DNA from: Actinocorallia herbida
Lineage (GTDB): Bacteria > Actinomycetota > Actinomycetes > Streptosporangiales > Streptosporangiaceae
NCBI RefSeq assembly: GCF_003751225.1
Contig: NZ_RJKE01000001.1
Span: 930,001-994,000, forward strand
Direction: 5' to 3'
DNA length: 64,000 nucleotides
A program made the position numbers and the translations under genes. The notes under the pieces are model-generated. The model ran no database searches. It worked only from the letters and a program-made list of their open reading frames with translations, and was not told the origin of the DNA. Positions 1 to 64,000 of the stretch are shown in pieces. How positions within the stretch are numbered: the stretch's first letter is position 1; each line of letters starts with the position of its first letter.

Positions 1-629
1 ACGACCCGCGCGCGCTCCTGCTCGACGAGCCGCTCGCCGCCCTCGACCTCAAGCTGCGCCAGAGCATGCAGGTCGAGCTGAAGCGCATCCAGCGCGAGGT
101 CGGCATCACCTTCGTCTTCGTCACCCACGACCAGGGCGAGGCGCTGACGATGTCGGACCGGATCGCGGTCATGAACGACGGGCGGGTCGAGCAGCTCGGC
201 AGCCCGCGCGAGATCTACGAGCACCCCGGGTCGAAGTTCGTCGCAGGGTTCATCGGCACCTCCAACCTGTTGTCCGGCACCGTCACCGAGCTGCGCGACG
301 GCGTCGCGGTGATCGGGCTCGGTGACGCCGAGCGCATCGTGGTCCCCGCAGGGGACGCCGTGATGGGCGCGGACCTGGAGCTGACGGTCCGGCCCGAGAA
401 GATCGACATGCGCGTCGAAGAGCCGGGGGCCGACCGCAGCAGGCTGCGCGGCACCGTCACCGAGGTCGTCTACCTCGGCACCAGCACCAACTACAACGTC
501 CGGACGTCCCTCGGGACCACCATCACGGTGTTCACCCAGAACGCCTCGGACGCCGATGACATCGCCGTTCGGGGGGACAGCGTCTGGCTGTCGTGGGAAC
601 CGCGGCACTCCTACGCGATCGGAGCCTGA
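1..629 (+). CDS. potA: Polyamine-type ABC transporter ATP-binding protein (5' truncated by window edge)
   Basis: This is the ATPase of an importer for spermidine/putrescine-like substrates, acting at the cytoplasmic face of the membrane. The reading frame is open to the window edge. In frame from base 3 it shows the Walker B segment LLLDEPLAALD with its D-loop, then the switch histidine in FVFVTHDQGEAL and the following signature MSDRIAVMNDGRVEQ. After the nucleotide-binding domain comes a C-terminal TOBE-type beta domain (from about SGTVTEL onward), as in PotA/UgpC proteins. Walker A and the ABC signature lie upstream of the window. The stop at 627-629 is followed 5 bases later by the binding-protein gene, so this is the first visible gene of a potA-potD-potB-potC operon. 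Substrate class is inferred from the neighbours; ferric or thiamine importers share this ATPase type. Confidence 0.9.
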   Translation, partial: DPRALLLDEPLAALDLKLRQSMQVELKRIQREVGITFVFVTHDQGEALTMSDRIAVMNDGRVEQLGSPREIYEHPGSKFVAGFIGTSNLLSGTVTELRDGVAVIGLGDAERIVVPAGDAVMGADLELTVRPEKIDMRVEEPGADRSRLRGTVTEVVYLGTSTNYNVRTSLGTTITVFTQNASDADDIAVRGDSVWLSWEPRHSYAIGA

Positions 630-634
630 AGCAC

Positions 635-1846
635 ATGAACGAGATCAACCCCCTCCTGCGCCGCGGCCTGACCCACCGCCGCGACTTCCTGCGCCTCATG
701 GGCATCGGCGCCGTCGGCATGGCCGCGGCCGCGTGCGGTGTCGAGGGCCAGGGCGGCAAGCAGAACGTCACCCGGTCCGAGGTCGAGAAGTACTGGGCCG
801 GCAAGACCAGGACCGGCAAGCTCAACTGGGCGAACTGGGTCGGCTACATGGAGGACGACCGGGCGACGCTCAAGGCGTTCACCAAGGCCACCGGCATCGA
901 GGTGACCTACAAGGAGGTCATCAACGAGAACGCCGAGTGGTTCGGCAAGATCGACGCCCCGCTGCGCGCCAAGCAGTCGATCGGCTTCGACCTGATGGTC
1001 ATGTCGAACGGCATCCAGCTGGAGCAGTGCCGCCAGCTCGGCTACCTCGTGCCCCTGGACCACGCCAAGCTGCCGAACTTCGCGGCGAACGCGGGCGCCT
1101 CGTTCAAGAACCCGTCGTACGACCCGGACAACACCTTTACGATCCCCTACACCTCGGGCATCACGGGCATCGCGTACAACACCAAGTACGTGAAGGAGCC
1201 CATCACCAAGTGGGCCGACCTCCTCGACCCCAAGTACGAGGGCAAGATCGGCATGATGGGCGACTCCCAGGAGCTCGGCAACGTCGGCATGTTCCTGACC
1301 GGCGTCGACCCCGAGAAGTCCACCCCCGACGACTGGGCGAAGGCGGCCGCCAAGCTGCGCGAGCAGCGCCCGCTGGTGCGCAAGTACTACACCCAGGACT
1401 ACATCGAGGCCGTCACCAAGGGTGACGTGTGGATCACCATGGCCTGGTCCGGTGACGCCTACAGCCTCGCCGGTCCCGAGGTGAAGTTCGTGATCCCCGA
1501 AGAGGGCGGCACGATCTGGACGGACAACCTGTGCATCCCGTCCACCGCCGAGAGCCCGGTGGACGCGCTGGAGCTGATGAACTGGCTGTACGACCCGCGG
1601 GCCAACGCCACGCTGACGGAGTACATCAACTACATCACGCCGGTGCCCGGCACCAAGGAGTTCATCCGGCAGGACGCCGACGCCGCGTCCGGCGAGGACA
1701 AGGAGACGCTGGAGGCCCTCATCGAGAGCCCGCTGGTGTACCCGACCGACGCCGACCTGGCGAAGCTGCGCCGCTACCGGACCCTCACCCAGGCGGAGAA
1801 GGAGCAGTACCAGAGCGTCTTCACCCCGATCCCGCAGGGTTCGTAA
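635..1846 (+). CDS. potD: Spermidine/putrescine-type extracellular solute-binding lipoprotein
   Basis: This is the extracytoplasmic substrate receptor of the importer. The ATG at 635 starts a 403-residue protein with a twin-arginine signal (RRDFLRLMG), a hydrophobic stretch and a lipobox-like AAAC, so it is predicted to be Tat-exported and then lipidated. An in-frame start 42 bases upstream would overlap potA and put extra residues before the twin-arginine motif, so I reject it. The mature part carries PotD-family features: LNWANWVGYMEDD near the start, the YTSGITGIAYNTK segment, and a C-terminal region ending in VFTPIPQGS. It is followed after one base by the first permease gene. Family assignment is good. 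Whether the ligand is putrescine, spermidine or another amine cannot be read from the sequence. Confidence 0.92.
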   Translation: MNEINPLLRRGLTHRRDFLRLMGIGAVGMAAAACGVEGQGGKQNVTRSEVEKYWAGKTRTGKLNWANWVGYMEDDRATLKAFTKATGIEVTYKEVINENAEWFGKIDAPLRAKQSIGFDLMVMSNGIQLEQCRQLGYLVPLDHAKLPNFAANAGASFKNPSYDPDNTFTIPYTSGITGIAYNTKYVKEPITKWADLLDPKYEGKIGMMGDSQELGNVGMFLTGVDPEKSTPDDWAKAAAKLREQRPLVRKYYTQDYIEAVTKGDVWITMAWSGDAYSLAGPEVKFVIPEEGGTIWTDNLCIPSTAESPVDALELMNWLYDPRANATLTEYINYITPVPGTKEFIRQDADAASGEDKETLEALIESPLVYPTDADLAKLRRYRTLTQAEKEQYQSVFTPIPQGS

Positions 1847-1847
1847 G

Positions 1848-2702
1848 GTGCGGCGGCGTCTTACCCCCTACCTCCTGATCCTGCCGGGAGGACTCTGGCT
1901 CACCGTGTTCTTCGCGGTGCCGATCATCATGATGCTCTCCTTCTCCCTGATGGAGGGCAACCTGATCGACGGGTTCGCCTTCACGTTCCACTGGCAGAAC
2001 TACACCGAGGGGCTGTCCACCTACGGCGACAAGTTCGCCAGGTCGCTCTGGTACGGCCTGCTGGCGACGGCGGCGTGCATCGCGCTCGCCTACCCGGCGG
2101 CCTACTGGATCGCGTTCAAGGCGGGCCGGAACAAGTCGACGTACCTGTTCCTCATGCTGCTGCCGTTCTTCGTGTCGTTCATCCTGCGCACGGTCTCCTG
2201 GAAGTTCGTGCTCGCCGACAACGGCATCGTGCTCGGCACGCTCAAGGACTGGGGACTGCTGGCGCAGGACTTCCACGTCCTCGGCACCACGTTCGCGGTG
2301 ATCTGCGGCCTGACCTACAACTTCCTGCCGTTCATGGTGCTGCCGATCTACGTCGCGCTGGAGAAGATCGACCACCGGCTCCTCGAAGCGGCCCAGGACC
2401 TGTACGCCTCGCGCGTCCAGACGTTCCTGCGGGTGGTCCTGCCGCTGTCGCTGCCCGGCGTGTTCGCCGGGGTCGTGATGACCTTCATCCCGATCTCCGC
2501 CGACTACGTCAACGCCGACGTGCTGGGCGGCAGCGGCAACGTCATGATCGGCAACGTCATCTACCTCGAGTACTTCAACAACAGCGACTACCCGATGGCC
2601 TCGGCGCTGTCGTTCACCCTCATGGGAGCCCTGCTCGTCGGGATCTTCCTGTACGCGCGGCTGCTCGGCACCAAGGACGTCCTGGAGGCGGCGGGACGAT
2701 GA
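1848..2702 (+). CDS. potB: ABC transporter permease, PotB type
   Basis: First membrane subunit of the polyamine-type importer (284 residues, GTG start one base after the potD stop). About six hydrophobic segments are visible, beginning with LILPGGLWLTVFFAVPIIMML. The cytoplasmic EAA loop that docks on the ATPase is recognisable at EAAQDLYASRVQTFLRVVLP. The family's usual length is about 280-300 residues, so the gene is complete. Its stop overlaps the start of the next permease gene in an ATGA arrangement, which implies translational coupling and a heterodimeric channel with potC. Confidence 0.92.
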   Translation: MRRRLTPYLLILPGGLWLTVFFAVPIIMMLSFSLMEGNLIDGFAFTFHWQNYTEGLSTYGDKFARSLWYGLLATAACIALAYPAAYWIAFKAGRNKSTYLFLMLLPFFVSFILRTVSWKFVLADNGIVLGTLKDWGLLAQDFHVLGTTFAVICGLTYNFLPFMVLPIYVALEKIDHRLLEAAQDLYASRVQTFLRVVLPLSLPGVFAGVVMTFIPISADYVNADVLGGSGNVMIGNVIYLEYFNNSDYPMASALSFTLMGALLVGIFLYARLLGTKDVLEAAGR

Positions 2703-3484
2703 GACTCCTCAAGGGACGCTTCCTCCACCTCTACACGCTGGTGCTCGTCGGCTGGCTGATCCTGCCCATCACGGTCATGATCGCGTTCGGCTTCAACGAC
2801 ACGACCTCCAAGCAGAACTTCGTCTGGGAGGGCTTCACGGTCAAGTGGTACGCCCAGCTGTTCGACAAGGAGGACCTCACCCAGGCACTGGTCAACTCGC
2901 TGCTCATCGCGCTGCTCAGCACGGTGATCACGACGGTGATCGGCACCATGGCCGGGCTCGCGCTCGGCAGGTTCAGGTTCAAGGGCCAGGGCGTTTCCAA
3001 CCTCGTGCTCTTCGCCGCCATCTCGACGCCCGAACTCGTCATGGGCTCCTCGCTCCTGGCGATGTTCGTGCAGTTCAACACCCCCCGCGGGTTCGTCACC
3101 ATCCTGCTGGCTCACGTGATGTTCTCCATCGCGTTCGTCGCGGTGACGGTCCGGGCGCGGGTCGTCGGCCTCGACCCCTCCCTGGAGGAGGCCGCGGCCG
3201 ACCTCGGGGCCTCCGGCTGGACCACGTTCCGGCTGGTGACCCTCCCGATGATCATGCCGGGCGTCATGGCCGGGGCGATGCTCGCCTTCGCCCTGTCCGT
3301 CGACGACTTCGTGATCACCAATTTCACCAGCGGGTCGACGGTAACGTTCCCGCTGTGGGTATGGAGTTCCACGAGAACGGGGACTCCGCCCCAGGTCAAC
3401 GTCATGGGCACGTTGATCTTCGCGGTCGGCGTGCTGGTCGCGCTCTACAACCTCGTCGCGGCACGTCGACGCAGAACAACCTGA
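2699..3484 (+). CDS. potC: ABC transporter permease, PotC type
   Basis: Second membrane subunit of the importer, 261 residues from the ATG at 2699, which overlaps the potB stop by four bases. It has an N-terminal membrane helix (LYTLVLVGWLILPITVMIAF), further hydrophobic segments and the EAA loop EAAADLGASGWTTFRLVTLP. The frame is open upstream into potB, but the coupled ATG is the natural start and gives normal PotC length. The gene is followed after 87 bases by an FAD-dependent oxidoreductase on the same strand. Confidence 0.92.
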   Translation: MRLLKGRFLHLYTLVLVGWLILPITVMIAFGFNDTTSKQNFVWEGFTVKWYAQLFDKEDLTQALVNSLLIALLSTVITTVIGTMAGLALGRFRFKGQGVSNLVLFAAISTPELVMGSSLLAMFVQFNTPRGFVTILLAHVMFSIAFVAVTVRARVVGLDPSLEEAAADLGASGWTTFRLVTLPMIMPGVMAGAMLAFALSVDDFVITNFTSGSTVTFPLWVWSSTRTGTPPQVNVMGTLIFAVGVLVALYNLVAARRRRTT

Positions 3485-3513
3485 GAAGTGACCCTAGTCG
3501 CCGCCGGGGAAGC

Positions 3514-3532
3514 CCCGCCTGAAGAGGGCGGG
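3514..3532. repeat. GC hairpin resembling an IS200/IS605-type end
   Basis: CCCGCC (3514-3519) pairs with GGCGGG (3527-3532) across a TGAAGAG loop, inside a GAAGCCCCGCC context. The layout resembles the terminal hairpin of the TnpB element at 58796-58815 in this window. No transposase gene is present here. It may be a degenerate element end, or simply an mRNA hairpin upstream of the next gene's ribosome binding site. Confidence 0.3.
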
Positions 3533-3571
3533 CCCCGGCCGGCGGCCCAGGGGACACAGGAGAAGGGAAAT

Positions 3572-4981
3572 GTGAATGCGCTGAAGGCACTGGCGCAAGC
3601 CGAGCCGACCTCCTACTGGCTCGAAGACCCGGCTCGTCCCGAGCCCCTCCCGTCGCTGGTGGAGACGACCACCTGCGACCTCGCCGTGATCGGCGGCGGA
3701 TACACAGGACTGTGGACCGCCCTCATGGCCAAGGAGCGCGACCCGTCCCTGGACGTGGTCCTCGTCGAGGCCGAACTCGTGGGCGGCGCGGCCTCAGGGC
3801 GCAACGGCGGATTCTGCGCCGCGTCCCTCACCCACGGCCTGTGGAACGGCATGGCGCGCTGGCCCGGCCAGATCGGCGAGCTGGAGCGGCTCGGCAAGGA
3901 GAACCTCCAGGGCATCGCCGACGCCGTCACCCGGTACGGCATCGACTGCGACTTCGAGTTCACCGGGGAACTGCACGTCGCCACCGAGGAATGGCAGCTC
4001 GCCGACCTCGCCGAGGAGGCCGAGCACGGCACCCGCCTCGGCCACGACCTGCGGCTGCTCGACCGGGACGAGGTCCGCGCGGAGATCGACTCGCCCACCT
4101 ACCTCGGCGGCCTCTGGGACGTCGACGGCGCGGCGATGCTGCACCCGGCGAAGCTCGCCTGGGGTCTGCGGGACGCCTGCGCGGCCCTCGGCGTCCGGAT
4201 CTACGAGCGCACCCCCGTCACCGCCCTCTCCGAGACGCGCGAGGGCATCGTGCTGCGGACGCCCTACGGCGCGATCCGCGCGGGTAGGGTCGCGCTCGGC
4301 ACCGGCGTCTTCCCGCCGCTCCTCAAGCGGCTCAAGCACTACGTCGTCCCCGTCTACGACTACGCCCTGATGACCGAGCCGCTGACCGACGCCCAGCTCG
4401 ACTCGCTCGGCTGGCGGAACAGGCAGGGCATCGGCGACTCGGCCAACCAGTTCCACTACTACCGGCTGACGGCGGACAACCGCATCCTGTGGGGCGGCTA
4501 CGACGCGATCTACCACTTCCGCAACGGCCTGCGGCACGAGCTCGAGTCCCGGCCCGAGACGTTCGCGCGGCTGTCGTCGCACTTCTTCCGCACCTACCCG
4601 CAGCTGGAGGGGATCGGCTTCACCCACGCCTGGGGCGGGGTGATCGACACGTGCAGCCGCTTCTGCGCCTTCTACGGCACCGCGATGGGCGGCCGCCTCG
4701 CTTACGCGACGGGCTACACCGGCCTCGGCGTCGGCGCGACCAGGTTCGGCGCCGACGTGATCCTCGACCACCTCGGGGTCGGCCTCCGACCGGGGGAGCG
4801 GACCGCGCGGACGCGGCTGGACATGGTCCGCAGCAAGCCGCTCCCGTTCCCGCCCGAGCCGTTCCGGTTCGGCGCGATCCAGCTCACCCGCTGGTCGATC
4901 GCGCGGGCCGACGCCAACCAGGGCAGGCGCAACCTCTGGCTGCGCACCCTGGACAAGATCGGTCTCGGCTTCGACTCCTGA
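3572..4981 (+). CDS. FAD-dependent amine/amino-acid oxidoreductase (DAO/PuuB-like)
   Basis: Predicted flavoprotein oxidase or dehydrogenase of 469 residues. The start chosen is the GTG at 3572, eight bases or so after AGGAGAAGGG; an in-frame start 84 bases upstream lacks a comparable site and gives a Gly/Pro-rich extension. The Rossmann dinucleotide motif AVIGGGYTGLWTALMAKE begins about 35 residues in. The C-terminal half has the family's WGGVIDTCSR and TGYTGLGVG blocks. Together with the upstream polyamine importer this suggests oxidation of an imported amine or gamma-glutamylated amine (PuuB-like). It is a DAO-superfamily protein on solid grounds, while the substrate is inferred from context only. 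A tandem hairpin repeat follows the stop codon. Confidence 0.85.
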   Translation: MNALKALAQAEPTSYWLEDPARPEPLPSLVETTTCDLAVIGGGYTGLWTALMAKERDPSLDVVLVEAELVGGAASGRNGGFCAASLTHGLWNGMARWPGQIGELERLGKENLQGIADAVTRYGIDCDFEFTGELHVATEEWQLADLAEEAEHGTRLGHDLRLLDRDEVRAEIDSPTYLGGLWDVDGAAMLHPAKLAWGLRDACAALGVRIYERTPVTALSETREGIVLRTPYGAIRAGRVALGTGVFPPLLKRLKHYVVPVYDYALMTEPLTDAQLDSLGWRNRQGIGDSANQFHYYRLTADNRILWGGYDAIYHFRNGLRHELESRPETFARLSSHFFRTYPQLEGIGFTHAWGGVIDTCSRFCAFYGTAMGGRLAYATGYTGLGVGATRFGADVILDHLGVGLRPGERTARTRLDMVRSKPLPFPPEPFRFGAIQLTRWSIARADANQGRRNLWLRTLDKIGLGFDS

Positions 4982-4994
4982 CCCGAAGGGCCAC

Positions 4995-5124
4995 GGGCCC
5001 AGGGGCCGGGCGCCCCGGCGGAGCCGGGTTCTCGAGCGCCCGGCCCCTGGGCCCAAGAGTCGCTGGCCCAGGGGTCGGGCGCCCCGGCGAAGCCGGGTTC
5101 TCGAGCGCCCGGCCCCTGGGCCCC
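4995..5124. repeat. Two tandem copies of a 69-bp unit, each a long hairpin (probable bidirectional terminator)
   Basis: Each copy has the form GGCCCAGGGGCCGGGCGC - central part - GCGCCCGGCCCCTGGGCC, copies at about 4995-5054 and 5064-5124, offset by 69 bases, with only a few differences. The inverted-repeat arms are nearly perfect. The element lies between convergent genes, after the stop at 4981 and before the minus-strand stop at 5129, so it can end transcription from both sides. The duplication itself is unusual. Confidence 0.75.
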
Positions 5125-5128
5125 AGAG

Positions 5129-6409
5129 TCACGCTGCGAAGAGGAGGAAGAGTCCGCCGACGGTGTAGACGACCATGAGCAGCAGCAGCGGGAGCTGCCC
5201 GGTCAGCGCGCGGCGGGTCGGAAGCAGCGCGACGGCCTTGTCGTGCGCGGCGAACACGCCGAGGACATGCCCGAGGACGACGCCGGCCGCGCGGATCACC
5301 GCGAGCAGCCAGACCGGCAGCAGTTCGAAGTCCACCGCGTAGTCCCCGACACCGAGGTAGTCGGCGTTGGTCCCGAAGGGGTCGGACCACAGCAGCACCG
5401 CGCTCTGCCCGCTGTAGAACAGCAGCGAGAAGTAGTGCGCGATGAGGTAGCCGACGGCGATCGGGATCAGGGAGTGGGCGAGGGCACCGGGGGCTCCCGG
5501 GCCGATCGGGCGGGTGCACAGCCAGTACGTCGCCGCGACGATGAGGATCAGGCCCGCGAGGCCGAGGGAGCTCATCAGGGTCGGCGGCAGCGGCCCGTCC
5601 TGGACCTGTCCGACCCACCAGGGCGAGCGGGTGAACCCGTCGTAGGCGGTCGAGCCGAGCATGACGCACAGCACCGCGACGATCCCGGGCGCGGCGGTGA
5701 GCCCGGCCAGGCCGTCGAACGGGTTGCGGAACACCAGCCGTCCGTCGGAGCGGCGGCCGAGGGGGGCCATCCGGCCGAGGAAGGCGGAGTACACCTCGAA
5801 CGGGTCGGACCTGTCGAAGAACTCCGCGCCGAACACCGTCGATCCGATGATCATGATCGAGGCGTAGACCGCGAACCAGGTGAGCAGCGCCCAGCCCTCG
5901 ACCCGGTCGGGGGCGACGAGTTCCAGCCAGGTGAAGGCGAGCAGGCCGAAGGCCGCGGGCCAGTAGCCGAGCCACGCGGGGAGTTTCGCCAGCGGCCTGC
6001 CGCCGCTGAGCAGGGCGATCCCGGTGTGCACGGCGCGCAGCGGGTTCAGCAGCCTCCACACCGGGCCGAAGGCCAGCGAGAGCGGGATCAGGCCGACCCA
6101 GAAGATCACGTAGATCGTCCAGGGGGCCGGGTTGGCGTTGCCCGACGGTCCGAACGCCGCGGCGATCGCGGTGGCGGCCGCGCCGACCACGCCGACCAGC
6201 CTCAGCACGACCCGGGTGGCGCGGGCGTCGGCGAAGGACTGGAACCGTTCCGGCACCGGGCGGCCGGCCTCGGGGCGGAACTTCGACCTCTGCCAGGTGA
6301 GCCCGAGCGCGGCGAAGGAGACCAGGACGGCGAGGGCGGCGCCGACCATGAGGAACTCCAGCGGGATCGGGAGGTCCTGCCGCCCGCCGATGCCGTGGGC
6401 GAGGACCAT
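5129..6409 (-). CDS. Multi-pass membrane protein of unknown function
   Basis: A 426-residue integral membrane protein with about ten or more hydrophobic segments; examples are FLMVGAALAVLVSFAALGL near the N-terminus and LLLLMVVYTVGGLFLLFAA at the very end. I do not recognise an enzymatic motif. The ATG at 6409 overlaps the stop of the upstream cupredoxin-like lipoprotein gene by one base, so the two are translationally coupled. A much longer frame continues upstream on the same strand but runs through other genes and is not credible. Working together with the lipoprotein, perhaps in metal or redox handling at the envelope, is a guess from position. Confidence 0.8.
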   Translation of the reverse strand: MVLAHGIGGRQDLPIPLEFLMVGAALAVLVSFAALGLTWQRSKFRPEAGRPVPERFQSFADARATRVVLRLVGVVGAAATAIAAAFGPSGNANPAPWTIYVIFWVGLIPLSLAFGPVWRLLNPLRAVHTGIALLSGGRPLAKLPAWLGYWPAAFGLLAFTWLELVAPDRVEGWALLTWFAVYASIMIIGSTVFGAEFFDRSDPFEVYSAFLGRMAPLGRRSDGRLVFRNPFDGLAGLTAAPGIVAVLCVMLGSTAYDGFTRSPWWVGQVQDGPLPPTLMSSLGLAGLILIVAATYWLCTRPIGPGAPGALAHSLIPIAVGYLIAHYFSLLFYSGQSAVLLWSDPFGTNADYLGVGDYAVDFELLPVWLLAVIRAAGVVLGHVLGVFAAHDKAVALLPTRRALTGQLPLLLLMVVYTVGGLFLLFAA

Positions 6410-6843
6410 CAGGACACCTGGAGCGTGAACAGCAGCAGGTGGGAACCGTGGGTCTCGACCTCGAACCTGCCGGTCAGGTCCGCGGTGAACTCCAGCACGC
6501 CGGGCTCTCCGGCCTTGAGCTCGAGTTCCTTGTCGAAGCCGTGGACGTGCAGCTCGTCGGCGGCGTCGGAGGTGACCGTGAGCCGGATCTTCGTGCCCTT
6601 GGCCACCTCGCGGACGGCCGGGCGGGGCGCGACCTTGCTCCCGGTGACGGTGACCGTGATCTCCTCGCCGTCGAACGCGGGAGCCGTGGTTCCGGTGGCG
6701 TCCGGCGTGGCGGTGCCCGCGGTGGAGGGGGAGACGGCCGAAGGGGCGGTCTCGGCGGGGGCGGGGTCCGTCTCGGCGCCGCAGGCGGTGACTGCGGCGA
6801 GGGTCAGCGCGAGGACGGGGAGGAGGGCGCGGGCGCGAAGCAC
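6409..6843 (-). CDS. Small lipoprotein with cupredoxin-like domain
   Basis: 144-residue secreted lipoprotein. It has an N-terminal signal LLPVLALTLAAVTACG with the lipobox cysteine at about residue 21, then a Thr/Ala/Pro-rich linker, then a beta-rich domain (about residues 60-144) of cupredoxin type. Candidate metal ligands are the two histidines in ADELHVHGFDKE and that in VETHGSHLLLF. The blue-copper cysteine is not apparent in the expected spot, so copper binding is uncertain. It is followed by, and overlaps by one base, a multi-pass membrane protein gene, which suggests one envelope-associated unit. Confidence 0.78.
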   Translation of the reverse strand: MLRARALLPVLALTLAAVTACGAETDPAPAETAPSAVSPSTAGTATPDATGTTAPAFDGEEITVTVTGSKVAPRPAVREVAKGTKIRLTVTSDAADELHVHGFDKELELKAGEPGVLEFTADLTGRFEVETHGSHLLLFTLQVS

Positions 6844-6957
6844 GTCGGAACTCCAGGGATCGGGGGCTCTGGTCGCGCGCCAGTCTAGGTAAAGGGGGAT
6901 ACCGCCGGGGTAAGGCGCGGGTAGAGGGGCGCCCGCGCGCCCCCGGGGTCCGCGGGG

Positions 6958-7509
6958 TCAGTCGCCCGCCTCGTCGAGCGAGGGGAAGATCATCGAGGAG
7001 ATGTCGAAGTACAGCTGCTCGGGGTAGGGCATGAAGGTGACCTCGCGGAAGGCCTGGTCGTCTCCGGCGCTCTCCATGATGAAGGTGCCGTAGTCGAGGA
7101 ACTGGCCCTGGATCGGGCGCTCCAGTTTGATGTCGGTCACCTTCTTGAGCGGGATCATGCCGACCCGCCGGGCGATGAGCCCCTGGATGTACATCAGCCG
7201 CCGCTCGGTGACGATGAAGAACTCCACCGACCAGGTCAGCACCCGCCAGATGAGCCTGCCCACGAGGTAGAGCCAGCCGAACCACACGATGAGGGTGAGG
7301 ATGCCGCCGCCGAAGTAGCGGCTGAGCACCCCGGCGAGGATGAGCCCGCCGAACACCTCGGCCACCGGCCGCAGCAGCGCCGCGGGGTGCCGGCGCACCG
7401 CGATGACCTGCTCCTCGTCGGCCATGAGGTAGTGCCGGATCGTCCTGGACCTTGACTTGTCGCGTACGACCATCACGTCGTTGAAGCCCACGGGTCCAGG
7501 ATTCCACAT
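6958..7509 (-). CDS. Membrane protein with bacterial PH domain
   Basis: 183-residue protein with a hydrophobic hairpin (AEVFGGLILAGVLSRYF and ILTLIVWFGWLYLVG) followed by a bacterial PH (DUF304-type) domain: FFIVTERRLMYIQGLIARRVGMIPL is the typical signature, then VTDIKLERPIQGQFLDYGTF. Such proteins are membrane-anchored and of undefined function. The ATG at 7509 has no clear ribosome binding site; an ATG at 7473 is an alternative giving 171 residues. It is divergent from the winged-helix regulator at 7565, with 55 bases between. Confidence 0.8.
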   Translation of the reverse strand: MWNPGPVGFNDVMVVRDKSRSRTIRHYLMADEEQVIAVRRHPAALLRPVAEVFGGLILAGVLSRYFGGGILTLIVWFGWLYLVGRLIWRVLTWSVEFFIVTERRLMYIQGLIARRVGMIPLKKVTDIKLERPIQGQFLDYGTFIMESAGDDQAFREVTFMPYPEQLYFDISSMIFPSLDEAGD

Positions 7510-7564
7510 GGGAAAGCCGCTGTAACTCTATATACTCGACCAAGTTAGTGTGTAATATCGGTTC

Positions 7565-8029
7565 ATGGACGCCATGACAGCCGCCGCGAAAGTGGAGGGC
7601 ATCCCCGCCGACCAGGGTCAGCTGCTCGGGGTGGTCCCCATGGAGGGCACCGACAGCGCCCTCGTCATAGTCGGTCACATCGTGCCTCTGAGCAGGGAGG
7701 GCGAAGTGTCCGTAGCGCCCGTTCTCCCCGACGACACAAGGATCGTGCACGACGGCCTGACCGTGGACGAGGTTTCCCGGTCCGCCCACGTGGACGGTCG
7801 GAAGATCCCCCTCACCTACCAGGAGTTCGAGCTGCTCGCGCACCTCACGGCCAGTCCCGGCCGGGTGCACTCGCGGGTCCAGTTGCTGCGCGCGGTGTGG
7901 GGTTACTCCGAGGCCGGCTCGGTGCGCACGGTCGACGTGCACATCCACCGGCTGCGCGGAAAGCTCGGCCCGTACCGCGACCGGATCGTCACCGTGCGCC
8001 GCCTGGGTTACATGTACACGCGCCGCTGA
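7565..8029 (+). CDS. Winged-helix (OmpR/PhoB-type) DNA-binding protein without receiver domain
   Basis: 154-residue regulator. The C-terminal 90 residues are an OmpR/PhoB effector domain: LTYQEFELLAHLTASPGRVHSR, then LLRAVWGY, then the recognition region RTVDVHIHRLRGKLG and the wing VTVRRLGYMY. The N-terminal 60 residues are not a receiver domain: no acidic pocket or phospho-acceptor Asp region can be found and the length is too short. It therefore is not a standard response regulator. No histidine kinase gene adjoins it; the next gene downstream is a conservon sensor 327 bases away. Target genes are unknown; the divergent PH-domain gene is a candidate. Confidence 0.85.
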   Translation: MDAMTAAAKVEGIPADQGQLLGVVPMEGTDSALVIVGHIVPLSREGEVSVAPVLPDDTRIVHDGLTVDEVSRSAHVDGRKIPLTYQEFELLAHLTASPGRVHSRVQLLRAVWGYSEAGSVRTVDVHIHRLRGKLGPYRDRIVTVRRLGYMYTRR

Positions 8030-8237
8030 CGCGCCGCGAGGGCGTTCCGGTATGCGTTAAGAGTGCTCCGCGCGGGCCGGCGGCCGGGTGGGCCCCGGGT
8101 GCGCGCGCGGGATGAGGGCGACGGGTGCGCTCGCGCCTTCCATTTCCCTGCCCACCGAGTTTCGGTCGGGCGATGACGCGGAGTTTTCGTGCGTGAAGTC
8201 CGAGTCTGAAAGGTGCGGGCCGCTATCGGCCATCACA

Positions 8238-8293
8238 GTTAACAAGAGCCTCAAATGTTAACAGGAATCAATGTTGACCCGGCTGCACGTGCA
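8238..8293 (+). promoter_or_regulatory. GTTAACA repeats and a palindrome upstream of cvnA; rest of the 327-base gap otherwise empty
   Basis: The non-coding stretch 8030-8356 contains GTTAACA at 8238-8244 and again at 8257-8263 (19 bases apart, about two helical turns), a related GTTGACC at 8273, and the palindrome TGCACGTGCA at 8284-8293. These could be operator or promoter elements of the conservon. A strong purine-rich site (GGGGGCGGTGAG) precedes an ATG at 8326 that is out of frame with cvnA. I see no gene in the gap. Confidence 0.4.
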
Positions 8294-8356
8294 CGGGCAC
8301 GATGATCTCCCAAGGGGGCGGTGAGATGACGGCTATCGAAAGATTGCGTAGGTGTC

Positions 8357-10642
8357 ATGGCTTCGCCCAAGCCCAAGCCCCGGACGTTCGGCGTCCGCAG
8401 CAGGATCGCACTGCTCCTGGTCATTCCCGTGCTCTCGCTCATCGTGCTCTGGGCGTTCACCGCGCGGGTCACCCTGTCCGACGCGGTCGACACCTACCGC
8501 CTCCAGACCGTCTATGACGGGGTGGGAGACCCTGGCAGGGCCCTCGTCGCCGCGCTCCAGGACGAGCGCCGCCAGAGCGGCCTGCACCTCGCGGGCGGCC
8601 AGGGCATGGGAGGCCCGTCCTTCCAGCGGCTGAACGCCGCGCGCGCCGCGGTCGACGACGCCGAGGAGGACTTCCGCGCCAAGGCGCTCACCGGTGACGT
8701 CGCCGACGCCTCCGACGCCGACGCCCAGAAGCTGCTCGCCGCCTTCACCGAGGCGCTCGACGCGCTGCCCGAGGTGCGCGCGGGGGTCGACTCCGGCGCG
8801 CTCAAGCCCGCCGACGCGGTGGCCGGGATCAGCCCGATCATCCTCGCGGGCCTCACCGCGGTGAACGACCTCCTCATCTCCGACACCGTGCGGGTCTACG
8901 AGAAGTCCGAGGCGCTGGTCTCCTTCTCCTGGGCGCGCGAGTTCATCCTTCGCGAGGACGCCCTGGTCGCGCCGATCGCGGCGGGCGGGGCCGGCCGGAT
9001 GACGGTGCCGCAGTACCAGCAGTTCGGCATCTGGTTCATGGGCCACACCCAGATGACCCAGATGTCCATCGGGAGGCTCGGCGCCGACCTCCAGCCGCAC
9101 GGCATGGCCATCATGAACGACCCGAGCTTCAAGCAGCTCATGGGCCTCGAGATCACCGTCCAGAAGTCCGTCGGGGCCCCCAGGCTGCCCAAGGCGGTCC
9201 TGGAGGGCTGGGAGCCCACGGTGACCGCCCTGATGGCCGTCTGGGACCCGCAGATGGAGGCCGCGGCCGGCAAGCTGCGCGCGGAGGCCGACGAGATCAC
9301 CGAGGACGTCTACTTCCGTCTGTGGCTCGCAGGCGGCCTCGGACTCCTCGCCGTCATCCTGTCGATCGTGCTGAGCGCCTGGCTCAGCCGCGGCCTGGCC
9401 CGCGACATCAAGGACCTCCAGACCGCCGCCCGCGAACTCGCCGAGCACCGGCTGCCCTGGGTCGTCAGCAGGCTGCGCCGCGGCGAGAAGGTCGACCTGT
9501 CGGCCGAGCTGCCGCCGCCCGGCGTCGAGAGCCGCACGACCGAGGTCGCCGCGGTCGGCGACGCGCTCGGCATGGTCCGCCGCACCGCCCTGGAGGCCGC
9601 GATCGGCGAGGCCCACCTGCGCGACGGCATCAGCCGGGTCTTCCTCAACCTCGCCTGGCGCAGCCAGTCCCTGCTGCACCGCCAGCTGCGGATGCTCGAC
9701 GCGCTGGAGCGGCGCGCGCCCGACCCCGACACCCTGAACGACCTGTTCCAGCTCGACCACCTCACCACCCGCATGCGGCGGCACGCCGAGGGACTGATCA
9801 TCCTGTCCGGGGCCGCGCCCGCGCGGGCGTGGAGCCGTCCCGTCCACTTCGCCGACGTCCTGCGCGGCGCCGTCGCCGAGGTCGAGGACTACACGCGCGT
9901 CGAGGTCTCCTGCAACGCGCCGGTCGCGCTCGCCGGGGCCGCGGTCACCGACGTCATCCACCTGCTGGCCGAACTCGTCGAGAACGGCACCGCCTACTCG
10001 CCGCCGCCCACCGAGGTGTTCGTGCACGGCGAGGCGGTCGGCAACGGGTTCGCCGTGGAGATCGTCGACCGGGGCGTCGGCCTGTCCCCGGAGGAGTTCG
10101 CCGAGCTCAACCGGCGCCTGATCGAGGTGCCCGACTTCGACCTCGCCGACAGCGACAGGCTCGGCCTGTTCGTCGTCTCCCGGCTCGCCGCCCGGCACGG
10201 GATCCGGGTGACGCTCCAGCCGTCGGCCTACGGGGGCGTCACCGCGATCGTGCTCATCCCGCACCGCCTCGTGGTGCCCGAGTCGCAGATCTCCGAGCGG
10301 CTGCCCGCGGGCCAGATGCCCGCGCTGGAGCAGGCCGCGACCCCTGGTGAGGCGCCCCGCACGGGCCCGAACGGCAGGTACGCGCCGGGCAGGTTCACCG
10401 CCGAGTTCACCCCGGAGGGCGTGCCGCCGCAGCGCCCCGCGCCCCCCGCGGCCCCCGAGGCGTCCGCCGGGCGGGCGCAGGAGTTCGGCCGCGGCCTCTT
10501 CCCCGAGCCGCCGCCCGCGGAGCCGACGACCAACGGCCACATCGTGCCGCCCCGCCCGTCGCGCGGGGGTGACCTGCCGCGGCGGGTGCGCCGCAAGCGG
10601 TTCGGCCAGGGCGGACCGGAGGCGGGCGATGGCGAGGTTTGA
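8357..10642 (+). CDS. cvnA: Conservon sensor, histidine-kinase-like membrane protein (first locus)
   Basis: 761-residue membrane sensor. After a short cytoplasmic tail there is a helix (IALLLVIPVLSLIVLWAF), a long extracytoplasmic region of the nitrate/nitrite-sensing (NIT) type, a second helix (LWLAGGLGLLAVILSIVLSAWL, about residues 318-340), a HAMP-like linker, a dimerisation-like block (LDHLTTRMRRHAEGL), and a GHKL ATPase domain with an N-box (LLAELVENGTAYS), G1 (DRGVGLS) and G2 (LGLFVVSRLAARHG). The C-terminal 100 residues are Pro-rich and probably disordered. This is the CvnA architecture. Its last 14 bases overlap a DUF742 gene, but no roadblock or GTPase gene follows, so the conservon is incomplete here. 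Start is the first possible in frame; its ribosome site is weak. Confidence 0.88.
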   Translation: MASPKPKPRTFGVRSRIALLLVIPVLSLIVLWAFTARVTLSDAVDTYRLQTVYDGVGDPGRALVAALQDERRQSGLHLAGGQGMGGPSFQRLNAARAAVDDAEEDFRAKALTGDVADASDADAQKLLAAFTEALDALPEVRAGVDSGALKPADAVAGISPIILAGLTAVNDLLISDTVRVYEKSEALVSFSWAREFILREDALVAPIAAGGAGRMTVPQYQQFGIWFMGHTQMTQMSIGRLGADLQPHGMAIMNDPSFKQLMGLEITVQKSVGAPRLPKAVLEGWEPTVTALMAVWDPQMEAAAGKLRAEADEITEDVYFRLWLAGGLGLLAVILSIVLSAWLSRGLARDIKDLQTAARELAEHRLPWVVSRLRRGEKVDLSAELPPPGVESRTTEVAAVGDALGMVRRTALEAAIGEAHLRDGISRVFLNLAWRSQSLLHRQLRMLDALERRAPDPDTLNDLFQLDHLTTRMRRHAEGLIILSGAAPARAWSRPVHFADVLRGAVAEVEDYTRVEVSCNAPVALAGAAVTDVIHLLAELVENGTAYSPPPTEVFVHGEAVGNGFAVEIVDRGVGLSPEEFAELNRRLIEVPDFDLADSDRLGLFVVSRLAARHGIRVTLQPSAYGGVTAIVLIPHRLVVPESQISERLPAGQMPALEQAATPGEAPRTGPNGRYAPGRFTAEFTPEGVPPQRPAPPAAPEASAGRAQEFGRGLFPEPPPAEPTTNGHIVPPRPSRGGDLPRRVRRKRFGQGGPEAGDGEV

Positions 10643-11006
10643 CGAACGGTGGGTCGACGACGACGCGGGGCCCGTGGTGCGGTCCTACGCGTTCACCCGG
10701 GGCCGCACACGGCCCCGGGGGGCGACCCTGGACGTGGTGACCCTCCTGCGGGCGACGGGGCGGGAGCCGCCCTGGGGCACCCGGCTGTCCCGGGAGGACA
10801 CCCGGCTGCTCCGGCTCTGCCGGGCGTCCTCGGTACTGGCGGACCTGGCCTCCGACCTCGGTCTGCCGCTCGGCGTGGTGAAGGTGCTCGCGGGGGAGCT
10901 CATCCACCTCGGGCTCCTCGAGGTGGCGCGGCGGCCCGGTCCGGTCCGGCCGCACACCGACCGCGCACTGCTGCAGAGCGTCCTCGACGGGCTGCGCGCG
11001 CTATGA
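10629..11006 (+). CDS. cvnC: Conservon DUF742 protein (first locus)
   Basis: 125-residue DUF742 protein. It opens with DERWVDDDAGPVVRSYAFTRGRT, the usual DUF742 pattern, and has a winged-helix-like middle (LCRASSVLADLASDLGLPLGVVKVLAGELI) ending in VLDGLRAL, almost the same end as the second locus (IDGLRAL). The ATG at 10629 overlaps cvnA by 14 bases. In standard conservons a roadblock/LC7 protein (CvnB) lies between A and C and a GTPase (CvnD) follows; both are absent here. The gene converges on the polyprenyl diphosphate synthase gene at 11043. Confidence 0.88.
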   Translation: MARFDERWVDDDAGPVVRSYAFTRGRTRPRGATLDVVTLLRATGREPPWGTRLSREDTRLLRLCRASSVLADLASDLGLPLGVVKVLAGELIHLGLLEVARRPGPVRPHTDRALLQSVLDGLRAL

Positions 11007-11023
11007 CCGGCCGGTTCCCGGCG

Positions 11024-11055
11024 GGATCAGGCCAGGCGGGGATCAGGCCAGGCGG
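11024..11055. repeat. Perfect 16-bp tandem duplication spanning a stop codon
   Basis: GGATCAGGCCAGGCGG occurs at 11024-11039 and again at 11040-11055. The second copy includes the stop of the minus-strand polyprenyl diphosphate synthase gene (11043-11045), so it looks like a slippage duplication in a convergent intergenic gap of 36 bases. Confidence 0.7.
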
Positions 11056-12065
11056 CGCACGACGTACTCGGCGACCGCCCGCAGCCCCGGCGTCGCGCCG
11101 CCCCCGATCTCGTCGATGATCGCCAGTGCCGCGGCGAGCTCCTGCTCGGCGAGGTCCGCGGTGAAGCGGCGGCCGCCGGCCTTCTCGATGAGGTCCGCGG
11201 CGCGCAGCGCCCTGGCCGGGTCGTCCGGCCGGCCCGCGAGCAGGTCGGCGAGGCCCGCGGTCCCCGCGCTCAGTGCCGCGACGACCGGGAGGCTCTTCTT
11301 GCCCTGCCGCAGGTCGTTGTGCACGGCCTTGCCCGTGACGGCCGGGTCGCCCCAGATGCCCAGCACGTCGTCCACCGCCTGGAAGGCCAGCCCCAGGTGG
11401 CGGCCCATCCGGTCCATCAGCCCGGCGCCCGCCGCGTCGCCCCCGCCCAGGATCCAGCCGACGGAGGCGGCGCAGCCGAGCAGGGACGCGGTCTTGCCGA
11501 CGGCCATCGCGATGTACTCGTCGACGGTGACGGCCTGGGGCCCTGACCAGGCGCGGTCCTCGAAGGCGCTGTCGGCGGCCTGCCCGTTGACCAGTTCGAC
11601 GAGGACCCCGGTGAGCCGAGTGACGGCTTCGGCGTTGCCGCTCCGGGCGAGGGTGTCGAGGGCCAGCGCGAGGAGGCCGTCCCCGGCGAGCACGGCGGCC
11701 CCGATGCCGTAGGCCTTCCACGCGGTCTGCCGGTGCCTGCGCAGCTCGTCGCCGTCCATGATGTCGTCGTGCACGAGCGAGAAGGCGTGCACGAACTCGA
11801 CCGCGACGGCACCGGGCGCGGCGTCCTCGGGGCGGCCGCCCGCCGCCGCGGCGGCGAGCCCGGCGAGCGCGGGCCGCACGCCCTTGCCGCCGTCGCCGTC
11901 ACGCGGTGTGCCGTCGGCCTCGCGCCATCCGAAGGTGAATCCGGAGATCTGACGTGGTCCGGGGTGCAGCCGATCGGCGGCGTCCTGCATGGCCGGGCGC
12001 ATCCAGCGTCTGGTTTCGTCGAGTATCCCGGCGACTCCGGGAATCAGTGTCTGCTGGGTCATCAT
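11043..12065 (-). CDS. Polyprenyl (probably geranylgeranyl) diphosphate synthase
   Basis: Trans-isoprenyl diphosphate synthase of 340 residues, condensing IPP with allylic diphosphates. The first aspartate-rich motif is VHDDIMDGD, followed by RRHRQTAWK. The second site reads DDVLGIWGDPAVTGK, the form common in actinobacterial GGPP synthases, followed by DLRQGKKSLPVV. The ATG at 12065 was chosen because GAGAGGG lies just upstream; a frame extension to 12137 lacks one. The gene is divergent from the P450 gene and sits in a locus with class I and class II terpene cyclases, so a C20 product is the reasonable inference. Chain length cannot be proved from sequence. Confidence 0.88.
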   Translation of the reverse strand: MMTQQTLIPGVAGILDETRRWMRPAMQDAADRLHPGPRQISGFTFGWREADGTPRDGDGGKGVRPALAGLAAAAAGGRPEDAAPGAVAVEFVHAFSLVHDDIMDGDELRRHRQTAWKAYGIGAAVLAGDGLLALALDTLARSGNAEAVTRLTGVLVELVNGQAADSAFEDRAWSGPQAVTVDEYIAMAVGKTASLLGCAASVGWILGGGDAAGAGLMDRMGRHLGLAFQAVDDVLGIWGDPAVTGKAVHNDLRQGKKSLPVVAALSAGTAGLADLLAGRPDDPARALRAADLIEKAGGRRFTADLAEQELAAALAIIDEIGGGATPGLRAVAEYVVRRLA

Positions 12066-12118
12066 GCGGCCCTCTCTCACGACTGCGATGGCGCCGATAT
12101 TCAAGGGTGCCAAAGAAG

Positions 12119-12174
12119 GATCATCGAATGAAACCATTTCTCGGTTTCATTGTTGTAAGTATCTTTCGATGATC
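12119..12174. promoter_or_regulatory. Nested inverted repeats in the divergent synthase/P450 control region
   Basis: GATCATCGAA (12119-12128) is the exact inverse of TTCGATGATC (12165-12174). Inside lies a second perfect inverted repeat, AATGAAACC (12127-12135) and GGTTTCATT (12143-12151). The surrounding sequence 12100-12260 is clearly less GC-rich than the genes, as expected for a promoter region serving both divergent genes. The regulator is unknown. Confidence 0.55.
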
Positions 12175-12266
12175 GGGTGGTCGCGGAGAGTCATTTCTAT
12201 AAATGTTCGTTGCAGAGAGTTGATCATGCCTCACGCGGTGTATTTATGTGTGTGGGAGGTCACATG

Positions 12267-12288
12267 AACATGTCCGACTTGTCATGTT
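12267..12288. promoter_or_regulatory. AACATG-N10-CATGTT inverted repeat upstream of the P450 gene
   Basis: AACATG (12267-12272) and CATGTT (12283-12288) form a perfect dyad around CCGACTTGT. A related CCGGACTTGTCGGA occurs at about 12327-12340. Both lie between the divergent synthase and P450 starts. The dyad is a candidate operator. Confidence 0.45.
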
Positions 12289-12403
12289 GAAGGTGGCTTG
12301 ATCCGCCCAATGGATCATGAAACACTCCGGACTTGTCGGATTCATCCTGGTCTGGTCTGCTCCGGGGAGGGTCGGCCGCCGCTCGGGAAAGAGGCACCGC
12401 AAA

Positions 12404-13759
12404 ATGGCTCTGGACACAGGTGTGAGACCAGCGCGGGACGCACGGAAGTTGCCCGTCTACCGCGACATTCCGAGCTTTCTCCGTGACCCTCTGGGTACAT
12501 TCGAGGAATTGGGCAGGCAGGCCGACGGCGACATCGTCCGGCTGGACGCCAAGGTCCTCAGTCCCTACCTCGTGACCAAGCCCGAGCACCTCCAGCACAT
12601 CCTGCGGGCCAACCAGGGCAACTACGCCCGCGGTGGCATGTTCTACGCGCCCCTGGACCGCCTCTTCGGCGACGGCATCCTCGGCCAGAACGAGGACGCC
12701 TGGATGCACAGCCGCCGCATCATCCAGCCGATGTTCGCCGCCCGGCACATCAAGCAGATCCAGTCCGACATCACGGGATTCATCAACGAGGGACTCGACC
12801 CCGTCGAGAAGGCGGCCCGCACCGGCGCCCCCGTAGACACCCTCGACCTCATGGCGTCGATCGTCACCAAGGCCATCGTCGGCGTGATCTTCGGCCAGCG
12901 GATCACCCGCGAGCAGGTCGACGACCTCGCCGAGGCCACCAACGCGATCATCCCTTCCATGATTCCGCGCGTCGTCACCCCGTTCCTTCCCCGCTGGATC
13001 CCGCGGCCGAAGGACAAAGAGTTCAATGACGCGATCAAGACGTTCGACAAGCACATGTACGCCGTCGCGGAGGCGACCCCGCAAGAGGGCGACGACGACC
13101 TCCTGAGCCTCCTGCTCGGCGCCCCCGACCCGCACGGCCTGCCCGCCTCGCCCAAGTGGCTGCGCGACAACTTCTCCGGCGTGTACGGCGCGGCCAGCGA
13201 GACCACGGTCTCGGCCATGGTCTGGGCGATGCCGATCCTGTGGGAGAACCCCGAGGTCTACGCCAAGCTGTGCGCCGAGGTGGACGAGGTCGTCGGATCC
13301 GACCCGGTCTCGCCCGAGCACCTGCCGAAGCTCGTCTACACCAAGCAGGTCATCGACGAACTGCTGCGGTACATGCCCGTCGGCTGGCTGTTCAGCCGGG
13401 TCGCCCTCGGCGAGGACGTCATCGACGGCACCCGCATCCCCAAGGGCGCCGACATCCTGATCAGCCCGTACCTCACCCACCGCAGCCCGCTGTTCTGGGA
13501 CCGGCCCGAGGAGTTCGACCCCGAGCGGTTCGCGCCCGGCGCCCCGATTCCGCACCGGTACGCCTATTTCCCGTTCGGCGGGGGAGCACACATCTGCATC
13601 GGCAACCACCTGTTCGCCGTGGAGGCGCTGGCGCTGCTCGCCGGGTTCGTCAGCCGCTTCCGGCTCACCTCGGTGACGCCGGAGAAGCCGACCCCGGTGG
13701 TCGGCGCGACCCTTCGGCCGTTGGAACGCGTGATGATGACCGTCAGGCCGGCCCGCTGA
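12404..13759 (+). CDS. Cytochrome P450
   Basis: Heme-thiolate monooxygenase of 451 residues, soluble type. The heme-binding loop is FPFGGGAHICIGNHL with the thiolate Cys near residue 398. The K-helix ExxR is in DELLRYMP, and the I-helix has GAASETT in place of the usual AGxxT. I start at the ATG at 12404, preceded by GAAAGAGG; a longer frame from 12317 would add a basic 29-residue extension that does not look like a P450 N-terminus. It leads the plus-strand set P450, class I cyclase, class II cyclase, so it probably oxidises the terpene product. The redox partner is not encoded nearby. Confidence 0.9.
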   Translation: MALDTGVRPARDARKLPVYRDIPSFLRDPLGTFEELGRQADGDIVRLDAKVLSPYLVTKPEHLQHILRANQGNYARGGMFYAPLDRLFGDGILGQNEDAWMHSRRIIQPMFAARHIKQIQSDITGFINEGLDPVEKAARTGAPVDTLDLMASIVTKAIVGVIFGQRITREQVDDLAEATNAIIPSMIPRVVTPFLPRWIPRPKDKEFNDAIKTFDKHMYAVAEATPQEGDDDLLSLLLGAPDPHGLPASPKWLRDNFSGVYGAASETTVSAMVWAMPILWENPEVYAKLCAEVDEVVGSDPVSPEHLPKLVYTKQVIDELLRYMPVGWLFSRVALGEDVIDGTRIPKGADILISPYLTHRSPLFWDRPEEFDPERFAPGAPIPHRYAYFPFGGGAHICIGNHLFAVEALALLAGFVSRFRLTSVTPEKPTPVVGATLRPLERVMMTVRPAR

Positions 13760-13793
13760 CCAGCGGACGCGCCACGAAGCACGAGGACGTGCG

Positions 13794-14636
13794 GTGAACG
13801 ACCTGCTCGACGCCCGGGCCTGCGGCATCGCCGCCGCGGTCTCCGGCCAGGCCCAGCGGCGGATGCGCGGCTGGGCCGCGAAGTACCCGGGCCTGTACGA
13901 CAAGCCCGAATTCGACCCTGCCCTCTACGGCACGCTCGCCCAGGCCGCCGCGTTCGCCGGCCCCTGGTACGGCGCCGACCAGCTCGACGCGGCCAACAAG
14001 ACCTGCCTGTGGGCGTTCGGCCTCGACTGGCTGGTGGACTACCAGGCCAAGTCCGAGGACGAGGTCACGGCGCTGATCGCGCGGGTCAAGGCGGTCGCCG
14101 CAGCCGAGGCCGAGCCCGACGACGAGCTGACCGCGTTCCTCGCCGAGCTGCGCGAGGACCTCCCGCAGGACCCGGCCCTGCGCGCCCTCTGGCGGGACGA
14201 GCTGGGCGTCATGCTCGACGGGATGGCGCTGGAGTGGCGGTGGAAGTCCGAGGGGCCCCGTCCGGACCTCGACGGCTACCTCGCCAACGCCGACAACCTC
14301 GGCTTCTCCTTCGTCTTCTTCGCGCACTGGATCGCCAACGGAGCCGCCGGGGACCTCCCCGCGCTGCGCGACGCGAGCCGGGTCGTCCAGCGCGTCATCC
14401 GGCTGCTCAACGACCTCGGCACCTACGAGCGCGACCTCAAGTGGGGCGACCTCAACGCGCTCCTGCTGCCGGGCACCGGCAAGGACGCCGTCGAGGCGCG
14501 CATCGAGGAGCTGATGGCCGACGCGCGGCGGCTGCTCGCGCCGCTGCCGCCCGAGCACGGCGGCTACATGCGCCGCCAGATGGAGTTCTGCTCCGGGTTC
14601 TACGGCATCACCGACTACTGGGGAGCCGAGCTGTGA
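13794..14636 (+). CDS. Class I terpene synthase with atypical metal-binding motif
   Basis: 280-residue all-alpha class I terpene synthase, which would ionise a prenyl or cyclised diphosphate. The NSE/DTE-type motif is clear: NDLGTYERD at residues 206-214 (Asn206, Thr210, Asp214), preceded by a helix with Arg residues. The first aspartate motif is non-standard: at the expected position residues 78-82 read DWLVD, lacking a DDxx(D/E) pair. The gene's stop overlaps the GTG of the class II cyclase gene, so the two are coupled. The pairing implies sequential action: class II protonation-initiated cyclisation of GGPP followed by class I ionisation. The exact product is unknown. Confidence 0.82.
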   Translation: MNDLLDARACGIAAAVSGQAQRRMRGWAAKYPGLYDKPEFDPALYGTLAQAAAFAGPWYGADQLDAANKTCLWAFGLDWLVDYQAKSEDEVTALIARVKAVAAAEAEPDDELTAFLAELREDLPQDPALRALWRDELGVMLDGMALEWRWKSEGPRPDLDGYLANADNLGFSFVFFAHWIANGAAGDLPALRDASRVVQRVIRLLNDLGTYERDLKWGDLNALLLPGTGKDAVEARIEELMADARRLLAPLPPEHGGYMRRQMEFCSGFYGITDYWGAEL

Positions 14637-16132
14637 GCCCCCTGGACGCCCGCGCCCAGGAGATCGTGGACGGCCTGCTCGGCCAGCCGTGGGGGCGGTC
14701 GTCCCCGTCGGTCTACGAGACCGGCAGGCTCGTGGCGCTGACCCCCTGGCTCATCGGGCACGAGGCGCGCGTCAGATGGCTCGTGGACGCCCAGCGGCCC
14801 GACGGCGGATGGGGACCGCCGCAAGGGCCCGGCTACCGGATCGTGCAGACGCTCAGCGCCGTGGACGCGCTCCTGTCCGTCGCCGACCCCCGTTCGGCCG
14901 AGGCGGCCGAGCGGGGTCTCGCGTTCGCGCGCGGGCTGCTCACCGATCTGCCGCCGCTGCCCGACATGCCGGCGATCGAGCTGATCTCGGCGTCGCTGAT
15001 CCGCGCGGTCAACGACCGGCGGCCGGGCGCGCTGCCCGCCCCGGCGGCGCTGGACGACGGGACGCTCGACCTCGTGCGCGGCCTCGCCGCGAGCGGGGAC
15101 CCGCTGCCGGTGAAGCTGCTGCACGCGCTGGAGGTCCTCGGCCCCGGCGCGGTCGGGCTCGCCGCCGCCCCGGTGGAGCAGACCGGCACCGTCGGGGCCG
15201 CGCCCGCGGCGACCGCGGCCTGGCTCGGCCCGGTCGCGCCGCCCGCGCACGACCCGGCGCGCAGGTTCCTGGAGACCGCGGCCCGCCAGTACGGCGGGCC
15301 CGTCGCGCCGGGGCTGCCCATCACCGTCTTCGAGCGCGGCTGGGTGCTCGTCGCGCTCGCCCGCGCGGGCCTGTCCTTCGCGGTCCATCCCGAGCTGCTG
15401 CTCAGCCTCGCCGACCCGATGGGCGAGCACGGCGCGGCCTGCGCCGCCGGTCTCCCGACGGACGCCGACACGACCTCCGGGGCGCTGTACGCGCTCGCCC
15501 TCGTCGGCAGCGCGATCCCGCCGGACCCGCTGCTCGGCTACGCCACCGAGACGCACTTCTGCACCTGGCCCAACGAGCAGGGCAGGTCGGTGACGACCAA
15601 CGCGCACGTGCTCGAGGCGTTCGGCCACGCGCTCGCGCGCCGCGCCGACCCCCGGTACGCCGAGGCGGCCGCCAAGGCCGCCGCGTTCCTGCGCGACACC
15701 CAGCGGCCCGAAGGGTTCTGGGACGACCGCTGGCATGTCTCGCCGTATTACGCGACCATGTCGGCGGCCCTCGCGCTCGCCGAGTACGGAGGTCCGGAGA
15801 GCGCGCAGACCGTCTCCAGGGCCGTCGCCTGGGTCCGCGCGACCCGCGGCGCCGACGGAGGCTGGGGAATCTGGGGCGCGACCGCGGAAGAGACCGCGAT
15901 GGCCCTGCACGTCCTGCTCCTCGCCGACCCCGCGACGGGTCCCGCCGACGCCGACGTGCGCGCCGGAGCCGCCTTCTTGAAGCGGGCGGGGAACGACCAC
16001 CCGGCCCTCTGGCACGACAAGGATCTGTACCTTCCCGCGGCGATCGTCGAGGCGACCGTGCTCGCCGCGCTGCACCTCACCGAGGGCGCCCTGGGGCACC
16101 GCCGACGCCTGGACGACGTGTTGGTCACGTAG
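14633..16132 (+). CDS. Class II diterpene cyclase (prenyltransferase/squalene-oxidase repeat fold)
   Basis: 499-residue protein with QW-like repeats (RPDGGWGPPQG near residue 55, GADGGWGIWGA near the C-terminus, QRPEGFWDD between) and the catalytic acid motif DADTT at residues 277-281. That is a DxDTT variant of the DxDD acid of class II cyclases, such as I recall for the mycobacterial halimadienyl diphosphate synthase. The protein lacks a class I domain, in line with the separate class I gene just upstream. GTG at 14633 overlaps the previous TGA. Predicted role: protonation-initiated cyclisation of GGPP to a bicyclic diphosphate. Confidence 0.85.
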   Translation: MSPLDARAQEIVDGLLGQPWGRSSPSVYETGRLVALTPWLIGHEARVRWLVDAQRPDGGWGPPQGPGYRIVQTLSAVDALLSVADPRSAEAAERGLAFARGLLTDLPPLPDMPAIELISASLIRAVNDRRPGALPAPAALDDGTLDLVRGLAASGDPLPVKLLHALEVLGPGAVGLAAAPVEQTGTVGAAPAATAAWLGPVAPPAHDPARRFLETAARQYGGPVAPGLPITVFERGWVLVALARAGLSFAVHPELLLSLADPMGEHGAACAAGLPTDADTTSGALYALALVGSAIPPDPLLGYATETHFCTWPNEQGRSVTTNAHVLEAFGHALARRADPRYAEAAAKAAAFLRDTQRPEGFWDDRWHVSPYYATMSAALALAEYGGPESAQTVSRAVAWVRATRGADGGWGIWGATAEETAMALHVLLLADPATGPADADVRAGAAFLKRAGNDHPALWHDKDLYLPAAIVEATVLAALHLTEGALGHRRRLDDVLVT

Positions 16133-16350
16133 AAGCATCCTCATACTCCGGAACGCATTTCTCAGACTTATCTGGAAGATGCTGTGATGTTGTCGTTTAC
16201 TGCGATGCTCACCGACCGGGGTTGCTATCGTGTCTGACCGTCGATCGGAATCGGTACCGCACTTCCAGGGCCGTGTGATTCGACTTTGTTAACGGGACGC
16301 CGGGCCGAGCTCGACGATCCCCCGTCTATGTGCGATGGAGCGGCTGTAAT

Positions 16351-18606
16351 ATGCGCCTCCGCAATTCTCGGGTGCGGACCAAAATCACGGCACTCCTGCT
16401 CTCGCTCGCCGCGCTGTGGGTGTTCGCCGCGTGGGTCACCCTGCGTGAGGGCGTCAACCTGCTCTGGGTCCAGCAGATGGACCAGCGGATCTCGACGCCC
16501 GGTGACGTGCTCGTCATCAAGCTCCAGGAGGAGCGCAGGCTGTCGATGATCCTCGCCGGCCAGCGATCGCCGGAGAACCGCCAGGCCCTGCTCGACAAGC
16601 GGGCGGAGACCGACGCGGCGAGTGCCGAGTACAAGCGCCTCGCCGACTCGACCACGGTGCGGATGGCGGCCGACGACACCCTCGAGCTCAGGATCGACTC
16701 CTCGTTCAGCGCGCTGACCGACCTGGATCAAGCCCGTGCCTGGTTCGACAGCCCCAACTCCCAGTACGTCGAGCACGCCAGCACGATGTACACCGAGGCC
16801 GTCACCGCGATGTTCCGGGTGTACGACGGCATGGCGACCCTCGACGACGACAAGTTCGCCAACGACACCCGGACGCTGGTGAGCATCAACCGGGCCCGTG
16901 AGCTGTTCTCCCAGGAGGACGCCCTGGTGTCCGGCGTGCTGGCGAACGGCAGGTTCTCCACGGAGACCTACAACGACTTCATGCAGCTCGTCGGCGCCCA
17001 GCAGCACGCCTACAAGGAGGTCGCGCAGAACCTGGAGGAGTCGTTCCCCGAGGCCGCCGCGCGGATCAACAAGAACGAGGTGCGGGAGAAGGCCACCAAC
17101 CTCGAGAACATGCTGATCGACCTGCCCAACCCGAAGAAGCCGATCCGCGTGATCACCCTTCCGGAGTGGAGCGCGGCGTCCAAGGCGTGGTTCGACGACA
17201 CCTACGACATCATGCGCGACTCCGGCGACACGCTCGTCGACGACTCCGTGCCGATCGCGACGGGTGTCATCATCCGCCTGATCCTCGCCGGTGGTCTGGG
17301 CTTCTTCGCGGTCGTCGCGTCCGTCGTGCTGTCGGTCACCACCGCGCGGCACCTGGTGCAGCAGCTCGAGCGGCTCAAGGAGGCGGCCAACGAACTGGCC
17401 GACGTCCGGCTGCCGAACGTGGTCGAGCGGCTGGGCCACGGCGAGACCCTGGACGTCAAGACCGAGGCGCCGCCGCTGGAGTTCGGTGACGACGACATCG
17501 GCCAGGTGGGCCAGGCGTTCAACGCGGTCCAGGAGACGGCGATCCGCACCGCGGTCGAGCAGGCCGAACTGCGCCGCGGCATCCGCGACATCCTCCTGTC
17601 GCTGGCCCGCCGCACCCAGGCCCTCGTGCACCGGCAGCTGACCCTGCTGGACGTCATGGAGCGCCGCGAGATCGACACCGAAGAGCTCGAAGACCTCTTC
17701 AAGATCGACCACCTCGCGACCCGTATGCGGCGCAACGCGGAGAACCTGATCATCCTGTCCGGCGCGACCCCCGCGCGCGGTTGGCGCCGTCCGGTGCCGA
17801 TGGTCGACGTGGTCCGCTCCGCGGTGTCCGAGGTCGAGGACTACACCCGCGTCACCGTGATGCCGATCGACGAGGTCCACCTCGTCGGCCGGGCCGTCGC
17901 CGACATCGCGCACCTCCTCGCCGAGCTCATCGAGAACGCGGTGTCGTTCTCGCCGCCCTACACCTACGCGCAGATCTCCGGCCACATGGTGGCGTCGGGC
18001 TACGCGATCGAGGTGGAGGACCGCGGCCTCGGCATGTCGGACGAGAACCTCGAGCTGATCAACCAGCGCATCGCCGACCCGCCGGAGTTCAACCTCTCCA
18101 GCTCGGTCCAGCTCGGCCTCTACGTGGTCGGCAAGCTCGCCGAGCGGTACGGCATCCAGGTGATGCTCAAGCGTTCGCCCTACAAGGGCACGACCGCGGT
18201 GGTCATCATCCCGCGGGAACTCATCGAGGAAGGAGAGTCCGGCGCGCCGTCGAAGCCTCTGACGGTCGTCGGGGCGTCCATGCCGGAGAGCACCGACTCG
18301 CCGAGCCGGAACGGGGAGCTGTTCACCGTCCCCGCCCTGGTTCCCCCGCCCGCGCCCGCTGAGGCGCCGCCGGTCAACGCACCGTCGGCAGCCGATGATC
18401 CGTCGCAGTCCTCGACGACACCGTCGGGTCTGCCGGTACGGGTACCGCAGGCAAGCCTCGCCTCCCAGCTGCGGGAGGAACCCCTTGAGGCACCTGTCGA
18501 AGACGATCCAGGCCGCTCGCCCGAGGAGATCCGCAGGATCGTGGGCGCCTTCCAGAGCGGCACACTGCGCGGCAGGGCCGCCTCCGTTGAGAGTGAGACC
18601 GAGTGA
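16351..18606 (+). CDS. cvnA: Conservon sensor, histidine-kinase-like membrane protein (second locus)
   Basis: 751-residue CvnA sensor. Helix 1 is ITALLLSLAALWVFAAWV, an extracytoplasmic NIT-type domain follows, helix 2 is IIRLILAGGLGFFAVVASVVLSV (about residue 310), then a HAMP-like segment, the LDVMERRE/IDHLATRMRRNAENL helix, and a GHKL ATPase (LLAELIENAVSFS, EDRGLGMS, LGLYVVGKLAERYG). A Pro/Ser-rich tail ends the protein. ATG 16351 is used, with GGAGCGG upstream; an in-frame start 21 bases earlier is possible. Its stop overlaps the cvnB start, and all four conservon genes overlap in order, so this locus is a complete conservon. The upstream gap 16133-16350 holds no gene. Confidence 0.92.
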   Translation: MRLRNSRVRTKITALLLSLAALWVFAAWVTLREGVNLLWVQQMDQRISTPGDVLVIKLQEERRLSMILAGQRSPENRQALLDKRAETDAASAEYKRLADSTTVRMAADDTLELRIDSSFSALTDLDQARAWFDSPNSQYVEHASTMYTEAVTAMFRVYDGMATLDDDKFANDTRTLVSINRARELFSQEDALVSGVLANGRFSTETYNDFMQLVGAQQHAYKEVAQNLEESFPEAAARINKNEVREKATNLENMLIDLPNPKKPIRVITLPEWSAASKAWFDDTYDIMRDSGDTLVDDSVPIATGVIIRLILAGGLGFFAVVASVVLSVTTARHLVQQLERLKEAANELADVRLPNVVERLGHGETLDVKTEAPPLEFGDDDIGQVGQAFNAVQETAIRTAVEQAELRRGIRDILLSLARRTQALVHRQLTLLDVMERREIDTEELEDLFKIDHLATRMRRNAENLIILSGATPARGWRRPVPMVDVVRSAVSEVEDYTRVTVMPIDEVHLVGRAVADIAHLLAELIENAVSFSPPYTYAQISGHMVASGYAIEVEDRGLGMSDENLELINQRIADPPEFNLSSSVQLGLYVVGKLAERYGIQVMLKRSPYKGTTAVVIIPRELIEEGESGAPSKPLTVVGASMPESTDSPSRNGELFTVPALVPPPAPAEAPPVNAPSAADDPSQSSTTPSGLPVRVPQASLASQLREEPLEAPVEDDPGRSPEEIRRIVGAFQSGTLRGRAASVESETE

Positions 18607-19013
18607 TGCAGAAGACCGGAGCCGGCGCCGATCTGGCGTGGCTGTTGGACGACCTGGTCAAGCGGGTCAACGAGGCCGAGCACGCGATCGTGCTTTCGGC
18701 CGACGGCCTGCTGATGGCCCAGTCGCACGCGATCAGCCGGGACGACGCCGAGCATCTTTCGGCGGTCTCGGCGGGTATCCAGAGCCTGGCCAAAGGCGCG
18801 GGCGAGAGGTTCGGCGGCGGCGCGGTGCGCCAGACCATCGTCGAGATGCGCTCGGCGTTCCTCCTCGTCACCGTGGCTGGGCAGGGCGCCTGCCTTGCCG
18901 TGCTGAGCACGGAGGACGCCGACGTCGGCCTCATCGCCTACGAGATGGCGATGATGGTCACCAAGCTCGGCCACCATCTCTCCACCCCGGCGCGGGTGAC
19001 GGAGTCGGCGTGA
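18603..19013 (+). CDS. cvnB: Conservon roadblock/LC7-domain protein
   Basis: 136-residue roadblock/LC7 protein, expected to act as scaffold or GTPase regulator for CvnD at the membrane. The fold is evident from LAWLLDDLVKRVNEAEHAIVLSADG at the start, the ERFGGGAVRQTIVEM strand-helix region, and LLVTVAGQGACLAVLS. Start codons GTG 18603 and ATG 18606 lie side by side and both overlap the cvnA stop. Its stop overlaps the cvnC GTG. Confidence 0.92.
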   Translation: MMQKTGAGADLAWLLDDLVKRVNEAEHAIVLSADGLLMAQSHAISRDDAEHLSAVSAGIQSLAKGAGERFGGGAVRQTIVEMRSAFLLVTVAGQGACLAVLSTEDADVGLIAYEMAMMVTKLGHHLSTPARVTESA

Positions 19014-19402
19014 GCTACCCGCCGCAGGAGCCGGATCCCGACGCTCGCTGGACCGATGATGGCGCCGGTCCCCTCGTCAGGCCGTATGTGATGACCGGCG
19101 GACGGCTTCAGCCCGTCCGCGGCACCTTCGACCTGATCACCCTGGTGGAGGCGACGGGACCCGTCCCGGCGCATGTGATCGGGCTCGGCCCCGAGCATCT
19201 GGCGATCCTCCGCCTCGCTCAGACGATGATGTCGGTGGCGGAGCTCACCGCGCACCTGGACCTTCCTTCGGGAACGGTCCGGGTGCTGCTGGGCGACCTG
19301 CTCGACAAGGGTCACGTCACCGTCCAGGAACCCACACCGGAGATCGACATGCAGGACCTCAGGATGTACCAGGCGGTGATCGATGGCCTCCGCGCCCTCT
19401 AG
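19010..19402 (+). CDS. cvnC: Conservon DUF742 protein (second locus)
   Basis: 130-residue DUF742 protein: DARWTDDGAGPLVRPYVMTGGR at the start, a winged-helix-like centre (LRLAQTMMSVAELTAHLDLPSGTVRVLLGDLL), ending IDGLRAL. The GTG at 19010 overlaps the cvnB stop (GTGA). A longer frame upstream runs through cvnB and is a shadow. It overlaps cvnD by 20 bases. Confidence 0.92.
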   Translation: MSYPPQEPDPDARWTDDGAGPLVRPYVMTGGRLQPVRGTFDLITLVEATGPVPAHVIGLGPEHLAILRLAQTMMSVAELTAHLDLPSGTVRVLLGDLLDKGHVTVQEPTPEIDMQDLRMYQAVIDGLRAL

Positions 19403-19973
19403 CGCTCCGGGTACGCGCCGCCGGATGCCGACCGCGATCAAGATCCTCGTCGCGGGCGGCTTCGGCGCGGGCAAGACGACCCTCGTCGGCACGGTCTCGG
19501 AGACCAAGCCCCTGCGCACCGAGGAGATCCTGACCGACCGCGGCGTCGGCGTCGACCATCTGGACGGCGTCGAGACCAAGAAGACGACGACCGTCGCGAT
19601 GGACTTCGGCCGGATCACCTTCGGCGAGGAGTTCGTGCTCTACCTGTTCGGCACCCCCGGACAGGAGCGGTTCTGGTTCATGTGGGACGAGGTCGCGCTC
19701 GGCGCGCTGGGCGCGGTCGTGCTGGCCGACACCCGGCGGCTCGCCGACTGCTTCCCGGCGATCGACTACTTCGAGCGCCGCGGCACCCCGTTCATCGTCG
19801 CGGTGAACTGCTTCGAGGGCGCGCAGCGCTACGAGGTGACCGACGTCAGGCAGGCGCTCCAGATCCCGCCGGAGATCCCGGTGCTGCTCTGTGACGCCCG
19901 CTCCAAGGAGTCCTCCAAGGAGGTCCTCATCACGCTGGTGCAGCACGCGATGCGCCAGCGCGCGGCCCGCTAG
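19383..19973 (+). CDS. cvnD: Conservon small GTP-binding protein
   Basis: 196-residue GTPase of the MglA/conservon ATP-GTP binding class. P-loop GGFGAGKTT near residue 25, switch region with Thr-rich KKTTTVAMDFG, G3 as GTPGQERF, and a G4-like segment VNCFEG in place of NKxD. It is expected to cycle with the roadblock protein CvnB under control of CvnA. The last codon's TAG overlaps, tail to tail, the stop of the minus-strand glnH-like gene, both stops being read from CTAG. Confidence 0.92.
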   Translation: MASAPSSAPGTRRRMPTAIKILVAGGFGAGKTTLVGTVSETKPLRTEEILTDRGVGVDHLDGVETKKTTTVAMDFGRITFGEEFVLYLFGTPGQERFWFMWDEVALGALGAVVLADTRRLADCFPAIDYFERRGTPFIVAVNCFEGAQRYEVTDVRQALQIPPEIPVLLCDARSKESSKEVLITLVQHAMRQRAAR

Positions 19974-20845
19974 CTGCAGCCTTCGAACTGCGGCACGTGC
20001 CCGGTGGTCTCCAGCCCCGCAGGCTGGAACCATCGGGCCAGTAGTTTTTCTGCGGTCCCGTCCTGGTACATCGCGATCAGGGCGCGGTTGACCGCCTCGC
20101 ATCCGCCGATGTCGTCCTTGTGCAGGCCGATGCCGTACTTCTCGTCGGTGAACTTGGCCTTGACCAGGCGGAACGCCTCGGGCCTGCGCAGCGCGAACCC
20201 GGCGAGGATGACGTCGTCGGTGGTGAGCGCGTCGAGCATCCCCGCCTCCAGCATCTCCACGCACTCGCCGTAGGTGGTCGCGGGCACGAGCTTCGCCCTG
20301 ATCCCCAGCTCCACGGTGACGCGCTTCCAGGAGATGGAGCCGCCCGCCTTGCACAGCCGCTTGCCGCGCAGGTCGTGCACGCTGTGGATGTCGGCGTCGT
20401 CCTCGCGGACCATGATGTCCTGGTGGCCGATGATGTACGGCCCGGCGAAGTTGACCTGAAGGCGCCGGTCGGGCGTGATGGAGTACGACGCCACCACGAG
20501 GTCGACCTTCCGTTCGCGCAGCAGCCGCTCGCGGTCGCCGGAGGTGATCGACACGAAGTCGGGCGCCGCGCCGAGATACGCCGCGACATACCGGGCGACG
20601 TCCACGTCGAAGCCCTCGAACTCACCGTCCTCGGTCTGCTGTCCGATGCCCGGCTGGTCGAACTTCACCCCGATCCGCAGGGTCTTCCTGCCCTCGATGC
20701 CCTTGGGCTCCTCCTCGGCGCAGCCCGCGAGCGCGAGCGCGAGAGCGCCCGCCAGCACCGGCGCGAGCAGGCGGCGCAGCCCGCCCCCCATGGTCCGTCC
20801 TCTCTTCCGGCGGCGCCGGATCTCGGTCTCGCGGGGTGTGCTCAT
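19970..20845 (-). CDS. glnH: Glutamine/glutamate-type solute-binding lipoprotein (GlnH-like)
   Basis: 291-residue family 3 extracellular solute-binding lipoprotein. A basic N-terminus precedes LLAPVLAGALALALAGC with the lipobox. The mature protein has the amino-acid receptor pattern GFDVDVARYVAAYLG, then VVASYSITPDR, then GSISW and LTTDDVILAGFA. No permease or ATPase gene is adjacent, so it is unlikely to serve an ABC importer here. Instead it overlaps (ATGA) a four-helix membrane protein gene and lies downstream of pknG, matching the mycobacterial pknG-glnX-glnH sensing unit, in which GlnH binds aspartate/glutamate. Function by that analogy is inference. Confidence 0.85.
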   Translation of the reverse strand: MSTPRETEIRRRRKRGRTMGGGLRRLLAPVLAGALALALAGCAEEEPKGIEGRKTLRIGVKFDQPGIGQQTEDGEFEGFDVDVARYVAAYLGAAPDFVSITSGDRERLLRERKVDLVVASYSITPDRRLQVNFAGPYIIGHQDIMVREDDADIHSVHDLRGKRLCKAGGSISWKRVTVELGIRAKLVPATTYGECVEMLEAGMLDALTTDDVILAGFALRRPEAFRLVKAKFTDEKYGIGLHKDDIGGCEAVNRALIAMYQDGTAEKLLARWFQPAGLETTGHVPQFEGCS

Positions 20846-22263
20846 CGGAACTCCGCGAGGCGGGGCCGGACGCCGAGCAGCACGAGGGCGAGGACGGCGA
20901 GCGCGCCGGCGGGCAGGCCGGTGTCCCAGTCCTCGAGGTCGGTCTCGGCCTGCTCGATCCCGCCGTTGAAGGCGGCCTTGCCCGCGCCGACGAGTTTGGA
21001 GAGCTCGAGGTCGTAGGCGTCGTAGGTGCCGACGGCGGTGCCGGTGCGCAGCACGATCGCCTGCCTGGTCCGGCCGTCGCCGACGAGTTCGCGCAGGCTC
21101 CGGTCGGTCTTCTGGAACGCGCGGTAGCGCACGAGGACGGGGTCGGCGGCGTCCGCGTCCTGGAGGAAGCCGCCCTTGAGCGGGGCCTGGGCGATGGCCG
21201 CGTAGTAGTCGGCGAGGTTGCCGGCGGGGACGTAGGCGATGGTCTGGGAGGTGTCGAAGTAGACCTGCTCGTAGGTCTCGGCCCGGTCGGGGTCGAGCAG
21301 CCAGCGGAGCTGGTCGGCCGCCGCGGTGCTGCTGATCGCGCGCGCCCGGGTGTAGGTGAGGGCGGTGTCGAAGCCCTCCTCCTTGGCCTCGCGCAGATGC
21401 GCCGAGGAGCGGGCCAGCGAGGTGAGGGCGAGCCCGGACAGCACGACGACGGCGAGGGTGGCCAGGGCGAGCGGCGGGTTCAGGGTCCGCCGGAACCGGC
21501 GGGAGATGCCCAGCTGGAACGCCGCGAGCACGGCCAGCAGGACCACCGCGGCGACGCCCACCCGGATGAGGGCGTTGGTCGCCCGGTCGGTCTCCGAGAC
21601 GTAGGTGCGCCGGACGATCGCGGCGCTCTCCAGCGTCAGGTTGTAGGCCTGCGGCAGGAGCTCGGTGTGCATGAGGTCGGTGGCCCGCCGGTAGACCGCG
21701 AGGACCTCGCGGGGCGGGGGGCCCGCGCTGTACCGGGTCTGCTCGGCGAGCACGATCGCGCGGGCGGCGAGCCGTTCGTACTCCCCGAGCCCGTCGAGCA
21801 CGGACTGGACGGTGGTCCTGCCCTGCTCGTTCTGCCGGGTGATGTCGAAGGTCTCCAGGATGGCCCGGCCCGCCTCGCTGCGGCGCTGCTCGTACATGGC
21901 CATGGACACGTCGCGGCCCTGGCCGAGCGAGTGCTCGCGGCCGATGAGCAGGACCCCGGCGAGCTGGGCGTCCATGCCGCTGAGCGCGAGGTACAGCCCG
22001 CCGGTGTTGACGGCCTGGGGCCCCGCGGCCCGGCCGACGACCTGGAGGCCGTCGCGGGCCTCGGCGACGCCCGCGTGGACCGCGCCGAACAGTCCGGCGA
22101 TCCCGACGGCCACGGCGGCCGTCCACAGGTACAGGCGGGCCGGGACGGTGCGGGGGGCGCGCAGCGGCCCGCGCCCCCGGGGAAGCGCCCTGCGGCGTCC
22201 CGCGGACCTGGCGGACCTGGCGCGCCGGGGCGCGGCGGCGGGCGCGGCGGTCGTGTCCGTCAC
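20842..22263 (-). CDS. glnX: Membrane sensor-transducer, GlnX-like
   Basis: 473-residue protein with a basic Ala/Arg-rich cytoplasmic start and about four membrane helices: LYLWTAAVAVGIAGLFGAVHAG, VGVAAVVLLAVLAAFQLGI, LALATLAVVVLSGLALTSL, and the C-terminal AGALAVLALVLLG. Two extracytoplasmic helical regions lie between them. This matches the size and topology of GlnX of the pknG operon. It is coupled to glnH by an ATGA overlap. In mycobacteria GlnX relays ligand binding by GlnH to the cytoplasmic kinase PknG; the same is inferred here. Confidence 0.8.
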   Translation of the reverse strand: MTDTTAAPAAAPRRARSARSAGRRRALPRGRGPLRAPRTVPARLYLWTAAVAVGIAGLFGAVHAGVAEARDGLQVVGRAAGPQAVNTGGLYLALSGMDAQLAGVLLIGREHSLGQGRDVSMAMYEQRRSEAGRAILETFDITRQNEQGRTTVQSVLDGLGEYERLAARAIVLAEQTRYSAGPPPREVLAVYRRATDLMHTELLPQAYNLTLESAAIVRRTYVSETDRATNALIRVGVAAVVLLAVLAAFQLGISRRFRRTLNPPLALATLAVVVLSGLALTSLARSSAHLREAKEEGFDTALTYTRARAISSTAAADQLRWLLDPDRAETYEQVYFDTSQTIAYVPAGNLADYYAAIAQAPLKGGFLQDADAADPVLVRYRAFQKTDRSLRELVGDGRTRQAIVLRTGTAVGTYDAYDLELSKLVGAGKAAFNGGIEQAETDLEDWDTGLPAGALAVLALVLLGVRPRLAEFR

Positions 22264-22303
22264 GGGGGTGCTCCTCCGGCGCTGGGCGCGGTCTTCGGCG
22301 CGT

Positions 22304-23305
22304 TCACAGATCGAGCCCGTCGGCCTCGACGGGGACGACCGCGACGGTGATGTTGTCGTGGCCGCCGGCGTGCAGGGCGGTCCTGACGAGCTCGCGGGCG
22401 ACCGAGAGCGGGGTGCGCCGCTTGCCGCGCGGTCCGGTCAGCGGTCCGGAGACGGGGTCGGCGAGCGGGTCGGCGACCGCGGCGGCCATGGCGATGGGCG
22501 AGGCCAGGTAGTTCCACAGGCCGTCGGTGCAGACGATGAGGACGCCGGGGACCTCGGGTTCGTAGACCCGCACGTGCACGTCGATCTCGCGGGCGTCGGC
22601 GCCCATCCAGCCGACGAGCATGTGCGCGCGCCGGTCGGCGTAGGCCTCCTCCTCGGACATCATCCCGTGGGCGACCACCCATTCGGCCCAGGAGTCGTCC
22701 TCGGTGAGCAGCTCGTCGCCGGTGGCGCCCACCCAGTAGGCGCGGCTGTCGCCGATCCAGCCGAGGGTGATGACGTCGCGGTCGCCGTACCGTCCGGCGA
22801 CGGCGGAGATGTAGGTGCACGCGGGCGCCGAGGTCTTGTCGTCGGTGAGGGAGGCGACGGCCTTCGCGGCGGCCAGCGCGGCGGTGCGGGTGGCGTCGCG
22901 CGGGTCGGCGCCCGCCTCGAGTTCCGCGGCGAGGACGGCGAGGCCGGTGTCCGCGGCGGCGCGCGAGGCCTCCTCGGGGCGCGGCGAGGCCGACACGCCG
23001 TCGGCGACCACCGCGAGGACGCCCGCGGGGGTGACGGCGACCGCCATGCCGTCCTGGTTGGTGGCGTGCCGCAGCCCCCGGTCGCTCACCGCCGCCACGT
23101 CATGGCCCAGGTCGATCTCCACGTGGTCGGCCGGGACGCGCCGGGAGGGCCCGCCGGCCTCGGTGCCGTCCAGTCCGTCCAGGCGGTGGCCGCAGGCCTC
23201 ACAGAACACGTCACCCGGCAGGACCGGTGCGGAGCAGATCGGGCAGTGCATGTCGTTCCGTTCGCTGGGAGCTGGCGGGCTGGTCACGTCAGGGTTCCTG
23301 GTCAC
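22304..23305 (-). CDS. PP2C-type Ser/Thr phosphatase with N-terminal zinc ribbon
   Basis: 333-residue phosphatase. A zinc-ribbon-like CPICSAPVLPGDVFCEACG lies at about residues 21-39, a linker follows, then a PPM/PP2C catalytic domain with its metal-binding motifs: GLRHATNQDG, VVADGVS, GWIGDSRAYW, CTDGLWNYL and GHDNITVAVV. The start is GTG at 23305, overlapping the pknG stop (GTGA); an internal ATG at 23251 directly before the zinc ribbon is an alternative. Its place between pknG and glnX suggests that it reverses PknG-dependent phosphorylation. The classic mycobacterial pknG operon has no phosphatase at this position, as far as I know. Confidence 0.88.
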   Translation of the reverse strand: MTRNPDVTSPPAPSERNDMHCPICSAPVLPGDVFCEACGHRLDGLDGTEAGGPSRRVPADHVEIDLGHDVAAVSDRGLRHATNQDGMAVAVTPAGVLAVVADGVSASPRPEEASRAAADTGLAVLAAELEAGADPRDATRTAALAAAKAVASLTDDKTSAPACTYISAVAGRYGDRDVITLGWIGDSRAYWVGATGDELLTEDDSWAEWVVAHGMMSEEEAYADRRAHMLVGWMGADAREIDVHVRVYEPEVPGVLIVCTDGLWNYLASPIAMAAAVADPLADPVSGPLTGPRGKRRTPLSVARELVRTALHAGGHDNITVAVVPVEADGLDL

Positions 23306-25407
23306 AGGAGTGTTCTGGGTCGTACCGCGTTGGCACGGGTGATCAGCCGGTGGCGTTCCGGTGTGTCGTCGCAGAGGCGGGCCAGGGTCCGATAGGTCCG
23401 TTCCAGCCCGCTCCGCAGCCCGCGCTCGGTGAGGGGGTAGCCGAGCAGGACGGAGGTCGAGGAGCGCCCGGCGAGGATCCAGCCGAGCGCGGCGCCGAGG
23501 ACGTCGGCGGCGAGCCGCCCGTGCCGCTCGGCGTCGAGCCGCAGCCGGTCGAGGCGGCGCCCGGCGTCGAGGAGGTCCTCCTCGGCCAGGTGGGCGGGCG
23601 AGCGGCCGAGGACGAGCGCGCGGACCGCCGACATCCCGGCGGCCTGGCGCTGGCTGGAGACCGGCGGGACCGAGTCGAGCGCGCCGACGGCGCCGGGCCG
23701 GTCATCGGCCGCCAGGCGCACCCGCGACAGGCCGAAGGCGGCGCTGACGTGGGAGCGGCCGGTCCGCCACACCGCCTCGTAGTAGCGCTGGGCCGCGGGC
23801 AGGTCGCCGAGGAGCTCGCAGCAGAAGGCCAGGGCCAGCTTGGGCCCGAGCTCGCCGGGGAACCGCGAGTACAGGGCGTCGAACCTGACCCGTGCCTCGG
23901 CCGCCTCGCCCGCCGACAGCGCGGCCATGGCGTGGCACCAGTCGGCGCGCCAGTCGTCCGGCGGCAGCCCGGCGAGCACCTGCCGGGCCTCGTCGCGGCC
24001 GCTCAGCTCGATGTGCGCGACCGCCTTGCGCAGCAGCAGTTCGGGCGGCGCGTCGGGGCCCGCCGCGGTGGCGAGCGCGGCGAGGACGGCCACCGGGTCG
24101 TCGTCGCCGGGCGCGGGCGCGGGCACCCCGCCGCCACCGGTCGGGGCGAGGACGGGGACGGGCAGGGCGCGCACCGCCCGGCGGGGCGTCAGTTCCTCGG
24201 TGACGGTCCGCCGCTCCGGCCCGAACAGGGCGGAGGGGGCGGGCCTCGCCTCGCCGTCCTCGGCCGACAGGACCTCGCGCAGGACGCCGGTGAGCTGCTC
24301 GGCCATCTCGCCCGCGTCGGTGAACCTCGCGAACGGGTCGCGCGCGGTGGCGCGGCGCAGGAACCTGTCGTAGGACTCGTGCTCGCGCAGCACCTCGATC
24401 TGGTCGCGCGGCGGGAGGTCGGCGACGTAGGTGGTCGTGAAGTGCCGGAAGGGGAAGCTGAGGACGGCGAGGGTCCGGCCGACGGTGAACAGGTCGGAGG
24501 AGACCGAGGGGCCGAGCCCGGCGATCTCCGGCGCCTGGTAGCCGACGGTGCCGTAGATCGCGGAGGTGAAGTCCTCCATCCTGCGGACGCCGCCGAGGTC
24601 GATGAGCTTCAGCTGCTCCTCGGCCTGGATGGCGTTGTCGGGCTTGAGGTCGCAGTACAGCAGGCCGAGCGCGTGCAGGTAGCCCATGGCCCGCAGGACC
24701 TCGAGGGCGTAGGCGATGGCCTGTCCGAGAGGCAGCGCGGTGTCCTGGCCGTGCTTGTCGCGGTGCTCCAGCAGGACGTCCTTGAGCGACCGCCCTCCGA
24801 CGTACTCCATGACGATGTAGCCGACGGGCGCGAACGTGCGCGGTTCCGGATGCTGGACGAAGTTGTAGATCCGGACGATGTTGGGGTGCTCGACCTCGGC
24901 GAGGAACGCCTTCTCCGCCGCGGCCACCGCGCCCGCGGCGGGGTCGTCGGTGTCCAGCAGCCCCTTGAGCACGACCCAGCGGTCGTTGACGTTGCGGTCG
25001 CGGGCGAGGTAGACCCAGCCGAGCCCGCCGTGCGCGAGGCAGCCGAGCACCTCGTACTGGCCGCCGACGAGTTCGCCGGCCCGCAGCTTCGGCAGGAACG
25101 AGTAGGCCGCGCCGCACCTGGGGCAGAAGCCCTCGGTCCGGCCTGGCCTGCCCCCCTTGCCGCGCCCGACGGGTTCGCTGCAGCGGCAGAAGCGCCGCCG
25201 CTCGGCCACCATCGGGTTCTCCAGGACGGCCTCGGCGGGGTCCCGGTAAGGCACCGGGGGAACCTCGACGAGCCCCGCGCCCAGCAGTCCCCGACGGGAT
25301 CTGCCGCTCGTGGAACCGGGCGGGGCGGGCATCGACCAGGCCGCGGGCGGCTTGATCGACCCCGTCCTGGGGAAACCGTCGTCCGCGACGGTCGGCGTGT
25401 GTTCCAT
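23302..25407 (-). CDS. pknG: Ser/Thr protein kinase PknG-like
   Basis: 701-residue soluble kinase with the PknG layout: a rubredoxin-like metal site (CRC ... GFCPRCGAAYSFLPKL), a kinase domain starting GGQYEVLGCLAHGGLGWVYLA with Lys in VVLKG, a non-RD catalytic loop YCDLKPDN and DLG in place of DFG, and a long helical TPR-like C-terminal half. The first half of the metal site reads CxC rather than CxxC. ATG 25407 is preceded by GGGGAATT; an in-frame start at 25458 looks worse. The gene starts an operon with PP2C, glnX and glnH. By analogy with mycobacteria it would phosphorylate a GarA-like FHA protein to steer 2-oxoglutarate metabolism; no garA is in this window. Confidence 0.92.
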   Translation of the reverse strand: MEHTPTVADDGFPRTGSIKPPAAWSMPAPPGSTSGRSRRGLLGAGLVEVPPVPYRDPAEAVLENPMVAERRRFCRCSEPVGRGKGGRPGRTEGFCPRCGAAYSFLPKLRAGELVGGQYEVLGCLAHGGLGWVYLARDRNVNDRWVVLKGLLDTDDPAAGAVAAAEKAFLAEVEHPNIVRIYNFVQHPEPRTFAPVGYIVMEYVGGRSLKDVLLEHRDKHGQDTALPLGQAIAYALEVLRAMGYLHALGLLYCDLKPDNAIQAEEQLKLIDLGGVRRMEDFTSAIYGTVGYQAPEIAGLGPSVSSDLFTVGRTLAVLSFPFRHFTTTYVADLPPRDQIEVLREHESYDRFLRRATARDPFARFTDAGEMAEQLTGVLREVLSAEDGEARPAPSALFGPERRTVTEELTPRRAVRALPVPVLAPTGGGGVPAPAPGDDDPVAVLAALATAAGPDAPPELLLRKAVAHIELSGRDEARQVLAGLPPDDWRADWCHAMAALSAGEAAEARVRFDALYSRFPGELGPKLALAFCCELLGDLPAAQRYYEAVWRTGRSHVSAAFGLSRVRLAADDRPGAVGALDSVPPVSSQRQAAGMSAVRALVLGRSPAHLAEEDLLDAGRRLDRLRLDAERHGRLAADVLGAALGWILAGRSSTSVLLGYPLTERGLRSGLERTYRTLARLCDDTPERHRLITRANAVRPRTLL

Positions 25408-25579
25408 CAATTCCCCATTATCGGACAAGCCCCGCCTTTCGGTATTGTTTGCCCCCACCCCGCCTCCGCCGCTGCACCGTGCGTGACCACTGCTTTCCTC
25501 TTTGGATGCGAGATTCCCGCAACCGGTTCAATCAGGGGGGCATCATGCGAAAAACCGCGGGGTCACGGACGGGCCAAAG

Positions 25580-25605
25580 GGCTTTCCGGTCGGGACCGGA
25601 AAGCC
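25580..25605 (-). terminator. 12-bp perfect hairpin after the SGNH hydrolase gene
   Basis: GGCTTTCCGGTC (25580-25591) pairs perfectly with GACCGGAAAGCC (25594-25605) around a two-base loop. It lies downstream of the minus-strand hydrolase stop (25638) and upstream of pknG, so it would separate the two transcripts. There is no T run. The rest of the gap 25408-25637 shows only promoter-like sequence. Confidence 0.6.
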
Positions 25606-25637
25606 GCGGAACGTGATGCCCGGCGAGAATCCCGACG

Positions 25638-26777
25638 TCAGAGGCCGAACACGGCGGGGGACACCGCCCCGGCGATCGCCCGCGCGCCTTCGTCGTTCGG
25701 ATGCAGCCCGTCGCCGAAGTGCAGGTCGTCGCGGAGCAGGACGGGCCGGGCCGGATCGCGCAGCGCCCCGTCCATGTCGAGGTGGCCGGGGAACACCGCG
25801 CCGGACGCGCCGGACGCGGCCCGCATCCAGGCGTTGAACTCCGCGCGCGTCTGCTCGCCCCGGGCGGTGTGGTACCCGGGGTAGACCACCCCGCCGAACG
25901 GCGGCAGCGTCGCGCCGACCGGCACCACCCCCGCCTCGCGCGCCCGTGCGGCCAGCGCCGTGTACCCCGCGATGAGCTCGGCCGCGGTCACCGCGGGCCG
26001 CCCCGCGGCCCCGGCGAGCCCGAGGTCGTTGACGCCCAGCGCGATGATCACATGGGTCACGCCGGGCACCCCCAGGGCGTCGTCGGCGAAGCGCAGCATC
26101 CCGGCGGGGCCGAACCCGTTGGCCAGCAGCCGGTTCCCGCCGATCCCGGTGTTGAGGACGCGCACCCCGAGCCGGCGCCACAGATGGTCGGGGTAGCGCT
26201 GGTGCGCGTCGGGCGTGGTGCCCGACCCGTCGGTGAGCGAGTCGCCGAACGCCACGATGACGGGTTCGCCCGGCGCGGGCTCCCCGCACAGGTCGACGCC
26301 CCGGATCCAGTGCAGCTCGGCGAACTCCTCCGCGCCGGCCAGGCACGGGGCGTCCACGGCGGCGTCCTCGCGGGCGTAGCCGGTCTGGAGTCCCTCGGGG
26401 TGCTTGGTGGCCGCGCCCCCGTCCGCGGCGACCCCGACGGTGACGGCGAGCTCCGCCCCGTCGGGCACGGCGAGGTCGACGGGATCGCTGACGACCTCGA
26501 TGCCCGGCGGGATCTCCACCCCGGCCTCGCCCCCGAACGCCAGGGCCGCCGCGCCCGGCGCGACCCGTCCGCCGCCCAGGTGCAGCCCCGCGCGGACGGC
26601 GCGGAACCGCAGCGGCTCCCGCCCGAACCTGTTGCTGAACCACACCCGCAGCCGGGTCCCGCCCCGGTGCAGGTGGACCACCTGGCGCACCGCGCGCCCG
26701 GCGAACCCCGGCGCGGCGAACTCCGCCCCCGCGCACGGACCGACCATCATCGCCCGATGCCCCGCCGTCCAGCCCAC
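25638..26777 (-). CDS. SGNH/GDSL hydrolase
   Basis: Predicted esterase/lipase of 379 residues. An N-terminal beta-sandwich-like region (RAVRQVVHLHRGGTRLRVWFSNRFG) precedes the SGNH domain: block I FGDSLTDGSG with the nucleophile Ser, block II Gly in NTGIGGNRL, block III ALGVNDLG, and block V DGLHPNDEG with the Asp-His pair. GTG 26777 is chosen because GGGGGG lies eight bases upstream and VGWTAGHRAM resembles the family's usual start; a longer frame to 26840 gives a low-complexity Gly/Arg extension. No signal peptide is seen. Substrate unknown. Confidence 0.85.
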   Translation of the reverse strand: MGWTAGHRAMMVGPCAGAEFAAPGFAGRAVRQVVHLHRGGTRLRVWFSNRFGREPLRFRAVRAGLHLGGGRVAPGAAALAFGGEAGVEIPPGIEVVSDPVDLAVPDGAELAVTVGVAADGGAATKHPEGLQTGYAREDAAVDAPCLAGAEEFAELHWIRGVDLCGEPAPGEPVIVAFGDSLTDGSGTTPDAHQRYPDHLWRRLGVRVLNTGIGGNRLLANGFGPAGMLRFADDALGVPGVTHVIIALGVNDLGLAGAAGRPAVTAAELIAGYTALAARAREAGVVPVGATLPPFGGVVYPGYHTARGEQTRAEFNAWMRAASGASGAVFPGHLDMDGALRDPARPVLLRDDLHFGDGLHPNDEGARAIAGAVSPAVFGL

Positions 26778-26872
26778 CGCTCGCCCCCCGATTCCCCGCC
26801 CGCCCTCCGGGCGGCCCCGGCCGCGGCTCCCGCGCGGCATTGAGTGGATCTACGCAGGGTAAGGGGCTGGAC

Positions 26873-28033
26873 ATGCGTCTGTTCGATGATCCGCTGCTCC
26901 AGCAGTTCGCGGCGCGCGCGCTCACGATGATCCCGCGCGGCGCCGCGGAGTTCGGCGAGTGCCAGGCCGCGGCGGACGCGATCGCCGAAGGGGACGACGT
27001 GAGCTGGTACCGCTCCTGGACCTCGCTGGGCGACACCGTCGCCGAGTGGGCCTCGGTGAGCGACGACAAGGGCCACTACCTCAGCGCCGCCGACGCGTGG
27101 CTGAGGGCCGCCACCTACTACCGGACGGCGTGCTACCCGCTGTACGGCGCCCCGGTGGACCCGCGGCTCGTCCAGGGGTTCCGTCGTGAGGAGGAGGCGT
27201 TCCGCAGGTTCGCGGCGCTGCGCAAGCTGCGCGAGGTCGAGATCCCCTATGAGTCGGTGAAGCTGCGCGGGTACCTGTGCCCGGCCCAGGGCGGCGCGGA
27301 GATCGAGCGGCGGCCCGTGGTGGTGTCGGTCGGCGGCGTCGGCACGAACGCGCACGAGCGGTGGGCGATCCACGGCCTGCCCGCGGTCCGGCGCGGCTAC
27401 CACTGCCTGCTCCTCGACGGTCCCGGCCAGGGCCGCGCCCTCATCGACCTCGGCCTGCCGATGCGGCCCGACTGGGAGTACGTGATGGCCCCCGTGCTGG
27501 CCCACCTGCGGCGGCACGACGACGTAGACCCCGACCGGATCGCGCTCGTCGGCGTCGGGTTCGGCGCGTTCCTCGCGGCCCGTACGGCCGCCGCCTTCCC
27601 CGAGGTGGCGGCGCTCGTCACCGACCCCGGCCCGTGGGACCTCGGCGGCGACCCGCCCGCGGAGGGCGACTTCACCGACCCCGTCATGCGGTGGCTGTAC
27701 GAGGGCGCGGGGATGTGGGCGCACGGCTTCACCGACCTCGACGCCTATGTGGCGGACCTCCGGCGCTACCGGCTGTCGGAGGTCGTCGGCGGGATCGGCT
27801 GCCCGACGTTCGTGGCGGCCGCGGAGGCCGACCTGTTCTCGCACCGGGCGGCGCTGTTCTACCAGGCGCTCACCTGCCCCAAGACGTTCACCGTGTTCAC
27901 CCACGCCGAGGGCTCCGCGGGGCCGCTGGAGCTGTGGAACCGGTCGCGCTTCGACCAGCGCTCGTTCGACTGGCTGGACGAGACCCTGCACCACTACCCG
28001 GGCATGCTCGGCAGACCGGGCTCGCTCGGATAG
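26873..28033 (+). CDS. Alpha/beta hydrolase-fold protein, nucleophile position occupied by Gly
   Basis: 386-residue FrsA/DUF1100-like alpha/beta hydrolase-fold protein. ATG 26873 follows AAGGGG; the longer TTG frame is less likely. An N-terminal helical cap (about residues 1-110) precedes the fold. The beta strand and oxyanion segment RPVVVSVGGVGTNAHE is present, but the nucleophile elbow reads LVGVGFGAFLA, so the G-x-S-x-G serine is replaced by Gly. The later acid (AAEADLFSH) and base (FTHAEGSAGP) elements look conserved. It may therefore be a non-hydrolytic member, a lyase-like variant or an inactive homologue. A strong terminator follows. Confidence 0.82.
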   Translation: MRLFDDPLLQQFAARALTMIPRGAAEFGECQAAADAIAEGDDVSWYRSWTSLGDTVAEWASVSDDKGHYLSAADAWLRAATYYRTACYPLYGAPVDPRLVQGFRREEEAFRRFAALRKLREVEIPYESVKLRGYLCPAQGGAEIERRPVVVSVGGVGTNAHERWAIHGLPAVRRGYHCLLLDGPGQGRALIDLGLPMRPDWEYVMAPVLAHLRRHDDVDPDRIALVGVGFGAFLAARTAAAFPEVAALVTDPGPWDLGGDPPAEGDFTDPVMRWLYEGAGMWAHGFTDLDAYVADLRRYRLSEVVGGIGCPTFVAAAEADLFSHRAALFYQALTCPKTFTVFTHAEGSAGPLELWNRSRFDQRSFDWLDETLHHYPGMLGRPGSLG

Positions 28034-28037
28034 CGGA

Positions 28038-28069
28038 GCGCCGCCGGGCCCGTGCGGGTCCGGCGGCGC
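28038..28069. terminator. Bidirectional hairpin terminator between convergent genes
   Basis: GCGCCGCCGG (28038-28047) pairs with CCGGCGGCGC (28060-28069), and the inner CCCG/CGGG also pair, giving a stem of about 14 pairs with one mismatch. It lies between the hydrolase stop (28033) and the minus-strand mmsA stop (28096). Confidence 0.7.
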
Positions 28070-28095
28070 CGTGGTTCACCGATGCGTTCGGGGCG

Positions 28096-29586
28096 TCAGC
28101 CGTTGGTGGGGAAGCCCAGGTTCACGCCGCCGTGCGACGGGTCGAGCCAGCGGGCCGTCACCGCCTTGGTGCGGGTGTAGAAGTGGACGCCCTCGGTGCC
28201 GTGCGCGTGGCTGTCGCCGAACAGGCTGGCCTTCCACCCGCCGAAGCTGTAGTAGGCCATCGGCACGGGGATCGGCACGTTGACGCCGACCATGCCGACC
28301 TCCACCTCGTTCTGGAAGCGCCGGGCCGCGCCGCCGTCGTTGGTGAAGATCGCGGTTCCGTTGCCGTACGGGTTGGCGTCGATGAGCGCCATGCCCTCGT
28401 CGAAGCTCCCGACCCGGACGACGGACAGGACGGGGCCGAAGATCTCGTCCCGGTAGCAGTCCATGTCCGCGGTGACGCCGTCGATGAGGGTGGGGCGCAG
28501 CCAGAACCCGTCGCCCGAGGGCAGGCCCTCGCGGCCGTCGACGGCCAGGGCCGCGCCCTGCTCGACCGAGGAGGTCAGGTAGGAGGCGACCTTGTCGCGG
28601 TGCTGCCGGGTGACGAGCGGGCCCATCTCCGAGGCGGGGTCGTCGCCGGGGCCGGTGACCAGCCCGGCGACCCTGTCCTTGATCTTCGCGACCAGTTCGT
28701 CGCCGACGGGGTCGACCGCGACCAGCACGGAGACCGCCATGCAGCGCTCGCCCGCCGAGCCGAACCCGGCGTTCACCGCGGCGTCGGCGGCGAGGTCGAG
28801 GTCGGCGTCGGGCAGCACGAGCATGTGGTTCTTGGCGCCGCCGAGCGCCTGCACCCGCTTGCCGTGCCGGGCCGAGGTCTCGTAGATGTAGCGCGCGATC
28901 GGGGTCGAGCCCACGAACGAGACGGCCTTGACGTCGGGGTGCTCCAGCAGCGCGTCCACCGCGGTCTTGTCGCCGTTGACGACGGTGAAGACGCCCTCGG
29001 GCAGGCCCGCCTCGGCCCACAGCTCGGCGATCTTCAGCGCGGCGGAGGGGTCCTTCTCCGACGGCTTGAGCACGAACGCGTTCCCGCACGCGATCGCGAT
29101 CGGGAACATCCACATCGGCACCATCGCCGGGAAGTTGAACGGGGTGATGCCCGCGACCACGCCGAGCGGCTGGTGGATCGAGTAGGCGTCCACCTTGCTG
29201 GAGACGTTCTCGGAGAACCCGCCCTTGAGCAGGTGCGGGATGCCGCAGGCGAACTCCACGACCTCGAGGCCGCGCGCGACCTCGCCCGCCGCGTCCGACA
29301 GCACCTTGCCGTGCTCGGCGGAGATGAGCGCGGCGATCTCGGGGGAGTCGCGCACGAGCAGTTCACGGAAGCGGAACAGGATCTTCGCGCGCTGGGCGAG
29401 GGAGGTGTCCCGCCAGCCGGGGAAGGCGGCCTTGGCGGACGCGACGGCCTCGGCGACGTCGGCCGCGGAGGCGAAGTCGACGGTGCCGGTGACGGCGCCC
29501 GTCGCCGGGTTGAAGATGTCTCCCGAACGCTCGGCCCTGCCACTCCAGGACTTGCCGTTGATCCAATGCGTGACGTGCTTACCCAT
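28096..29586 (-). CDS. mmsA: CoA-acylating methylmalonate-semialdehyde dehydrogenase
   Basis: 496-residue aldehyde dehydrogenase of the MmsA/IolA class, converting (methyl)malonate semialdehyde to propionyl- or acetyl-CoA with NAD+. Family marks are NHWINGK-like THWINGKSW at the start, GITPFNFPAMVPMWMFPIAIA, VGSTPIA and the active-site GSAGERCMA, with the typical absence of the general-base Glu in LGGAKNH. Its ATG overlaps by one base the stop of the class III aminotransferase gene upstream, so the two form an operon. The pair fits degradation of beta-alanine or 3-aminoisobutyrate through the semialdehyde. Confidence 0.93.
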   Translation of the reverse strand: MGKHVTHWINGKSWSGRAERSGDIFNPATGAVTGTVDFASAADVAEAVASAKAAFPGWRDTSLAQRAKILFRFRELLVRDSPEIAALISAEHGKVLSDAAGEVARGLEVVEFACGIPHLLKGGFSENVSSKVDAYSIHQPLGVVAGITPFNFPAMVPMWMFPIAIACGNAFVLKPSEKDPSAALKIAELWAEAGLPEGVFTVVNGDKTAVDALLEHPDVKAVSFVGSTPIARYIYETSARHGKRVQALGGAKNHMLVLPDADLDLAADAAVNAGFGSAGERCMAVSVLVAVDPVGDELVAKIKDRVAGLVTGPGDDPASEMGPLVTRQHRDKVASYLTSSVEQGAALAVDGREGLPSGDGFWLRPTLIDGVTADMDCYRDEIFGPVLSVVRVGSFDEGMALIDANPYGNGTAIFTNDGGAARRFQNEVEVGMVGVNVPIPVPMAYYSFGGWKASLFGDSHAHGTEGVHFYTRTKAVTARWLDPSHGGVNLGFPTNG

Positions 29587-30869
29587 CAGGCGATCGCCTC
29601 CAGCGACTCGACGAGGATGCGCAGGCCGTCGGCGGCCTCGGCCTGCGTGAGGGTGAGCGGCGGAGCCATCCGCATGGTGTTACCGTACAGGCCGCCCTTG
29701 CCGACCAGCAGGCCCCGGGCCTTGGTCTCCTCCAGCATCCGGGTCGCCAGCGCGGCGTTCGGCCGCCCGGTCTCGGGGTCGATCAGTTCGAGGGCGAACA
29801 TCAGGCCCTTGCCGCGCACGTCGCCGACGAACGGGAAGCGCGGGGCCGCCTCGCGCAGGCCGCCGATGATCTCGGCGCCGCGGGCCGCGGCGTTGGCCTG
29901 GAGGTCGTGGTCGAGCACGTAGTCGAGGGTGGCGTTGGCGGCGGCGGTCGCGATGGGGTTGCCGCCGAACGTGGCGAGGCCGATCGCCTGCGGGCCGTCC
30001 ATGAGGTCGCCGCGCGCGACGACGCCGCCGATGGCGATGCCGTTGCCGAGGCCCTTGGCGAACGTCATCGCGTCGGGGACGACGCCGTGGTTCGCGATGC
30101 CCCAGAAGTTCTCGCCGGTGCGGCCCCACCCGGTCTGGACCTCGTCGGCGATGAAGAGGATGCCGTGCTCGTCCAGCACCTCCTTGTAGGCGGCGAACAG
30201 GCCGTCGGGCGCCATGGTGAACCCGCCGACGCCCTGGATCGGCTCGGCGATGAGCGCCGCGACGTCGCCGCCGGTGGCGGTCGCCAGGACGTGCCGGAGG
30301 TCCTCGACGCACACCGCCGCGTAGTCGTGGTCGGACAGCCGCGCGAACTGCGGCAGATGCCGGTCGGCGCCGTGCAGGAAGCTCACGTTGAACGGGCTGA
30401 GGCCGTTGTTCTTCCAGGTCCGGATGGAGGTCACCGCGGTCGCGGCGAAGGACTTGCCGTGGTAGCTCTGGCGCATCGCGAGCACCTGGTTGCTGCGGCG
30501 CGCGACCGAGGCGAGCAGCAGCGCCAGCTCGTTGGCCTCGGTGCCGGAGTTGGTGAAGAACACCTTGGCGTCCGGGATGCGGGAGATCCTGGCGATCTTC
30601 TCGGCCAGCTCGACCTGGCCGCGCAGCAGGTACAGCGTGGAGGTGTGCACGACGCCCGACGCGAGCTGCCGCTCGACGGCCTCGCGCACCTCGGCCACGT
30701 CGTAGCCGATCATATTGGTGAGGATGCCCGCGAAGAAGTCGAGATAGGTCTCGCCCGCGGCGTCCACGACGTGGTTGCCCTTGCCGCTCACGATCTCGAT
30801 GGGCTCGTCGTAGTAGAGGCTCATCCACTGGGGCATGACCGCGCGGTGCCGCGCCAGAAGTTCCGACAT
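29586..30869 (-). CDS. Class III PLP aminotransferase (beta-alanine/3-aminoisobutyrate type)
   Basis: 427-residue class III aminotransferase. The PLP lysine is in TFAKGLGNG, the aspartate pair in ADEVQTGWGRTG, and the phosphate-binding region in NSGTEANE and SYHGKSF. The sequence resembles AGXT2-like enzymes, which act on 3-amino acids with pyruvate or glyoxylate. It is directly coupled to mmsA, which would take the resulting semialdehyde; that supports a beta-amino-acid substrate by inference. A very long shadow frame continues upstream but is not coding. The PucR regulator at 30978 is divergent, 108 bases away. Confidence 0.88.
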   Translation of the reverse strand: MSELLARHRAVMPQWMSLYYDEPIEIVSGKGNHVVDAAGETYLDFFAGILTNMIGYDVAEVREAVERQLASGVVHTSTLYLLRGQVELAEKIARISRIPDAKVFFTNSGTEANELALLLASVARRSNQVLAMRQSYHGKSFAATAVTSIRTWKNNGLSPFNVSFLHGADRHLPQFARLSDHDYAAVCVEDLRHVLATATGGDVAALIAEPIQGVGGFTMAPDGLFAAYKEVLDEHGILFIADEVQTGWGRTGENFWGIANHGVVPDAMTFAKGLGNGIAIGGVVARGDLMDGPQAIGLATFGGNPIATAAANATLDYVLDHDLQANAAARGAEIIGGLREAAPRFPFVGDVRGKGLMFALELIDPETGRPNAALATRMLEETKARGLLVGKGGLYGNTMRMAPPLTLTQAEAADGLRILVESLEAIA

Positions 30870-30977
30870 GGGGCCAAGTCTCGGTGGGCCCGGCGCCGGA
30901 GGCCACCCGCAACATGTCGGCGAATCCACCGAAGGCTTTACAGCATGTTCACGCAGGTCACCTAGGATGATGGGGCG

Positions 30978-32585
30978 ATGCTGCCCACTCTCGCCGACGT
31001 CCTCGACCTCGAACCCGTGCGGCGCGGCCGGCCCCGGGTGGTGGCCGGCGCCGACCGCCTCGGCACGCGCGTGCGCTGGGTGCACGTCGCCGAGATCGCG
31101 GACATCGCGACCCTGCTGCGCGGCGGCGAACTCGTCCTGACGACCGGGATCGCGCTGCCCGACCAGGCGTCCCGGCTGCGCGAGTACGTGGCGGCGCTCG
31201 CCGACGTGGGGGTGAGCGGCCTCATCGTGGAACTCGGCCGCCGGTACCGGGGCGAACTGCCCGCGGCGCTGGTCCGTGAGGCCGAACGGCTCGGGGTCGC
31301 GGTGATCGTGCTGGAACGCGAGACCCTCTTCGTCGACGTGACCGAGGCGGTCCACGCGAAGATCCTGGACGCCCAGCTCGAGGAGCTGCGCGCGTCGGAG
31401 CAGCTGCACGAGATCTTCACCCAGCTCAGCGTCGAGGGCGCGGGCCCCGACGAGGTCGTCAGCCAGGTGGCGGTGCTCGCCGGGCGGCCCGCGGTCCTGG
31501 AGAACCTCGCCCACCAGGTGCTCGCCGCCGACGCCGCGGGCCGCGACCCGGCCGAGCTGCTGTCCTCGTGGGAGGCGCGCTCGCGTGCCGTCCGGCTCAG
31601 CCAGCGGACCGCCTACGACGACACCACCGGCTGGCTCATCACCATGGTGGGCGCCCGCGGGGAGGACTGGGGCAGGCTCATCCTGCTGGCGGGGGCCGCC
31701 CCCACGCCGCGCGAGACCGTGCTGGTCGAGCGGGCCGCGACCACGCTGGCGCTCGGCAGGCTGCTGGACCGGCACGAGGCGTCCCTGGAACGGCAGGCGC
31801 ACGGCACGATCATCAGCGCGATCCTCGCGCACGCCTACTCCGACCCGCAGGAGGCCGCCGCGCGCGCCCGTGCCCTGGGCGTCCAGCTCTCCGGCCGCAG
31901 GCTCCTCGGCGTCGTCGTGCGGCCGCGCGGGCGGTGCGCCCCCGAGGCGATCGCCGACCTCGCCGAGGCCACCGCGGCGGCGAGCCGCGGCGCGGGGCTC
32001 GCCGCGCTCGTCGGCGTGCTCGGCGAGGGCACCGGGCAGGCCCGCGTCGGGGTGCTCGCCTCGCTCCCGCACCGCGCCCAGGTCGACCGGGTGCTCACCG
32101 CGATGGCGGGCACGCTGCGGGAGACCGCCCCCGACACCGTCGTCGCCTGCGGCTCGGTGGTGGAGTCGGTGCGCGACGTGCGGCGCTCGTTCCTGGAGGC
32201 CGAGCAGGTCGCCGACGTCGCGTCGCGCGGCGCGGGCGATCTCCCCTTCTACCGGCTGCCCGACCTGCGGCTGCGCGGCCTGCTGCACCTCCTGCGCGAC
32301 GACGCGCGCCTCCAGACCTTCGTGGAGCGCGAGCTGGGCGCCCTGCTGGAGTACGACGCCCAGCGCAAGGCCGACCTCACCGGCATCCTGGGCGTCTACC
32401 TTGCCGCGGGCCGCAACAAGGCCGAAGCGGCCCAGCGCGCCCATCTCTCCCGCCCCGCCCTCTACGAACGGCTCCGCCGCATAGAACGGGTCCTCGACAC
32501 CGACCTGGACGACACCGAGTCCTGCACCTCCCTGCACGTGGCGCTCCTGGCCCTGGCCTCGGTCCGCCGCCCCACCGACGACTGA
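30978..32585 (+). CDS. PucR-family transcriptional regulator (first)
   Basis: 535-residue regulator. The N-terminal PucR domain starts LPTLADVLDLEPVRRG and includes WVHVAEIADIATLLRGGELVLTTG. A GGDEF-like middle domain follows, and the C-terminal HTH is seen in LAAGRNKAEAAQRAHLSRPALYERLRRIERVL with the family's VLDTDLDD. Such proteins sense a metabolite and usually control the neighbouring catabolic operon, here the divergent aminotransferase-mmsA pair. Confidence 0.92.
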   Translation: MLPTLADVLDLEPVRRGRPRVVAGADRLGTRVRWVHVAEIADIATLLRGGELVLTTGIALPDQASRLREYVAALADVGVSGLIVELGRRYRGELPAALVREAERLGVAVIVLERETLFVDVTEAVHAKILDAQLEELRASEQLHEIFTQLSVEGAGPDEVVSQVAVLAGRPAVLENLAHQVLAADAAGRDPAELLSSWEARSRAVRLSQRTAYDDTTGWLITMVGARGEDWGRLILLAGAAPTPRETVLVERAATTLALGRLLDRHEASLERQAHGTIISAILAHAYSDPQEAAARARALGVQLSGRRLLGVVVRPRGRCAPEAIADLAEATAAASRGAGLAALVGVLGEGTGQARVGVLASLPHRAQVDRVLTAMAGTLRETAPDTVVACGSVVESVRDVRRSFLEAEQVADVASRGAGDLPFYRLPDLRLRGLLHLLRDDARLQTFVERELGALLEYDAQRKADLTGILGVYLAAGRNKAEAAQRAHLSRPALYERLRRIERVLDTDLDDTESCTSLHVALLALASVRRPTDD

Positions 32586-32626
32586 CGCGGGACCCGGGCC
32601 GTCCACCCGGTTCCGGGCGCGGCGGC

Positions 32627-33757
32627 TCAGCGGTCGTCCGATCTGCCTGGGCGGTCCCTGTCCGGGTGGTCCTTGTGGTGACGGTGGCGGCCCATGGCGA
32701 GGGCGTAGCCGGTGCCCGCGGTCTTGTAGCGGCGGCCCTTGCCCCAGCGCAGGACCTCGAAGTGGACCTTGACGGCGTGCGAGCGGCGGCCGGTCAGCCT
32801 CGCCATCATCTTCTCCGAGAGGTCCACGATCGCCGGGGGGCGGTGCTGGCGGACCGCCCACTGCGCGGGGCCGAAGTCCTCCACGTACCCGACCGAGCTG
32901 CGGCCCGCGTAGGTGATGCGCACCTTGGTGCCGAGCGGCCAGTAGGGGCTCGCCAGCGTCCGGTACCGCATCGGCTTGCCCGACGCGGTCTGCGCGTCCC
33001 AGAACGAGGTGGCGACGCTCATCCCCGCGGGCATCCGCGGCTTCGGCTCCTCCTCGGGCTCCTCCTCCGGTTCGGGCTCCTCCTCCGGCTCCTCGATCTC
33101 GGGCTCCTCCGGCCCGGGCTGCTCGGCCTCGGGCTCATCGGGTCCCTCGGGCCGGCCGGGTGCGCCGTTCTCGTCCGGGTCGGGCTGCTGGGCGTCGGGT
33201 CCGGGGTCCTGTGCCCCCGCTTGATCCGGGTCGGGCTGTCCGGCGTCCGGTCCACCGGATCCCGGGTCCTGCGGCTCCGCCTGGTCCGGGTCGGGCTCCG
33301 GGGCGGCGGTCCCGTCGGACGGGTCGGGTGCGTCCTTGCCGGGGCGCCCGGGGTTCGCCCCTTCGGCCTCGTCCGGGTCCGGCGCCTGCACGTCAGGGCC
33401 GTCCGGTCCGGGGGTGTACGTGTCCGGTCTTCCCGGTTCCGGGGCCGAGGAGTCCGGGGCGGAAGGGGGCGATGCGTCGGCGGGGAACGGGTCGGGGTCG
33501 GGTTCCAGGTAGAGCACCGGGTAGGTCGCGGGGCCGGGTGCGGGATCGGCGGCGAAGGCCGGGTCGAGGATCAGCAGGACGGGCGGCGGGCCGCCGGGAG
33601 CCGCCCGGAGCGGCGAGGGGGACGCGGCGGCGGGCGAGGCGAAGCCCCCCGCGAGCGCGGCGGCGAGGCCGCCGGCCAGGACCGCCGCGCCCCGTGCGAC
33701 GGCGGGCGCGGGGCGGCGGGACGGCCGGTCGGACGGTGCCGGAACATGTGCGGACAA
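32627..33757 (-). CDS. Secreted RlpA-like (double-psi beta-barrel) protein with long acidic Pro-rich linker
   Basis: 376-residue exported protein. The start is TTG at 33757 behind GGGGGAAA. A signal peptide (VLAGGLAAALAGGFASPAAASP) is followed by about 180 residues of Pro/Asp/Glu/Gly low-complexity sequence with repeated DPDQAxxQDPG-like units ending in a run of EEPEPEEEPEEEP. The C-terminal domain (about residues 245-340) is of the RlpA/3D double-psi barrel type: TSFWDAQTASGKPM, YWPLGTKVRITYAG, GYVEDFGP and VDLSEKMMARL. The tail is His/Arg/Lys-rich. A role at the cell wall is likely. Whether it cuts glycan or only binds it is open. Confidence 0.8.
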   Translation of the reverse strand: MSAHVPAPSDRPSRRPAPAVARGAAVLAGGLAAALAGGFASPAAASPSPLRAAPGGPPPVLLILDPAFAADPAPGPATYPVLYLEPDPDPFPADASPPSAPDSSAPEPGRPDTYTPGPDGPDVQAPDPDEAEGANPGRPGKDAPDPSDGTAAPEPDPDQAEPQDPGSGGPDAGQPDPDQAGAQDPGPDAQQPDPDENGAPGRPEGPDEPEAEQPGPEEPEIEEPEEEPEPEEEPEEEPKPRMPAGMSVATSFWDAQTASGKPMRYRTLASPYWPLGTKVRITYAGRSSVGYVEDFGPAQWAVRQHRPPAIVDLSEKMMARLTGRRSHAVKVHFEVLRWGKGRRYKTAGTGYALAMGRHRHHKDHPDRDRPGRSDDR

Positions 33758-33865
33758 GCGATTTCCCCCGAATTGCTGGCACTCAACGGAACTGCGGGAC
33801 AGCTATTCCTTGCTCCGGGGGGAGAGAAATGAAGACAGATAACAGGGCGGCGGCAAAAATGGTTT

Positions 33866-35356
33866 TCACCGCCACTTCGGGGGGTCCAGCGCGTCGCCGG
33901 GCGGCGGGGTGACCCAGCGGGGCCGGAAATCGGCGGCCGCGCCCGGCGGAAGCACGAAGGTGAGCACGCCGTGCGGGCTGTCCATCGCCGCGAGCACGTC
34001 GTCGGGCGGGGTCCCCGCGGGCTTGACCGCGGTCCGGCCGAGGCCGTCGAGCCAGCGGGCCGTGCCCGCCAGCGACACCGTGCCGTGCCAGGAGCCGCCG
34101 CTCGCCGCGCGGTGCACGAGGCCGGCCATCGCGGTGAGCGCGCCGAGGTAGCCCGTGGCATGGTCGAGCGCCTGCGCGGGCAGCGCGCCGGGGGTCTCGG
34201 ACCTCGCCGCGCGCATCGACTCGGCGGAGACGCCCGTGGCGAACTGCACGAGGCTGTCGAACCCGCGTCGCCCGGCCCACGGCGTGCCCGGCTCGTAGGC
34301 CTGCACGTCGACCGTCACCAGCGACGGGTTGAGCGCGCCCAGGTCGTCCCGGCCGAAGCCGAGCGCGGCGAGCGCGCCGGGCCGGTACCCCTGCACGAGG
34401 ACGTCGGCGTCGGCGATGAGGTCGCGCAGAAGGGCGCGGCCCTCGGGGGTCTTCAAGTCGAGGCGGCACACGCGCTTGCCGAACGTCATGTCCAGCACCA
34501 GGCCGGGCACCTCCGGCACCGCGGGGGCGCCCACGTGCAGCACGTCGGCGCCGTAGGCGGCGAGCAGGCGGGTCGCGACGGGGCCGGCGATGACGCGGGT
34601 CAGGTCGAGTACCCGCAGGCCCTCCAGCGGCCGCTCCGCGGCCGGTGGCCGTACCACGGGCCCGTCGCCGGTCCGGTTCAGGGACAACAGCGGGCCGTGC
34701 GGGAAGGCCGCCCACTCCGCGCGGTCGCGCAGCGCCGCCGCAGCGCCGCCCGCGGCGAGCACTGCCTCCTCGACCTCGACCGCGCCGAGCGCCTCGCAGG
34801 CCCGCGCGACCGCGTCGGGTTCCGGCGGGCAGTCCAGCGCGCGCAAGGCGGCCGCCTCATGTGTGGGGAAGTTGCAGTGCAGCCTGACCCAGCCGTCGCG
34901 GGTCCGGTAGTCGCCCGACAGCTCGGCCCACAGCTGGAGCGGTCTCCCCGCGATCTTGAACACCCGTTCCGACAGGAACGCGAGCTCGGCGTGCCCGCGG
35001 TCGACGGTGGCGAGGGCCGGCGGTCCGCCGCGCAGTTCCCACAGCAGCGCCGCGGCCGCGGTCGCCGCGCCCACGCTCGCCGCCGCGACGGTGCCGACGT
35101 CGTACACCGACGGGAGCAGGTCGGTCGGGCCGCCGAACGAGACGGGGACCGGGGGGAGTTCCGCGAGGCCGAGCAGCCACGCGGTCTGGTCTTCGATCGT
35201 GTCCTTCACTTGGGCGGTCTTCCCGCCCTCCGGCCGCCGAATCACGGTGTGGCACGGGCCACTCGGCGCGAATCCGGGCACGGACCCGTCGCGCGCCATT
35301 TCCACGACCGGTCGAACCACCCGTTCGGTAAGCCGTTTTCCGGTATCCCACGGCAT
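33866..35356 (-). CDS. CoA-transferase family III (CaiB/BaiF) protein
   Basis: 496-residue family III CoA-transferase. The typical core starts RPLEGLRVLDLTRVIAGPVATRLLAAYGADVLHV, about halfway along, with the substrate-binding GYRPGALAALGFGRDDLGALNPSLV and the following FDSLVQFATG. The N-terminal 220 residues form a partial repeat of the fold, so the protein resembles a single-chain duplicated member; the canonical catalytic Asp region is at VLDMTFGKRVCRLDLK. No acyl-CoA partner gene adjoins it, so the substrate is unknown. Confidence 0.82.
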   Translation of the reverse strand: MPWDTGKRLTERVVRPVVEMARDGSVPGFAPSGPCHTVIRRPEGGKTAQVKDTIEDQTAWLLGLAELPPVPVSFGGPTDLLPSVYDVGTVAAASVGAATAAAALLWELRGGPPALATVDRGHAELAFLSERVFKIAGRPLQLWAELSGDYRTRDGWVRLHCNFPTHEAAALRALDCPPEPDAVARACEALGAVEVEEAVLAAGGAAAALRDRAEWAAFPHGPLLSLNRTGDGPVVRPPAAERPLEGLRVLDLTRVIAGPVATRLLAAYGADVLHVGAPAVPEVPGLVLDMTFGKRVCRLDLKTPEGRALLRDLIADADVLVQGYRPGALAALGFGRDDLGALNPSLVTVDVQAYEPGTPWAGRRGFDSLVQFATGVSAESMRAARSETPGALPAQALDHATGYLGALTAMAGLVHRAASGGSWHGTVSLAGTARWLDGLGRTAVKPAGTPPDDVLAAMDSPHGVLTFVLPPGAAADFRPRWVTPPPGDALDPPKWR

Positions 35357-35434
35357 TGCGGAACATTCCTACAACACTTGACCTGAATTGTTTCTCTGGA
35401 CACACTCGACAATGACGGGGAAAGGGGAGCGGGC

Positions 35435-35737
35435 ATGTCGGACGTGGAAGAGCTCACTTCGCGGCACGTCGCGGAACTGTCCTTCCTGGTCCGCAGATAT
35501 CCGGCGTGGACCATCTGGTTCGGTCCGCTCACCCGGAGCTGGTGGGCGCTGCCGCCCCGCGACCGCGACATCGGCGACTTCGTGGAGGCCGCCGACCTCG
35601 AACGCCTCGTCGCACGGATCGACCTCATCCAGTCCGAGCCCCCGGCGCTCCGGGACGCGGCGAGCTACCTCCGGCTCGGCGCTCCTCCGGTGCGGCGGGT
35701 GCCGTTGGCGGCATGGCCGGGTGACCCTGCAAGGTGA
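35435..35737 (+). CDS. Small protein of unknown function
   Basis: 100-residue protein from an ATG with a strong GGGGAAAGGGGAG site upstream. It opens SDVEELTSRHVAELSFLVRRYP and contains the aromatic-rich WTIWFGPLTRSWWALPPRDR. No domain is recognised. It stands alone between the divergent CoA-transferase gene and the lipoprotein gene at 35949; a larger frame over the same bases is a shadow. The 211 bases that follow show no gene. Confidence 0.6.
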   Translation: MSDVEELTSRHVAELSFLVRRYPAWTIWFGPLTRSWWALPPRDRDIGDFVEAADLERLVARIDLIQSEPPALRDAASYLRLGAPPVRRVPLAAWPGDPAR

Positions 35738-35948
35738 CCCGCTGTTTCCCCGGCCCGGCCACGCCGACGGCCACCAAGACGACCCCGGAGGGCGACGCGG
35801 ACGCGCTCGTTTCCTCCGGCACGCCCCTCGCGAGCGCGCCCGCCCGGTGGCCCGCCCGTCCTCCGGGGTCGTCATCCCACCGCTGACCGCACGGTTCCCG
35901 CCGTCCTGTTGCCTCGTGCGTGCGCCGTCCCGGTTAGGCTGCGCGTCC

Positions 35949-37136
35949 ATGAGTGTTCTTCGGGCTTCCGCCGCGGGGGCGGCCCTGGCGCTCGCCCTCA
36001 CGGGGTGCAGCAGCGACGACCCCCGGCCCCGCGGCACCGCCACCCCTGCGGCCTCCCTCGCCGCGGTGGAGGGCGCGCTCACCCTCGTCGTGCCCTCCGG
36101 CTATGCCGAGCAGGGCGGCACCGATCCGGCCGCCGACTGGGTGACGCCGTTCGAGGAGGCCACCGGCTGCGACGTCACGGTCCGCACGGTCGGCACCGCG
36201 CGCGAGGTGCGCGACAAGATCGCGGTCGGCGGCTACGACGGCGGGCTCGTCCCGGCCGAGGTGGCCGGGGAGCTGATCGCCGCGAACGGCGCGGCCCCGC
36301 TCAACACCGGCCTCGTGCCCGCGCTGGGCGCCATCGCGCCGGAGCTGCGCGCGCTCGTCACCGAGAAGCCCGCCGAGGACGACGACGAGGACGACGGCAA
36401 GAAGCGCAAAGACGTCGTCTACGGGGTGCCGAACGCCTGGGGCGCCGACCTCCTGCTCTACGACCCGCGGGTCGCGGCCCCGACGTCCTGGGGCGAGGTC
36501 TTCGCGCCGCAGGAGGCGCACCGGGGCGCCGTGCTGTGGCGGGACACTCCGACGACGCTCGGCCTCGCCGCGCTGTACCTCAAGGAGCGGCGGCCCAAGC
36601 TCAAGATCGGCGACCCGTTCTCGCTGACCCGCCCCCAGCTCGACGCCGTCGCCGAAGTGCTGGCCGCCGAGCGCGGGCACGTCAAGACGGTCTGGCGCGA
36701 CGGCTCCCAGCCCGTCGAGGCCCTCGCGACCGGCGGCGCCGCGCTCGAGATGGCCGACGCGCACACCCTCGACGTCCTGCTCAAGGGCGGCCTGCCGGTC
36801 GCCGAGGCCGCGCCGCGCGAGGGCCGCACCGGCTGGGCCAACGCCTGGATGATGAGCGCCACGGCCCGCCACCCGGGCTGCATGTACCGCTGGATGGACT
36901 GGGCCACCTCACCCGCGATCCAGCGCGCGATGGCCGAATGGAAGGGCGTCGCCCCCGCCAACCCCGAAGCCTGCGCCACCCTCCGCCCCGGCTTCTGCAC
37001 CGCCTACCACGTAGGCGACCGCCCCTACCTCAACACCGTCACCTTCGCCCACTCCACCACCCCCGCCTCCTGCGAGGACTGCGCCGACTGGAACACCTGG
37101 ACCCGAACCTGGTCCACCCTCACCGCCCAACCTTGA
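35949..37136 (+). CDS. PotD-like extracellular solute-binding lipoprotein, orphan
   Basis: 395-residue binding lipoprotein. Signal AAGAALALALTGC with a lipobox is followed by a PotD-like receptor: LTLVVPSGYAEQ, VTPFEEATGCDVTV, GVPNAWGADLLLYDP and WMDWATSPAIQRAMAEW. A highly charged insertion (EDDDEDDGKKRK, about residue 145) interrupts the fold before the YGVPNAW segment. No permease or ATPase gene is near. It may feed the importer at the start of the window or one elsewhere. Confidence 0.82.
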   Translation: MSVLRASAAGAALALALTGCSSDDPRPRGTATPAASLAAVEGALTLVVPSGYAEQGGTDPAADWVTPFEEATGCDVTVRTVGTAREVRDKIAVGGYDGGLVPAEVAGELIAANGAAPLNTGLVPALGAIAPELRALVTEKPAEDDDEDDGKKRKDVVYGVPNAWGADLLLYDPRVAAPTSWGEVFAPQEAHRGAVLWRDTPTTLGLAALYLKERRPKLKIGDPFSLTRPQLDAVAEVLAAERGHVKTVWRDGSQPVEALATGGAALEMADAHTLDVLLKGGLPVAEAAPREGRTGWANAWMMSATARHPGCMYRWMDWATSPAIQRAMAEWKGVAPANPEACATLRPGFCTAYHVGDRPYLNTVTFAHSTTPASCEDCADWNTWTRTWSTLTAQP

Positions 37137-37360
37137 TCCCCACCGCCCGGATGATCCCCACCCCGGCCCAGCCCGCCCCCGGGAAGGAAATCCCTAGAGG
37201 CGGTGGCCCCAGCCCGGCCAAGGGCACGGCCTGGGACGAGGATGCCTTCGAACGGGTTCCAGCCCGGCCATCGGCCATGAGCCTTGACGAGGAACCGCAC
37301 CGGTGTGATCGGGTTCTAAAGCGTCCGATCACCGGAGCGGCGAAGGAGCGACCAGAAATA

Positions 37361-37396
37361 GAGACGGGCCCGACCGCCCCCAGTCAGGCCCGTCTC
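37361..37396 (-). terminator. 10-bp perfect hairpin, minus-strand reading followed by a T-rich tail
   Basis: GAGACGGGCC (37361-37370) pairs perfectly with GGCCCGTCTC (37387-37396). Read on the minus strand the stem is followed by TATTTCTGG, the nearest to a T tract in this region. It would end transcripts coming from the possible small gene at 37515-37661. Confidence 0.5.
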
Positions 37397-37441
37397 GTGG
37401 ACGCGTGGGCGAGAACCGCCGCTGCGCGTCCTTTTTGTGGG

Positions 37442-37485
37442 AGCGGGAGCCCCTGGCCAACCCCCCGAAAGCCAGGGGCCCCGCT
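37442..37485. repeat. 15-pair hairpin with one bulge in a gene-free stretch
   Basis: AGCGGG-A-GCCCCTGGC (37442-37457) pairs with GCCAGGGGC-CCCGCT (37471-37485); the loop has 13 bases and one A is bulged. A TTTTT run lies just before it on the plus strand. The stretch 37138-37514 contains this, the hairpin at 37361-37396 and CCCCGGC/GCCGGGG at 37507-37525, and no gene that I can support. Confidence 0.6.
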
Positions 37486-37514
37486 TATCCAGTGAGGTCA
37501 GTGCCTCCCCGGCG

Positions 37515-37661
37515 TCATGCCGGGGAACCGTGAACGGTCATCGCCGGTCGCAGGGCGGGCACGCCGATGAGAGCGTGCACGAACACCCCTGAGCCGCCCG
37601 GCATGCGGGCGCGAGCGCCGGCGCCGAAGACCTCGCCTCGTCGGCTGGTCGTGCGACTCAT
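37515..37661 (-). CDS. Possible 48-residue protein
   Basis: A short frame with an unusually strong ribosome binding site (GGGGGGAG, ATG at 37661). The product starts MSRTTSRRGEVFGAGARARM and ends RPAMTVHGSPA. It is Arg/Gly/Ala-rich with no recognised domain. Its stop lies inside the CCCCGGC/GCCGGGG hairpin (37507-37525), and further hairpins follow, so it could be an independent transcript between two terminators. Without homologues or expression data it may equally be chance. Confidence 0.35.
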   Translation of the reverse strand: MSRTTSRRGEVFGAGARARMPGGSGVFVHALIGVPALRPAMTVHGSPA

Positions 37662-37786
37662 TTGCTCTCCCCCCGTGCGGTGACCGTTCTTCGGTTCTCC
37701 TCCTTTGTACGTGCCGGAGATTGTGGACGGGGAATGGGCGCGGTCTGGACCTGGCAAAGTCGCCGTGTCGTCCCGTGCCCTGACGG

Positions 37787-37826
37787 CCTTGAGCCCCGGC
37801 TTCCGGCGGGAGGACGGGGCTCAAGG
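37787..37826 (-). terminator. 11-bp perfect hairpin after gabT
   Basis: CCTTGAGCCCC (37787-37797) pairs perfectly with GGGGCTCAAGG (37816-37826) around an 18-base loop. It lies about 40 bases beyond the minus-strand gabT stop and fits a factor-independent hairpin terminator without a T tract, as is common in actinomycetes. Confidence 0.65.
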
Positions 37827-37867
37827 GGTGTCCTGGATCATGGCGCCAGAGCCGGCCGCGCGGCGCG

Positions 37868-39211
37868 TCAGCGGGTCTCGGCGATCGCCCCGGCGAGCAG
37901 GTCGAGGCCCTCGTGGAGCAGGTCCTCGGGGATCACCAGCGGCGGCAGGAACCGCAGCACGTTGCCGTAGGTGCCCGCGGTGAGCACGATCAGGCCCTGG
38001 GCGTGGCAGGCCTTGGCGATCGCGCCGGCGAGGGCCGCGTCGGGCTCGTCGGTGCCGGGCTTGACCAGTTCGATCGCGATCATCGCGCCGCGGCCGCGGA
38101 CGTCGCCGATCCGGGGGTCCCCGGCGGCGAGCTCGCGCAGCGCGGGCAGCATGATCTCGCCGATCCTGGCCGCCTTCGCGGTGATCCGATCGGCGTCCAG
38201 GGCGTCGAAGACGGCGAGGGCGGCCTCGCAGGCCAGCGGGTTGCCGCCGTAGGTGCCGCCGAGGCCGCCTCCATGGACGGCGTCCATGACCTCGGCCCGG
38301 CCGGTGACGGCGGCGAGCGGCAGGCCGCCCGCGATGCCCTTGGCGGTGGTGATCAGGTCGGGGACGATGCCCTCGTGCTCGCAGGCGAAGAGCCGCCCGG
38401 TGCGGCCGAAGCCCGTCTGGATCTCGTCGGCGATGAACAGGATGCCGTTGTCCTCGGCGAACTCGGCGATCGCCGGGAGGAAGCCGGGGGAGGGCTCGAT
38501 GAAGCCGCCCTCGCCCAGGATCGGCTCGACCAGCACGGCGGCGACGTTGTGCGCGCCGATCTGCTTGGAGATCTGGTCGATGACCTTGGCGGCGGTGGCC
38601 GGGCCGTCCTCGGTGGAGCGGTACGGGTAGGCCATCGGCACCCGGTACACCTCGGGGGCGTACGGGCCGAAACCTTCCTTGTACGGCATGTTCTTGGCCG
38701 TCAGGGTCATGGTGAGGAGGGTGCGGCCGTGGTAGCCGTGGTCGAACACCACGATCGCGGGGCGCTTGGTGGCGTACCGGGCGATCTTCACCGCGTTCTC
38801 GACGGCCTCCGCGCCGGAGTTGACGAGGATCGTCCGCTTCTCGTGGTCGCCGGGGGTGAGCGCGTTCAGCCGCTCGCACACCTCGACGTAGGGCTCGTAC
38901 GGGGTGACCATGAAACAGGTGTGGGTGAACGCCGCGACCTGCTGCTGGACCCGCCGGACGACCTCGGGGTGGGCGTTGCCGACGTTGGTGACGGCGATGC
39001 CGGAGCCGAAGTCGATGAGGCTGTTGCCGTCGACGTCCACCAGCACCCCGCCGCCCGCGGCGACGGTGTAGACCGGCAGGGTCGAGCCGACGCCCGGGGG
39101 CACGGCCTTGAGTCGGCGCTCCTGGAGGGCCCGCGACTTCGGACCGGGGATCTCGGTGACGATCTTGCGCTGCTGCGGCAGGCCCGGCCCGCCGTTCGTC
39201 GGCTCACTCAT
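37868..39211 (-). CDS. gabT: 4-aminobutyrate aminotransferase
   Basis: 447-residue class III aminotransferase of the GabT type, moving the amino group of 4-aminobutyrate to 2-oxoglutarate. Features: FGSGIAVTNVGNAHP near the start, NSGAEAVENAVKIAR, YHGRTLLTMTLT, ADEIQTGFGRTG, and the PLP lysine in TTAKGIAGG. Length matches actinobacterial GabT. The gene is divergent from a PucR regulator at 39327, and a dyad lies between them. A succinate-semialdehyde dehydrogenase gene is not adjacent; the aldehyde dehydrogenase at 48240 is a possible partner but nothing ties them. Confidence 0.9.
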   Translation of the reverse strand: MSEPTNGGPGLPQQRKIVTEIPGPKSRALQERRLKAVPPGVGSTLPVYTVAAGGGVLVDVDGNSLIDFGSGIAVTNVGNAHPEVVRRVQQQVAAFTHTCFMVTPYEPYVEVCERLNALTPGDHEKRTILVNSGAEAVENAVKIARYATKRPAIVVFDHGYHGRTLLTMTLTAKNMPYKEGFGPYAPEVYRVPMAYPYRSTEDGPATAAKVIDQISKQIGAHNVAAVLVEPILGEGGFIEPSPGFLPAIAEFAEDNGILFIADEIQTGFGRTGRLFACEHEGIVPDLITTAKGIAGGLPLAAVTGRAEVMDAVHGGGLGGTYGGNPLACEAALAVFDALDADRITAKAARIGEIMLPALRELAAGDPRIGDVRGRGAMIAIELVKPGTDEPDAALAGAIAKACHAQGLIVLTAGTYGNVLRFLPPLVIPEDLLHEGLDLLAGAIAETR

Positions 39212-39248
39212 GGACTCGACGATAAGCGGGAAGACCTAGGCTGGGGAC

Positions 39249-39280
39249 GGTCCACTCCGGACAATCGGACCGTCCGGACC
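39249..39280. promoter_or_regulatory. Inverted repeat between gabT and its divergent PucR gene
   Basis: TCCGGAC (39256-39262) and GTCCGGA (39272-39278) form a 7-bp dyad with a 9-base spacer. Outer GGTCC (39249-39253) and GGACC (39276-39280) give a second, offset pairing. Position between the divergent starts makes it a candidate PucR operator. Confidence 0.45.
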
Positions 39281-39326
39281 AGCCACCCTGGCACATCCGA
39301 GCATCCCGCGCCCGCCCTGGACGATC

Positions 39327-40682
39327 ATGGCACCGACTCTCGCCGCGGTGGCGGCCCTGCCCTCGCTGCGGCTGCTGCTGCGCTCCGACGCCTCCCTCGA
39401 CGTCCCGGTCCGCTGGGTCGCGGTCAGTGAACTGACCGATCCGACGCCGTTCCTGGAGGGCGGGGAGCTCGTCCTCACCACGGGGATGCGCCTGGACGAC
39501 GCCGACACCTACGTGGCCCGGCTCGTCGGGCGGGCCGTCGCGGGGCTCGGGTTCGGGGTGGGTCTCGGGCATGACCGGGTGCCGGAATCCCTGGTGGGGG
39601 CGGCTCGACGGCACGGGCTCCCGCTGCTGGAAGTGCCCCGGCCGACCCCGTTCGTCGCCATCGGCAAGGCGGTGTCCCGGATGCTCGCCGCCGAGCAGTA
39701 CGAGGACGTCACCCGGGCGGCCAAGGCGCAGCGGGAGCTTGCGCGGGCCGCCTTGCGCGGTCCCGACGCGGTGCTGGCCGTCCTCGCCCGGGTGCTGCGG
39801 GGCTGGGCGCTGCTCCTCGACCCGGCGGGGGAGGTGAGCCACGCCGCGCCGGATTCGGCCCGCGCGCGGGCCGCGGAAGTGGCCGTGGAACTCCCGAGGC
39901 TCGCCAGCGCCGCCAGCCTCGCGCTGCCCGGTCCGATCGTGGTGCAGCCCGTCGGGCTCGGGCGTAGGCCGCGGGCCTACCTCGCGGTCGGGACGCCCGA
40001 TCAGCTCCGGCCGGTCGCCCACACCGTCGTCGGCGCGGCCGTCTCGCTGCTCAGCCTGCGCTCGGAGACGAGCGAGCACCGGGTGCGCGAAGCACTCGGC
40101 GGCCTCCTGCTCGGCACGCCCCCGGGCTTCCCCGAGGAGCCCGTCCGGGTCCTGCTGTGCGGCCCGGACACGGCCGACGCCCTTGAGGGCGACCCGGCCG
40201 CCGACCGCTGCCTGACCGTTCCGCACGGCGCGCTCACCGCCGTCATCGCCCCCGACGCCATCGCCGACCGGATCGCCGCCCTGGCCGTCGCGGCGGGTCC
40301 GGTCGGGGTGGGCGACCCCGTCCCGCTGACCGGGGCCGTCCGCTCCCTCGGCCAGGCCGAGCGCGCCCGTCCCGGCGAAGGCGTCCGCCGCCACAGCGAC
40401 CTTCCCGGCGGCGTCCTGGGCCAGCTCGGCGACCCCGCCCGCGAAGCGGCCGCCCAGCTCCTCACCCCCCTCGACCCCGTCCTCCGCGCCTCCCTGCACG
40501 CCTACCTCGCCCACCACGGCCAGGGCGATCCCGCCGCCCGCGCCCTCGGCATCCACCGCCACACCCTTCGCCACCGTATGCGCCGCGCCGCCGACCTCCT
40601 CGACCGCGACCTCGACGACCCCACGGCCCGCGCCGAACTCTGGATAGCCCTCACCCTCACCGACGGACCGACCCCGCCATAG
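39327..40682 (+). CDS. PucR-family transcriptional regulator (second)
   Basis: 451-residue PucR-type regulator. The N-terminal domain has VRWVAVSELTDPTPFLEGGELVLTTGMRL, and the C-terminal HTH is in HGQGDPAARALGIHRHTLRHRMRRAADLLDRDLDD. It is shorter than the first PucR protein, with a degenerate middle domain. Divergent from gabT, so GABA-responsive control of gabT is the simplest reading, by analogy with GabR-like PucR proteins. Confidence 0.92.
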   Translation: MAPTLAAVAALPSLRLLLRSDASLDVPVRWVAVSELTDPTPFLEGGELVLTTGMRLDDADTYVARLVGRAVAGLGFGVGLGHDRVPESLVGAARRHGLPLLEVPRPTPFVAIGKAVSRMLAAEQYEDVTRAAKAQRELARAALRGPDAVLAVLARVLRGWALLLDPAGEVSHAAPDSARARAAEVAVELPRLASAASLALPGPIVVQPVGLGRRPRAYLAVGTPDQLRPVAHTVVGAAVSLLSLRSETSEHRVREALGGLLLGTPPGFPEEPVRVLLCGPDTADALEGDPAADRCLTVPHGALTAVIAPDAIADRIAALAVAAGPVGVGDPVPLTGAVRSLGQAERARPGEGVRRHSDLPGGVLGQLGDPAREAAAQLLTPLDPVLRASLHAYLAHHGQGDPAARALGIHRHTLRHRMRRAADLLDRDLDDPTARAELWIALTLTDGPTPP

Positions 40683-40770
40683 GCCCCTTTGTGCCTATCC
40701 TTGACCTCCCGACCCGCGGGCCCTCGTGTCCCGGCACGGCCCGACCCTCCCGGCGCGGAAAGGCGTGAGC

Positions 40771-42150
<1,380 letters not shown>

Positions 42151-42243
42151 GGCCGCGGGGCCGACGGGAAAGGGACCGTCAGGGTTCGCCATCTGTTCGT
42201 CTTTCGGGAGGCGGGCGCGCGGTGCTCGGGGGAGCATCGGCGC

Positions 42244-43863
42244 ATGAGGACTCCGGGTGTGGCGGGCGTGACCGTGCTGTTGCTGGCTGGGGCCGTCGTG
42301 CCCGGTGGGTCGGCCGCGCAGGCGGCGCCCGCTCCGGCGATCGGGTGGAAGCCGTGCAAGGCGGCGCTGCCCGCGTTCGCGGCGATGTTCGAGTCGCTCG
42401 AGGGGGTGCGGATCGAGTGCGCGAAGCTGGCGGTGCCGCTGGATCGGCGGAGGCCGGACGGTAAGAAGTTCGAGCTCGCGCTGTCGCGGATCCCGGCGGC
42501 CGGGGGGAAGCCCAAAGGGACGCTGCTGGTGAATCCGGGCGGGCCCGGCGGGACGGGGACGGACTTCGCGGTGGCCGTCGCCGGGAGGGCGTCGGCGAAG
42601 GTGCGGGCCGCCTACGACATCGTCGGGTTCGATCCGCGCGGGGTCGGCGGGAGCCGGCCGATGAGCTGCCTGCCGGACCATTTCGCCCCCGTCCGGCGCG
42701 ACTACAACCCCCGCACCCCTGCGGACTTCGCCTACTGGAAGGGACGGGCCCGCGCCTACGCCGAGGCGTGCGACAAGAAGTACGGCGGCCTCCTCGACCA
42801 TCTCAAGACGACCGACACGGTCGCCGACCTGGAGTCGATCCGCAGGGCGCTCGGGGAGCGCAGGCTGAACTTCTTCGGCGTCTCCTACGGCACCTACCTC
42901 GGCGGCGTCTACGCGACCCTGCACCCCCGCCGCGTCGGCCGGATGGTGCTGGACTCGAACGTCTCGCCCGTCGGCGTCTGGTACGAGTCCAACCTCCGGC
43001 AGAACCGGACGTTCGACCGCAACCTCGACCTCTTCTTCGCCTGGACGGCCCGGCACCAGGACGTCTACCAGGTGGGCGGCACCCGCGCCGAGGTGCGCGC
43101 CTTCTACCGGCGGACGCGCGCGGCGCTCGCCCGCAGGCCGATCAGCGCCAGCATCGGGCCGAAGCTCGCCGCCGCGGACGCCCCGGACGGGCCGACCCGG
43201 ATGGGCCCGGACGAGCTCGACGACACCTTCCTCGCCGCCGGATACCGGGCGGGCGACGGGGTGTGGCCGCTGCTCGCCCAGGCGCTCAGGGCCCGCAAGG
43301 AAGGCGACGACAAGGGCCTCGTCGTGGCCTACCAGCATCTCGGCGCGCAGAAGGAGCCCGGCGGGTACGCCGTGTACACCGGTACCCAGTGCACCGACGC
43401 GCCCTGGCCGTCGCGCTGGTCCCGGTGGCGCCGCGACCACGCCGCGATGGCCCGCCGCTTCCCGTTCATGACGTGGAGCAACGCCTGGTACAACCTGCCC
43501 TGCAAGTACTGGAAGGCCGCGCCGGGCACCCCCGTGGAGATCCGCCGCAGGGCGGGCCTGCCGCCCGTCCTGCTCTTCCAGGCCACCTACGACGCCGCGA
43601 CGCCCTTCTCCGGCGGACCGGAGATGCGCCGTCGCCTCGGCGGCCATCTGGTGGTGGAGGAGGGCGGCCTCACCCACGGGATCGTCCAGCGCGGCAACGC
43701 GGCGGTGGACCGGATCTTCGAGCGCTACCTGCTCACCGGCGCCCTGCCGGAGGGGCGGACGTCCCGGGTGCGGGCGCTGCCCGATCCCGTCCCGCCCGTG
43801 GGGCCGGACGCCGCGGCCCGCGCGGTCGCCGAGACGGCGGGGGCCCGCCTCCCCGGCCGGTGA
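42244..43863 (+). CDS. Secreted alpha/beta hydrolase, tripeptidyl aminopeptidase type
   Basis: 539-residue exported serine peptidase. A signal peptide (VTVLLLAGAVVPGGSAAQAAPA) is followed by an alpha/beta hydrolase: oxyanion PGGPGGTG, VGFDPRGVGGS, nucleophile elbow FFGVSYGTYLG, and a C-terminal TAP-like domain carrying the acid (ATYDAATP) and base (GGLTHGIV). The cap region carries several Cys, in keeping with an extracellular enzyme. ATG 42244 follows GGGGGAG. It probably releases N-terminal tripeptides, as the Streptomyces homologues do. Confidence 0.9.
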   Translation: MRTPGVAGVTVLLLAGAVVPGGSAAQAAPAPAIGWKPCKAALPAFAAMFESLEGVRIECAKLAVPLDRRRPDGKKFELALSRIPAAGGKPKGTLLVNPGGPGGTGTDFAVAVAGRASAKVRAAYDIVGFDPRGVGGSRPMSCLPDHFAPVRRDYNPRTPADFAYWKGRARAYAEACDKKYGGLLDHLKTTDTVADLESIRRALGERRLNFFGVSYGTYLGGVYATLHPRRVGRMVLDSNVSPVGVWYESNLRQNRTFDRNLDLFFAWTARHQDVYQVGGTRAEVRAFYRRTRAALARRPISASIGPKLAAADAPDGPTRMGPDELDDTFLAAGYRAGDGVWPLLAQALRARKEGDDKGLVVAYQHLGAQKEPGGYAVYTGTQCTDAPWPSRWSRWRRDHAAMARRFPFMTWSNAWYNLPCKYWKAAPGTPVEIRRRAGLPPVLLFQATYDAATPFSGGPEMRRRLGGHLVVEEGGLTHGIVQRGNAAVDRIFERYLLTGALPEGRTSRVRALPDPVPPVGPDAAARAVAETAGARLPGR

Positions 43864-43869
43864 CGCCGG

Positions 43870-44736
43870 TCAGAACAGGACGCTCATGAACTGGTCGACC
43901 TCGACGAAGCCGACCCGGTGGTAGGCGGCGCGCGCCCGGATGTTGAAGTCGTTGACGTACAGGGTGACGACGGGCGCGACGTCGCGCAGGGACATCGCCA
44001 CCACCGAGGACATGCCGAACTCCGACAGGCCCTGCCCTCGCGATTCCGGATGCACCCAGACGCCCTGGACCTGGCAGGCGTACGGGGTGATCGCCCCGAT
44101 CTCCGCCTTGAACAGCACCCGGCCGCCCTCGATCCGGGCGAAGGACCGGCCGGCCCGGATCAGTTCGGCGACCCGTGCCCGGTAGAGCATGCCGCCGTCG
44201 CCGGTGTCGGGGGAGACGCCGACCTCCTCGGTGAACATCGCCACGCACGCCGGGTAGAGCGTCTCGAAGTCGGCCATGGTGGCGCGCCGGACGTACGGGT
44301 CGCCGGGGAAGGCGCTCGGGGTGGAGGTGGACATCACCGGCTGGATCGCGCGGATGGCGCGCGGCGGCCCCCAGAAGGGCTCCAGGAGGTCCCACAACTC
44401 CTGCACGACCGGCACGGGACCGACGATCGAGCTGCACCGGCGGCCCTGGCCGCGGGCCCGTTCGGCGAAGGCCCGGACGGCGTGCGGCCCGGCGTTCACC
44501 GGGATGAGGTTCGCGCCCGCGTAGCACAGCGCGTCGAGGCGGCCCTCGTGCCAGAACCCCCACATCTGCGCGCCGAGCCGGGCAGGGTCGAGCCCCGCCT
44601 GGTGCACCCGGGAGGCGACGAAGACGTTGCCGACCGGGTCGGCGTCCAGGATCGCCAAGGCCTCAGCCCGGTGCCGGTCGTCGAGGACCCGCACCGGGAG
44701 GGATCCCAGCATCCGCATCGGCGAACCACCTGACAT
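43870..44736 (-). CDS. GNAT acetyltransferase with N-terminal DUF4081
   Basis: 288-residue protein with an N-terminal DUF4081 domain (WGFWHEGRLDALCYAGANLIPV) and a C-terminal GNAT domain whose acetyl-CoA site reads VWVHPESRGQGLSEFGM, followed by VTLYVNDFNIRARAAYHRVGFVEV. This protein family sits next to ispG in mycobacteria and streptomycetes too, and this conserved neighbourhood is the main reason for calling it an orthologue. Its acyl acceptor is unknown. It lies 64 bases downstream of ispG on the same strand. Confidence 0.9.
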   Translation of the reverse strand: MSGGSPMRMLGSLPVRVLDDRHRAEALAILDADPVGNVFVASRVHQAGLDPARLGAQMWGFWHEGRLDALCYAGANLIPVNAGPHAVRAFAERARGQGRRCSSIVGPVPVVQELWDLLEPFWGPPRAIRAIQPVMSTSTPSAFPGDPYVRRATMADFETLYPACVAMFTEEVGVSPDTGDGGMLYRARVAELIRAGRSFARIEGGRVLFKAEIGAITPYACQVQGVWVHPESRGQGLSEFGMSSVVAMSLRDVAPVVTLYVNDFNIRARAAYHRVGFVEVDQFMSVLF

Positions 44737-44800
44737 CGCTCGGCGCTTTACCCCTCCAGCCTAAGCCTCGGGGCACCGCGGACGGGCAGCCGGGCGGCCG

Positions 44801-45976
<1,176 letters not shown>

Positions 45977-45980
45977 GTTC

Positions 45981-47177
45981 CTATTGTGTCAGTCGTTGCC
46001 GCGTGCTCTCGCGAGCCCACTGATCAGCCGTGAGCACGTCTTCGAGCGTTGGCGTCCGGATTGTCTGATGTGCGGAGACGATATCCGAGACGGTATCCAC
46101 TATGGAAGGAAATGAGATGTGGCCTTTGAGGAAAGCATCGACGCACTCTTCGTTCGCCGCGTTGTAGACAGCGGGTGAGGTCCCGCCCTCCTCGCCGACC
46201 TGACGGGCGAGCCGGACGGCCGGGAACGCCTCGTCGTCCAGGGGGAAGAGCTCCCAGGTGTGGGCCTTGGTCCAGTCGACCCCGTAGTCGGGCCGGTCGA
46301 TGCGATCGGGCCAGGTCAGGCCCAGGGCGATCGGCAGCCGCATGTCCGGCGGGCTCGCCTGGGCGAGCGTCGACCCGTCGACGAACTCGACCATCGAGTG
46401 GATGACGGACTGCGGGTGGACCATCACCGTGATGCGGTCGAAGGGGATGTCGAAGAGGAGATGGGCCTCGATCACCTCGAGGCCCTTGTTCACCAGCGTG
46501 GCGGAATTCACGGTGATCACCGGGCCCATCGCCCACGTAGGGTGCGCGAGCGCGTCCTTCACGGTGACCTTCTCCAATTCCGCCCGCGTCTTTCCGCGGA
46601 ACGGCCCGCCACTCGCGGTGACGACCAGGCGGCGCACCTCTTCGGCCCGGCCTCCGACGAGGCACTGGGCGAGCGCGGAGTGCTCGGAGTCGACCGGCAC
46701 GATCTGGCCCGGCTTGGCCTTGGCCTTCACCAGGGGGCCGCCCACGATGAGCGACTCCTTGTTGGCGAGGGCGAGGGTGCTCCCGGCGTCGAGCGCCGCG
46801 AGCGTCGAGGCGAGGCCCAGCGCGCCCGTCACTCCGTTGAGCACGACGTCGCACGGGTGCGCGGCGACCTCGGCGACGGCCTCGGGCCCCGCGAGGATCT
46901 TGGGTATGCGGTACTCGCCCTTGTTGAACCCGCGCTTGGCGGCCTCGGCGTAGAAGGCGAGCTGGAGGTCCTGGGCCGCGGTCGCCTTGGCCACCGCCAC
47001 CACCTCGGGCTGGAACTCCAGCGCCTGGGCGGCCAGCAGTTCGACCTTCGCGCCGCCCGCGGCCAGGGCCACGATCCGGAAGCGGCCCGGCTCGCGCCGT
47101 GCGATGTCCAGTGCCTGGGTGCCGATCGACCCGGTAGAACCGAGGACGACGATCTCTCTTACGCCCGTCTCCGCCAC
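45981..47177 (-). CDS. dxr: 1-deoxy-D-xylulose-5-phosphate reductoisomerase
   Basis: 398-residue NADPH enzyme making methylerythritol phosphate, the committed MEP step. NADPH-binding [15 protein letters not shown] at the start, substrate motifs [11 protein letters not shown] and [10 protein letters not shown], and the metal-binding [15 protein letters not shown] 47177 is chosen because GAGGAGGG lies eight bases upstream; a frame running to 47234 would add an Arg-rich tail. A long antisense frame is a shadow. The C-terminal region ends [13 protein letters not shown]. Confidence 0.95.
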
Positions 47178-47297
47178 TGTGCAGACCCTCCTCGATCGCC
47201 GACCGCGCGCCCTCATTGTGCCGGGGGGACGCACCCGTCATGCAAGTTCACCAAAAGTAGTCGCACGCTCACTGGTTGTGCTGCACACTGTCTCGTC

Positions 47298-48230
47298 ATG
47301 GGTAAGGGGGGCTGGATCGCGGCGGGGGCCGCCGTACTGGTCGGTGTCTCACCGATGGCGCCCGCAGGGGGGACCGCGATCCCGTCCTCCGAACCCGTGG
47401 TCTCGCGCGTCATGCCGGCGGGCGAGGCGTACCGCGCGCAGGTCCTGCGCTACTGGACGGCCGACCGGATGGTCGGCGCGGTCAGCCCCGTCGTGCCCCG
47501 CGCCCACCGGCGGCGCGGGCACGCGGGCGGCGGCGCGCCGGCCCGGCAGAGCCACGGCGCGGTGTGGCCGCTCGGCGGCGGCGTGGTGCCGTCCGTCGGG
47601 AAGGTCTTCTTCACCATGAACGGCAAGGACTACCTGTGCTCCGGGGCGTCCGTGCGCAGCGCCAGCCGCGATCTCGTCGTCACCGCGGGGCACTGCGCGC
47701 TCGGCACCGGGGGCGCCTGGGCCGACAACTGGATCTTCGTGCCGGGCTACCGCGAGGGCGGCGGGCCGCAGGGCGGCTTCACCGCGCGCCTCATGGCGGT
47801 GCCCGACCAGTGGGCCTCCTCGGGCGACGACGACTACGACGTCGCCATGGTCGCCCTGCACCCGTCGCCCGACGGGCACGCGGCCGACCTCATCGGCGCG
47901 AACGCCATCGCCTTCGACGGGGCGCGGGGCCGTCCGGTGCACGCGTTCGGCTACCCGGCCGAGGGCCGCTACGACGGAGAACGCCTCGCCTACTGCGCGG
48001 GCGCCCCCGAGCCGGACCCGCACCACGCGACGGTCGCCCAGGGCCTGCACTGCGACCTCACCCAGGGCTCCAGCGGCGGCCCCTGGCTGACCGGCTTCGA
48101 TCCGCGCGCCGGCACCGGAACCGTGACCTCCGTCAGCAGCTTCAAGTACGCCGACGACGGCGTCACCATGTACGGCCCCTACTTCGGCGCCGCCGTCCGC
48201 CAGCTCTACACCCGCACCGAACGCAGGTGA
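47298..48230 (+). CDS. Secreted trypsin-like serine protease
   Basis: 310-residue exported serine protease of the chymotrypsin fold. A weak signal peptide (GGWIAAGAAVLVGVSPMAPAGG) and a pro-region of about 90 residues, rich in Arg/His/Gly, precede the catalytic domain. The triad is visible: His in VTAGHCALG, Asp in DDDYDVAMVAL and Ser in TQGSSGGPWLTG. It resembles the V8-like/peptidase S1 proteins common in actinomycetes. ATG 47298 is used, with a frame upstream running antisense through dxr being discarded. It converges on the aldehyde dehydrogenase gene after nine bases. Confidence 0.88.
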   Translation: MGKGGWIAAGAAVLVGVSPMAPAGGTAIPSSEPVVSRVMPAGEAYRAQVLRYWTADRMVGAVSPVVPRAHRRRGHAGGGAPARQSHGAVWPLGGGVVPSVGKVFFTMNGKDYLCSGASVRSASRDLVVTAGHCALGTGGAWADNWIFVPGYREGGGPQGGFTARLMAVPDQWASSGDDDYDVAMVALHPSPDGHAADLIGANAIAFDGARGRPVHAFGYPAEGRYDGERLAYCAGAPEPDPHHATVAQGLHCDLTQGSSGGPWLTGFDPRAGTGTVTSVSSFKYADDGVTMYGPYFGAAVRQLYTRTERR

Positions 48231-48239
48231 GCGGGCACC

Positions 48240-49658
48240 CTACAGATCCAGGCCGGTGAGGACCATGACCTTGTCGTAGGTGTAGTCGGCCATCGTGCTG
48301 GCCACGCCCTCGCGGCCCACGCCGGACCTCTTGACGCCGCCGTACGGCATCTGGTCGGCGCGGTAGGACGGGACGTCGCCGATGATCACGCCGCCGACCT
48401 CGAGTTCGCGCTGCGCCTTGAACGCCACGTCGAGGCTGCGGGTGAAGACGCCGGCCTGGAGTCCGTACTGGGAGGAGTTGACCTTGGCGAAGGCCTCCTC
48501 GACGTCGGCGACCCGCTCGACGAGCAGGACGGGGCCGAAGATCTCCTCGCAGGACACCTCGGCGTTCTCCGGCACGTCGGTGAGGACCGTCGGGGCGTAG
48601 CTGGCGCCGTCGCGCTTGCCGCCGGTGAGGACGGTGCCGCCCGACTTGTCCACCCACGACTCGACGCGCTTGGCGGCGTCCTCGTCGATGAGCGGGCCGA
48701 CCTGGGTGGTGTCGTCCCACGGGTCGCCGGTGATCAGCGACTCGACCTCGGCGACCAGCTTCGGCACGAACCTCTCGTACACGTCGCCCACGGCGTACAC
48801 GCGCTGGACGGCGATGCAGGACTGGCCGGCCTGGTAGTTGGAGAACAGGGCGGCGCGCTTGGCGGCCCAGTCGAGGTCGGCGTCGCCGCACACGACGGCC
48901 GCGGCGTTGCCGCCGAGTTCCAGCACGACGTGCTTGCGCGGCACGGAGTCCTGGATGGCGTAGCCCACGGGGCCGGAGCCGGTGAACGACACGACGGGCA
49001 GCCGGTCGTCGGCGGTCAGGGCGGCGGCGCGCTCGTTGGGCACGGGCAGGACCGAGACCATGCCCGCGGGCAGGTTCGTCTCGGCGAGGATCTCACCGAG
49101 GATCAGCGCCGAGAGCGGGGTCTTGGGCGCGGGCTTCACGATCACCGGGGCGCCGACCGCGATGGCGGGCGCGACCTTGTGCGCGGTGAGGTTCAGCGGG
49201 AAGTTGAACGGGGTGATCGCCAGGACGACCCCGTGCGGCACCTTGGCCACGTAGGCGAGGCGGCCGTTGGCGGCCGGGTCGGTGTCGAGCCGCATCGCGG
49301 TCCCGTTCCAGCGGCGCGCCTCCTCGGCGGCGAACCGGAACACCGAGATCGCGCGGCCCACCTCGCCGCGCGCCCACAGCAGCGGCTTGCCGTTCTCGCC
49401 GGTGATCAGCCGGGCGATCTCCTCCTTGCGCTCCTCCAGCCGGCGCGCGACGTGCGCGAGGGCGTCGGCCCGCACATGGATCGGCAGGGCCGCGGCCTCC
49501 TTGCGCACCGCGTACGCCGCGGCCACCGCCTCCTCGACCTGCGCCTCGGTGGGCACGGACGCGCGGCCGACCTCCCGCCCGTCCCACGGGTGCTTCACGA
49601 CGATCTCGTCATCACCGACGGCGGCCCGTCCGGCCAGCCAGAAAGGAGTAGCGCTCAT
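48240..49658 (-). CDS. NAD(P)-dependent aldehyde dehydrogenase
   Basis: 472-residue aldehyde dehydrogenase. Cofactor and catalytic motifs: AITPFNFPLNLTAHK, FTGSGPVGYAIQD, general base in ELGGNAAAVV, nucleophile in NYQAGQSCIAVQRV. These last segments match the subfamily of phosphonoacetaldehyde/lactaldehyde-type dehydrogenases rather than betaine aldehyde dehydrogenases. The gene is monocistronic, with convergent and divergent neighbours. The true aldehyde is unknown. Confidence 0.9.
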   Translation of the reverse strand: MSATPFWLAGRAAVGDDEIVVKHPWDGREVGRASVPTEAQVEEAVAAAYAVRKEAAALPIHVRADALAHVARRLEERKEEIARLITGENGKPLLWARGEVGRAISVFRFAAEEARRWNGTAMRLDTDPAANGRLAYVAKVPHGVVLAITPFNFPLNLTAHKVAPAIAVGAPVIVKPAPKTPLSALILGEILAETNLPAGMVSVLPVPNERAAALTADDRLPVVSFTGSGPVGYAIQDSVPRKHVVLELGGNAAAVVCGDADLDWAAKRAALFSNYQAGQSCIAVQRVYAVGDVYERFVPKLVAEVESLITGDPWDDTTQVGPLIDEDAAKRVESWVDKSGGTVLTGGKRDGASYAPTVLTDVPENAEVSCEEIFGPVLLVERVADVEEAFAKVNSSQYGLQAGVFTRSLDVAFKAQRELEVGGVIIGDVPSYRADQMPYGGVKRSGVGREGVASTMADYTYDKVMVLTGLDL

Positions 49659-49767
49659 ACCTCCACGCTAACCCCGCCCCCCGCCCTCGGCCCACCGTCC
49701 ACTGTGGATCGTTCCCGCTACAGACCGGCCACTCCGTTCCCGTCGAAGATCACCCTTGCTGGAAATA

Positions 49768-49783
49768 TCCCGATCGTTCGGGA
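49768..49783. promoter_or_regulatory. TCCCGA-N4-TCGGGA dyad upstream of lipoprotein gene
   Basis: A perfect 6-bp inverted repeat with a TCGT centre lies about 80 bases upstream of the ATG at 49860, in the 201-base gap between divergent genes. It is a candidate operator with no known partner. Confidence 0.3.
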
Positions 49784-49859
49784 CGGCTGTCCCTGGAGCC
49801 CCGCCCTCTCCAGGGTGTGGACTTGCCGCCGAAGACACCGCGGTGACCGGGAGGACCAC

Positions 49860-50438
49860 ATGCGACGAGCGTCGGCACGGCTGGCGGCGGCCCTGGCGGG
49901 GGCGGCGCTGCTCACCGGATGCGTCATGGAGTATCCCGACCCGCCGGACCCGGCGCAGCCCACGTCCCCGCCGGGAGAGCGGAAGGTCAGCCGGCCCAAG
50001 GAGGCGGGCGGCCTGGTCCGGGTCCGTTTCGCCGACGAGGATTACGACCCGGGGCCCCTCACCTCGGGCCAGAAGGCGCTCATCGCGACCTACCGGGTCC
50101 CGTCCGTCGATCCCGACGACACTCTGCACCACTCCCTCGTGCTCGCCGCCGACGCGGCCCCGGGCCAGGCCGAGGAACGCCGCCTGCACCTCGTGGGACA
50201 GGCCCTGGGCGACCTCTCCTCCACCACCACGCTGGACCAGGAGGTCGCCCCCGGCCCCCTGGGCGGCAAGACCCTCTGCGGCTGGACCCTGACCCCCGAA
50301 GACGGCGAGATCCTCTGCTCCTGGTCCGACGGCAGCACCGCCGGTGCGATCACCTTCCCCAGCGCGGGCGCCCAAGAAGACGACCTCGTCGAAATCGCCC
50401 GCACCTTCGCCGCCATGCGCCACGACATCGTCCGCTGA
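49860..50438 (+). CDS. Lipoprotein of unknown function
   Basis: 192-residue lipoprotein, ATG 49860 behind GGGAGG. Signal RLAAALAGAALLTGC with a lipobox, then a Pro-rich stretch and a globular domain with two Cys in KTLCGWTLTPEDGEILCSW and an end in RTFAAMRHDIVR. No domain is recognised; such proteins are frequent in actinomycete envelopes. A longer upstream frame is antisense to the aldehyde dehydrogenase and not coding. Confidence 0.8.
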   Translation: MRRASARLAAALAGAALLTGCVMEYPDPPDPAQPTSPPGERKVSRPKEAGGLVRVRFADEDYDPGPLTSGQKALIATYRVPSVDPDDTLHHSLVLAADAAPGQAEERRLHLVGQALGDLSSTTTLDQEVAPGPLGGKTLCGWTLTPEDGEILCSWSDGSTAGAITFPSAGAQEDDLVEIARTFAAMRHDIVR

Positions 50439-50473
50439 GCCTTCGGCGCCGCGACGGGCCGGGCCGGGGTGGA

Positions 50474-51328
50474 TCAGGCGGCCCGGAAGGCGTCGGCGTT
50501 GCGGGTGCACCAGGCGGCGAAGGTCCGCGGCTCGCGCTGGAGCAGGCGCTCGACTGTGTCGGTGCGGAACCCGGTGGTGTCGGCGCGCATGAGGTGGAAG
50601 GCCTCGATGATGGCTTCGGCCAGCGCCGGAGGGGCCCCTCCGGGGAATCGGGAGGCGACGGCCTCCTCGGCGGTGGTCACCGGTCGGACGGAGAGGGGGC
50701 GGCCGGTCGCGGCGGCGAGGATCCCGACCTGTTCGGCGACGGTGAGGGACTCGCCGCCGGTGAGGACGTACTCCCGGTCCTGGTCGCCGTCGCGGGTCAG
50801 CGCGAGGGCGGCGACGTCGGCGATGTCGGCGGGGTCGATCGGCGCGTGCCGGCCGGGTCCGGCCGGGTCGAGGACGTAGCCGGCCTCACCGATGGTGGGC
50901 AGCCACTCGAAGGCGTTGGTCATGAAGCCGCCGGGCCGCAGGAAGGTGGCCGGGATGCCGGAGGCCCGGATGGCCTGCTCGCGTTCGTGGTGCCAGCGGC
51001 CCATGGCGGGCATGGGGTCGCCGAGGACGTTGGCCGAGGAAAGATGCACGACGCGGCCCACCCCGGCGGACCGGGCGGCGGCGAGGGCGTGCCGGGTGTG
51101 GTCGAGGCCGATGCCGGGGGTGAGCAGGAACAGCCGGTCGACTCCGGCGAAGGCGGGCGGCAGCGTCGCCGGGTCGCTCAGGTCCGCCACGACCCGTTCC
51201 GCCCGTTCCGGCAGGGCGGCGGCGCGGGCCGGGTCGCGGACCAGGACGCGGAAGCGCGCGCCGGTCTCGTCCAGTGCGCGGACGAGTTCGCGGCCGACGT
51301 TTCCGGTGGCGCCGGTGACCAGTATCAT
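50474..51328 (-). CDS. NmrA-like NAD(P)-binding protein (first)
   Basis: 284-residue atypical short-chain dehydrogenase of the NmrA/quinone-oxidoreductase-2 type. Nucleotide motif LVTGATGNVGRELVRAL starts the protein; FLLTPG, VVHLSSANV and FLRPGGFMTNAFEW follow. It is divergent from a MarR regulator, with a palindrome between, so MarR control is likely. Substrate unknown. Confidence 0.88.
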   Translation of the reverse strand: MILVTGATGNVGRELVRALDETGARFRVLVRDPARAAALPERAERVVADLSDPATLPPAFAGVDRLFLLTPGIGLDHTRHALAAARSAGVGRVVHLSSANVLGDPMPAMGRWHHEREQAIRASGIPATFLRPGGFMTNAFEWLPTIGEAGYVLDPAGPGRHAPIDPADIADVAALALTRDGDQDREYVLTGGESLTVAEQVGILAAATGRPLSVRPVTTAEEAVASRFPGGAPPALAEAIIEAFHLMRADTTGFRTDTVERLLQREPRTFAAWCTRNADAFRAA

Positions 51329-51370
51329 CAGAACCCAATCGTTTGCCGGTTAATGAATGCACGAGAACGC

Positions 51371-51380
51371 TAACCGGTTA
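51371..51380. promoter_or_regulatory. Palindrome TAACCGGTTA, probable MarR operator
   Basis: A perfect 10-bp palindrome lies between the divergent NmrA and MarR genes, with a second half-site CCGGTTAA at about 51351-51358. Spacing of roughly two helical turns and position fit an autoregulating MarR dimer. Confidence 0.55.
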
Positions 51381-51426
51381 ACGACTGGCTCGTCAACCGT
51401 ATCGCGAGATCACCGGAGGGCTCGGC

Positions 51427-51888
51427 GTGCCGGAGTTCCTTGACCTGCACAGCAAGACGTCCAAAGCGGTGCGCGCGGCGGCCGACGCGGCCGTGCGGCG
51501 CCACGGCCTGCACCTGGGGCAGGACCACCTGCTCGCGGTGCTGTGGCGGGAGGACGGCCGCACTCCTGGCGAGGTCGCCGCCGCGCTGAACGTCACCACC
51601 CCGAACGTCGTCAAGGCGGCCACCCGGATGACCGCGGCCGGTCTGCTGACGCGCCGCCGCGACGACCGGGACGCCCGCCTGGTCCGGCTGTGGCTCACCG
51701 ACGCCGGACGGGCCCTCCAGGCGCCCGTCGAGAACGAACGCCGCCTGCTCGAAGAGGAGCTCACCGCCGACCTCACCGACGCCGAACGCGCACACCTGCG
51801 CAGCGCCCTGGCGAAGATCCACCGCTCCGCGACCGCCCTGCTGCACCCCTCCGCCGACGCGGAGGTTCAGGGGGCGGTGGAGGAGTAA
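51427..51888 (+). CDS. MarR-family transcriptional regulator
   Basis: 153-residue MarR protein from GTG 51427. The winged helix is clear: LLAVLWREDGRTPGEVAAALNVTTPNVVKAATRMTAAGLLTRRRDDRDARLVRLWLT. The C-terminal helices form the dimer interface. It lies divergent to the NmrA-like gene and probably represses it. Its last 22 bases overlap, tail to tail, the HxlR gene on the other strand. Confidence 0.92.
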   Translation: MPEFLDLHSKTSKAVRAAADAAVRRHGLHLGQDHLLAVLWREDGRTPGEVAAALNVTTPNVVKAATRMTAAGLLTRRRDDRDARLVRLWLTDAGRALQAPVENERRLLEEELTADLTDAERAHLRSALAKIHRSATALLHPSADAEVQGAVEE

Positions 51889-52529
51889 GCGGGGAGGAGG
51901 AACCAGGTGGGGAGGGCGCGGCGGAGCGGTTCCGGACCCTGGAGGGTGACGGATTCGCTGCGGAGGGCGGTGGGCCAGGTGAGGGCGCCGCGCCAGAGGT
52001 CGACCATGCGGCGGAGCGGGGCGGTGAGGGTGACGGCGACGTCATGGCCGGGGTCGGTGTCGCACACGTCGGCGTCGCCGTCGGCGATGACGAGCCACCA
52101 GTCGCGCTCGCGCGGGGATGCGTCGGGGAAGCGGAACAGCACGACGGTGCGGCCGCCGGGGACCACGGCGTGGTCGACCCGGCGGTGCAGGTCCCACATG
52201 AGCAGCCGCGGGTCGAGGTCGGCGTCCCCGATCCGGCCGATCCACCTGCCGCCCCACACCGCGACGGACTCCACGACGGGCTGGAGCTCACGCCCGGCCG
52301 GGGTGAGCGCGTAGCCCCCGTCGGCCTCCTTGACGGCGAGGCCCGCCCGCACGAGCTGCCGCATCCGCTTCGAGAGCAGCGTCGGCGACATCCGGGGCAC
52401 CCCCCTGCGCAGGTCGTTGAAACTCCGGCTGCCGAGCAGCATCTCCCGCACGATGAGCATCGTCCAGCGTTCGTCGAGCAGCTCCATCGCCTTGGCGACG
52501 GGACAGAACTGGTGGTAGGAGGCTCCCAT
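51867..52529 (-). CDS. HxlR-family transcriptional regulator with C-terminal extra domain
   Basis: 220-residue regulator. The HxlR winged helix fills residues 1-95 (FCPVAKAMELLDERWTMLIVREMLLG, with a Cys at residue 9 as in redox-sensing members, then MSPTLLSKRMRQLVRAGLAV). A C-terminal domain of about 110 residues resembles sterol-carrier (SCP2-like) modules seen in actinobacterial HxlR proteins. ATG 52529 chosen; longer frames run antisense through the methyltransferase. A GTAC dyad lies just upstream. Confidence 0.88.
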   Translation of the reverse strand: MGASYHQFCPVAKAMELLDERWTMLIVREMLLGSRSFNDLRRGVPRMSPTLLSKRMRQLVRAGLAVKEADGGYALTPAGRELQPVVESVAVWGGRWIGRIGDADLDPRLLMWDLHRRVDHAVVPGGRTVVLFRFPDASPRERDWWLVIADGDADVCDTDPGHDVAVTLTAPLRRMVDLWRGALTWPTALRSESVTLQGPEPLRRALPTWFLLPAYSSTAP

Positions 52530-52564
52530 GCCGCGAGCGTAGGACGCCTGGGGGTCGCGCTTCC

Positions 52565-52581
52565 AGTACACATCTTGTACT
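52565..52581. promoter_or_regulatory. AGTACA-N5-TGTACT dyad, probable HxlR operator
   Basis: AGTACA (52565-52570) and TGTACT (52576-52581) are a perfect dyad in the 87-base gap between the divergent HxlR and methyltransferase starts. GTAC-based dyads are typical for HxlR-family sites. Confidence 0.6.
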
Positions 52582-52616
52582 AGGGCGGGAGGGGGAGCGC
52601 TTCCTACATTCGGGGG

Positions 52617-53444
52617 ATGGACACCAAGGAAATCCGCCAAGACAGGGAACTCAAGGCCAAGCACCGGGCGATGTGGGCGCTGGGCGACTACCCGGCGCTC
52701 GCCGAGGAGGTCATCGGCGCGCTCGGCCCGGCGCTGGTGCGCGCCGCGGGCATCGGCGCGGGCGACACGGTGCTGGACGTCGCGGCCGGATCGGGCAACG
52801 CCGCGATCGCGGCGGCGCGGACCGGGGCGCGGGTCGTCGCGAGCGACCTCACCCCGGAGCTGCTGGAGGTCGGCCGCCGGAAAGCCGAGTCCGAGGGCGT
52901 CGACCTGGAGTGGCGGGAGGCCGACGCGGAGGAGCTGCCCTTCCCCGACGACTCCTTCGACGCCGTTCTGTCCTGTGTCGGCGTCATGTTCGCCCCCCAC
53001 CACGCGGCCGCCGCCGCCGAGCTGCTGCGCGTCTGCCGCCCGGGAGGCACGATCGCCCTGCTCAACTGGACCCCCGAGGGCTTCATCGGCCAGATGTTCG
53101 CCGCGATGCGCCCGTACGCGCCGCCGCCCCCGCCCGGCGTCCAGCCGCCGCCCCTGTGGGGCGACCACGCCCACGTCGACGGCCTCTTCGGCGAGGCGGT
53201 CACCGACCTCACCGGGGTCCGGCGGACCCTGCCGGTCCCGGTCTTCACGACCCCCGAGTCGTTCCGCGACTACTTCAAGTCGCACTACGGCCCGACCATC
53301 ACGACCTACCGCGCGATCTCCGGCGACCCGGCCCGCACCGCGGCCCTGGACGAGGCCCTCGCGGACCTGGGCCGCCGCCACCTGGCGGCCGGCCCGATGG
53401 AGTGGGAGTACCTCCTCCTCATCGCGCACAAGGGCAAGCCCTGA
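52617..53444 (+). CDS. Class I SAM-dependent methyltransferase
   Basis: 275-residue UbiE/Methyltransf_25-type enzyme. SAM motif I is VLDVAAGSGNAAIAAARTGARVVASDLTPELL, motif II/III are EELPFPDDSFDAVLSCVGVMF and LLRVCRPGGTIALLNW. The end EWEYLLLIAHKGKP completes the fold. ATG 52617 follows GGGGGAG. It is divergent from the HxlR regulator, which is expected to control it. Methyl acceptor unknown. Confidence 0.9.
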   Translation: MDTKEIRQDRELKAKHRAMWALGDYPALAEEVIGALGPALVRAAGIGAGDTVLDVAAGSGNAAIAAARTGARVVASDLTPELLEVGRRKAESEGVDLEWREADAEELPFPDDSFDAVLSCVGVMFAPHHAAAAAELLRVCRPGGTIALLNWTPEGFIGQMFAAMRPYAPPPPPGVQPPPLWGDHAHVDGLFGEAVTDLTGVRRTLPVPVFTTPESFRDYFKSHYGPTITTYRAISGDPARTAALDEALADLGRRHLAAGPMEWEYLLLIAHKGKP

Positions 53445-53479
53445 CCATCGGGCTACGGGGAGAGCGCACGGGGCGCTCA

Positions 53480-53504
53480 GGGCCGGTCGATCCTCGACCG
53501 GCCC
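53480..53504. terminator. 11-bp perfect bidirectional hairpin terminator
   Basis: GGGCCGGTCGA (53480-53490) pairs with TCGACCGGCCC (53494-53504) around TCC. It lies between the convergent methyltransferase (stop 53444) and permease (stop 53520) genes. Confidence 0.75.
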
Positions 53505-53519
53505 GCGGCAGGTGACGGG

Positions 53520-54578
53520 TCAGAGCGCGCCGCGGCGCCATTCGTGCAGGAGCAGGTAAGCGAGGTAGGCGCCCCCCAGGGCCATGGTGTAGATGCCCAC
53601 GGGGAGGTCGGGGAAGAGGGGGAGGTGCTGGGAGGCCAGGTCGGCGAGGATCAGGAGGAGCGCGCCGGCCAGGGCGGAGAGCGCCAGGTGGGGGCCGGAG
53701 GCCCGGGTGAGGCGCTTGGCGATCTGGGGGCTGCACAGGGCGAGGAAGGCGATGGGGCCCGCGGCGGCCACCGCCGCGCCGGAGAGGGCGATGGAGGCCA
53801 GGACGGCCACGGTCTTGGTGCGGCCGGGGGAGGCGCCGAGGGACTCGGCGGTCTCGTCGCCCATCTCGACGACGGCCAGGTTGCGGGCGAGCGCGACGAC
53901 GATCGGGGCGCAGATCGCGAGGGCGACGGCCGCGGTCGCCGCGTCGTCCCAGCCCGAGGCGTTGAGGCTGCCGTTGACATAGGACTTGAGCACGCTCGCC
54001 TTGTCGCGTTCCACGGCGTAGACGACGTACTCGATGAGCGCGTTCGCTATCGCCGCGACGCCGATGCCCGCGACGACGAGCCTGCCGGGGTTGCGGAACC
54101 CCGTGCCCGTCGCGAAGTACACGAGGACCATCGCCAGCGCCGCGCCGAGGACCGCTCCGGCCGAGACGGGCAGGACGTCCGGCAGCAGCAGCGCGGTCAC
54201 CGCCGCCCCCGCCCCCGCGCCCGCGCCGAGGCCGATGACGTCGGGGGAGCCGAGCGGGTTGCGGGTCACCGACTGGAAGAGCGCCCCGGACAGCCCGAGT
54301 GCCGCGCCGACCGAGGCCGCCGTCGCCAGGCGAGGGCCGCGCAGCCGGTTCAGGACGAAGGCGTTCTTTCCGGTCGCCTCCCCGCCGAAGACGGCGCCGG
54401 GCAGGTCGGCCAGGGCGATGCCGAGGCGTCCGAGGTTGAGGGTGGCGACGGAGGCGAGCAGCAGCAGGACCGCGAGGAGCAGCCCCGCGTACAGGCTCCG
54501 CGGCCGGACGGGGAAGGCGACCTTCGGGGCGAGCCGGAGCAGGCGCTGTCCGGCCGGGGCCGCGGCCTTGGTGTTCAC
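53520..54578 (-). CDS. Iron-siderophore ABC transporter permease (second)
   Basis: 352-residue FecCD-type permease. About nine or ten hydrophobic segments are present, with the family motifs RLRGPRLATAASVGAALGLSGALFQSVTRNPLGSPDVIGLG near the N-terminus and GPIAFLALCSPQIAKRL near the C-terminus. GTG 54578 overlaps the stop of the first permease gene (GTGA). No ATPase gene follows; the gene ends at a terminator. It must therefore use an ATPase encoded elsewhere. Confidence 0.92.
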   Translation of the reverse strand: MNTKAAAPAGQRLLRLAPKVAFPVRPRSLYAGLLLAVLLLLASVATLNLGRLGIALADLPGAVFGGEATGKNAFVLNRLRGPRLATAASVGAALGLSGALFQSVTRNPLGSPDVIGLGAGAGAGAAVTALLLPDVLPVSAGAVLGAALAMVLVYFATGTGFRNPGRLVVAGIGVAAIANALIEYVVYAVERDKASVLKSYVNGSLNASGWDDAATAAVALAICAPIVVALARNLAVVEMGDETAESLGASPGRTKTVAVLASIALSGAAVAAAGPIAFLALCSPQIAKRLTRASGPHLALSALAGALLLILADLASQHLPLFPDLPVGIYTMALGGAYLAYLLLHEWRRGAL

Positions 54579-55612
54579 GCGGTCCCCTTCATCCTGCGGA
54601 CGGCGATCAGCAGCGCGGGCGCGCCGACGAACGCGGTGACGACGCCGACCATGAGTTCCTGCGGGCGCAGCACGACCCGGCCGATCACGTCGGCGAACAG
54701 CAGCAGCGACGGGCCGAGCAGCGCGCAGAACCCGAGCTGGAGCCGGAAGTCGACGCCGACGAGCGCGCGCACGACGTGCGGGACGGCGAGCCCGACGAAG
54801 GCGATGGGCCCGACGGCGGCGGTCGCGGCGGCGCCGAGCGCGGTCGCGGCGAGCAGCCCGATGGCCTTGATCCGCGCGGGCTTGGCGCCGAGCGCGGTCG
54901 CCGAGTCGTCGCCGAGCGCGACGGTGTTGAGCGACCCGCCGAGCAGCAGCGCGACGGCGAGGGCGACCGCGGTGAGCGGGAGCACCGTCCAGAAGACCTC
55001 GAAGCCGCGCCCGCCGAGGGATCCGACGACCCAGTACCGGTAGCTGTCGAAGACCTTCGGGTTGCTGAGCGTCACCGCCTGGATGAACGCCGAGAGCACC
55101 GCGGACAGGACCGCCCCGGTCAGCACGAGCCGGACCATGCCGCTGCCGCCGCCGCGCGTGCCGACGACGTAGACGACGATCCCGGCGAGCAGCGCGCCGG
55201 GCAGCGCCCACAGCAGCGTCGCCATCTGGCCGGACATGCCGAAGTAGGCGGAGGCGGTGACGATGCTCGCCGACGCGCCGGTGGTGATGCCGAGCATCCC
55301 GGGTTCGGCGAGCGGATTGCGGGTGACGCCCTGCATGAGGCAGCCCGCGACGGCCAGGGACGCCCCGGCGAGGAGGCCGAGGAGGGTCCGCGGGTAGCGG
55401 CTCTCCACGACCGTCGTCAGGTAGGGGTCGCCGTGGCCGCGCAGCACGTCGAGGACGGCGCCGAACGAGGTCGGCAGGCTGCCGTACTTGACGCTGGCGA
55501 GCAGCGCCAGCGCCAGCAGCGCGAGCGCGGCGATGAGGGACGACGCCACACGCGCGGCGCCGGGACCCTTCGGTCCGGTGCCGCGCGCAGGCGCTTTCGC
55601 AGGTGTGGCCAT
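54575..55612 (-). CDS. Iron-siderophore ABC transporter permease (first)
   Basis: 345-residue FecCD-type permease. The motif YPRTLLGLLAGASLAVAGCLMQGVTRNPLAEPGMLGI and the C-terminal GPIAFVGLAVPHVVRALVG identify the family. ATG 55612 lies 29 bases after the binding-protein stop, and the gene overlaps the second permease. Together they form a heterodimeric ferri-siderophore channel driven by an ATPase not in this window. Confidence 0.92.
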   Translation of the reverse strand: MATPAKAPARGTGPKGPGAARVASSLIAALALLALALLASVKYGSLPTSFGAVLDVLRGHGDPYLTTVVESRYPRTLLGLLAGASLAVAGCLMQGVTRNPLAEPGMLGITTGASASIVTASAYFGMSGQMATLLWALPGALLAGIVVYVVGTRGGGSGMVRLVLTGAVLSAVLSAFIQAVTLSNPKVFDSYRYWVVGSLGGRGFEVFWTVLPLTAVALAVALLLGGSLNTVALGDDSATALGAKPARIKAIGLLAATALGAAATAAVGPIAFVGLAVPHVVRALVGVDFRLQLGFCALLGPSLLLFADVIGRVVLRPQELMVGVVTAFVGAPALLIAVRRMKGTA

Positions 55613-55641
55613 GCGAAGTCGTGATGCGTTGGTCGCGAGTG

Positions 55642-56682
55642 CTACTTGGCCTTGGCCACTGCCTCGTCGATCAGCGGCAGGAACCGCTCGATCGCCCACG
55701 GCACGGTCAGCGGGTTGATCATCGAGGAGGCGGTGACGAACGGCTGCTCGGTCGGGGCCACGATCGCGCCGTCGGCGATGGCCGGGATCGCCTTGTACAG
55801 CGGCTGGGCCTCGATCTCCTTGCGGTTCTTCGCGTCGCTGTAGAACGTGAAGACGACGTCGGTGTCCTTGAGCTTGTCGGCGGCGCCCTCGAGGCCGATC
55901 AGCGCGGAGTCGGTGCCTTCGACCTCCTCGAAGGTGTCGACGATCGGGTCCGGCTTCAGGCCGAGCGCGGCGACCATCTCGGCGCGCTGCTCGGTCGGGA
56001 AGAAGACGCCGAGGGTGCCCGGGCCGGTGTTGTAGATGTAGGAGAACGTGTGGTTCGCGTAGTCCGGGCGGGTCGCCGCGGCGTCCGACAGCTGCTTCTT
56101 GATGTCGGCGATGAGGTCCGCGCCCTTGTCGGGCAGGCCGAGCGCCTTGGCGACGATGTTGATCTCGTCCTGCCACGGCGTGGTCCACGCCTGGCCCGGG
56201 TAGGCGACGACGGGGGCGATGTCGCTCAGCAGGTCGAACTGCTCCTGGGTGACGCCGGACCACGGGGCGAGGATGACGTCGGGGTCGAGCTCGACGATGG
56301 CCTCGATGTCGAGCTCCTCGCCGCCGGTGAACTCCTTGGGCAGCTCGGCGCCCTTGGCGGTGATGGCCTCGTGCACCCACGGCAGGTAGCCGGTGTCGTC
56401 GCTGCCCCACTCGTAGTCCTCGACGCCGACCGGGATGTGGCCGAGCGCGATGGCGGTCTCCGCGGCGCCCTGGCCGAGCGTCACGATGCGCTCCGGCTCC
56501 TCGGTGATGACGGCGTCGCCGAGGGAGCTGGTGATGGTGACGGGGAACGCGGCGGCGGCCGGGGTCGCCGCGGCGTCGGTCGTGTCGTTCTCGCCGGAGC
56601 CGCAGGCGCCCAGGAGGAGCGCGAGGGACGCGGTGGCCGCGGCCACGACGGCGGGGCGGCGCAGGGAACGGAGGGTGAGCAT
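55642..56682 (-). CDS. Iron-siderophore-binding lipoprotein
   Basis: 346-residue FecB/FhuD-type binding protein. Signal VVAAATASLALLLGAC with lipobox, then an Ala/Thr linker and the periplasmic-binding fold with PERIVTLGQGAAETAIALG, VELDPDVILAPWSG, and the C-terminal NPLTVPWAIERFLPLIDEAV. It is first in the operon, and two iron boxes lie upstream. The siderophore type cannot be told from the sequence. Confidence 0.92.
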   Translation of the reverse strand: MLTLRSLRRPAVVAAATASLALLLGACGSGENDTTDAAATPAAAAFPVTITSSLGDAVITEEPERIVTLGQGAAETAIALGHIPVGVEDYEWGSDDTGYLPWVHEAITAKGAELPKEFTGGEELDIEAIVELDPDVILAPWSGVTQEQFDLLSDIAPVVAYPGQAWTTPWQDEINIVAKALGLPDKGADLIADIKKQLSDAAATRPDYANHTFSYIYNTGPGTLGVFFPTEQRAEMVAALGLKPDPIVDTFEEVEGTDSALIGLEGAADKLKDTDVVFTFYSDAKNRKEIEAQPLYKAIPAIADGAIVAPTEQPFVTASSMINPLTVPWAIERFLPLIDEAVAKAK

Positions 56683-56725
56683 GGAGGTCCTTAAAACGGG
56701 ATAAGCGACCAGCCGGAACTGCTGG

Positions 56726-56744
56726 TTAGGTGAGCCTAAGCTAA
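56726..56744 (-). promoter_or_regulatory. IdeR/DmdR iron box
   Basis: TTAGGTGAGCCTAAGCTAA matches the 19-bp actinobacterial iron box (TTAGGTTAGSCTAACCTAA) at 16 or 17 positions. It lies 44 bases upstream of the siderophore-binding-protein start, so iron-loaded IdeR/DmdR is expected to repress the operon. Confidence 0.8.
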
Positions 56745-56769
56745 CGTGATGTTGCGGGGCAACTCGGAC

Positions 56770-56783
56770 TTAGGATCGCCTAA
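56770..56783 (-). promoter_or_regulatory. Second, shorter iron-box-like dyad
   Basis: TTAGGATCGCCTAA is a perfect TTAGG-N4-CCTAA dyad 26 bases beyond the first box. It lacks the outer TAA repeats of a full box, so it may be a weaker or accessory IdeR site. Confidence 0.5.
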
Positions 56784-56820
56784 CTTCGCAAGGGCCCGGA
56801 AGGACCTCCACGGGAGTGCG

Positions 56821-57633
56821 TCAGCGCTGGGCGAGCCACTTCGCGAGGCTCGTCGCCGGACGTCCGGTGGCCCGCTCGACCGTTCGGCTCACCACGGACA
56901 TCTCGCCCGTCGCGATCGCCTGGTACGACGTCACCCAGCCCTCGACCTCCCACGCGGGAGCGCCGTAGACGTCACGCGAGGCGTACGCGTCCTCAAGGGT
57001 CTCGTCGAGGTAGACGACGCCGAGCAGCCGGGCGGCGCGCTCCATCGACAGGGCCTCCGGGCCCGTCACGTCATAGCGGCGGCCCCGGTGCACGTCGGCC
57101 TGCGGCAGGATCGCCGCGGCGACCGCGGCCACGTCGTCCTGCGCGACGAACGCGCAGCGCCCCTGCCCGGCCGGGCCCTTGATGACGCCGTCGATCGGGA
57201 AGGCCGCGAGCGCCTCCAGATACAGGCTCGGGCGCAGGAACGTGAAGTCCAGGCCGGAGGACTTGATGTACTGCTCGGTCGCGTGGTGGTCGCGCGCGAA
57301 CGTGAAGGTGGCGTCGGGCGCGGCCGACAGGAACGACAGGTAGACGAGGTGGCGCACCCCCGCCTCACGCGCGGCGTCCACCGCGTTCTTGTGCTGCTCC
57401 ACCCGGTTCGCGGCCTCCTTGGCCGAGACCAGGAACACCGTGGAGAGCCCGGCGAAGGCTTCGGCCAGGGCCTTGGCGTCGGCGTAGTCACAGCCCCCGG
57501 CGACCTCGGCGCCGGGCAGGTCCGGCGCGCGCGAGGCGTCCCGCACGAGCAGCCGCACGGGGTGGCCCGCGTCGGCCAGCAGCCGCGCGGCGCGCCCGCC
57601 GATGTTCCCGGTCGCGCCCGTCACACCGATCAT
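56821..57633 (-). CDS. NmrA-like NAD(P)-binding protein (second)
   Basis: 270-residue NmrA/QOR2-type protein: VTGATGNIGGRAARLLADAG nucleotide motif, VFLVSAKEAANR, HLVYLSFLSAAPDATF and FLRPSLYLEAL. Its ATG overlaps the stop of the DUF3037 gene (ATGA), tying it to the HipA-like kinase gene two places upstream. It is a paralogue of the protein at 50474. Substrate unknown. Confidence 0.88.
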   Translation of the reverse strand: MIGVTGATGNIGGRAARLLADAGHPVRLLVRDASRAPDLPGAEVAGGCDYADAKALAEAFAGLSTVFLVSAKEAANRVEQHKNAVDAAREAGVRHLVYLSFLSAAPDATFTFARDHHATEQYIKSSGLDFTFLRPSLYLEALAAFPIDGVIKGPAGQGRCAFVAQDDVAAVAAAILPQADVHRGRRYDVTGPEALSMERAARLLGVVYLDETLEDAYASRDVYGAPAWEVEGWVTSYQAIATGEMSVVSRTVERATGRPATSLAKWLAQR

Positions 57634-57998
57634 GACCGGACCAGCCTTTCGAAGAGATGGTCGAGCGTGCCGTCCGGATCGACCGTCATGCCGGGATGGA
57701 CCGGACCGGGCTGGACGATGGTGCTGCGCGGCGCGGTGAGCCAGCGGAAGCGCTTGCCGAGGGATTCGCCCGACGCGTGCTCGTCACCGGTGCAGTGCGC
57801 GCTGATGCCGTCGAGGGCGCGGCGCAGCTCCGGGAGCGGGACCGCGGGCGCGAACGACGCGAGCCGCGCCTCGTCGAAGGTGAACCTGACGCCGAGGTAG
57901 TCACTCTTCTGACAGTAGACGACCACCCCCACGTTGAGGCATTCGCCCCGGACGAGGTCGGGGATGAAGCGCAGGACCGAGTACTCGTACGGGTTCAC
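57630..57998 (-). CDS. DUF3037 family protein
   Basis: 122-residue protein from GTG 57998. It opens NPYEYSVLRFIPDLVRGECLNVGVVVYC, the DUF3037 signature, and continues with FDEARLASFAP. Function unknown. GTG 57998 overlaps the HipA-like stop, and its own stop overlaps the NmrA gene start, so it is the middle of a three-gene coupled set. DUF3037 next to HipA-like genes is a recurrent arrangement in bacteria. Confidence 0.85.
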   Translation of the reverse strand: MNPYEYSVLRFIPDLVRGECLNVGVVVYCQKSDYLGVRFTFDEARLASFAPAVPLPELRRALDGISAHCTGDEHASGESLGKRFRWLTAPRSTIVQPGPVHPGMTVDPDGTLDHLFERLVRS

Positions 57999-58741
57999 GG
58001 CAGCCACGCTCTCGGGTCGGCGGCACGGGCGAGCAGGTGGCGGACGTAGGCCTCCCGGACGGCTTCGGCGTCGTCGAATCCGGGTTCCCCCGCGAGCCAG
58101 CGCTCGGGGATCAGCCCGACGACCTCGCGCAGCAGCTCCTCGGTGATCTTCGGCAGCAGCACGGCCTCGGCGCCCTTGACGTCGGACGCCCACGGCTTGA
58201 AGACGTGGTCGTCCACGTCGTAGGGCCGCTTGAGGAGCTTGTCGGCGGACTTCCACGCGTGATGGAAGTACAGGCTCGCGCCGTGGTCGATGAGCCAGAC
58301 GTCGCCGTGCCAGACCAGCATGTTCGGGTTGCGCCAGCTCCGGTCGACATTGCCGATGAAGGCGTCGAACCACAGGACGCGGCTCGCGAACTCGGCGCCC
58401 GGGGTCCACGCGAGCGGGTCGTACCCGAGGGAGCCCGGCAGGAAGTCCACGCCGAGGTTCCAGCCGGGAGAGGCGTCCAGGAGGTCCTGGACCTCCTCGT
58501 CCGGCTCGTGCTTGGCCATCACCGGATCGAACTCCAGGATGACCAGGTCGGGCACGTCGAAGCCGAGGCGGCGGGCGAGCTCACCGGCGATGATCTCGGC
58601 GTTCAGGGCCTTGCGGCCCTGTCCCGCGCCGGTGAACTTCGCGACATAGGTGCCCAGATCGGCGGCTTCGACGAGCCCTGGTAGGGAGCCGCCCTCACGG
58701 AGCGGCAGGACGTACCGGGTGGCTTGGACTATCGGCAACAC
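57995..58741 (-). CDS. HipA-like kinase, short form
   Basis: 248-residue HipA-fold kinase starting at GTG 58741. The nucleotide lysine is in GTYVAKFTGAGQG, the catalytic segment NVDRSWRNPNML has Asp and Asn, and the metal Asp is in LIDHGAS. Thus the catalytic core looks intact, yet the protein is little over half the length of classic HipA and lacks its N-terminal subdomain, and no HipB-type antitoxin gene is adjacent. It is followed by DUF3037. Whether this pair is a toxin system or something else is unknown. Confidence 0.85.
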   Translation of the reverse strand: MLPIVQATRYVLPLREGGSLPGLVEAADLGTYVAKFTGAGQGRKALNAEIIAGELARRLGFDVPDLVILEFDPVMAKHEPDEEVQDLLDASPGWNLGVDFLPGSLGYDPLAWTPGAEFASRVLWFDAFIGNVDRSWRNPNMLVWHGDVWLIDHGASLYFHHAWKSADKLLKRPYDVDDHVFKPWASDVKGAEAVLLPKITEELLREVVGLIPERWLAGEPGFDDAEAVREAYVRHLLARAADPRAWLP

Positions 58742-58878
58742 CCGCCCAGGCTACTGGTGCGGGCGCCGGGTCACCATTCACCTACAGCGTGGATGCCCCG
58801 TCCTTCAGGGCGGGGAGGAAACGCGGCGCATCGCCGTACCGGCTTACACACGTCAGCCTCCTGTGTAAGGTCTTTTTC

Positions 58879-60078
58879 GTGAGATCGGCGTTCAAGTGCC
58901 GGGCGTACCCGGACCCCGAACAGGAAGCGGTGCTGAACCGCACGTTCGGGTGTGTCCGCCTTGTGTGGAACCAGACTCTTGCTGAGCGGCACGCCCGTTA
59001 CCACGGCGAGGGCAAGACGACCTCCTACAGGGAGACCGACGCGGCCCTCACGGTATTGAAGAAGACAGCCGAATTCGCGTTCCTGAACGAGGTGTCGTCG
59101 GTGCCTTTGCAGCAGACGCTGCGGCATCAGCACGTCGCGTTCCAGAGTTTCTTCGCGGGGCGTGCTCGCTACCCGCGTTTCAAGTCGCGGCACGGCCGTC
59201 AGTCCGCGCACTACACCCGGTCGGCGTTCCGGATGCGGGACGGTGAACTGTGGCTGGCCAAGACCGGCAGCCCGCTTCGTGTCGCGTGGTCCTGGCCCCA
59301 CCTGGATCTGGCTGCGTTGAACCCGACCATGGTGGTCGTGTCCCGGGAGCCGGACGACCGCTGGTTCGTGACGTTCGCCGTCGACATGGACGACCCCGCC
59401 CCTCTGCCCGAGACCGGGCAGGCGGTCGGCGTCGACCTTGGGTTGAAGGACTTCGCAGTCACCAGCGACGGCGAGCACATCGCCCACCCCCGCCACATGG
59501 ACCGGCACGAACGGCGGCTGAAGCGCTACCAGCGGATGATGGCCCGTAAGAAGAAGGGGTCGGCGAACCGGGCCAAGGCCCGCCGCAAGGTCGCCCGCCA
59601 GCACTCCCGCGTCGCCGACGCACGCCGGGACTTTCTCCACAAGGTCAGCACCGATCTGATCCGCCGCTTCGACGTGATCGCGGTCGAGGACCTGAACGTG
59701 GCGGGCATGGTCAAGAACCGGAGTCTGGCCCGCTCGATCTCCCAGACGGGCTGGGGCGAGTTCCGGGCCATGCTTGAACACAAGGCGCTCTTGGCGGGAC
59801 GCCGGTTCGTGGTGATCGACCGGTGGTATCCGTCCAGCAAGACGTGCTCGGGTTGCGGGCACCTGCTGTCCCGTCTCGACTTGAGCACTCGCCACTGGCA
59901 GTGCCCTTCCTGCGGTGCCCGGCATGACCGGGACCACAACGCCGCCAAGAACATCAGAGCGGCCGGGCTGGCCGTGCTCGCCTGTGGAGCGGACGTGAGA
60001 CCGGCGGGGACATCCCCGGGGCAGACCGCGACGAAGCAGGAACCCCGACCCGCGAGGGAAGGAATCCCCGCCCTTTAG
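58879..60078 (+). CDS. tnpB: RNA-guided endonuclease TnpB
   Basis: 399-residue TnpB, complete. GTG 58879 is chosen because RSAFKCRAYPDPEQEAVLNRTF is the standard start; an in-frame GTG at 58789 lies in the left-end hairpin. RuvC catalytic residues: Asp186 (GVDLGLKDF), Glu270 (VEDLNV) and Asp352 (DRDHNAAKN). The zinc finger has Cys323/Cys326 and Cys342/Cys345. All parts look intact, so it should be an active RNA-guided nuclease cutting at the donor site next to a TTCAC motif. The stop lies within the right-end hairpin. Confidence 0.93.
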   Translation: MRSAFKCRAYPDPEQEAVLNRTFGCVRLVWNQTLAERHARYHGEGKTTSYRETDAALTVLKKTAEFAFLNEVSSVPLQQTLRHQHVAFQSFFAGRARYPRFKSRHGRQSAHYTRSAFRMRDGELWLAKTGSPLRVAWSWPHLDLAALNPTMVVVSREPDDRWFVTFAVDMDDPAPLPETGQAVGVDLGLKDFAVTSDGEHIAHPRHMDRHERRLKRYQRMMARKKKGSANRAKARRKVARQHSRVADARRDFLHKVSTDLIRRFDVIAVEDLNVAGMVKNRSLARSISQTGWGEFRAMLEHKALLAGRRFVVIDRWYPSSKTCSGCGHLLSRLDLSTRHWQCPSCGARHDRDHNAAKNIRAAGLAVLACGADVRPAGTSPGQTATKQEPRPAREGIPAL

Positions 60079-60096
60079 GGCGGCGGAGGAAGTCAA
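59960..60096 (+). ncRNA. Probable reRNA/omegaRNA scaffold at the element's right end
   Basis: In IS605-type elements the guide RNA of TnpB covers the 3' end of tnpB and the right end, and the guide comes from the flank. Here the right-end hairpin (60068-60083) and the last 13 bases to TCAA fit that layout, and the guide would begin at 60097 (GGCATGTAGATC). The 5' limit is only a rough estimate; the call rests on family knowledge. Confidence 0.4.
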
Positions 60097-60545
60097 GGCA
60101 TGTAGATCTGGTAGGCCACGGTGATCCGGCCCTTGCCGTTGAACCTCAGGCCCCACTGGGGGTTCATGGCGGGGTGGTCGACGGCCTTGGCCAGGCCCTT
60201 GAGCCCGGTGCGCTTCATCTTCACGCCGCCGACGTCGGAGGTGTAGAGCACGCAGATCTGGGCGTTCTTGGCGAACAGCACGGTCTTCTTCTTGCCGGTC
60301 GGCACGTGGACGTACATGTCGACCTCCTCGATGTACTTGCGCTTGGTGTACCGGCCGGCGAACGCTCCGTACGGGTGCTTCCTGGTGACCTTGCCGACGC
60401 CGCCGGGCCGGACGTCGATGACCTTCTTGAAGGCCGGCACCTTGTCTGTGGTGCAGACGGTGCCGGCCGCGCTCGCGGGGGCGGTGACCGCGAGCGGGGC
60501 CAGGACGGCGGCGGAGGCGACGGCGACGGTAAGGAAAGTACGCAT
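60093..60545 (-). CDS. Small secreted protein of unknown function
   Basis: 150-residue exported protein: signal peptide (TVAVASAAVLAPLAVTAPASAA) then a basic, Lys-rich, beta-type domain with two Cys (TVCTTDK and AQICVLY) that could pair. No domain recognised. Its stop codon TGA (60095-60093) is formed by the right end of the TnpB element, which inserted exactly at the stop. Reconstruction without the element gives the same C-terminus (YMP) and a stop. Confidence 0.78.
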   Translation of the reverse strand: MRTFLTVAVASAAVLAPLAVTAPASAAGTVCTTDKVPAFKKVIDVRPGGVGKVTRKHPYGAFAGRYTKRKYIEEVDMYVHVPTGKKKTVLFAKNAQICVLYTSDVGGVKMKRTGLKGLAKAVDHPAMNPQWGLRFNGKGRITVAYQIYMP

Positions 60546-60601
60546 CTGCTCCCAATCTCTGTTAAGTCCGGGAGGTTCGATGCGTCATGGTTCCAGGTGG
60601 T

Positions 60602-61483
60602 TCACACCTTGGCGATCACTTCTTCGGCGAACCGCTCCATGGTCGCGATCTTGAGTTCGAGGCCGTCGCCGAACTTCTCCCGCTCCTGCGGCGTGGCCGT
60701 CCACCAGGGGGCGGCCAGGGTGGAGGCGACGCCTCGGTCGCGCCACTTGCGGTACAGCTCCGCCGAGGGCATCGCGCCGATCGGCGCGACCACGTCGAAG
60801 CCGTCGAGGGAGCGGCCCTGCTCGGCGAGAAAGCCCTCAAGGCGCACGAGGAGCGTCTCCAGATCGTCCTCCCGGTAGACCCGGTTGCCGATCCAGCCGT
60901 CCCCGATCCGGGCCGCCCGGCGCAGCGCGACGTCGCTCTCCCCGCCGATGTAGACCGGGACGGGCGCGCGCGGCACCGGTGCGATCCGCAGCGGGCCGAA
61001 GTCGAAGAACTCGCCGTGGTGCTCGACCTCGCCCCCGCGCCACACCTCCCGCAGCGCGGGGATCATCTCGTCGAACCTCCGGCCCCGGGTGTGGAAGTCC
61101 TGCCCGGTCTGGAGGAACTCGTCCTTGCACCAGCCGACGCCCGCCGCGAAGCGCACCCGCTCGTTCGAGAGGTACGCCGCGGTGGAGACCGCCTTGGCGA
61201 CGGTGAAGAAGTCCCGCGCCACGGGGATGTAGACGTTCGGGGCGAACTTCACCCGCTCGGTGACCGCCGACATCGCGCCGATCGTCACCCACACGTCCGG
61301 CCAGTGCGTCTCCGGCGCGTAAGGCGGGGCGCCCGTCTTGGAGTACGGGTACCTCGCCTCGTAGTCGGCGTAGAAGATGTGGTCGGAGACGGTGACGGTG
61401 TCGTAGCCCAGGCGGTCGGCCGCCTGGGCCAGCGGCACGTACTCGTCGGCGTCGGCGAACGACGAACCGAGCCAGAAGCGCAT
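60602..61483 (-). CDS. LLM-class F420-dependent oxidoreductase
   Basis: 293-residue luciferase-like TIM-barrel oxidoreductase of the TIGR03619 type. Features: LAQAADRLGYDTVTVSDHIFYADYE, RVKFAPNVYIPVARDFFTVAKAVST, RVRFAAGVGWCKDEF and VYIGGESDVALRRAARIGDGW. It is the second of two LLM genes, 12 bases after the first. Coenzyme F420 use is inferred from subfamily. Substrate unknown. Confidence 0.88.
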   Translation of the reverse strand: MRFWLGSSFADADEYVPLAQAADRLGYDTVTVSDHIFYADYEARYPYSKTGAPPYAPETHWPDVWVTIGAMSAVTERVKFAPNVYIPVARDFFTVAKAVSTAAYLSNERVRFAAGVGWCKDEFLQTGQDFHTRGRRFDEMIPALREVWRGGEVEHHGEFFDFGPLRIAPVPRAPVPVYIGGESDVALRRAARIGDGWIGNRVYREDDLETLLVRLEGFLAEQGRSLDGFDVVAPIGAMPSAELYRKWRDRGVASTLAAPWWTATPQEREKFGDGLELKIATMERFAEEVIAKV

Positions 61484-61495
61484 CTTGTCCGGGCC

Positions 61496-62746
61496 TCAGT
61501 CCGAGAACTCGGGGATGATGTGCTCGGCGAACATCTCCAGGTTCCGCTTGACGGTGTCGAGCGGCAGGACGCCCTGCTGGCCCTGCATGAACAGGCCGAA
61601 CCACTCGAGGTCGGGCATCCGGTCGAGCATCCGCTGGATGCCGCGCTTGACGTCGTCGGGGGTGCCCAGCAGGGCCATCTCGACGTCGTTCATGCGCTTG
61701 AAGTCGCCCTTCTCGGCGCTGATCGGCTTGAACTTGTCGTCCTCCTTCTTGCGGAGGACCTCCAGGTAGCCGAACGGGCCGAAGAAGGACGCGAAGTCCT
61801 TCTGCATGCCCTTGCCGAACGTCTCGATGGCCTGCTCCTTGGTGTCGGCCATGCCGACGATCTTCAGGATGCCGGTGTGCTCACCGAGCTTGTAGATCTT
61901 GCCGAGCTTGGCGCACTCGTCCTGGTAGAGCTTGGCCTTCGCGGCGTGCTCGTCGGGGTTCGGGGTGAACATCCAGGGCAGGATGCCCTCCTGCGCGGCG
62001 CGGATGACCGAGCGGTCGGAGACGGTGAACGGCTGCCACAGCTCCGGGTGCGGGTACTGGTACGGCTTCGGGCAGACCGAGATGCCCTGGATGACGCCCT
62101 CGTCGTCGATCTCGCCGGGGGTGCCGAACTTGCGGGTCCATTCGCCGGCGGGCCAGCCCTCGATGCCGGAGAACGGCTTCGGCACCTCGTAGTCGAGGAC
62201 GTCGCTCTTGTAGCGGAGGAGGTCCTCCGACCACGCCAGCTTCATGATCTTCAGCACCTCGCCGAAGACGTCGAAGTTGCGGTTGTCGGTGGCCGAGCCG
62301 TCCGAGCGGGCGGCGACGGCGTCCCAGCGCTGGCCGAGGACCTGCATCCAGCGGTTCTGGTAGCCGCGCGCGACGCCCAGGCGCAGGCGGCCCTTGGAGA
62401 AGTGGTCGAGCAGGGCGACGTCCTCGGCCGCGCGGATCGGGTCCCAGGCGGGGAGCACGAGGCCGAGCGGCGCGAGCAGGATGCGCTCGGTGCGGGCCGC
62501 GAGGTCGGTGAGGAACATCAGCGGGTTCACCGAGAACTCGAAGCCCTCGGAGTGGAAGTGGTGCTCGGTCATCATGAGGGCGTGGAAGCCGACCTGGTCG
62601 GCGGTGACGGCGATCTCACGGACCTCGTCGAGGAGCTTCTGGTAGGACTCCACGTCCCGTCCGATCGGCCGCTTGGCCACCGCGTTCTCCTCGGCGGCCC
62701 AGCCTGAACCCGGAATCTGCGGGTTGAGGAAGATCGAGAATTTCAC
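61496..62746 (-). CDS. LLM-class flavin-dependent monooxygenase
   Basis: 416-residue bacterial luciferase-like enzyme. The start KFSIFLNPQIPGSGW and MTEHHFHSEG mark the luciferase alpha-like fold, followed by VALLDHFSKGRLRLGVARGYQ. GTG 62746 with GAGGAG upstream is preferred to a longer frame reaching 62866. It forms an operon with the F420-type LLM gene. The pair may handle one pathway, for instance degradation of a hydrophobic compound, but no partner gene tells which. Confidence 0.88.
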   Translation of the reverse strand: MKFSIFLNPQIPGSGWAAEENAVAKRPIGRDVESYQKLLDEVREIAVTADQVGFHALMMTEHHFHSEGFEFSVNPLMFLTDLAARTERILLAPLGLVLPAWDPIRAAEDVALLDHFSKGRLRLGVARGYQNRWMQVLGQRWDAVAARSDGSATDNRNFDVFGEVLKIMKLAWSEDLLRYKSDVLDYEVPKPFSGIEGWPAGEWTRKFGTPGEIDDEGVIQGISVCPKPYQYPHPELWQPFTVSDRSVIRAAQEGILPWMFTPNPDEHAAKAKLYQDECAKLGKIYKLGEHTGILKIVGMADTKEQAIETFGKGMQKDFASFFGPFGYLEVLRKKEDDKFKPISAEKGDFKRMNDVEMALLGTPDDVKRGIQRMLDRMPDLEWFGLFMQGQQGVLPLDTVKRNLEMFAEHIIPEFSD

Positions 62747-62892
62747 GGCGCATGCTCCTCGCGGTCGACGGCGTCCGAGTGGGATTCGGTGAGCGCCAGT
62801 CTGGCAAAGGCCGCCATAACAAGCAAGCGCTTGGGCGATTACTTCCCCCGATGTGACCCGCCGCACACTCGCCGCGGGCCCCGGAACGCACC

Positions 62893-62923
62893 GGACCCCC
62901 GCCCCGAAGCGGGGCGGGGGTCC
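62893..62923 (-). terminator. 13-bp perfect hairpin terminator
   Basis: GGACCCCCGCCCC (62893-62905) pairs with GGGGCGGGGGTCC (62911-62923) around GAAGC. It lies just downstream of the minus-strand secreted-protein gene (stop 62941) and would keep its transcript from the LLM operon. Confidence 0.75.
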
Positions 62924-62940
62924 TCAGGAGCCGGAGCGCG

Positions 62941-63999
62941 CTAGGGCGCCGCGGCGGCGGGGGTGACGGTGAACGTCTGGGCGTCCACGACGAGCTTGCC
63001 CTTGTAGGTCGCGCTGATGGTGAACGTCAGCGGACCGGTCAGGTTCTTGAAACCGAAGTAGAACTTCACGTTCGGCTGGCCGGCCGGGATGGTGACGGTC
63101 TGCTGCGCGCCCTGGGCGAGGCCGAAGACCACGTCGTCCTTCTTGTCCGAGGTGACGATGACGTCCGCGCCGCCCGCCGGAGCCGGGCCGGTGAGCACGA
63201 CGTCGGCCTCGACCCCGTCCGCGTCCGCGGTGAAGTTCGGGTCCGCGTGCACGACGATGTCGTACAGCTCGGGGGCCTCGGCCGCGCCGGGCGTCAGGGT
63301 GAGGTTGCGGCTGAGGGTGGCGCCACCGTAGGACGCGCTGACCTTCACCGTCTGCTGGGCGGCGACCTTCTGGGTCGTCACCTGGAAGACCGCGGTCCGC
63401 TCACCGGCGAGCACCTTCACCGACGCGGGCACCTCGGCGCGGAAGTTCGAGGTCTCCAGCAGCACGCCCGCGCCGCCCTTCGGCGCTGCGGCGTTCAGCG
63501 TGACCGTGCCGGTCAGCGCGGTGCCGCCGTTGACGTTCTGCTGGCTGAGCGCGATGCCCTTCAGGAAGTGCTTCGGGGTCAGCTTGAGCTTCTTGGTGAT
63601 CTTCTTGCCGTTGAGCGCGGCGGTGACGGCCACCGTGCGCTTCTTGGCGGTGGCCGTCGTCTTGACGGTGAACTTCGCCGTCTTCTGGCCGGCCTTCACC
63701 TTGACGGTGGCCGGGACCTTGACGAACTTCGTGTTCTTCGAGGTCAGCGTCACCTTCACGCCGCCCGCGGGGGCCGCGGTGGTGAGCTTGACCGTGCCGG
63801 TGGTCTTCTTGCCGCCGGCCAGCGGGTTCGCGGCGAACGTGACCGCGGCGGGCTTGGGCTTGGCCGCGCGCAGGTGCACGGCCTCGGCGACGGCGTCAAG
63901 GGAGCCGCCGCCCGCCGCGGCGACCGCCGTGCCGCCCGAGACGACGAGCGCTACGGCGACCGCACCGCCGATGAGCACTCTCTTGAGCTGACGGGACAT
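62941..63999 (-). CDS. Secreted protein with three Ig-like repeats
   Basis: 352-residue exported protein from ATG 63999 at the window edge. Signal peptide VLIGGAVAVALVVSGGTAVAA is followed by about three beta-sandwich repeats of roughly 90 residues, each with a pattern like GGxxxTGTVxLxxxAPxGGxxVxLxS then VPxxVxVxAGxxTAxFxV (positions about 55-140, 145-235, 245-345). The first repeats are Lys-rich, so the protein is strongly basic. It is likely a surface or wall-associated adhesin-like protein. Enzymatic motifs are absent. Confidence 0.8.
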   Translation of the reverse strand: MSRQLKRVLIGGAVAVALVVSGGTAVAAAGGGSLDAVAEAVHLRAAKPKPAAVTFAANPLAGGKKTTGTVKLTTAAPAGGVKVTLTSKNTKFVKVPATVKVKAGQKTAKFTVKTTATAKKRTVAVTAALNGKKITKKLKLTPKHFLKGIALSQQNVNGGTALTGTVTLNAAAPKGGAGVLLETSNFRAEVPASVKVLAGERTAVFQVTTQKVAAQQTVKVSASYGGATLSRNLTLTPGAAEAPELYDIVVHADPNFTADADGVEADVVLTGPAPAGGADVIVTSDKKDDVVFGLAQGAQQTVTIPAGQPNVKFYFGFKNLTGPLTFTISATYKGKLVVDAQTFTVTPAAAAP

Positions 64000-64000
64000 T

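Follow-up and report, generated by a model that had tools for sequence, protein, structure and literature searches.

The locus analysed here lies in a 64,000-nucleotide stretch of the Actinocorallia herbida genome, referred to below as the window. Pfam and NCBIfam profiles place a GGPP-type synthase (GGPPS), a cytochrome P450, a class I and a class II diterpene cyclase between two conservon loci, cvnA1-cvnC1 on one side and a complete cvnA2-B2-C2-D2 on the other (Table 1). Profiles and motifs together bear out the arrangement described in an earlier note, a two-cyclase diterpene set lying between cvnA-cvnC and a full cvnA-B-C-D. The same note had described the first unit as lacking cvnB and cvnD, and a profile search indeed found no match to either gene between cvnA1 and the GGPPS gene, leaving this unit short of the four core genes of a conservon. 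The downstream unit follows the conservon gene order of HATPase sensor, roadblock protein, DUF742 protein and small GTPase. In the translations, the key motifs are intact across the diterpene enzymes and the conservon proteins: CvnA2 carries LVHRQ and an N-box, CvnD2 carries GGFGAGKT and FGTPGQER, and the C-terminal extension of CvnA2 contains GLPVR at residue 694, an instance of the LPxR motif described for this extension in the available part of PMC4316618. The class I and class II genes overlap by 4 nt. From our reading of the sequence, the P450 more likely starts at 12404 than at 12317, and 16351 is the likelier start of cvnA2 compared with 16330.

Table 1. Features of the diterpene block and its flanking conservons (window coordinates).
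Feature	Coordinates	Strand	Evidence and remarks
OmpR-type DNA-binding protein without receiver domain, adjoining cvnA1	7565..8029	+	Trans_reg_C 82.7 bits, confined to 78-150
cvnA1, histidine-kinase-like sensor (first conservon, incomplete)	8357..10642	+	NIT 87.7 bits, HATPase_c 35.8 bits; 761 aa
cvnC1	10629..11006	+	DUF742, PF05331 96.9 bits; 125 aa
GGPP-type polyprenyl diphosphate synthase (GGPPS)	11043..12137	-	polyprenyl_synt, PF00348 179.7 bits; DDIMD
Cytochrome P450	12317..13759	+	PF00067 204.9 bits; haem motif FGGGAHIC
Class I diterpene synthase, Sat1646-like	13794..14636	+	Terpene_syn_C_2, PF19086 49 bits; 280 aa
Class II diterpene cyclase	14633..16132	+	SQHop_cyclase_C, PF13243 65.5 bits; 499 aa
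Class II cyclase-cvnA2 intergenic region, with conserved box	16133..16350	+	promoter-like by context in relatives
cvnA2, histidine-kinase-like sensor	16351..18606	+	NIT 113.3 bits, HATPase_c 45.1 bits
cvnB2, roadblock/LC7 (MglB-type)	18603..19013	+	Robl_LC7, PF03259 87.9 bits
cvnC2	19010..19402	+	DUF742, PF05331 115.3 bits (slightly longer frame scored); 130 aa
cvnD2, Ras-like small GTPase	19383..19973	+	P-loop GTPase, PF03029 116.4 bits; 196 aa; P-loop and G3 motif

The two cyclases resemble structurally characterized enzymes. Among solved structures, Sat1646 (PDB 7e4n) is the nearest to the class I enzyme (E 1.7e-51), whose metal-binding motifs, DWLVD and NDLGTYERD, are of the Sat1646 form. 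The class II cyclase matches ent-CPP synthase (PDB 5bp8; E 4.6e-86, 293 bits), and its acid motif, of the DxDTT/DxDD type, reads DADTT, with the same motif region found in relatives. The top NCBIfam models for GGPPS score under their own cut-offs, as does the top model for the P450, albaflavenone monooxygenase (212 bits). Accessory P450s of the CvnE type accompany CvnA proteins without a sensor domain, according to the available part of PMC13343842, whereas CvnA2 has a NIT domain (113 bits); the P450 gene is the first of the cyclase operon.

The whole genome (9.8 Mb, single contig) contains just 11 DUF742 loci, so that a random point would fall at most 3 kb upstream of such a locus, same strand, with a probability of about 0.002. 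The association extends across the family, a large group of soil actinobacteria. Since the individually named loci are the best 80 of 344, counts over all 250 family genomes are the less biased measure. A class II cyclase is present in 142 of these genomes. Sensors of the cvnA2 type number 135 when defined by a score of 118 bits or more, a threshold set after the data had been seen, the next-ranking sensor being the unlinked one of genome G098 at 112.7 bits; 134 of the 135 lie within 6 kb of a class II gene, and the 108 genomes without this cyclase contain a single such sensor. The co-occurrence gives a Fisher p of 9e-60, computed on genomes that are not phylogenetically independent. Among 115 non-redundant loci, cvnB-C-D follow the class II cyclase in 107, with the full class II-A-B-C-D order in 94 and B-C-D accompanied by a CvnA tail alone or by no detected A in 13; six loci stop after cvnA at a contig end and two have no conservon. 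CvnD2 of the window and 106 other cyclase-linked CvnD proteins form one clade (support 97/98) in a tree sampling, besides these, nine paralogues from A. herbida and seven further conservons rather than all conservons of the family. The exceptions are one class II paralogue without a conservon (in genome G124), a conservon without cyclase in a genome that is 86% complete (G113), and G098, which keeps a diverged A-C-D while the cyclase is absent. The downstream conservon, cvnA2-B2-C2-D2, is the partner of the diterpene block.

These counts recast what the earlier note had called unusual. On the downstream side, cyclases followed by a conservon are the rule, and it is the second conservon on the far side that is found in few loci. 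The proposed tie between conservon and terpene production is supported by gene linkage, by co-occurrence and by the covariation of sensor and enzymes (see below), with control of expression or physical contact as possible forms of it, while enclosure by two conservons is not general. The note had named a lack of conservation in related genomes as evidence against the tie; because the same gene order recurs family-wide, with one conservon lineage linked to the class II cyclase, that objection falls away.

The far-side conservon occurs in three Actinocorallia, including that of the window, and in two loci of genus g48, together one lineage; G068 and G139 show another form, with a separate conservon attached to the class I operon. 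We considered whether cvnA1-cvnC1 is a local duplicate of cvnA2 and rejected this, as cvnA1 groups with other upstream conservons. In a quick tree without bootstrap and with some long branches (that of the copy from locus L082 being very long), cvnA1 clusters with the upstream CvnA proteins of A. populi, Actinocorallia API 0066 and the two g48 loci, apart from cvnA2. The cvnA1-cvnC1 unit is a reduced, lineage-limited second conservon. The two other Actinocorallia likewise keep the adjoining OmpR-type gene next to cvnA1, and none of the 38 other loci compared does so; membership of this gene in the cluster is possible but unproven.

The sensor region of CvnA2 matches the NIT profile (PF08376, E 3.1e-32), and its predicted structure is nearest to NasR (4akk; TM 0.68, Foldseek E 4e-5). 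We compared its divergence with that of the other parts in the 79 of 115 non-redundant loci with all parts present on the expected strand, a set without contig-end or tail loci and without those in which a P450 or class I gene went undetected. The sensor correlates with the biosynthetic enzymes at a rank r of 0.70, against 0.40 with its own kinase and 0.41 with CvnB-C-D, while kinase and CvnB-C-D correlate at 0.76. The crossover lies near CvnA residue 300, at the end of the sensor, where cvnA becomes conserved. Saturation was rejected as the source of this pattern: fast-site controls with a mean identity of 0.25-0.44 (sensor, 0.41) reach only 0.49-0.53 with the enzymes. The partial sensor-enzyme correlation given one such control is 0.64, and fast control sites still correlate at 0.39 with the enzymes at fixed sensor. 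As a species marker we used PknG, taking the best copy where genomes have two or three; 21 of 74 genomes have no copy reaching the cut-off, and 50 of the 79 loci were used. In these, CvnB-C-D follow PknG (0.81) and the sensor does so at 0.36; given PknG, CvnB-C-D and the kinase, sensor and enzymes still correlate at 0.68 (permutation maximum 0.18), and kinase and enzymes given PknG and sensor at 0.02. With one locus per lineage the sensor-enzyme correlation is 0.61 (n=38, permutation maximum 0.24), 0.64 (n=22, maximum 0.43) and 0.60 (n=15, maximum 0.57, a thin margin). The covariation thus survives the species-marker, fast-site and lineage controls. It is nevertheless uneven, the class I gene tracking CvnB-C-D (0.50), PknG (0.48) and the sensor (0.47) alike.

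That the sensor varies together with the diterpene enzymes hints that it reads the compound made by the adjacent genes. We give nearly an even chance to the explanation that the compact diterpenoid pathway is inherited as one unit with a dedicated receptor-type conservon that senses the product; here the reaction products, the ligand and the output are inferred. GGPPS would make GGPP, which the class II enzyme would cyclise to a copalyl-type diphosphate; the Sat1646-like enzyme would convert this to a polycyclic diterpene, probably of the pimarane/isopimarane type by its nearest relative, kaurane-like skeletons being possible, and the P450 would oxidise it. The extracytoplasmic NIT-type sensor of CvnA2 may then perceive the diterpenoid, either the cell's own or that of its kin, shifting the state of CvnB/CvnC and thereby setting whether CvnD holds GTP or GDP; the output of CvnD could tune production or development. 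A more specific version, in which the diterpenoid is a hormone finished by the P450 and bound by a co-evolved CvnA2 receptor, the family inheriting both as a unit and conservon NIT sensors gaining their own class of ligand, we advance more tentatively, as doubtful though possible. Against a receptor of either kind stands the nearest fold of the sensor, that of the nitrate-type sensor NasR and not of a lipid receptor.

A possible alternative source of the covariation is horizontal exchange of a block that begins with the P450 and ends in the sensor. The sensor would then simply ride along: homologous recombination would swap blocks reaching from the P450 into the variable region of cvnA, with the break in the conserved kinase, and no functional matching would be involved. 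The order P450-class I-class II-sensor puts the sensor beside the class II gene, the crossover sits where cvnA turns conserved, and with one locus per lineage the class II-sensor correlation (0.51-0.60) is slightly above that of P450 and sensor (0.50-0.54). However, the correlations do not simply track gene order: in the 50 loci they are 0.65 for P450-sensor and 0.58 for class II-sensor, but just 0.28 for the adjacent P450 and class I genes (0.12-0.22 with one locus per lineage). Exchange also leaves unexplained the absence of the sensor orthologue from nearly all cyclase-less genomes, and we regard this account as improbable.

A physical rather than regulatory tie, with the conservon proteins as a membrane scaffold recruiting the cyclases or the P450, seems to us very improbable. 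It would fit the split cyclase operons, each of which keeps conservon genes: G068 and G139 have P450-class I-A-B-C-D alongside a class II gene followed by B-C-D, and in the two g48 loci GGPPS is followed by A-B-C-D. It would also fit the retention of a CvnA C-terminal tail ahead of cvnB in 13 of the 14 loci lacking a full cvnA there. A cytoplasmic scaffold, however, predicts that the enzymes covary with the cytoplasmic kinase, and it is the extracytoplasmic sensor, not the kinase, that they follow.

Conservons beside biosynthetic clusters are already known; a diterpene-linked one was not found in the titles and abstract beginnings of the open-licence literature searched, where its absence is weak evidence. 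As far as the available portions of the cited reports go, the indole prenyltransferase clusters (PMC3617294) are likewise small prenyl-derived pathways widespread in actinomycetes, and every cluster found there has a four-gene conservon, for which a signalling role was suggested; they differ in having a prenylated indole product, an upstream conservon and no noted sensor-enzyme covariation. In S. coelicolor, cvn8 also lies beside a biosynthetic cluster, and its deletion alters expression of the lan lanthipeptide cluster (PMC8510531, PMC13343842), but CvnA8 has no extracellular sensor domain and comes with CvnF8, whereas here the sensor of CvnA2 is a NIT domain and no CvnF turned up. The frankiamicin cluster contains the conservon fkmR1-R4 (PMC4383371); it makes a type II polyketide, and its authors knew no other such case. 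Among diterpene clusters, the Salinispora terp1/sat isopimaradiene cluster shares the class I (Sat1646), class II and P450 genes, and 'histidine kinase' occurs nowhere in the main text of its report (PMC9814573). The aspT1/aspT2 pair of the related genus Actinomadura, producing pimara-8(14),15-diene, also combines type I and II cyclases; 'regulat' is nowhere in that main text (PMC10055836). The sensory inputs of CvnA proteins are largely unexplored (PMC13343842, available part). Here more than half of the 250 sampled family genomes pair the sensor with a pathway for its candidate ligand, which makes the question of its input directly testable. If product sensing is correct, the retention of one diterpene pathway across many genera would have an explanation, and a handle for activating silent diterpene clusters would become available.

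Alternatively, the conservon may be a cluster-situated regulator that responds to a cue from the environment, for example nitrate or a compound from a neighbour, by switching the diterpene operon on or off, the diterpenoid being output and not ligand. We consider this unlikely. The repression of the adjacent lanthipeptide cluster by cvn8 in S. coelicolor (PMC8510531, available part) is a precedent, the NIT fold of the sensor would suit such a role, and a conserved, promoter-like element of the biosynthetic operon, GATCATGTGATACT, is present in single copy in 66 of 250 genomes, in 65 of these 66 just upstream of the cluster. However, the exact element is absent from the window itself, and a sensor of environmental cues would not be expected to track the enzymes more closely than its own kinase. 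Outside the block, the most frequent gene family occurs in 18 of 64 loci, by rough gene calls (even the class II gene was clustered in no more than 46 of the 64) and by families without profile annotation; with no family above this count, no widely conserved regulator gene was found.

The conservon and the biosynthetic operon have separate, different conserved boxes, promoter-like in our reading of conserved k-mers. That of the conservon, GTTGCTATCGT, lies at 16221-16231 in the class II cyclase-cvnA2 gap, and TTGCTA occurs in 74 of 100 such gaps (median length 210 bp). Rough tests found no operator common to the two units, and a generic sigma-70 scan of 7400-20900 returned zero sites. TGTTAACRGG, present exactly at 8256 upstream of cvnA1 and at 16287 upstream of cvnA2, was tried as an operator of both cvnA promoters and rejected because its match count is not above chance (three matches at one mismatch or fewer against a chance mean of 1.14, equalled in 14 of 100 shuffles). 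Separately, inverted repeats occur in the cvnA2 leader of 27 of 100 loci, more than in any of 20 shuffles (mean 15.9, highest 19), but the sequences of these repeats differ.

The downstream conservon, cvnA2-B2-C2-D2, is a fixed partner of the class II diterpene cyclase gene. The class II protein is present in 142 of the 250 family genomes and in 30 of the 68 genera, and its named members with NCBI labels are Streptosporangiaceae and Thermomonosporaceae. Orthologues of the extracytoplasmic part of CvnA2 (the sensor) form a band at or above 118 bits, a line set afterwards with the next match at 112.7, in 135 of the same genomes. All but one of these (134/135) are no more than 6 kb away from it, with a median gap of 344 bp to the sensor part, and only one of the 108 genomes without a class II gene has the sensor (G113, 86% complete). 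Judged by genus labels, the class II gene is missing from eight genomes whose congeners have it (G156, G211, G223, G053, G134, G184, G098 and G113), and the sensor orthologue is also absent from six of them. A diverged cvnA-C-D persists in G098, where cvnB was not detected, and a complete conservon set in G113. The G113 locus (L176) carries three tandem conservons and no cyclase, although the first conservon belongs to the cyclase-linked type. In eight genomes the class II gene occurs without that sensor (G124, G149, G163, G191, G197, G237, G240 and G234): G124 holds a class II paralogue without a conservon (locus L070), and only a CvnA tail follows the class II gene in G149, G163, G191, G197, G237 and G240.

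The same gene order, which the earlier note proposed to seek in actinomycete genomes, was found. Among 115 non-redundant class II loci (132 in total), the class II gene is followed by a complete A-B-C-D in 94, by a CvnA tail with B-C-D in 12, by B-C-D with A not detected in one, by A just before the contig stops in six, and by no conservon gene in two (L070 and L206). Close class II relatives (E ≤1e-60) occur in 20 of 394 genomes sampled from the class, 18 of the same family and two of other families; of the latter, G430 has the complete block, and G576 a 39% relative with a distant conservon upstream. In a CvnD tree whose bootstrap is not fully settled, a single clade (support 97/98) takes in all 107 cyclase-linked copies and two class I-linked ones (G068, G139), and genera mostly cluster together within it. 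Nine CvnD paralogues from the window's genome and the CvnD of five other conservons fall outside this clade.

The suggestion that the sensor complex controls or is physically tied to terpene production is partly supported: for the downstream conservon there is a tie in the form of genetic linkage, co-occurrence and covariation, whereas cvnA1-C1 does not share this fixed partnership. The upstream position holds A-B-C in A. populi, A-C in the window and only A, on a very long branch, in Actinocorallia API 0066. At two loci of genus g48 (L058, L071), the GGPPS gene reads straight into a complete A-B-C-D, away from the P450 gene and divergent from P450-class I-class II-A-B-C-D. The upstream unit is a second conservon lineage that seems reduced in Actinocorallia. 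The OmpR-type domain adjoining cvnA1 (Table) recurs there in both other Actinocorallia. At L068 and L209 (G139, G068), the class I operon diverges from the class II operon, and behind each lie conservon genes from the same lineage.

Table. Features of the window
Position	Strand	Feature
7565-8029		OmpR-type DNA-binding domain, no receiver
8357-19973		Block: cvnA1, cvnC1, GGPPS (minus strand), P450, class I, class II, cvnA2, cvnB2, cvnC2, cvnD2
14633-14636		Class I/class II overlap, GTGA
		cvnB2/cvnC2 overlap, four bases
16221		cvnA box
19985-25458	minus	Beyond the conservon: solute-binding protein (by reading), GlnX, PP2C, PknG
59069-59660	minus	Match to Rfam Sernc389 (175.7 bits), a family of antisense RNAs reported in Saccharopolyspora

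The placement of the diterpene genes between two conservon loci was confirmed (Table). The genome (9.8 Mb, one contig) has 11 DUF742 loci and class I terpene synthase matches in four places, of which, by position, only that of the block has a DUF742 locus less than 10 kb away. The block proteins have intact active-site motifs. The nearest solved structures are the ent-CPP synthase 5bp8 for the class II protein and, for class I, Sat1646, which a passage of PMC9814573 describes as converting CPP to isopimara-8,15-diene. This kinship does not settle the diterpene skeleton, because A. geliboluensis produces kaurane-type diterpenoids, according to passages of PMC11857663 that name no cluster, and another strain of it (L092) has the same block. 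CvnE P450s accompany CvnA proteins without sensors, as passages of PMC13343842 state; since cvnA2 has a sensor, the P450 of the block is more plausibly an enzyme of the pathway. GlnX and PP2C occupy the same place in L058 and L071.

Our search of 107 regions revealed a conserved box before the P450 gene, GATCATGTGATACT with an upstream TTGA, whose 8-base core is found in 74 loci. The exact 14-mer is found in 66 of the 250 family genomes, one copy in each (reversed control, 0); in 65 it precedes the class II gene on the same strand, and the remaining one is on a different contig. The box is a predicted pathway-specific element; it is not present in the window. Before cvnA stands TTGCTA.GGT with an upstream TTGAG, and TTGCTA occurs in 74 of 100 class II-cvnA gaps; of the 100 gaps, 13 exceed 1 kb and the others measure 81-244 bp. 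The two boxes differ, so separate transcription of the conservon is probable as well.

Of the 107 loci where cvnB comes after the class II gene, 14 have a gap too short for cvnA (L054, L100, L101, L118, L122, L127, L137, L153, L157, L179, L180, L182, L068 and L209). A CvnA C-terminal tail, like ...PSGLPVRVPQANL...RIMGSYQRGTRRGR..., is readable directly before cvnB in 13 of them, and mapping the full and tail states onto the CvnD tree takes at least seven changes. Within the tail, two motifs are nearly invariant, and constraint over the whole length of the tail is weak (pN/pS 0.65 versus 0.24 for cvnB, 10 loci). The stand-alone tail may be a working part.

When pairwise distances were compared by rank over 79 loci with all parts, the sensor correlated at 0.70 with the enzymes together (P450 0.63, class II 0.57, class I 0.44), at 0.41 with CvnB-C-D and at 0.40 with its own kinase; the kinase reached 0.76 with CvnB-C-D. 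Along CvnA, in 60-column windows, the enzymes are the better partner up to about residue 300, where the sensor ends, and CvnB-C-D beyond it, with a tie in the first window. As a fast-site control, the fastest kinase and CvnB-C-D columns (mean identity 0.25-0.44; sensor 0.41) gave 0.49-0.53 with the enzymes. The partial sensor-enzyme correlation given one such set was 0.64, and the correlation of that set with the enzymes, controlling for the sensor, was still 0.39.

When PknG served as the species marker (50 loci), CvnB-C-D correlated with it at 0.81, the enzymes moderately (0.52) and the sensor weakly (0.36). Given PknG, CvnB-C-D and the kinase, the sensor-enzyme correlation was 0.68 (permutation maximum 0.18), and that of kinase and enzymes given PknG and the sensor was 0.02. 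Class I is the weak member (0.47 with the sensor, 0.50 with CvnB-C-D). Reduction to one locus per lineage gave partial correlations of 0.61 (n=38, permutation maximum 0.24), 0.64 (n=22, 0.43) and 0.60 (n=15, 0.57), class II, the gene nearest to the sensor, being slightly ahead of P450 at lineage level. The adjacent P450 and class I genes share just 0.28 (50 loci), and gene order alone thus does not explain the pattern.

Conservons adjoining biosynthetic genes are already published: passages of the respective papers place them beside indole prenyltransferase clusters (PMC3617294) and frankiamicin genes (PMC4383371), and put the lan cluster under cvn8 control (PMC8510531, PMC13343842). Neither a family-wide diterpene-conservon unit nor a sensor varying with its pathway was found in the open-licence literature searched, a weak absence.

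Our comparisons reveal that the outward-facing domain varies with the pathway and the inner signalling machine with the species. On the strength of this covariation and the co-occurrence, we propose as a testable hypothesis that the downstream conservon is a candidate receptor for the pathway. Structure prediction gives the sensor a helical NIT fold at high confidence (mean pLDDT 91.9), and NasR is the only solved structure matching the model with E <0.001.
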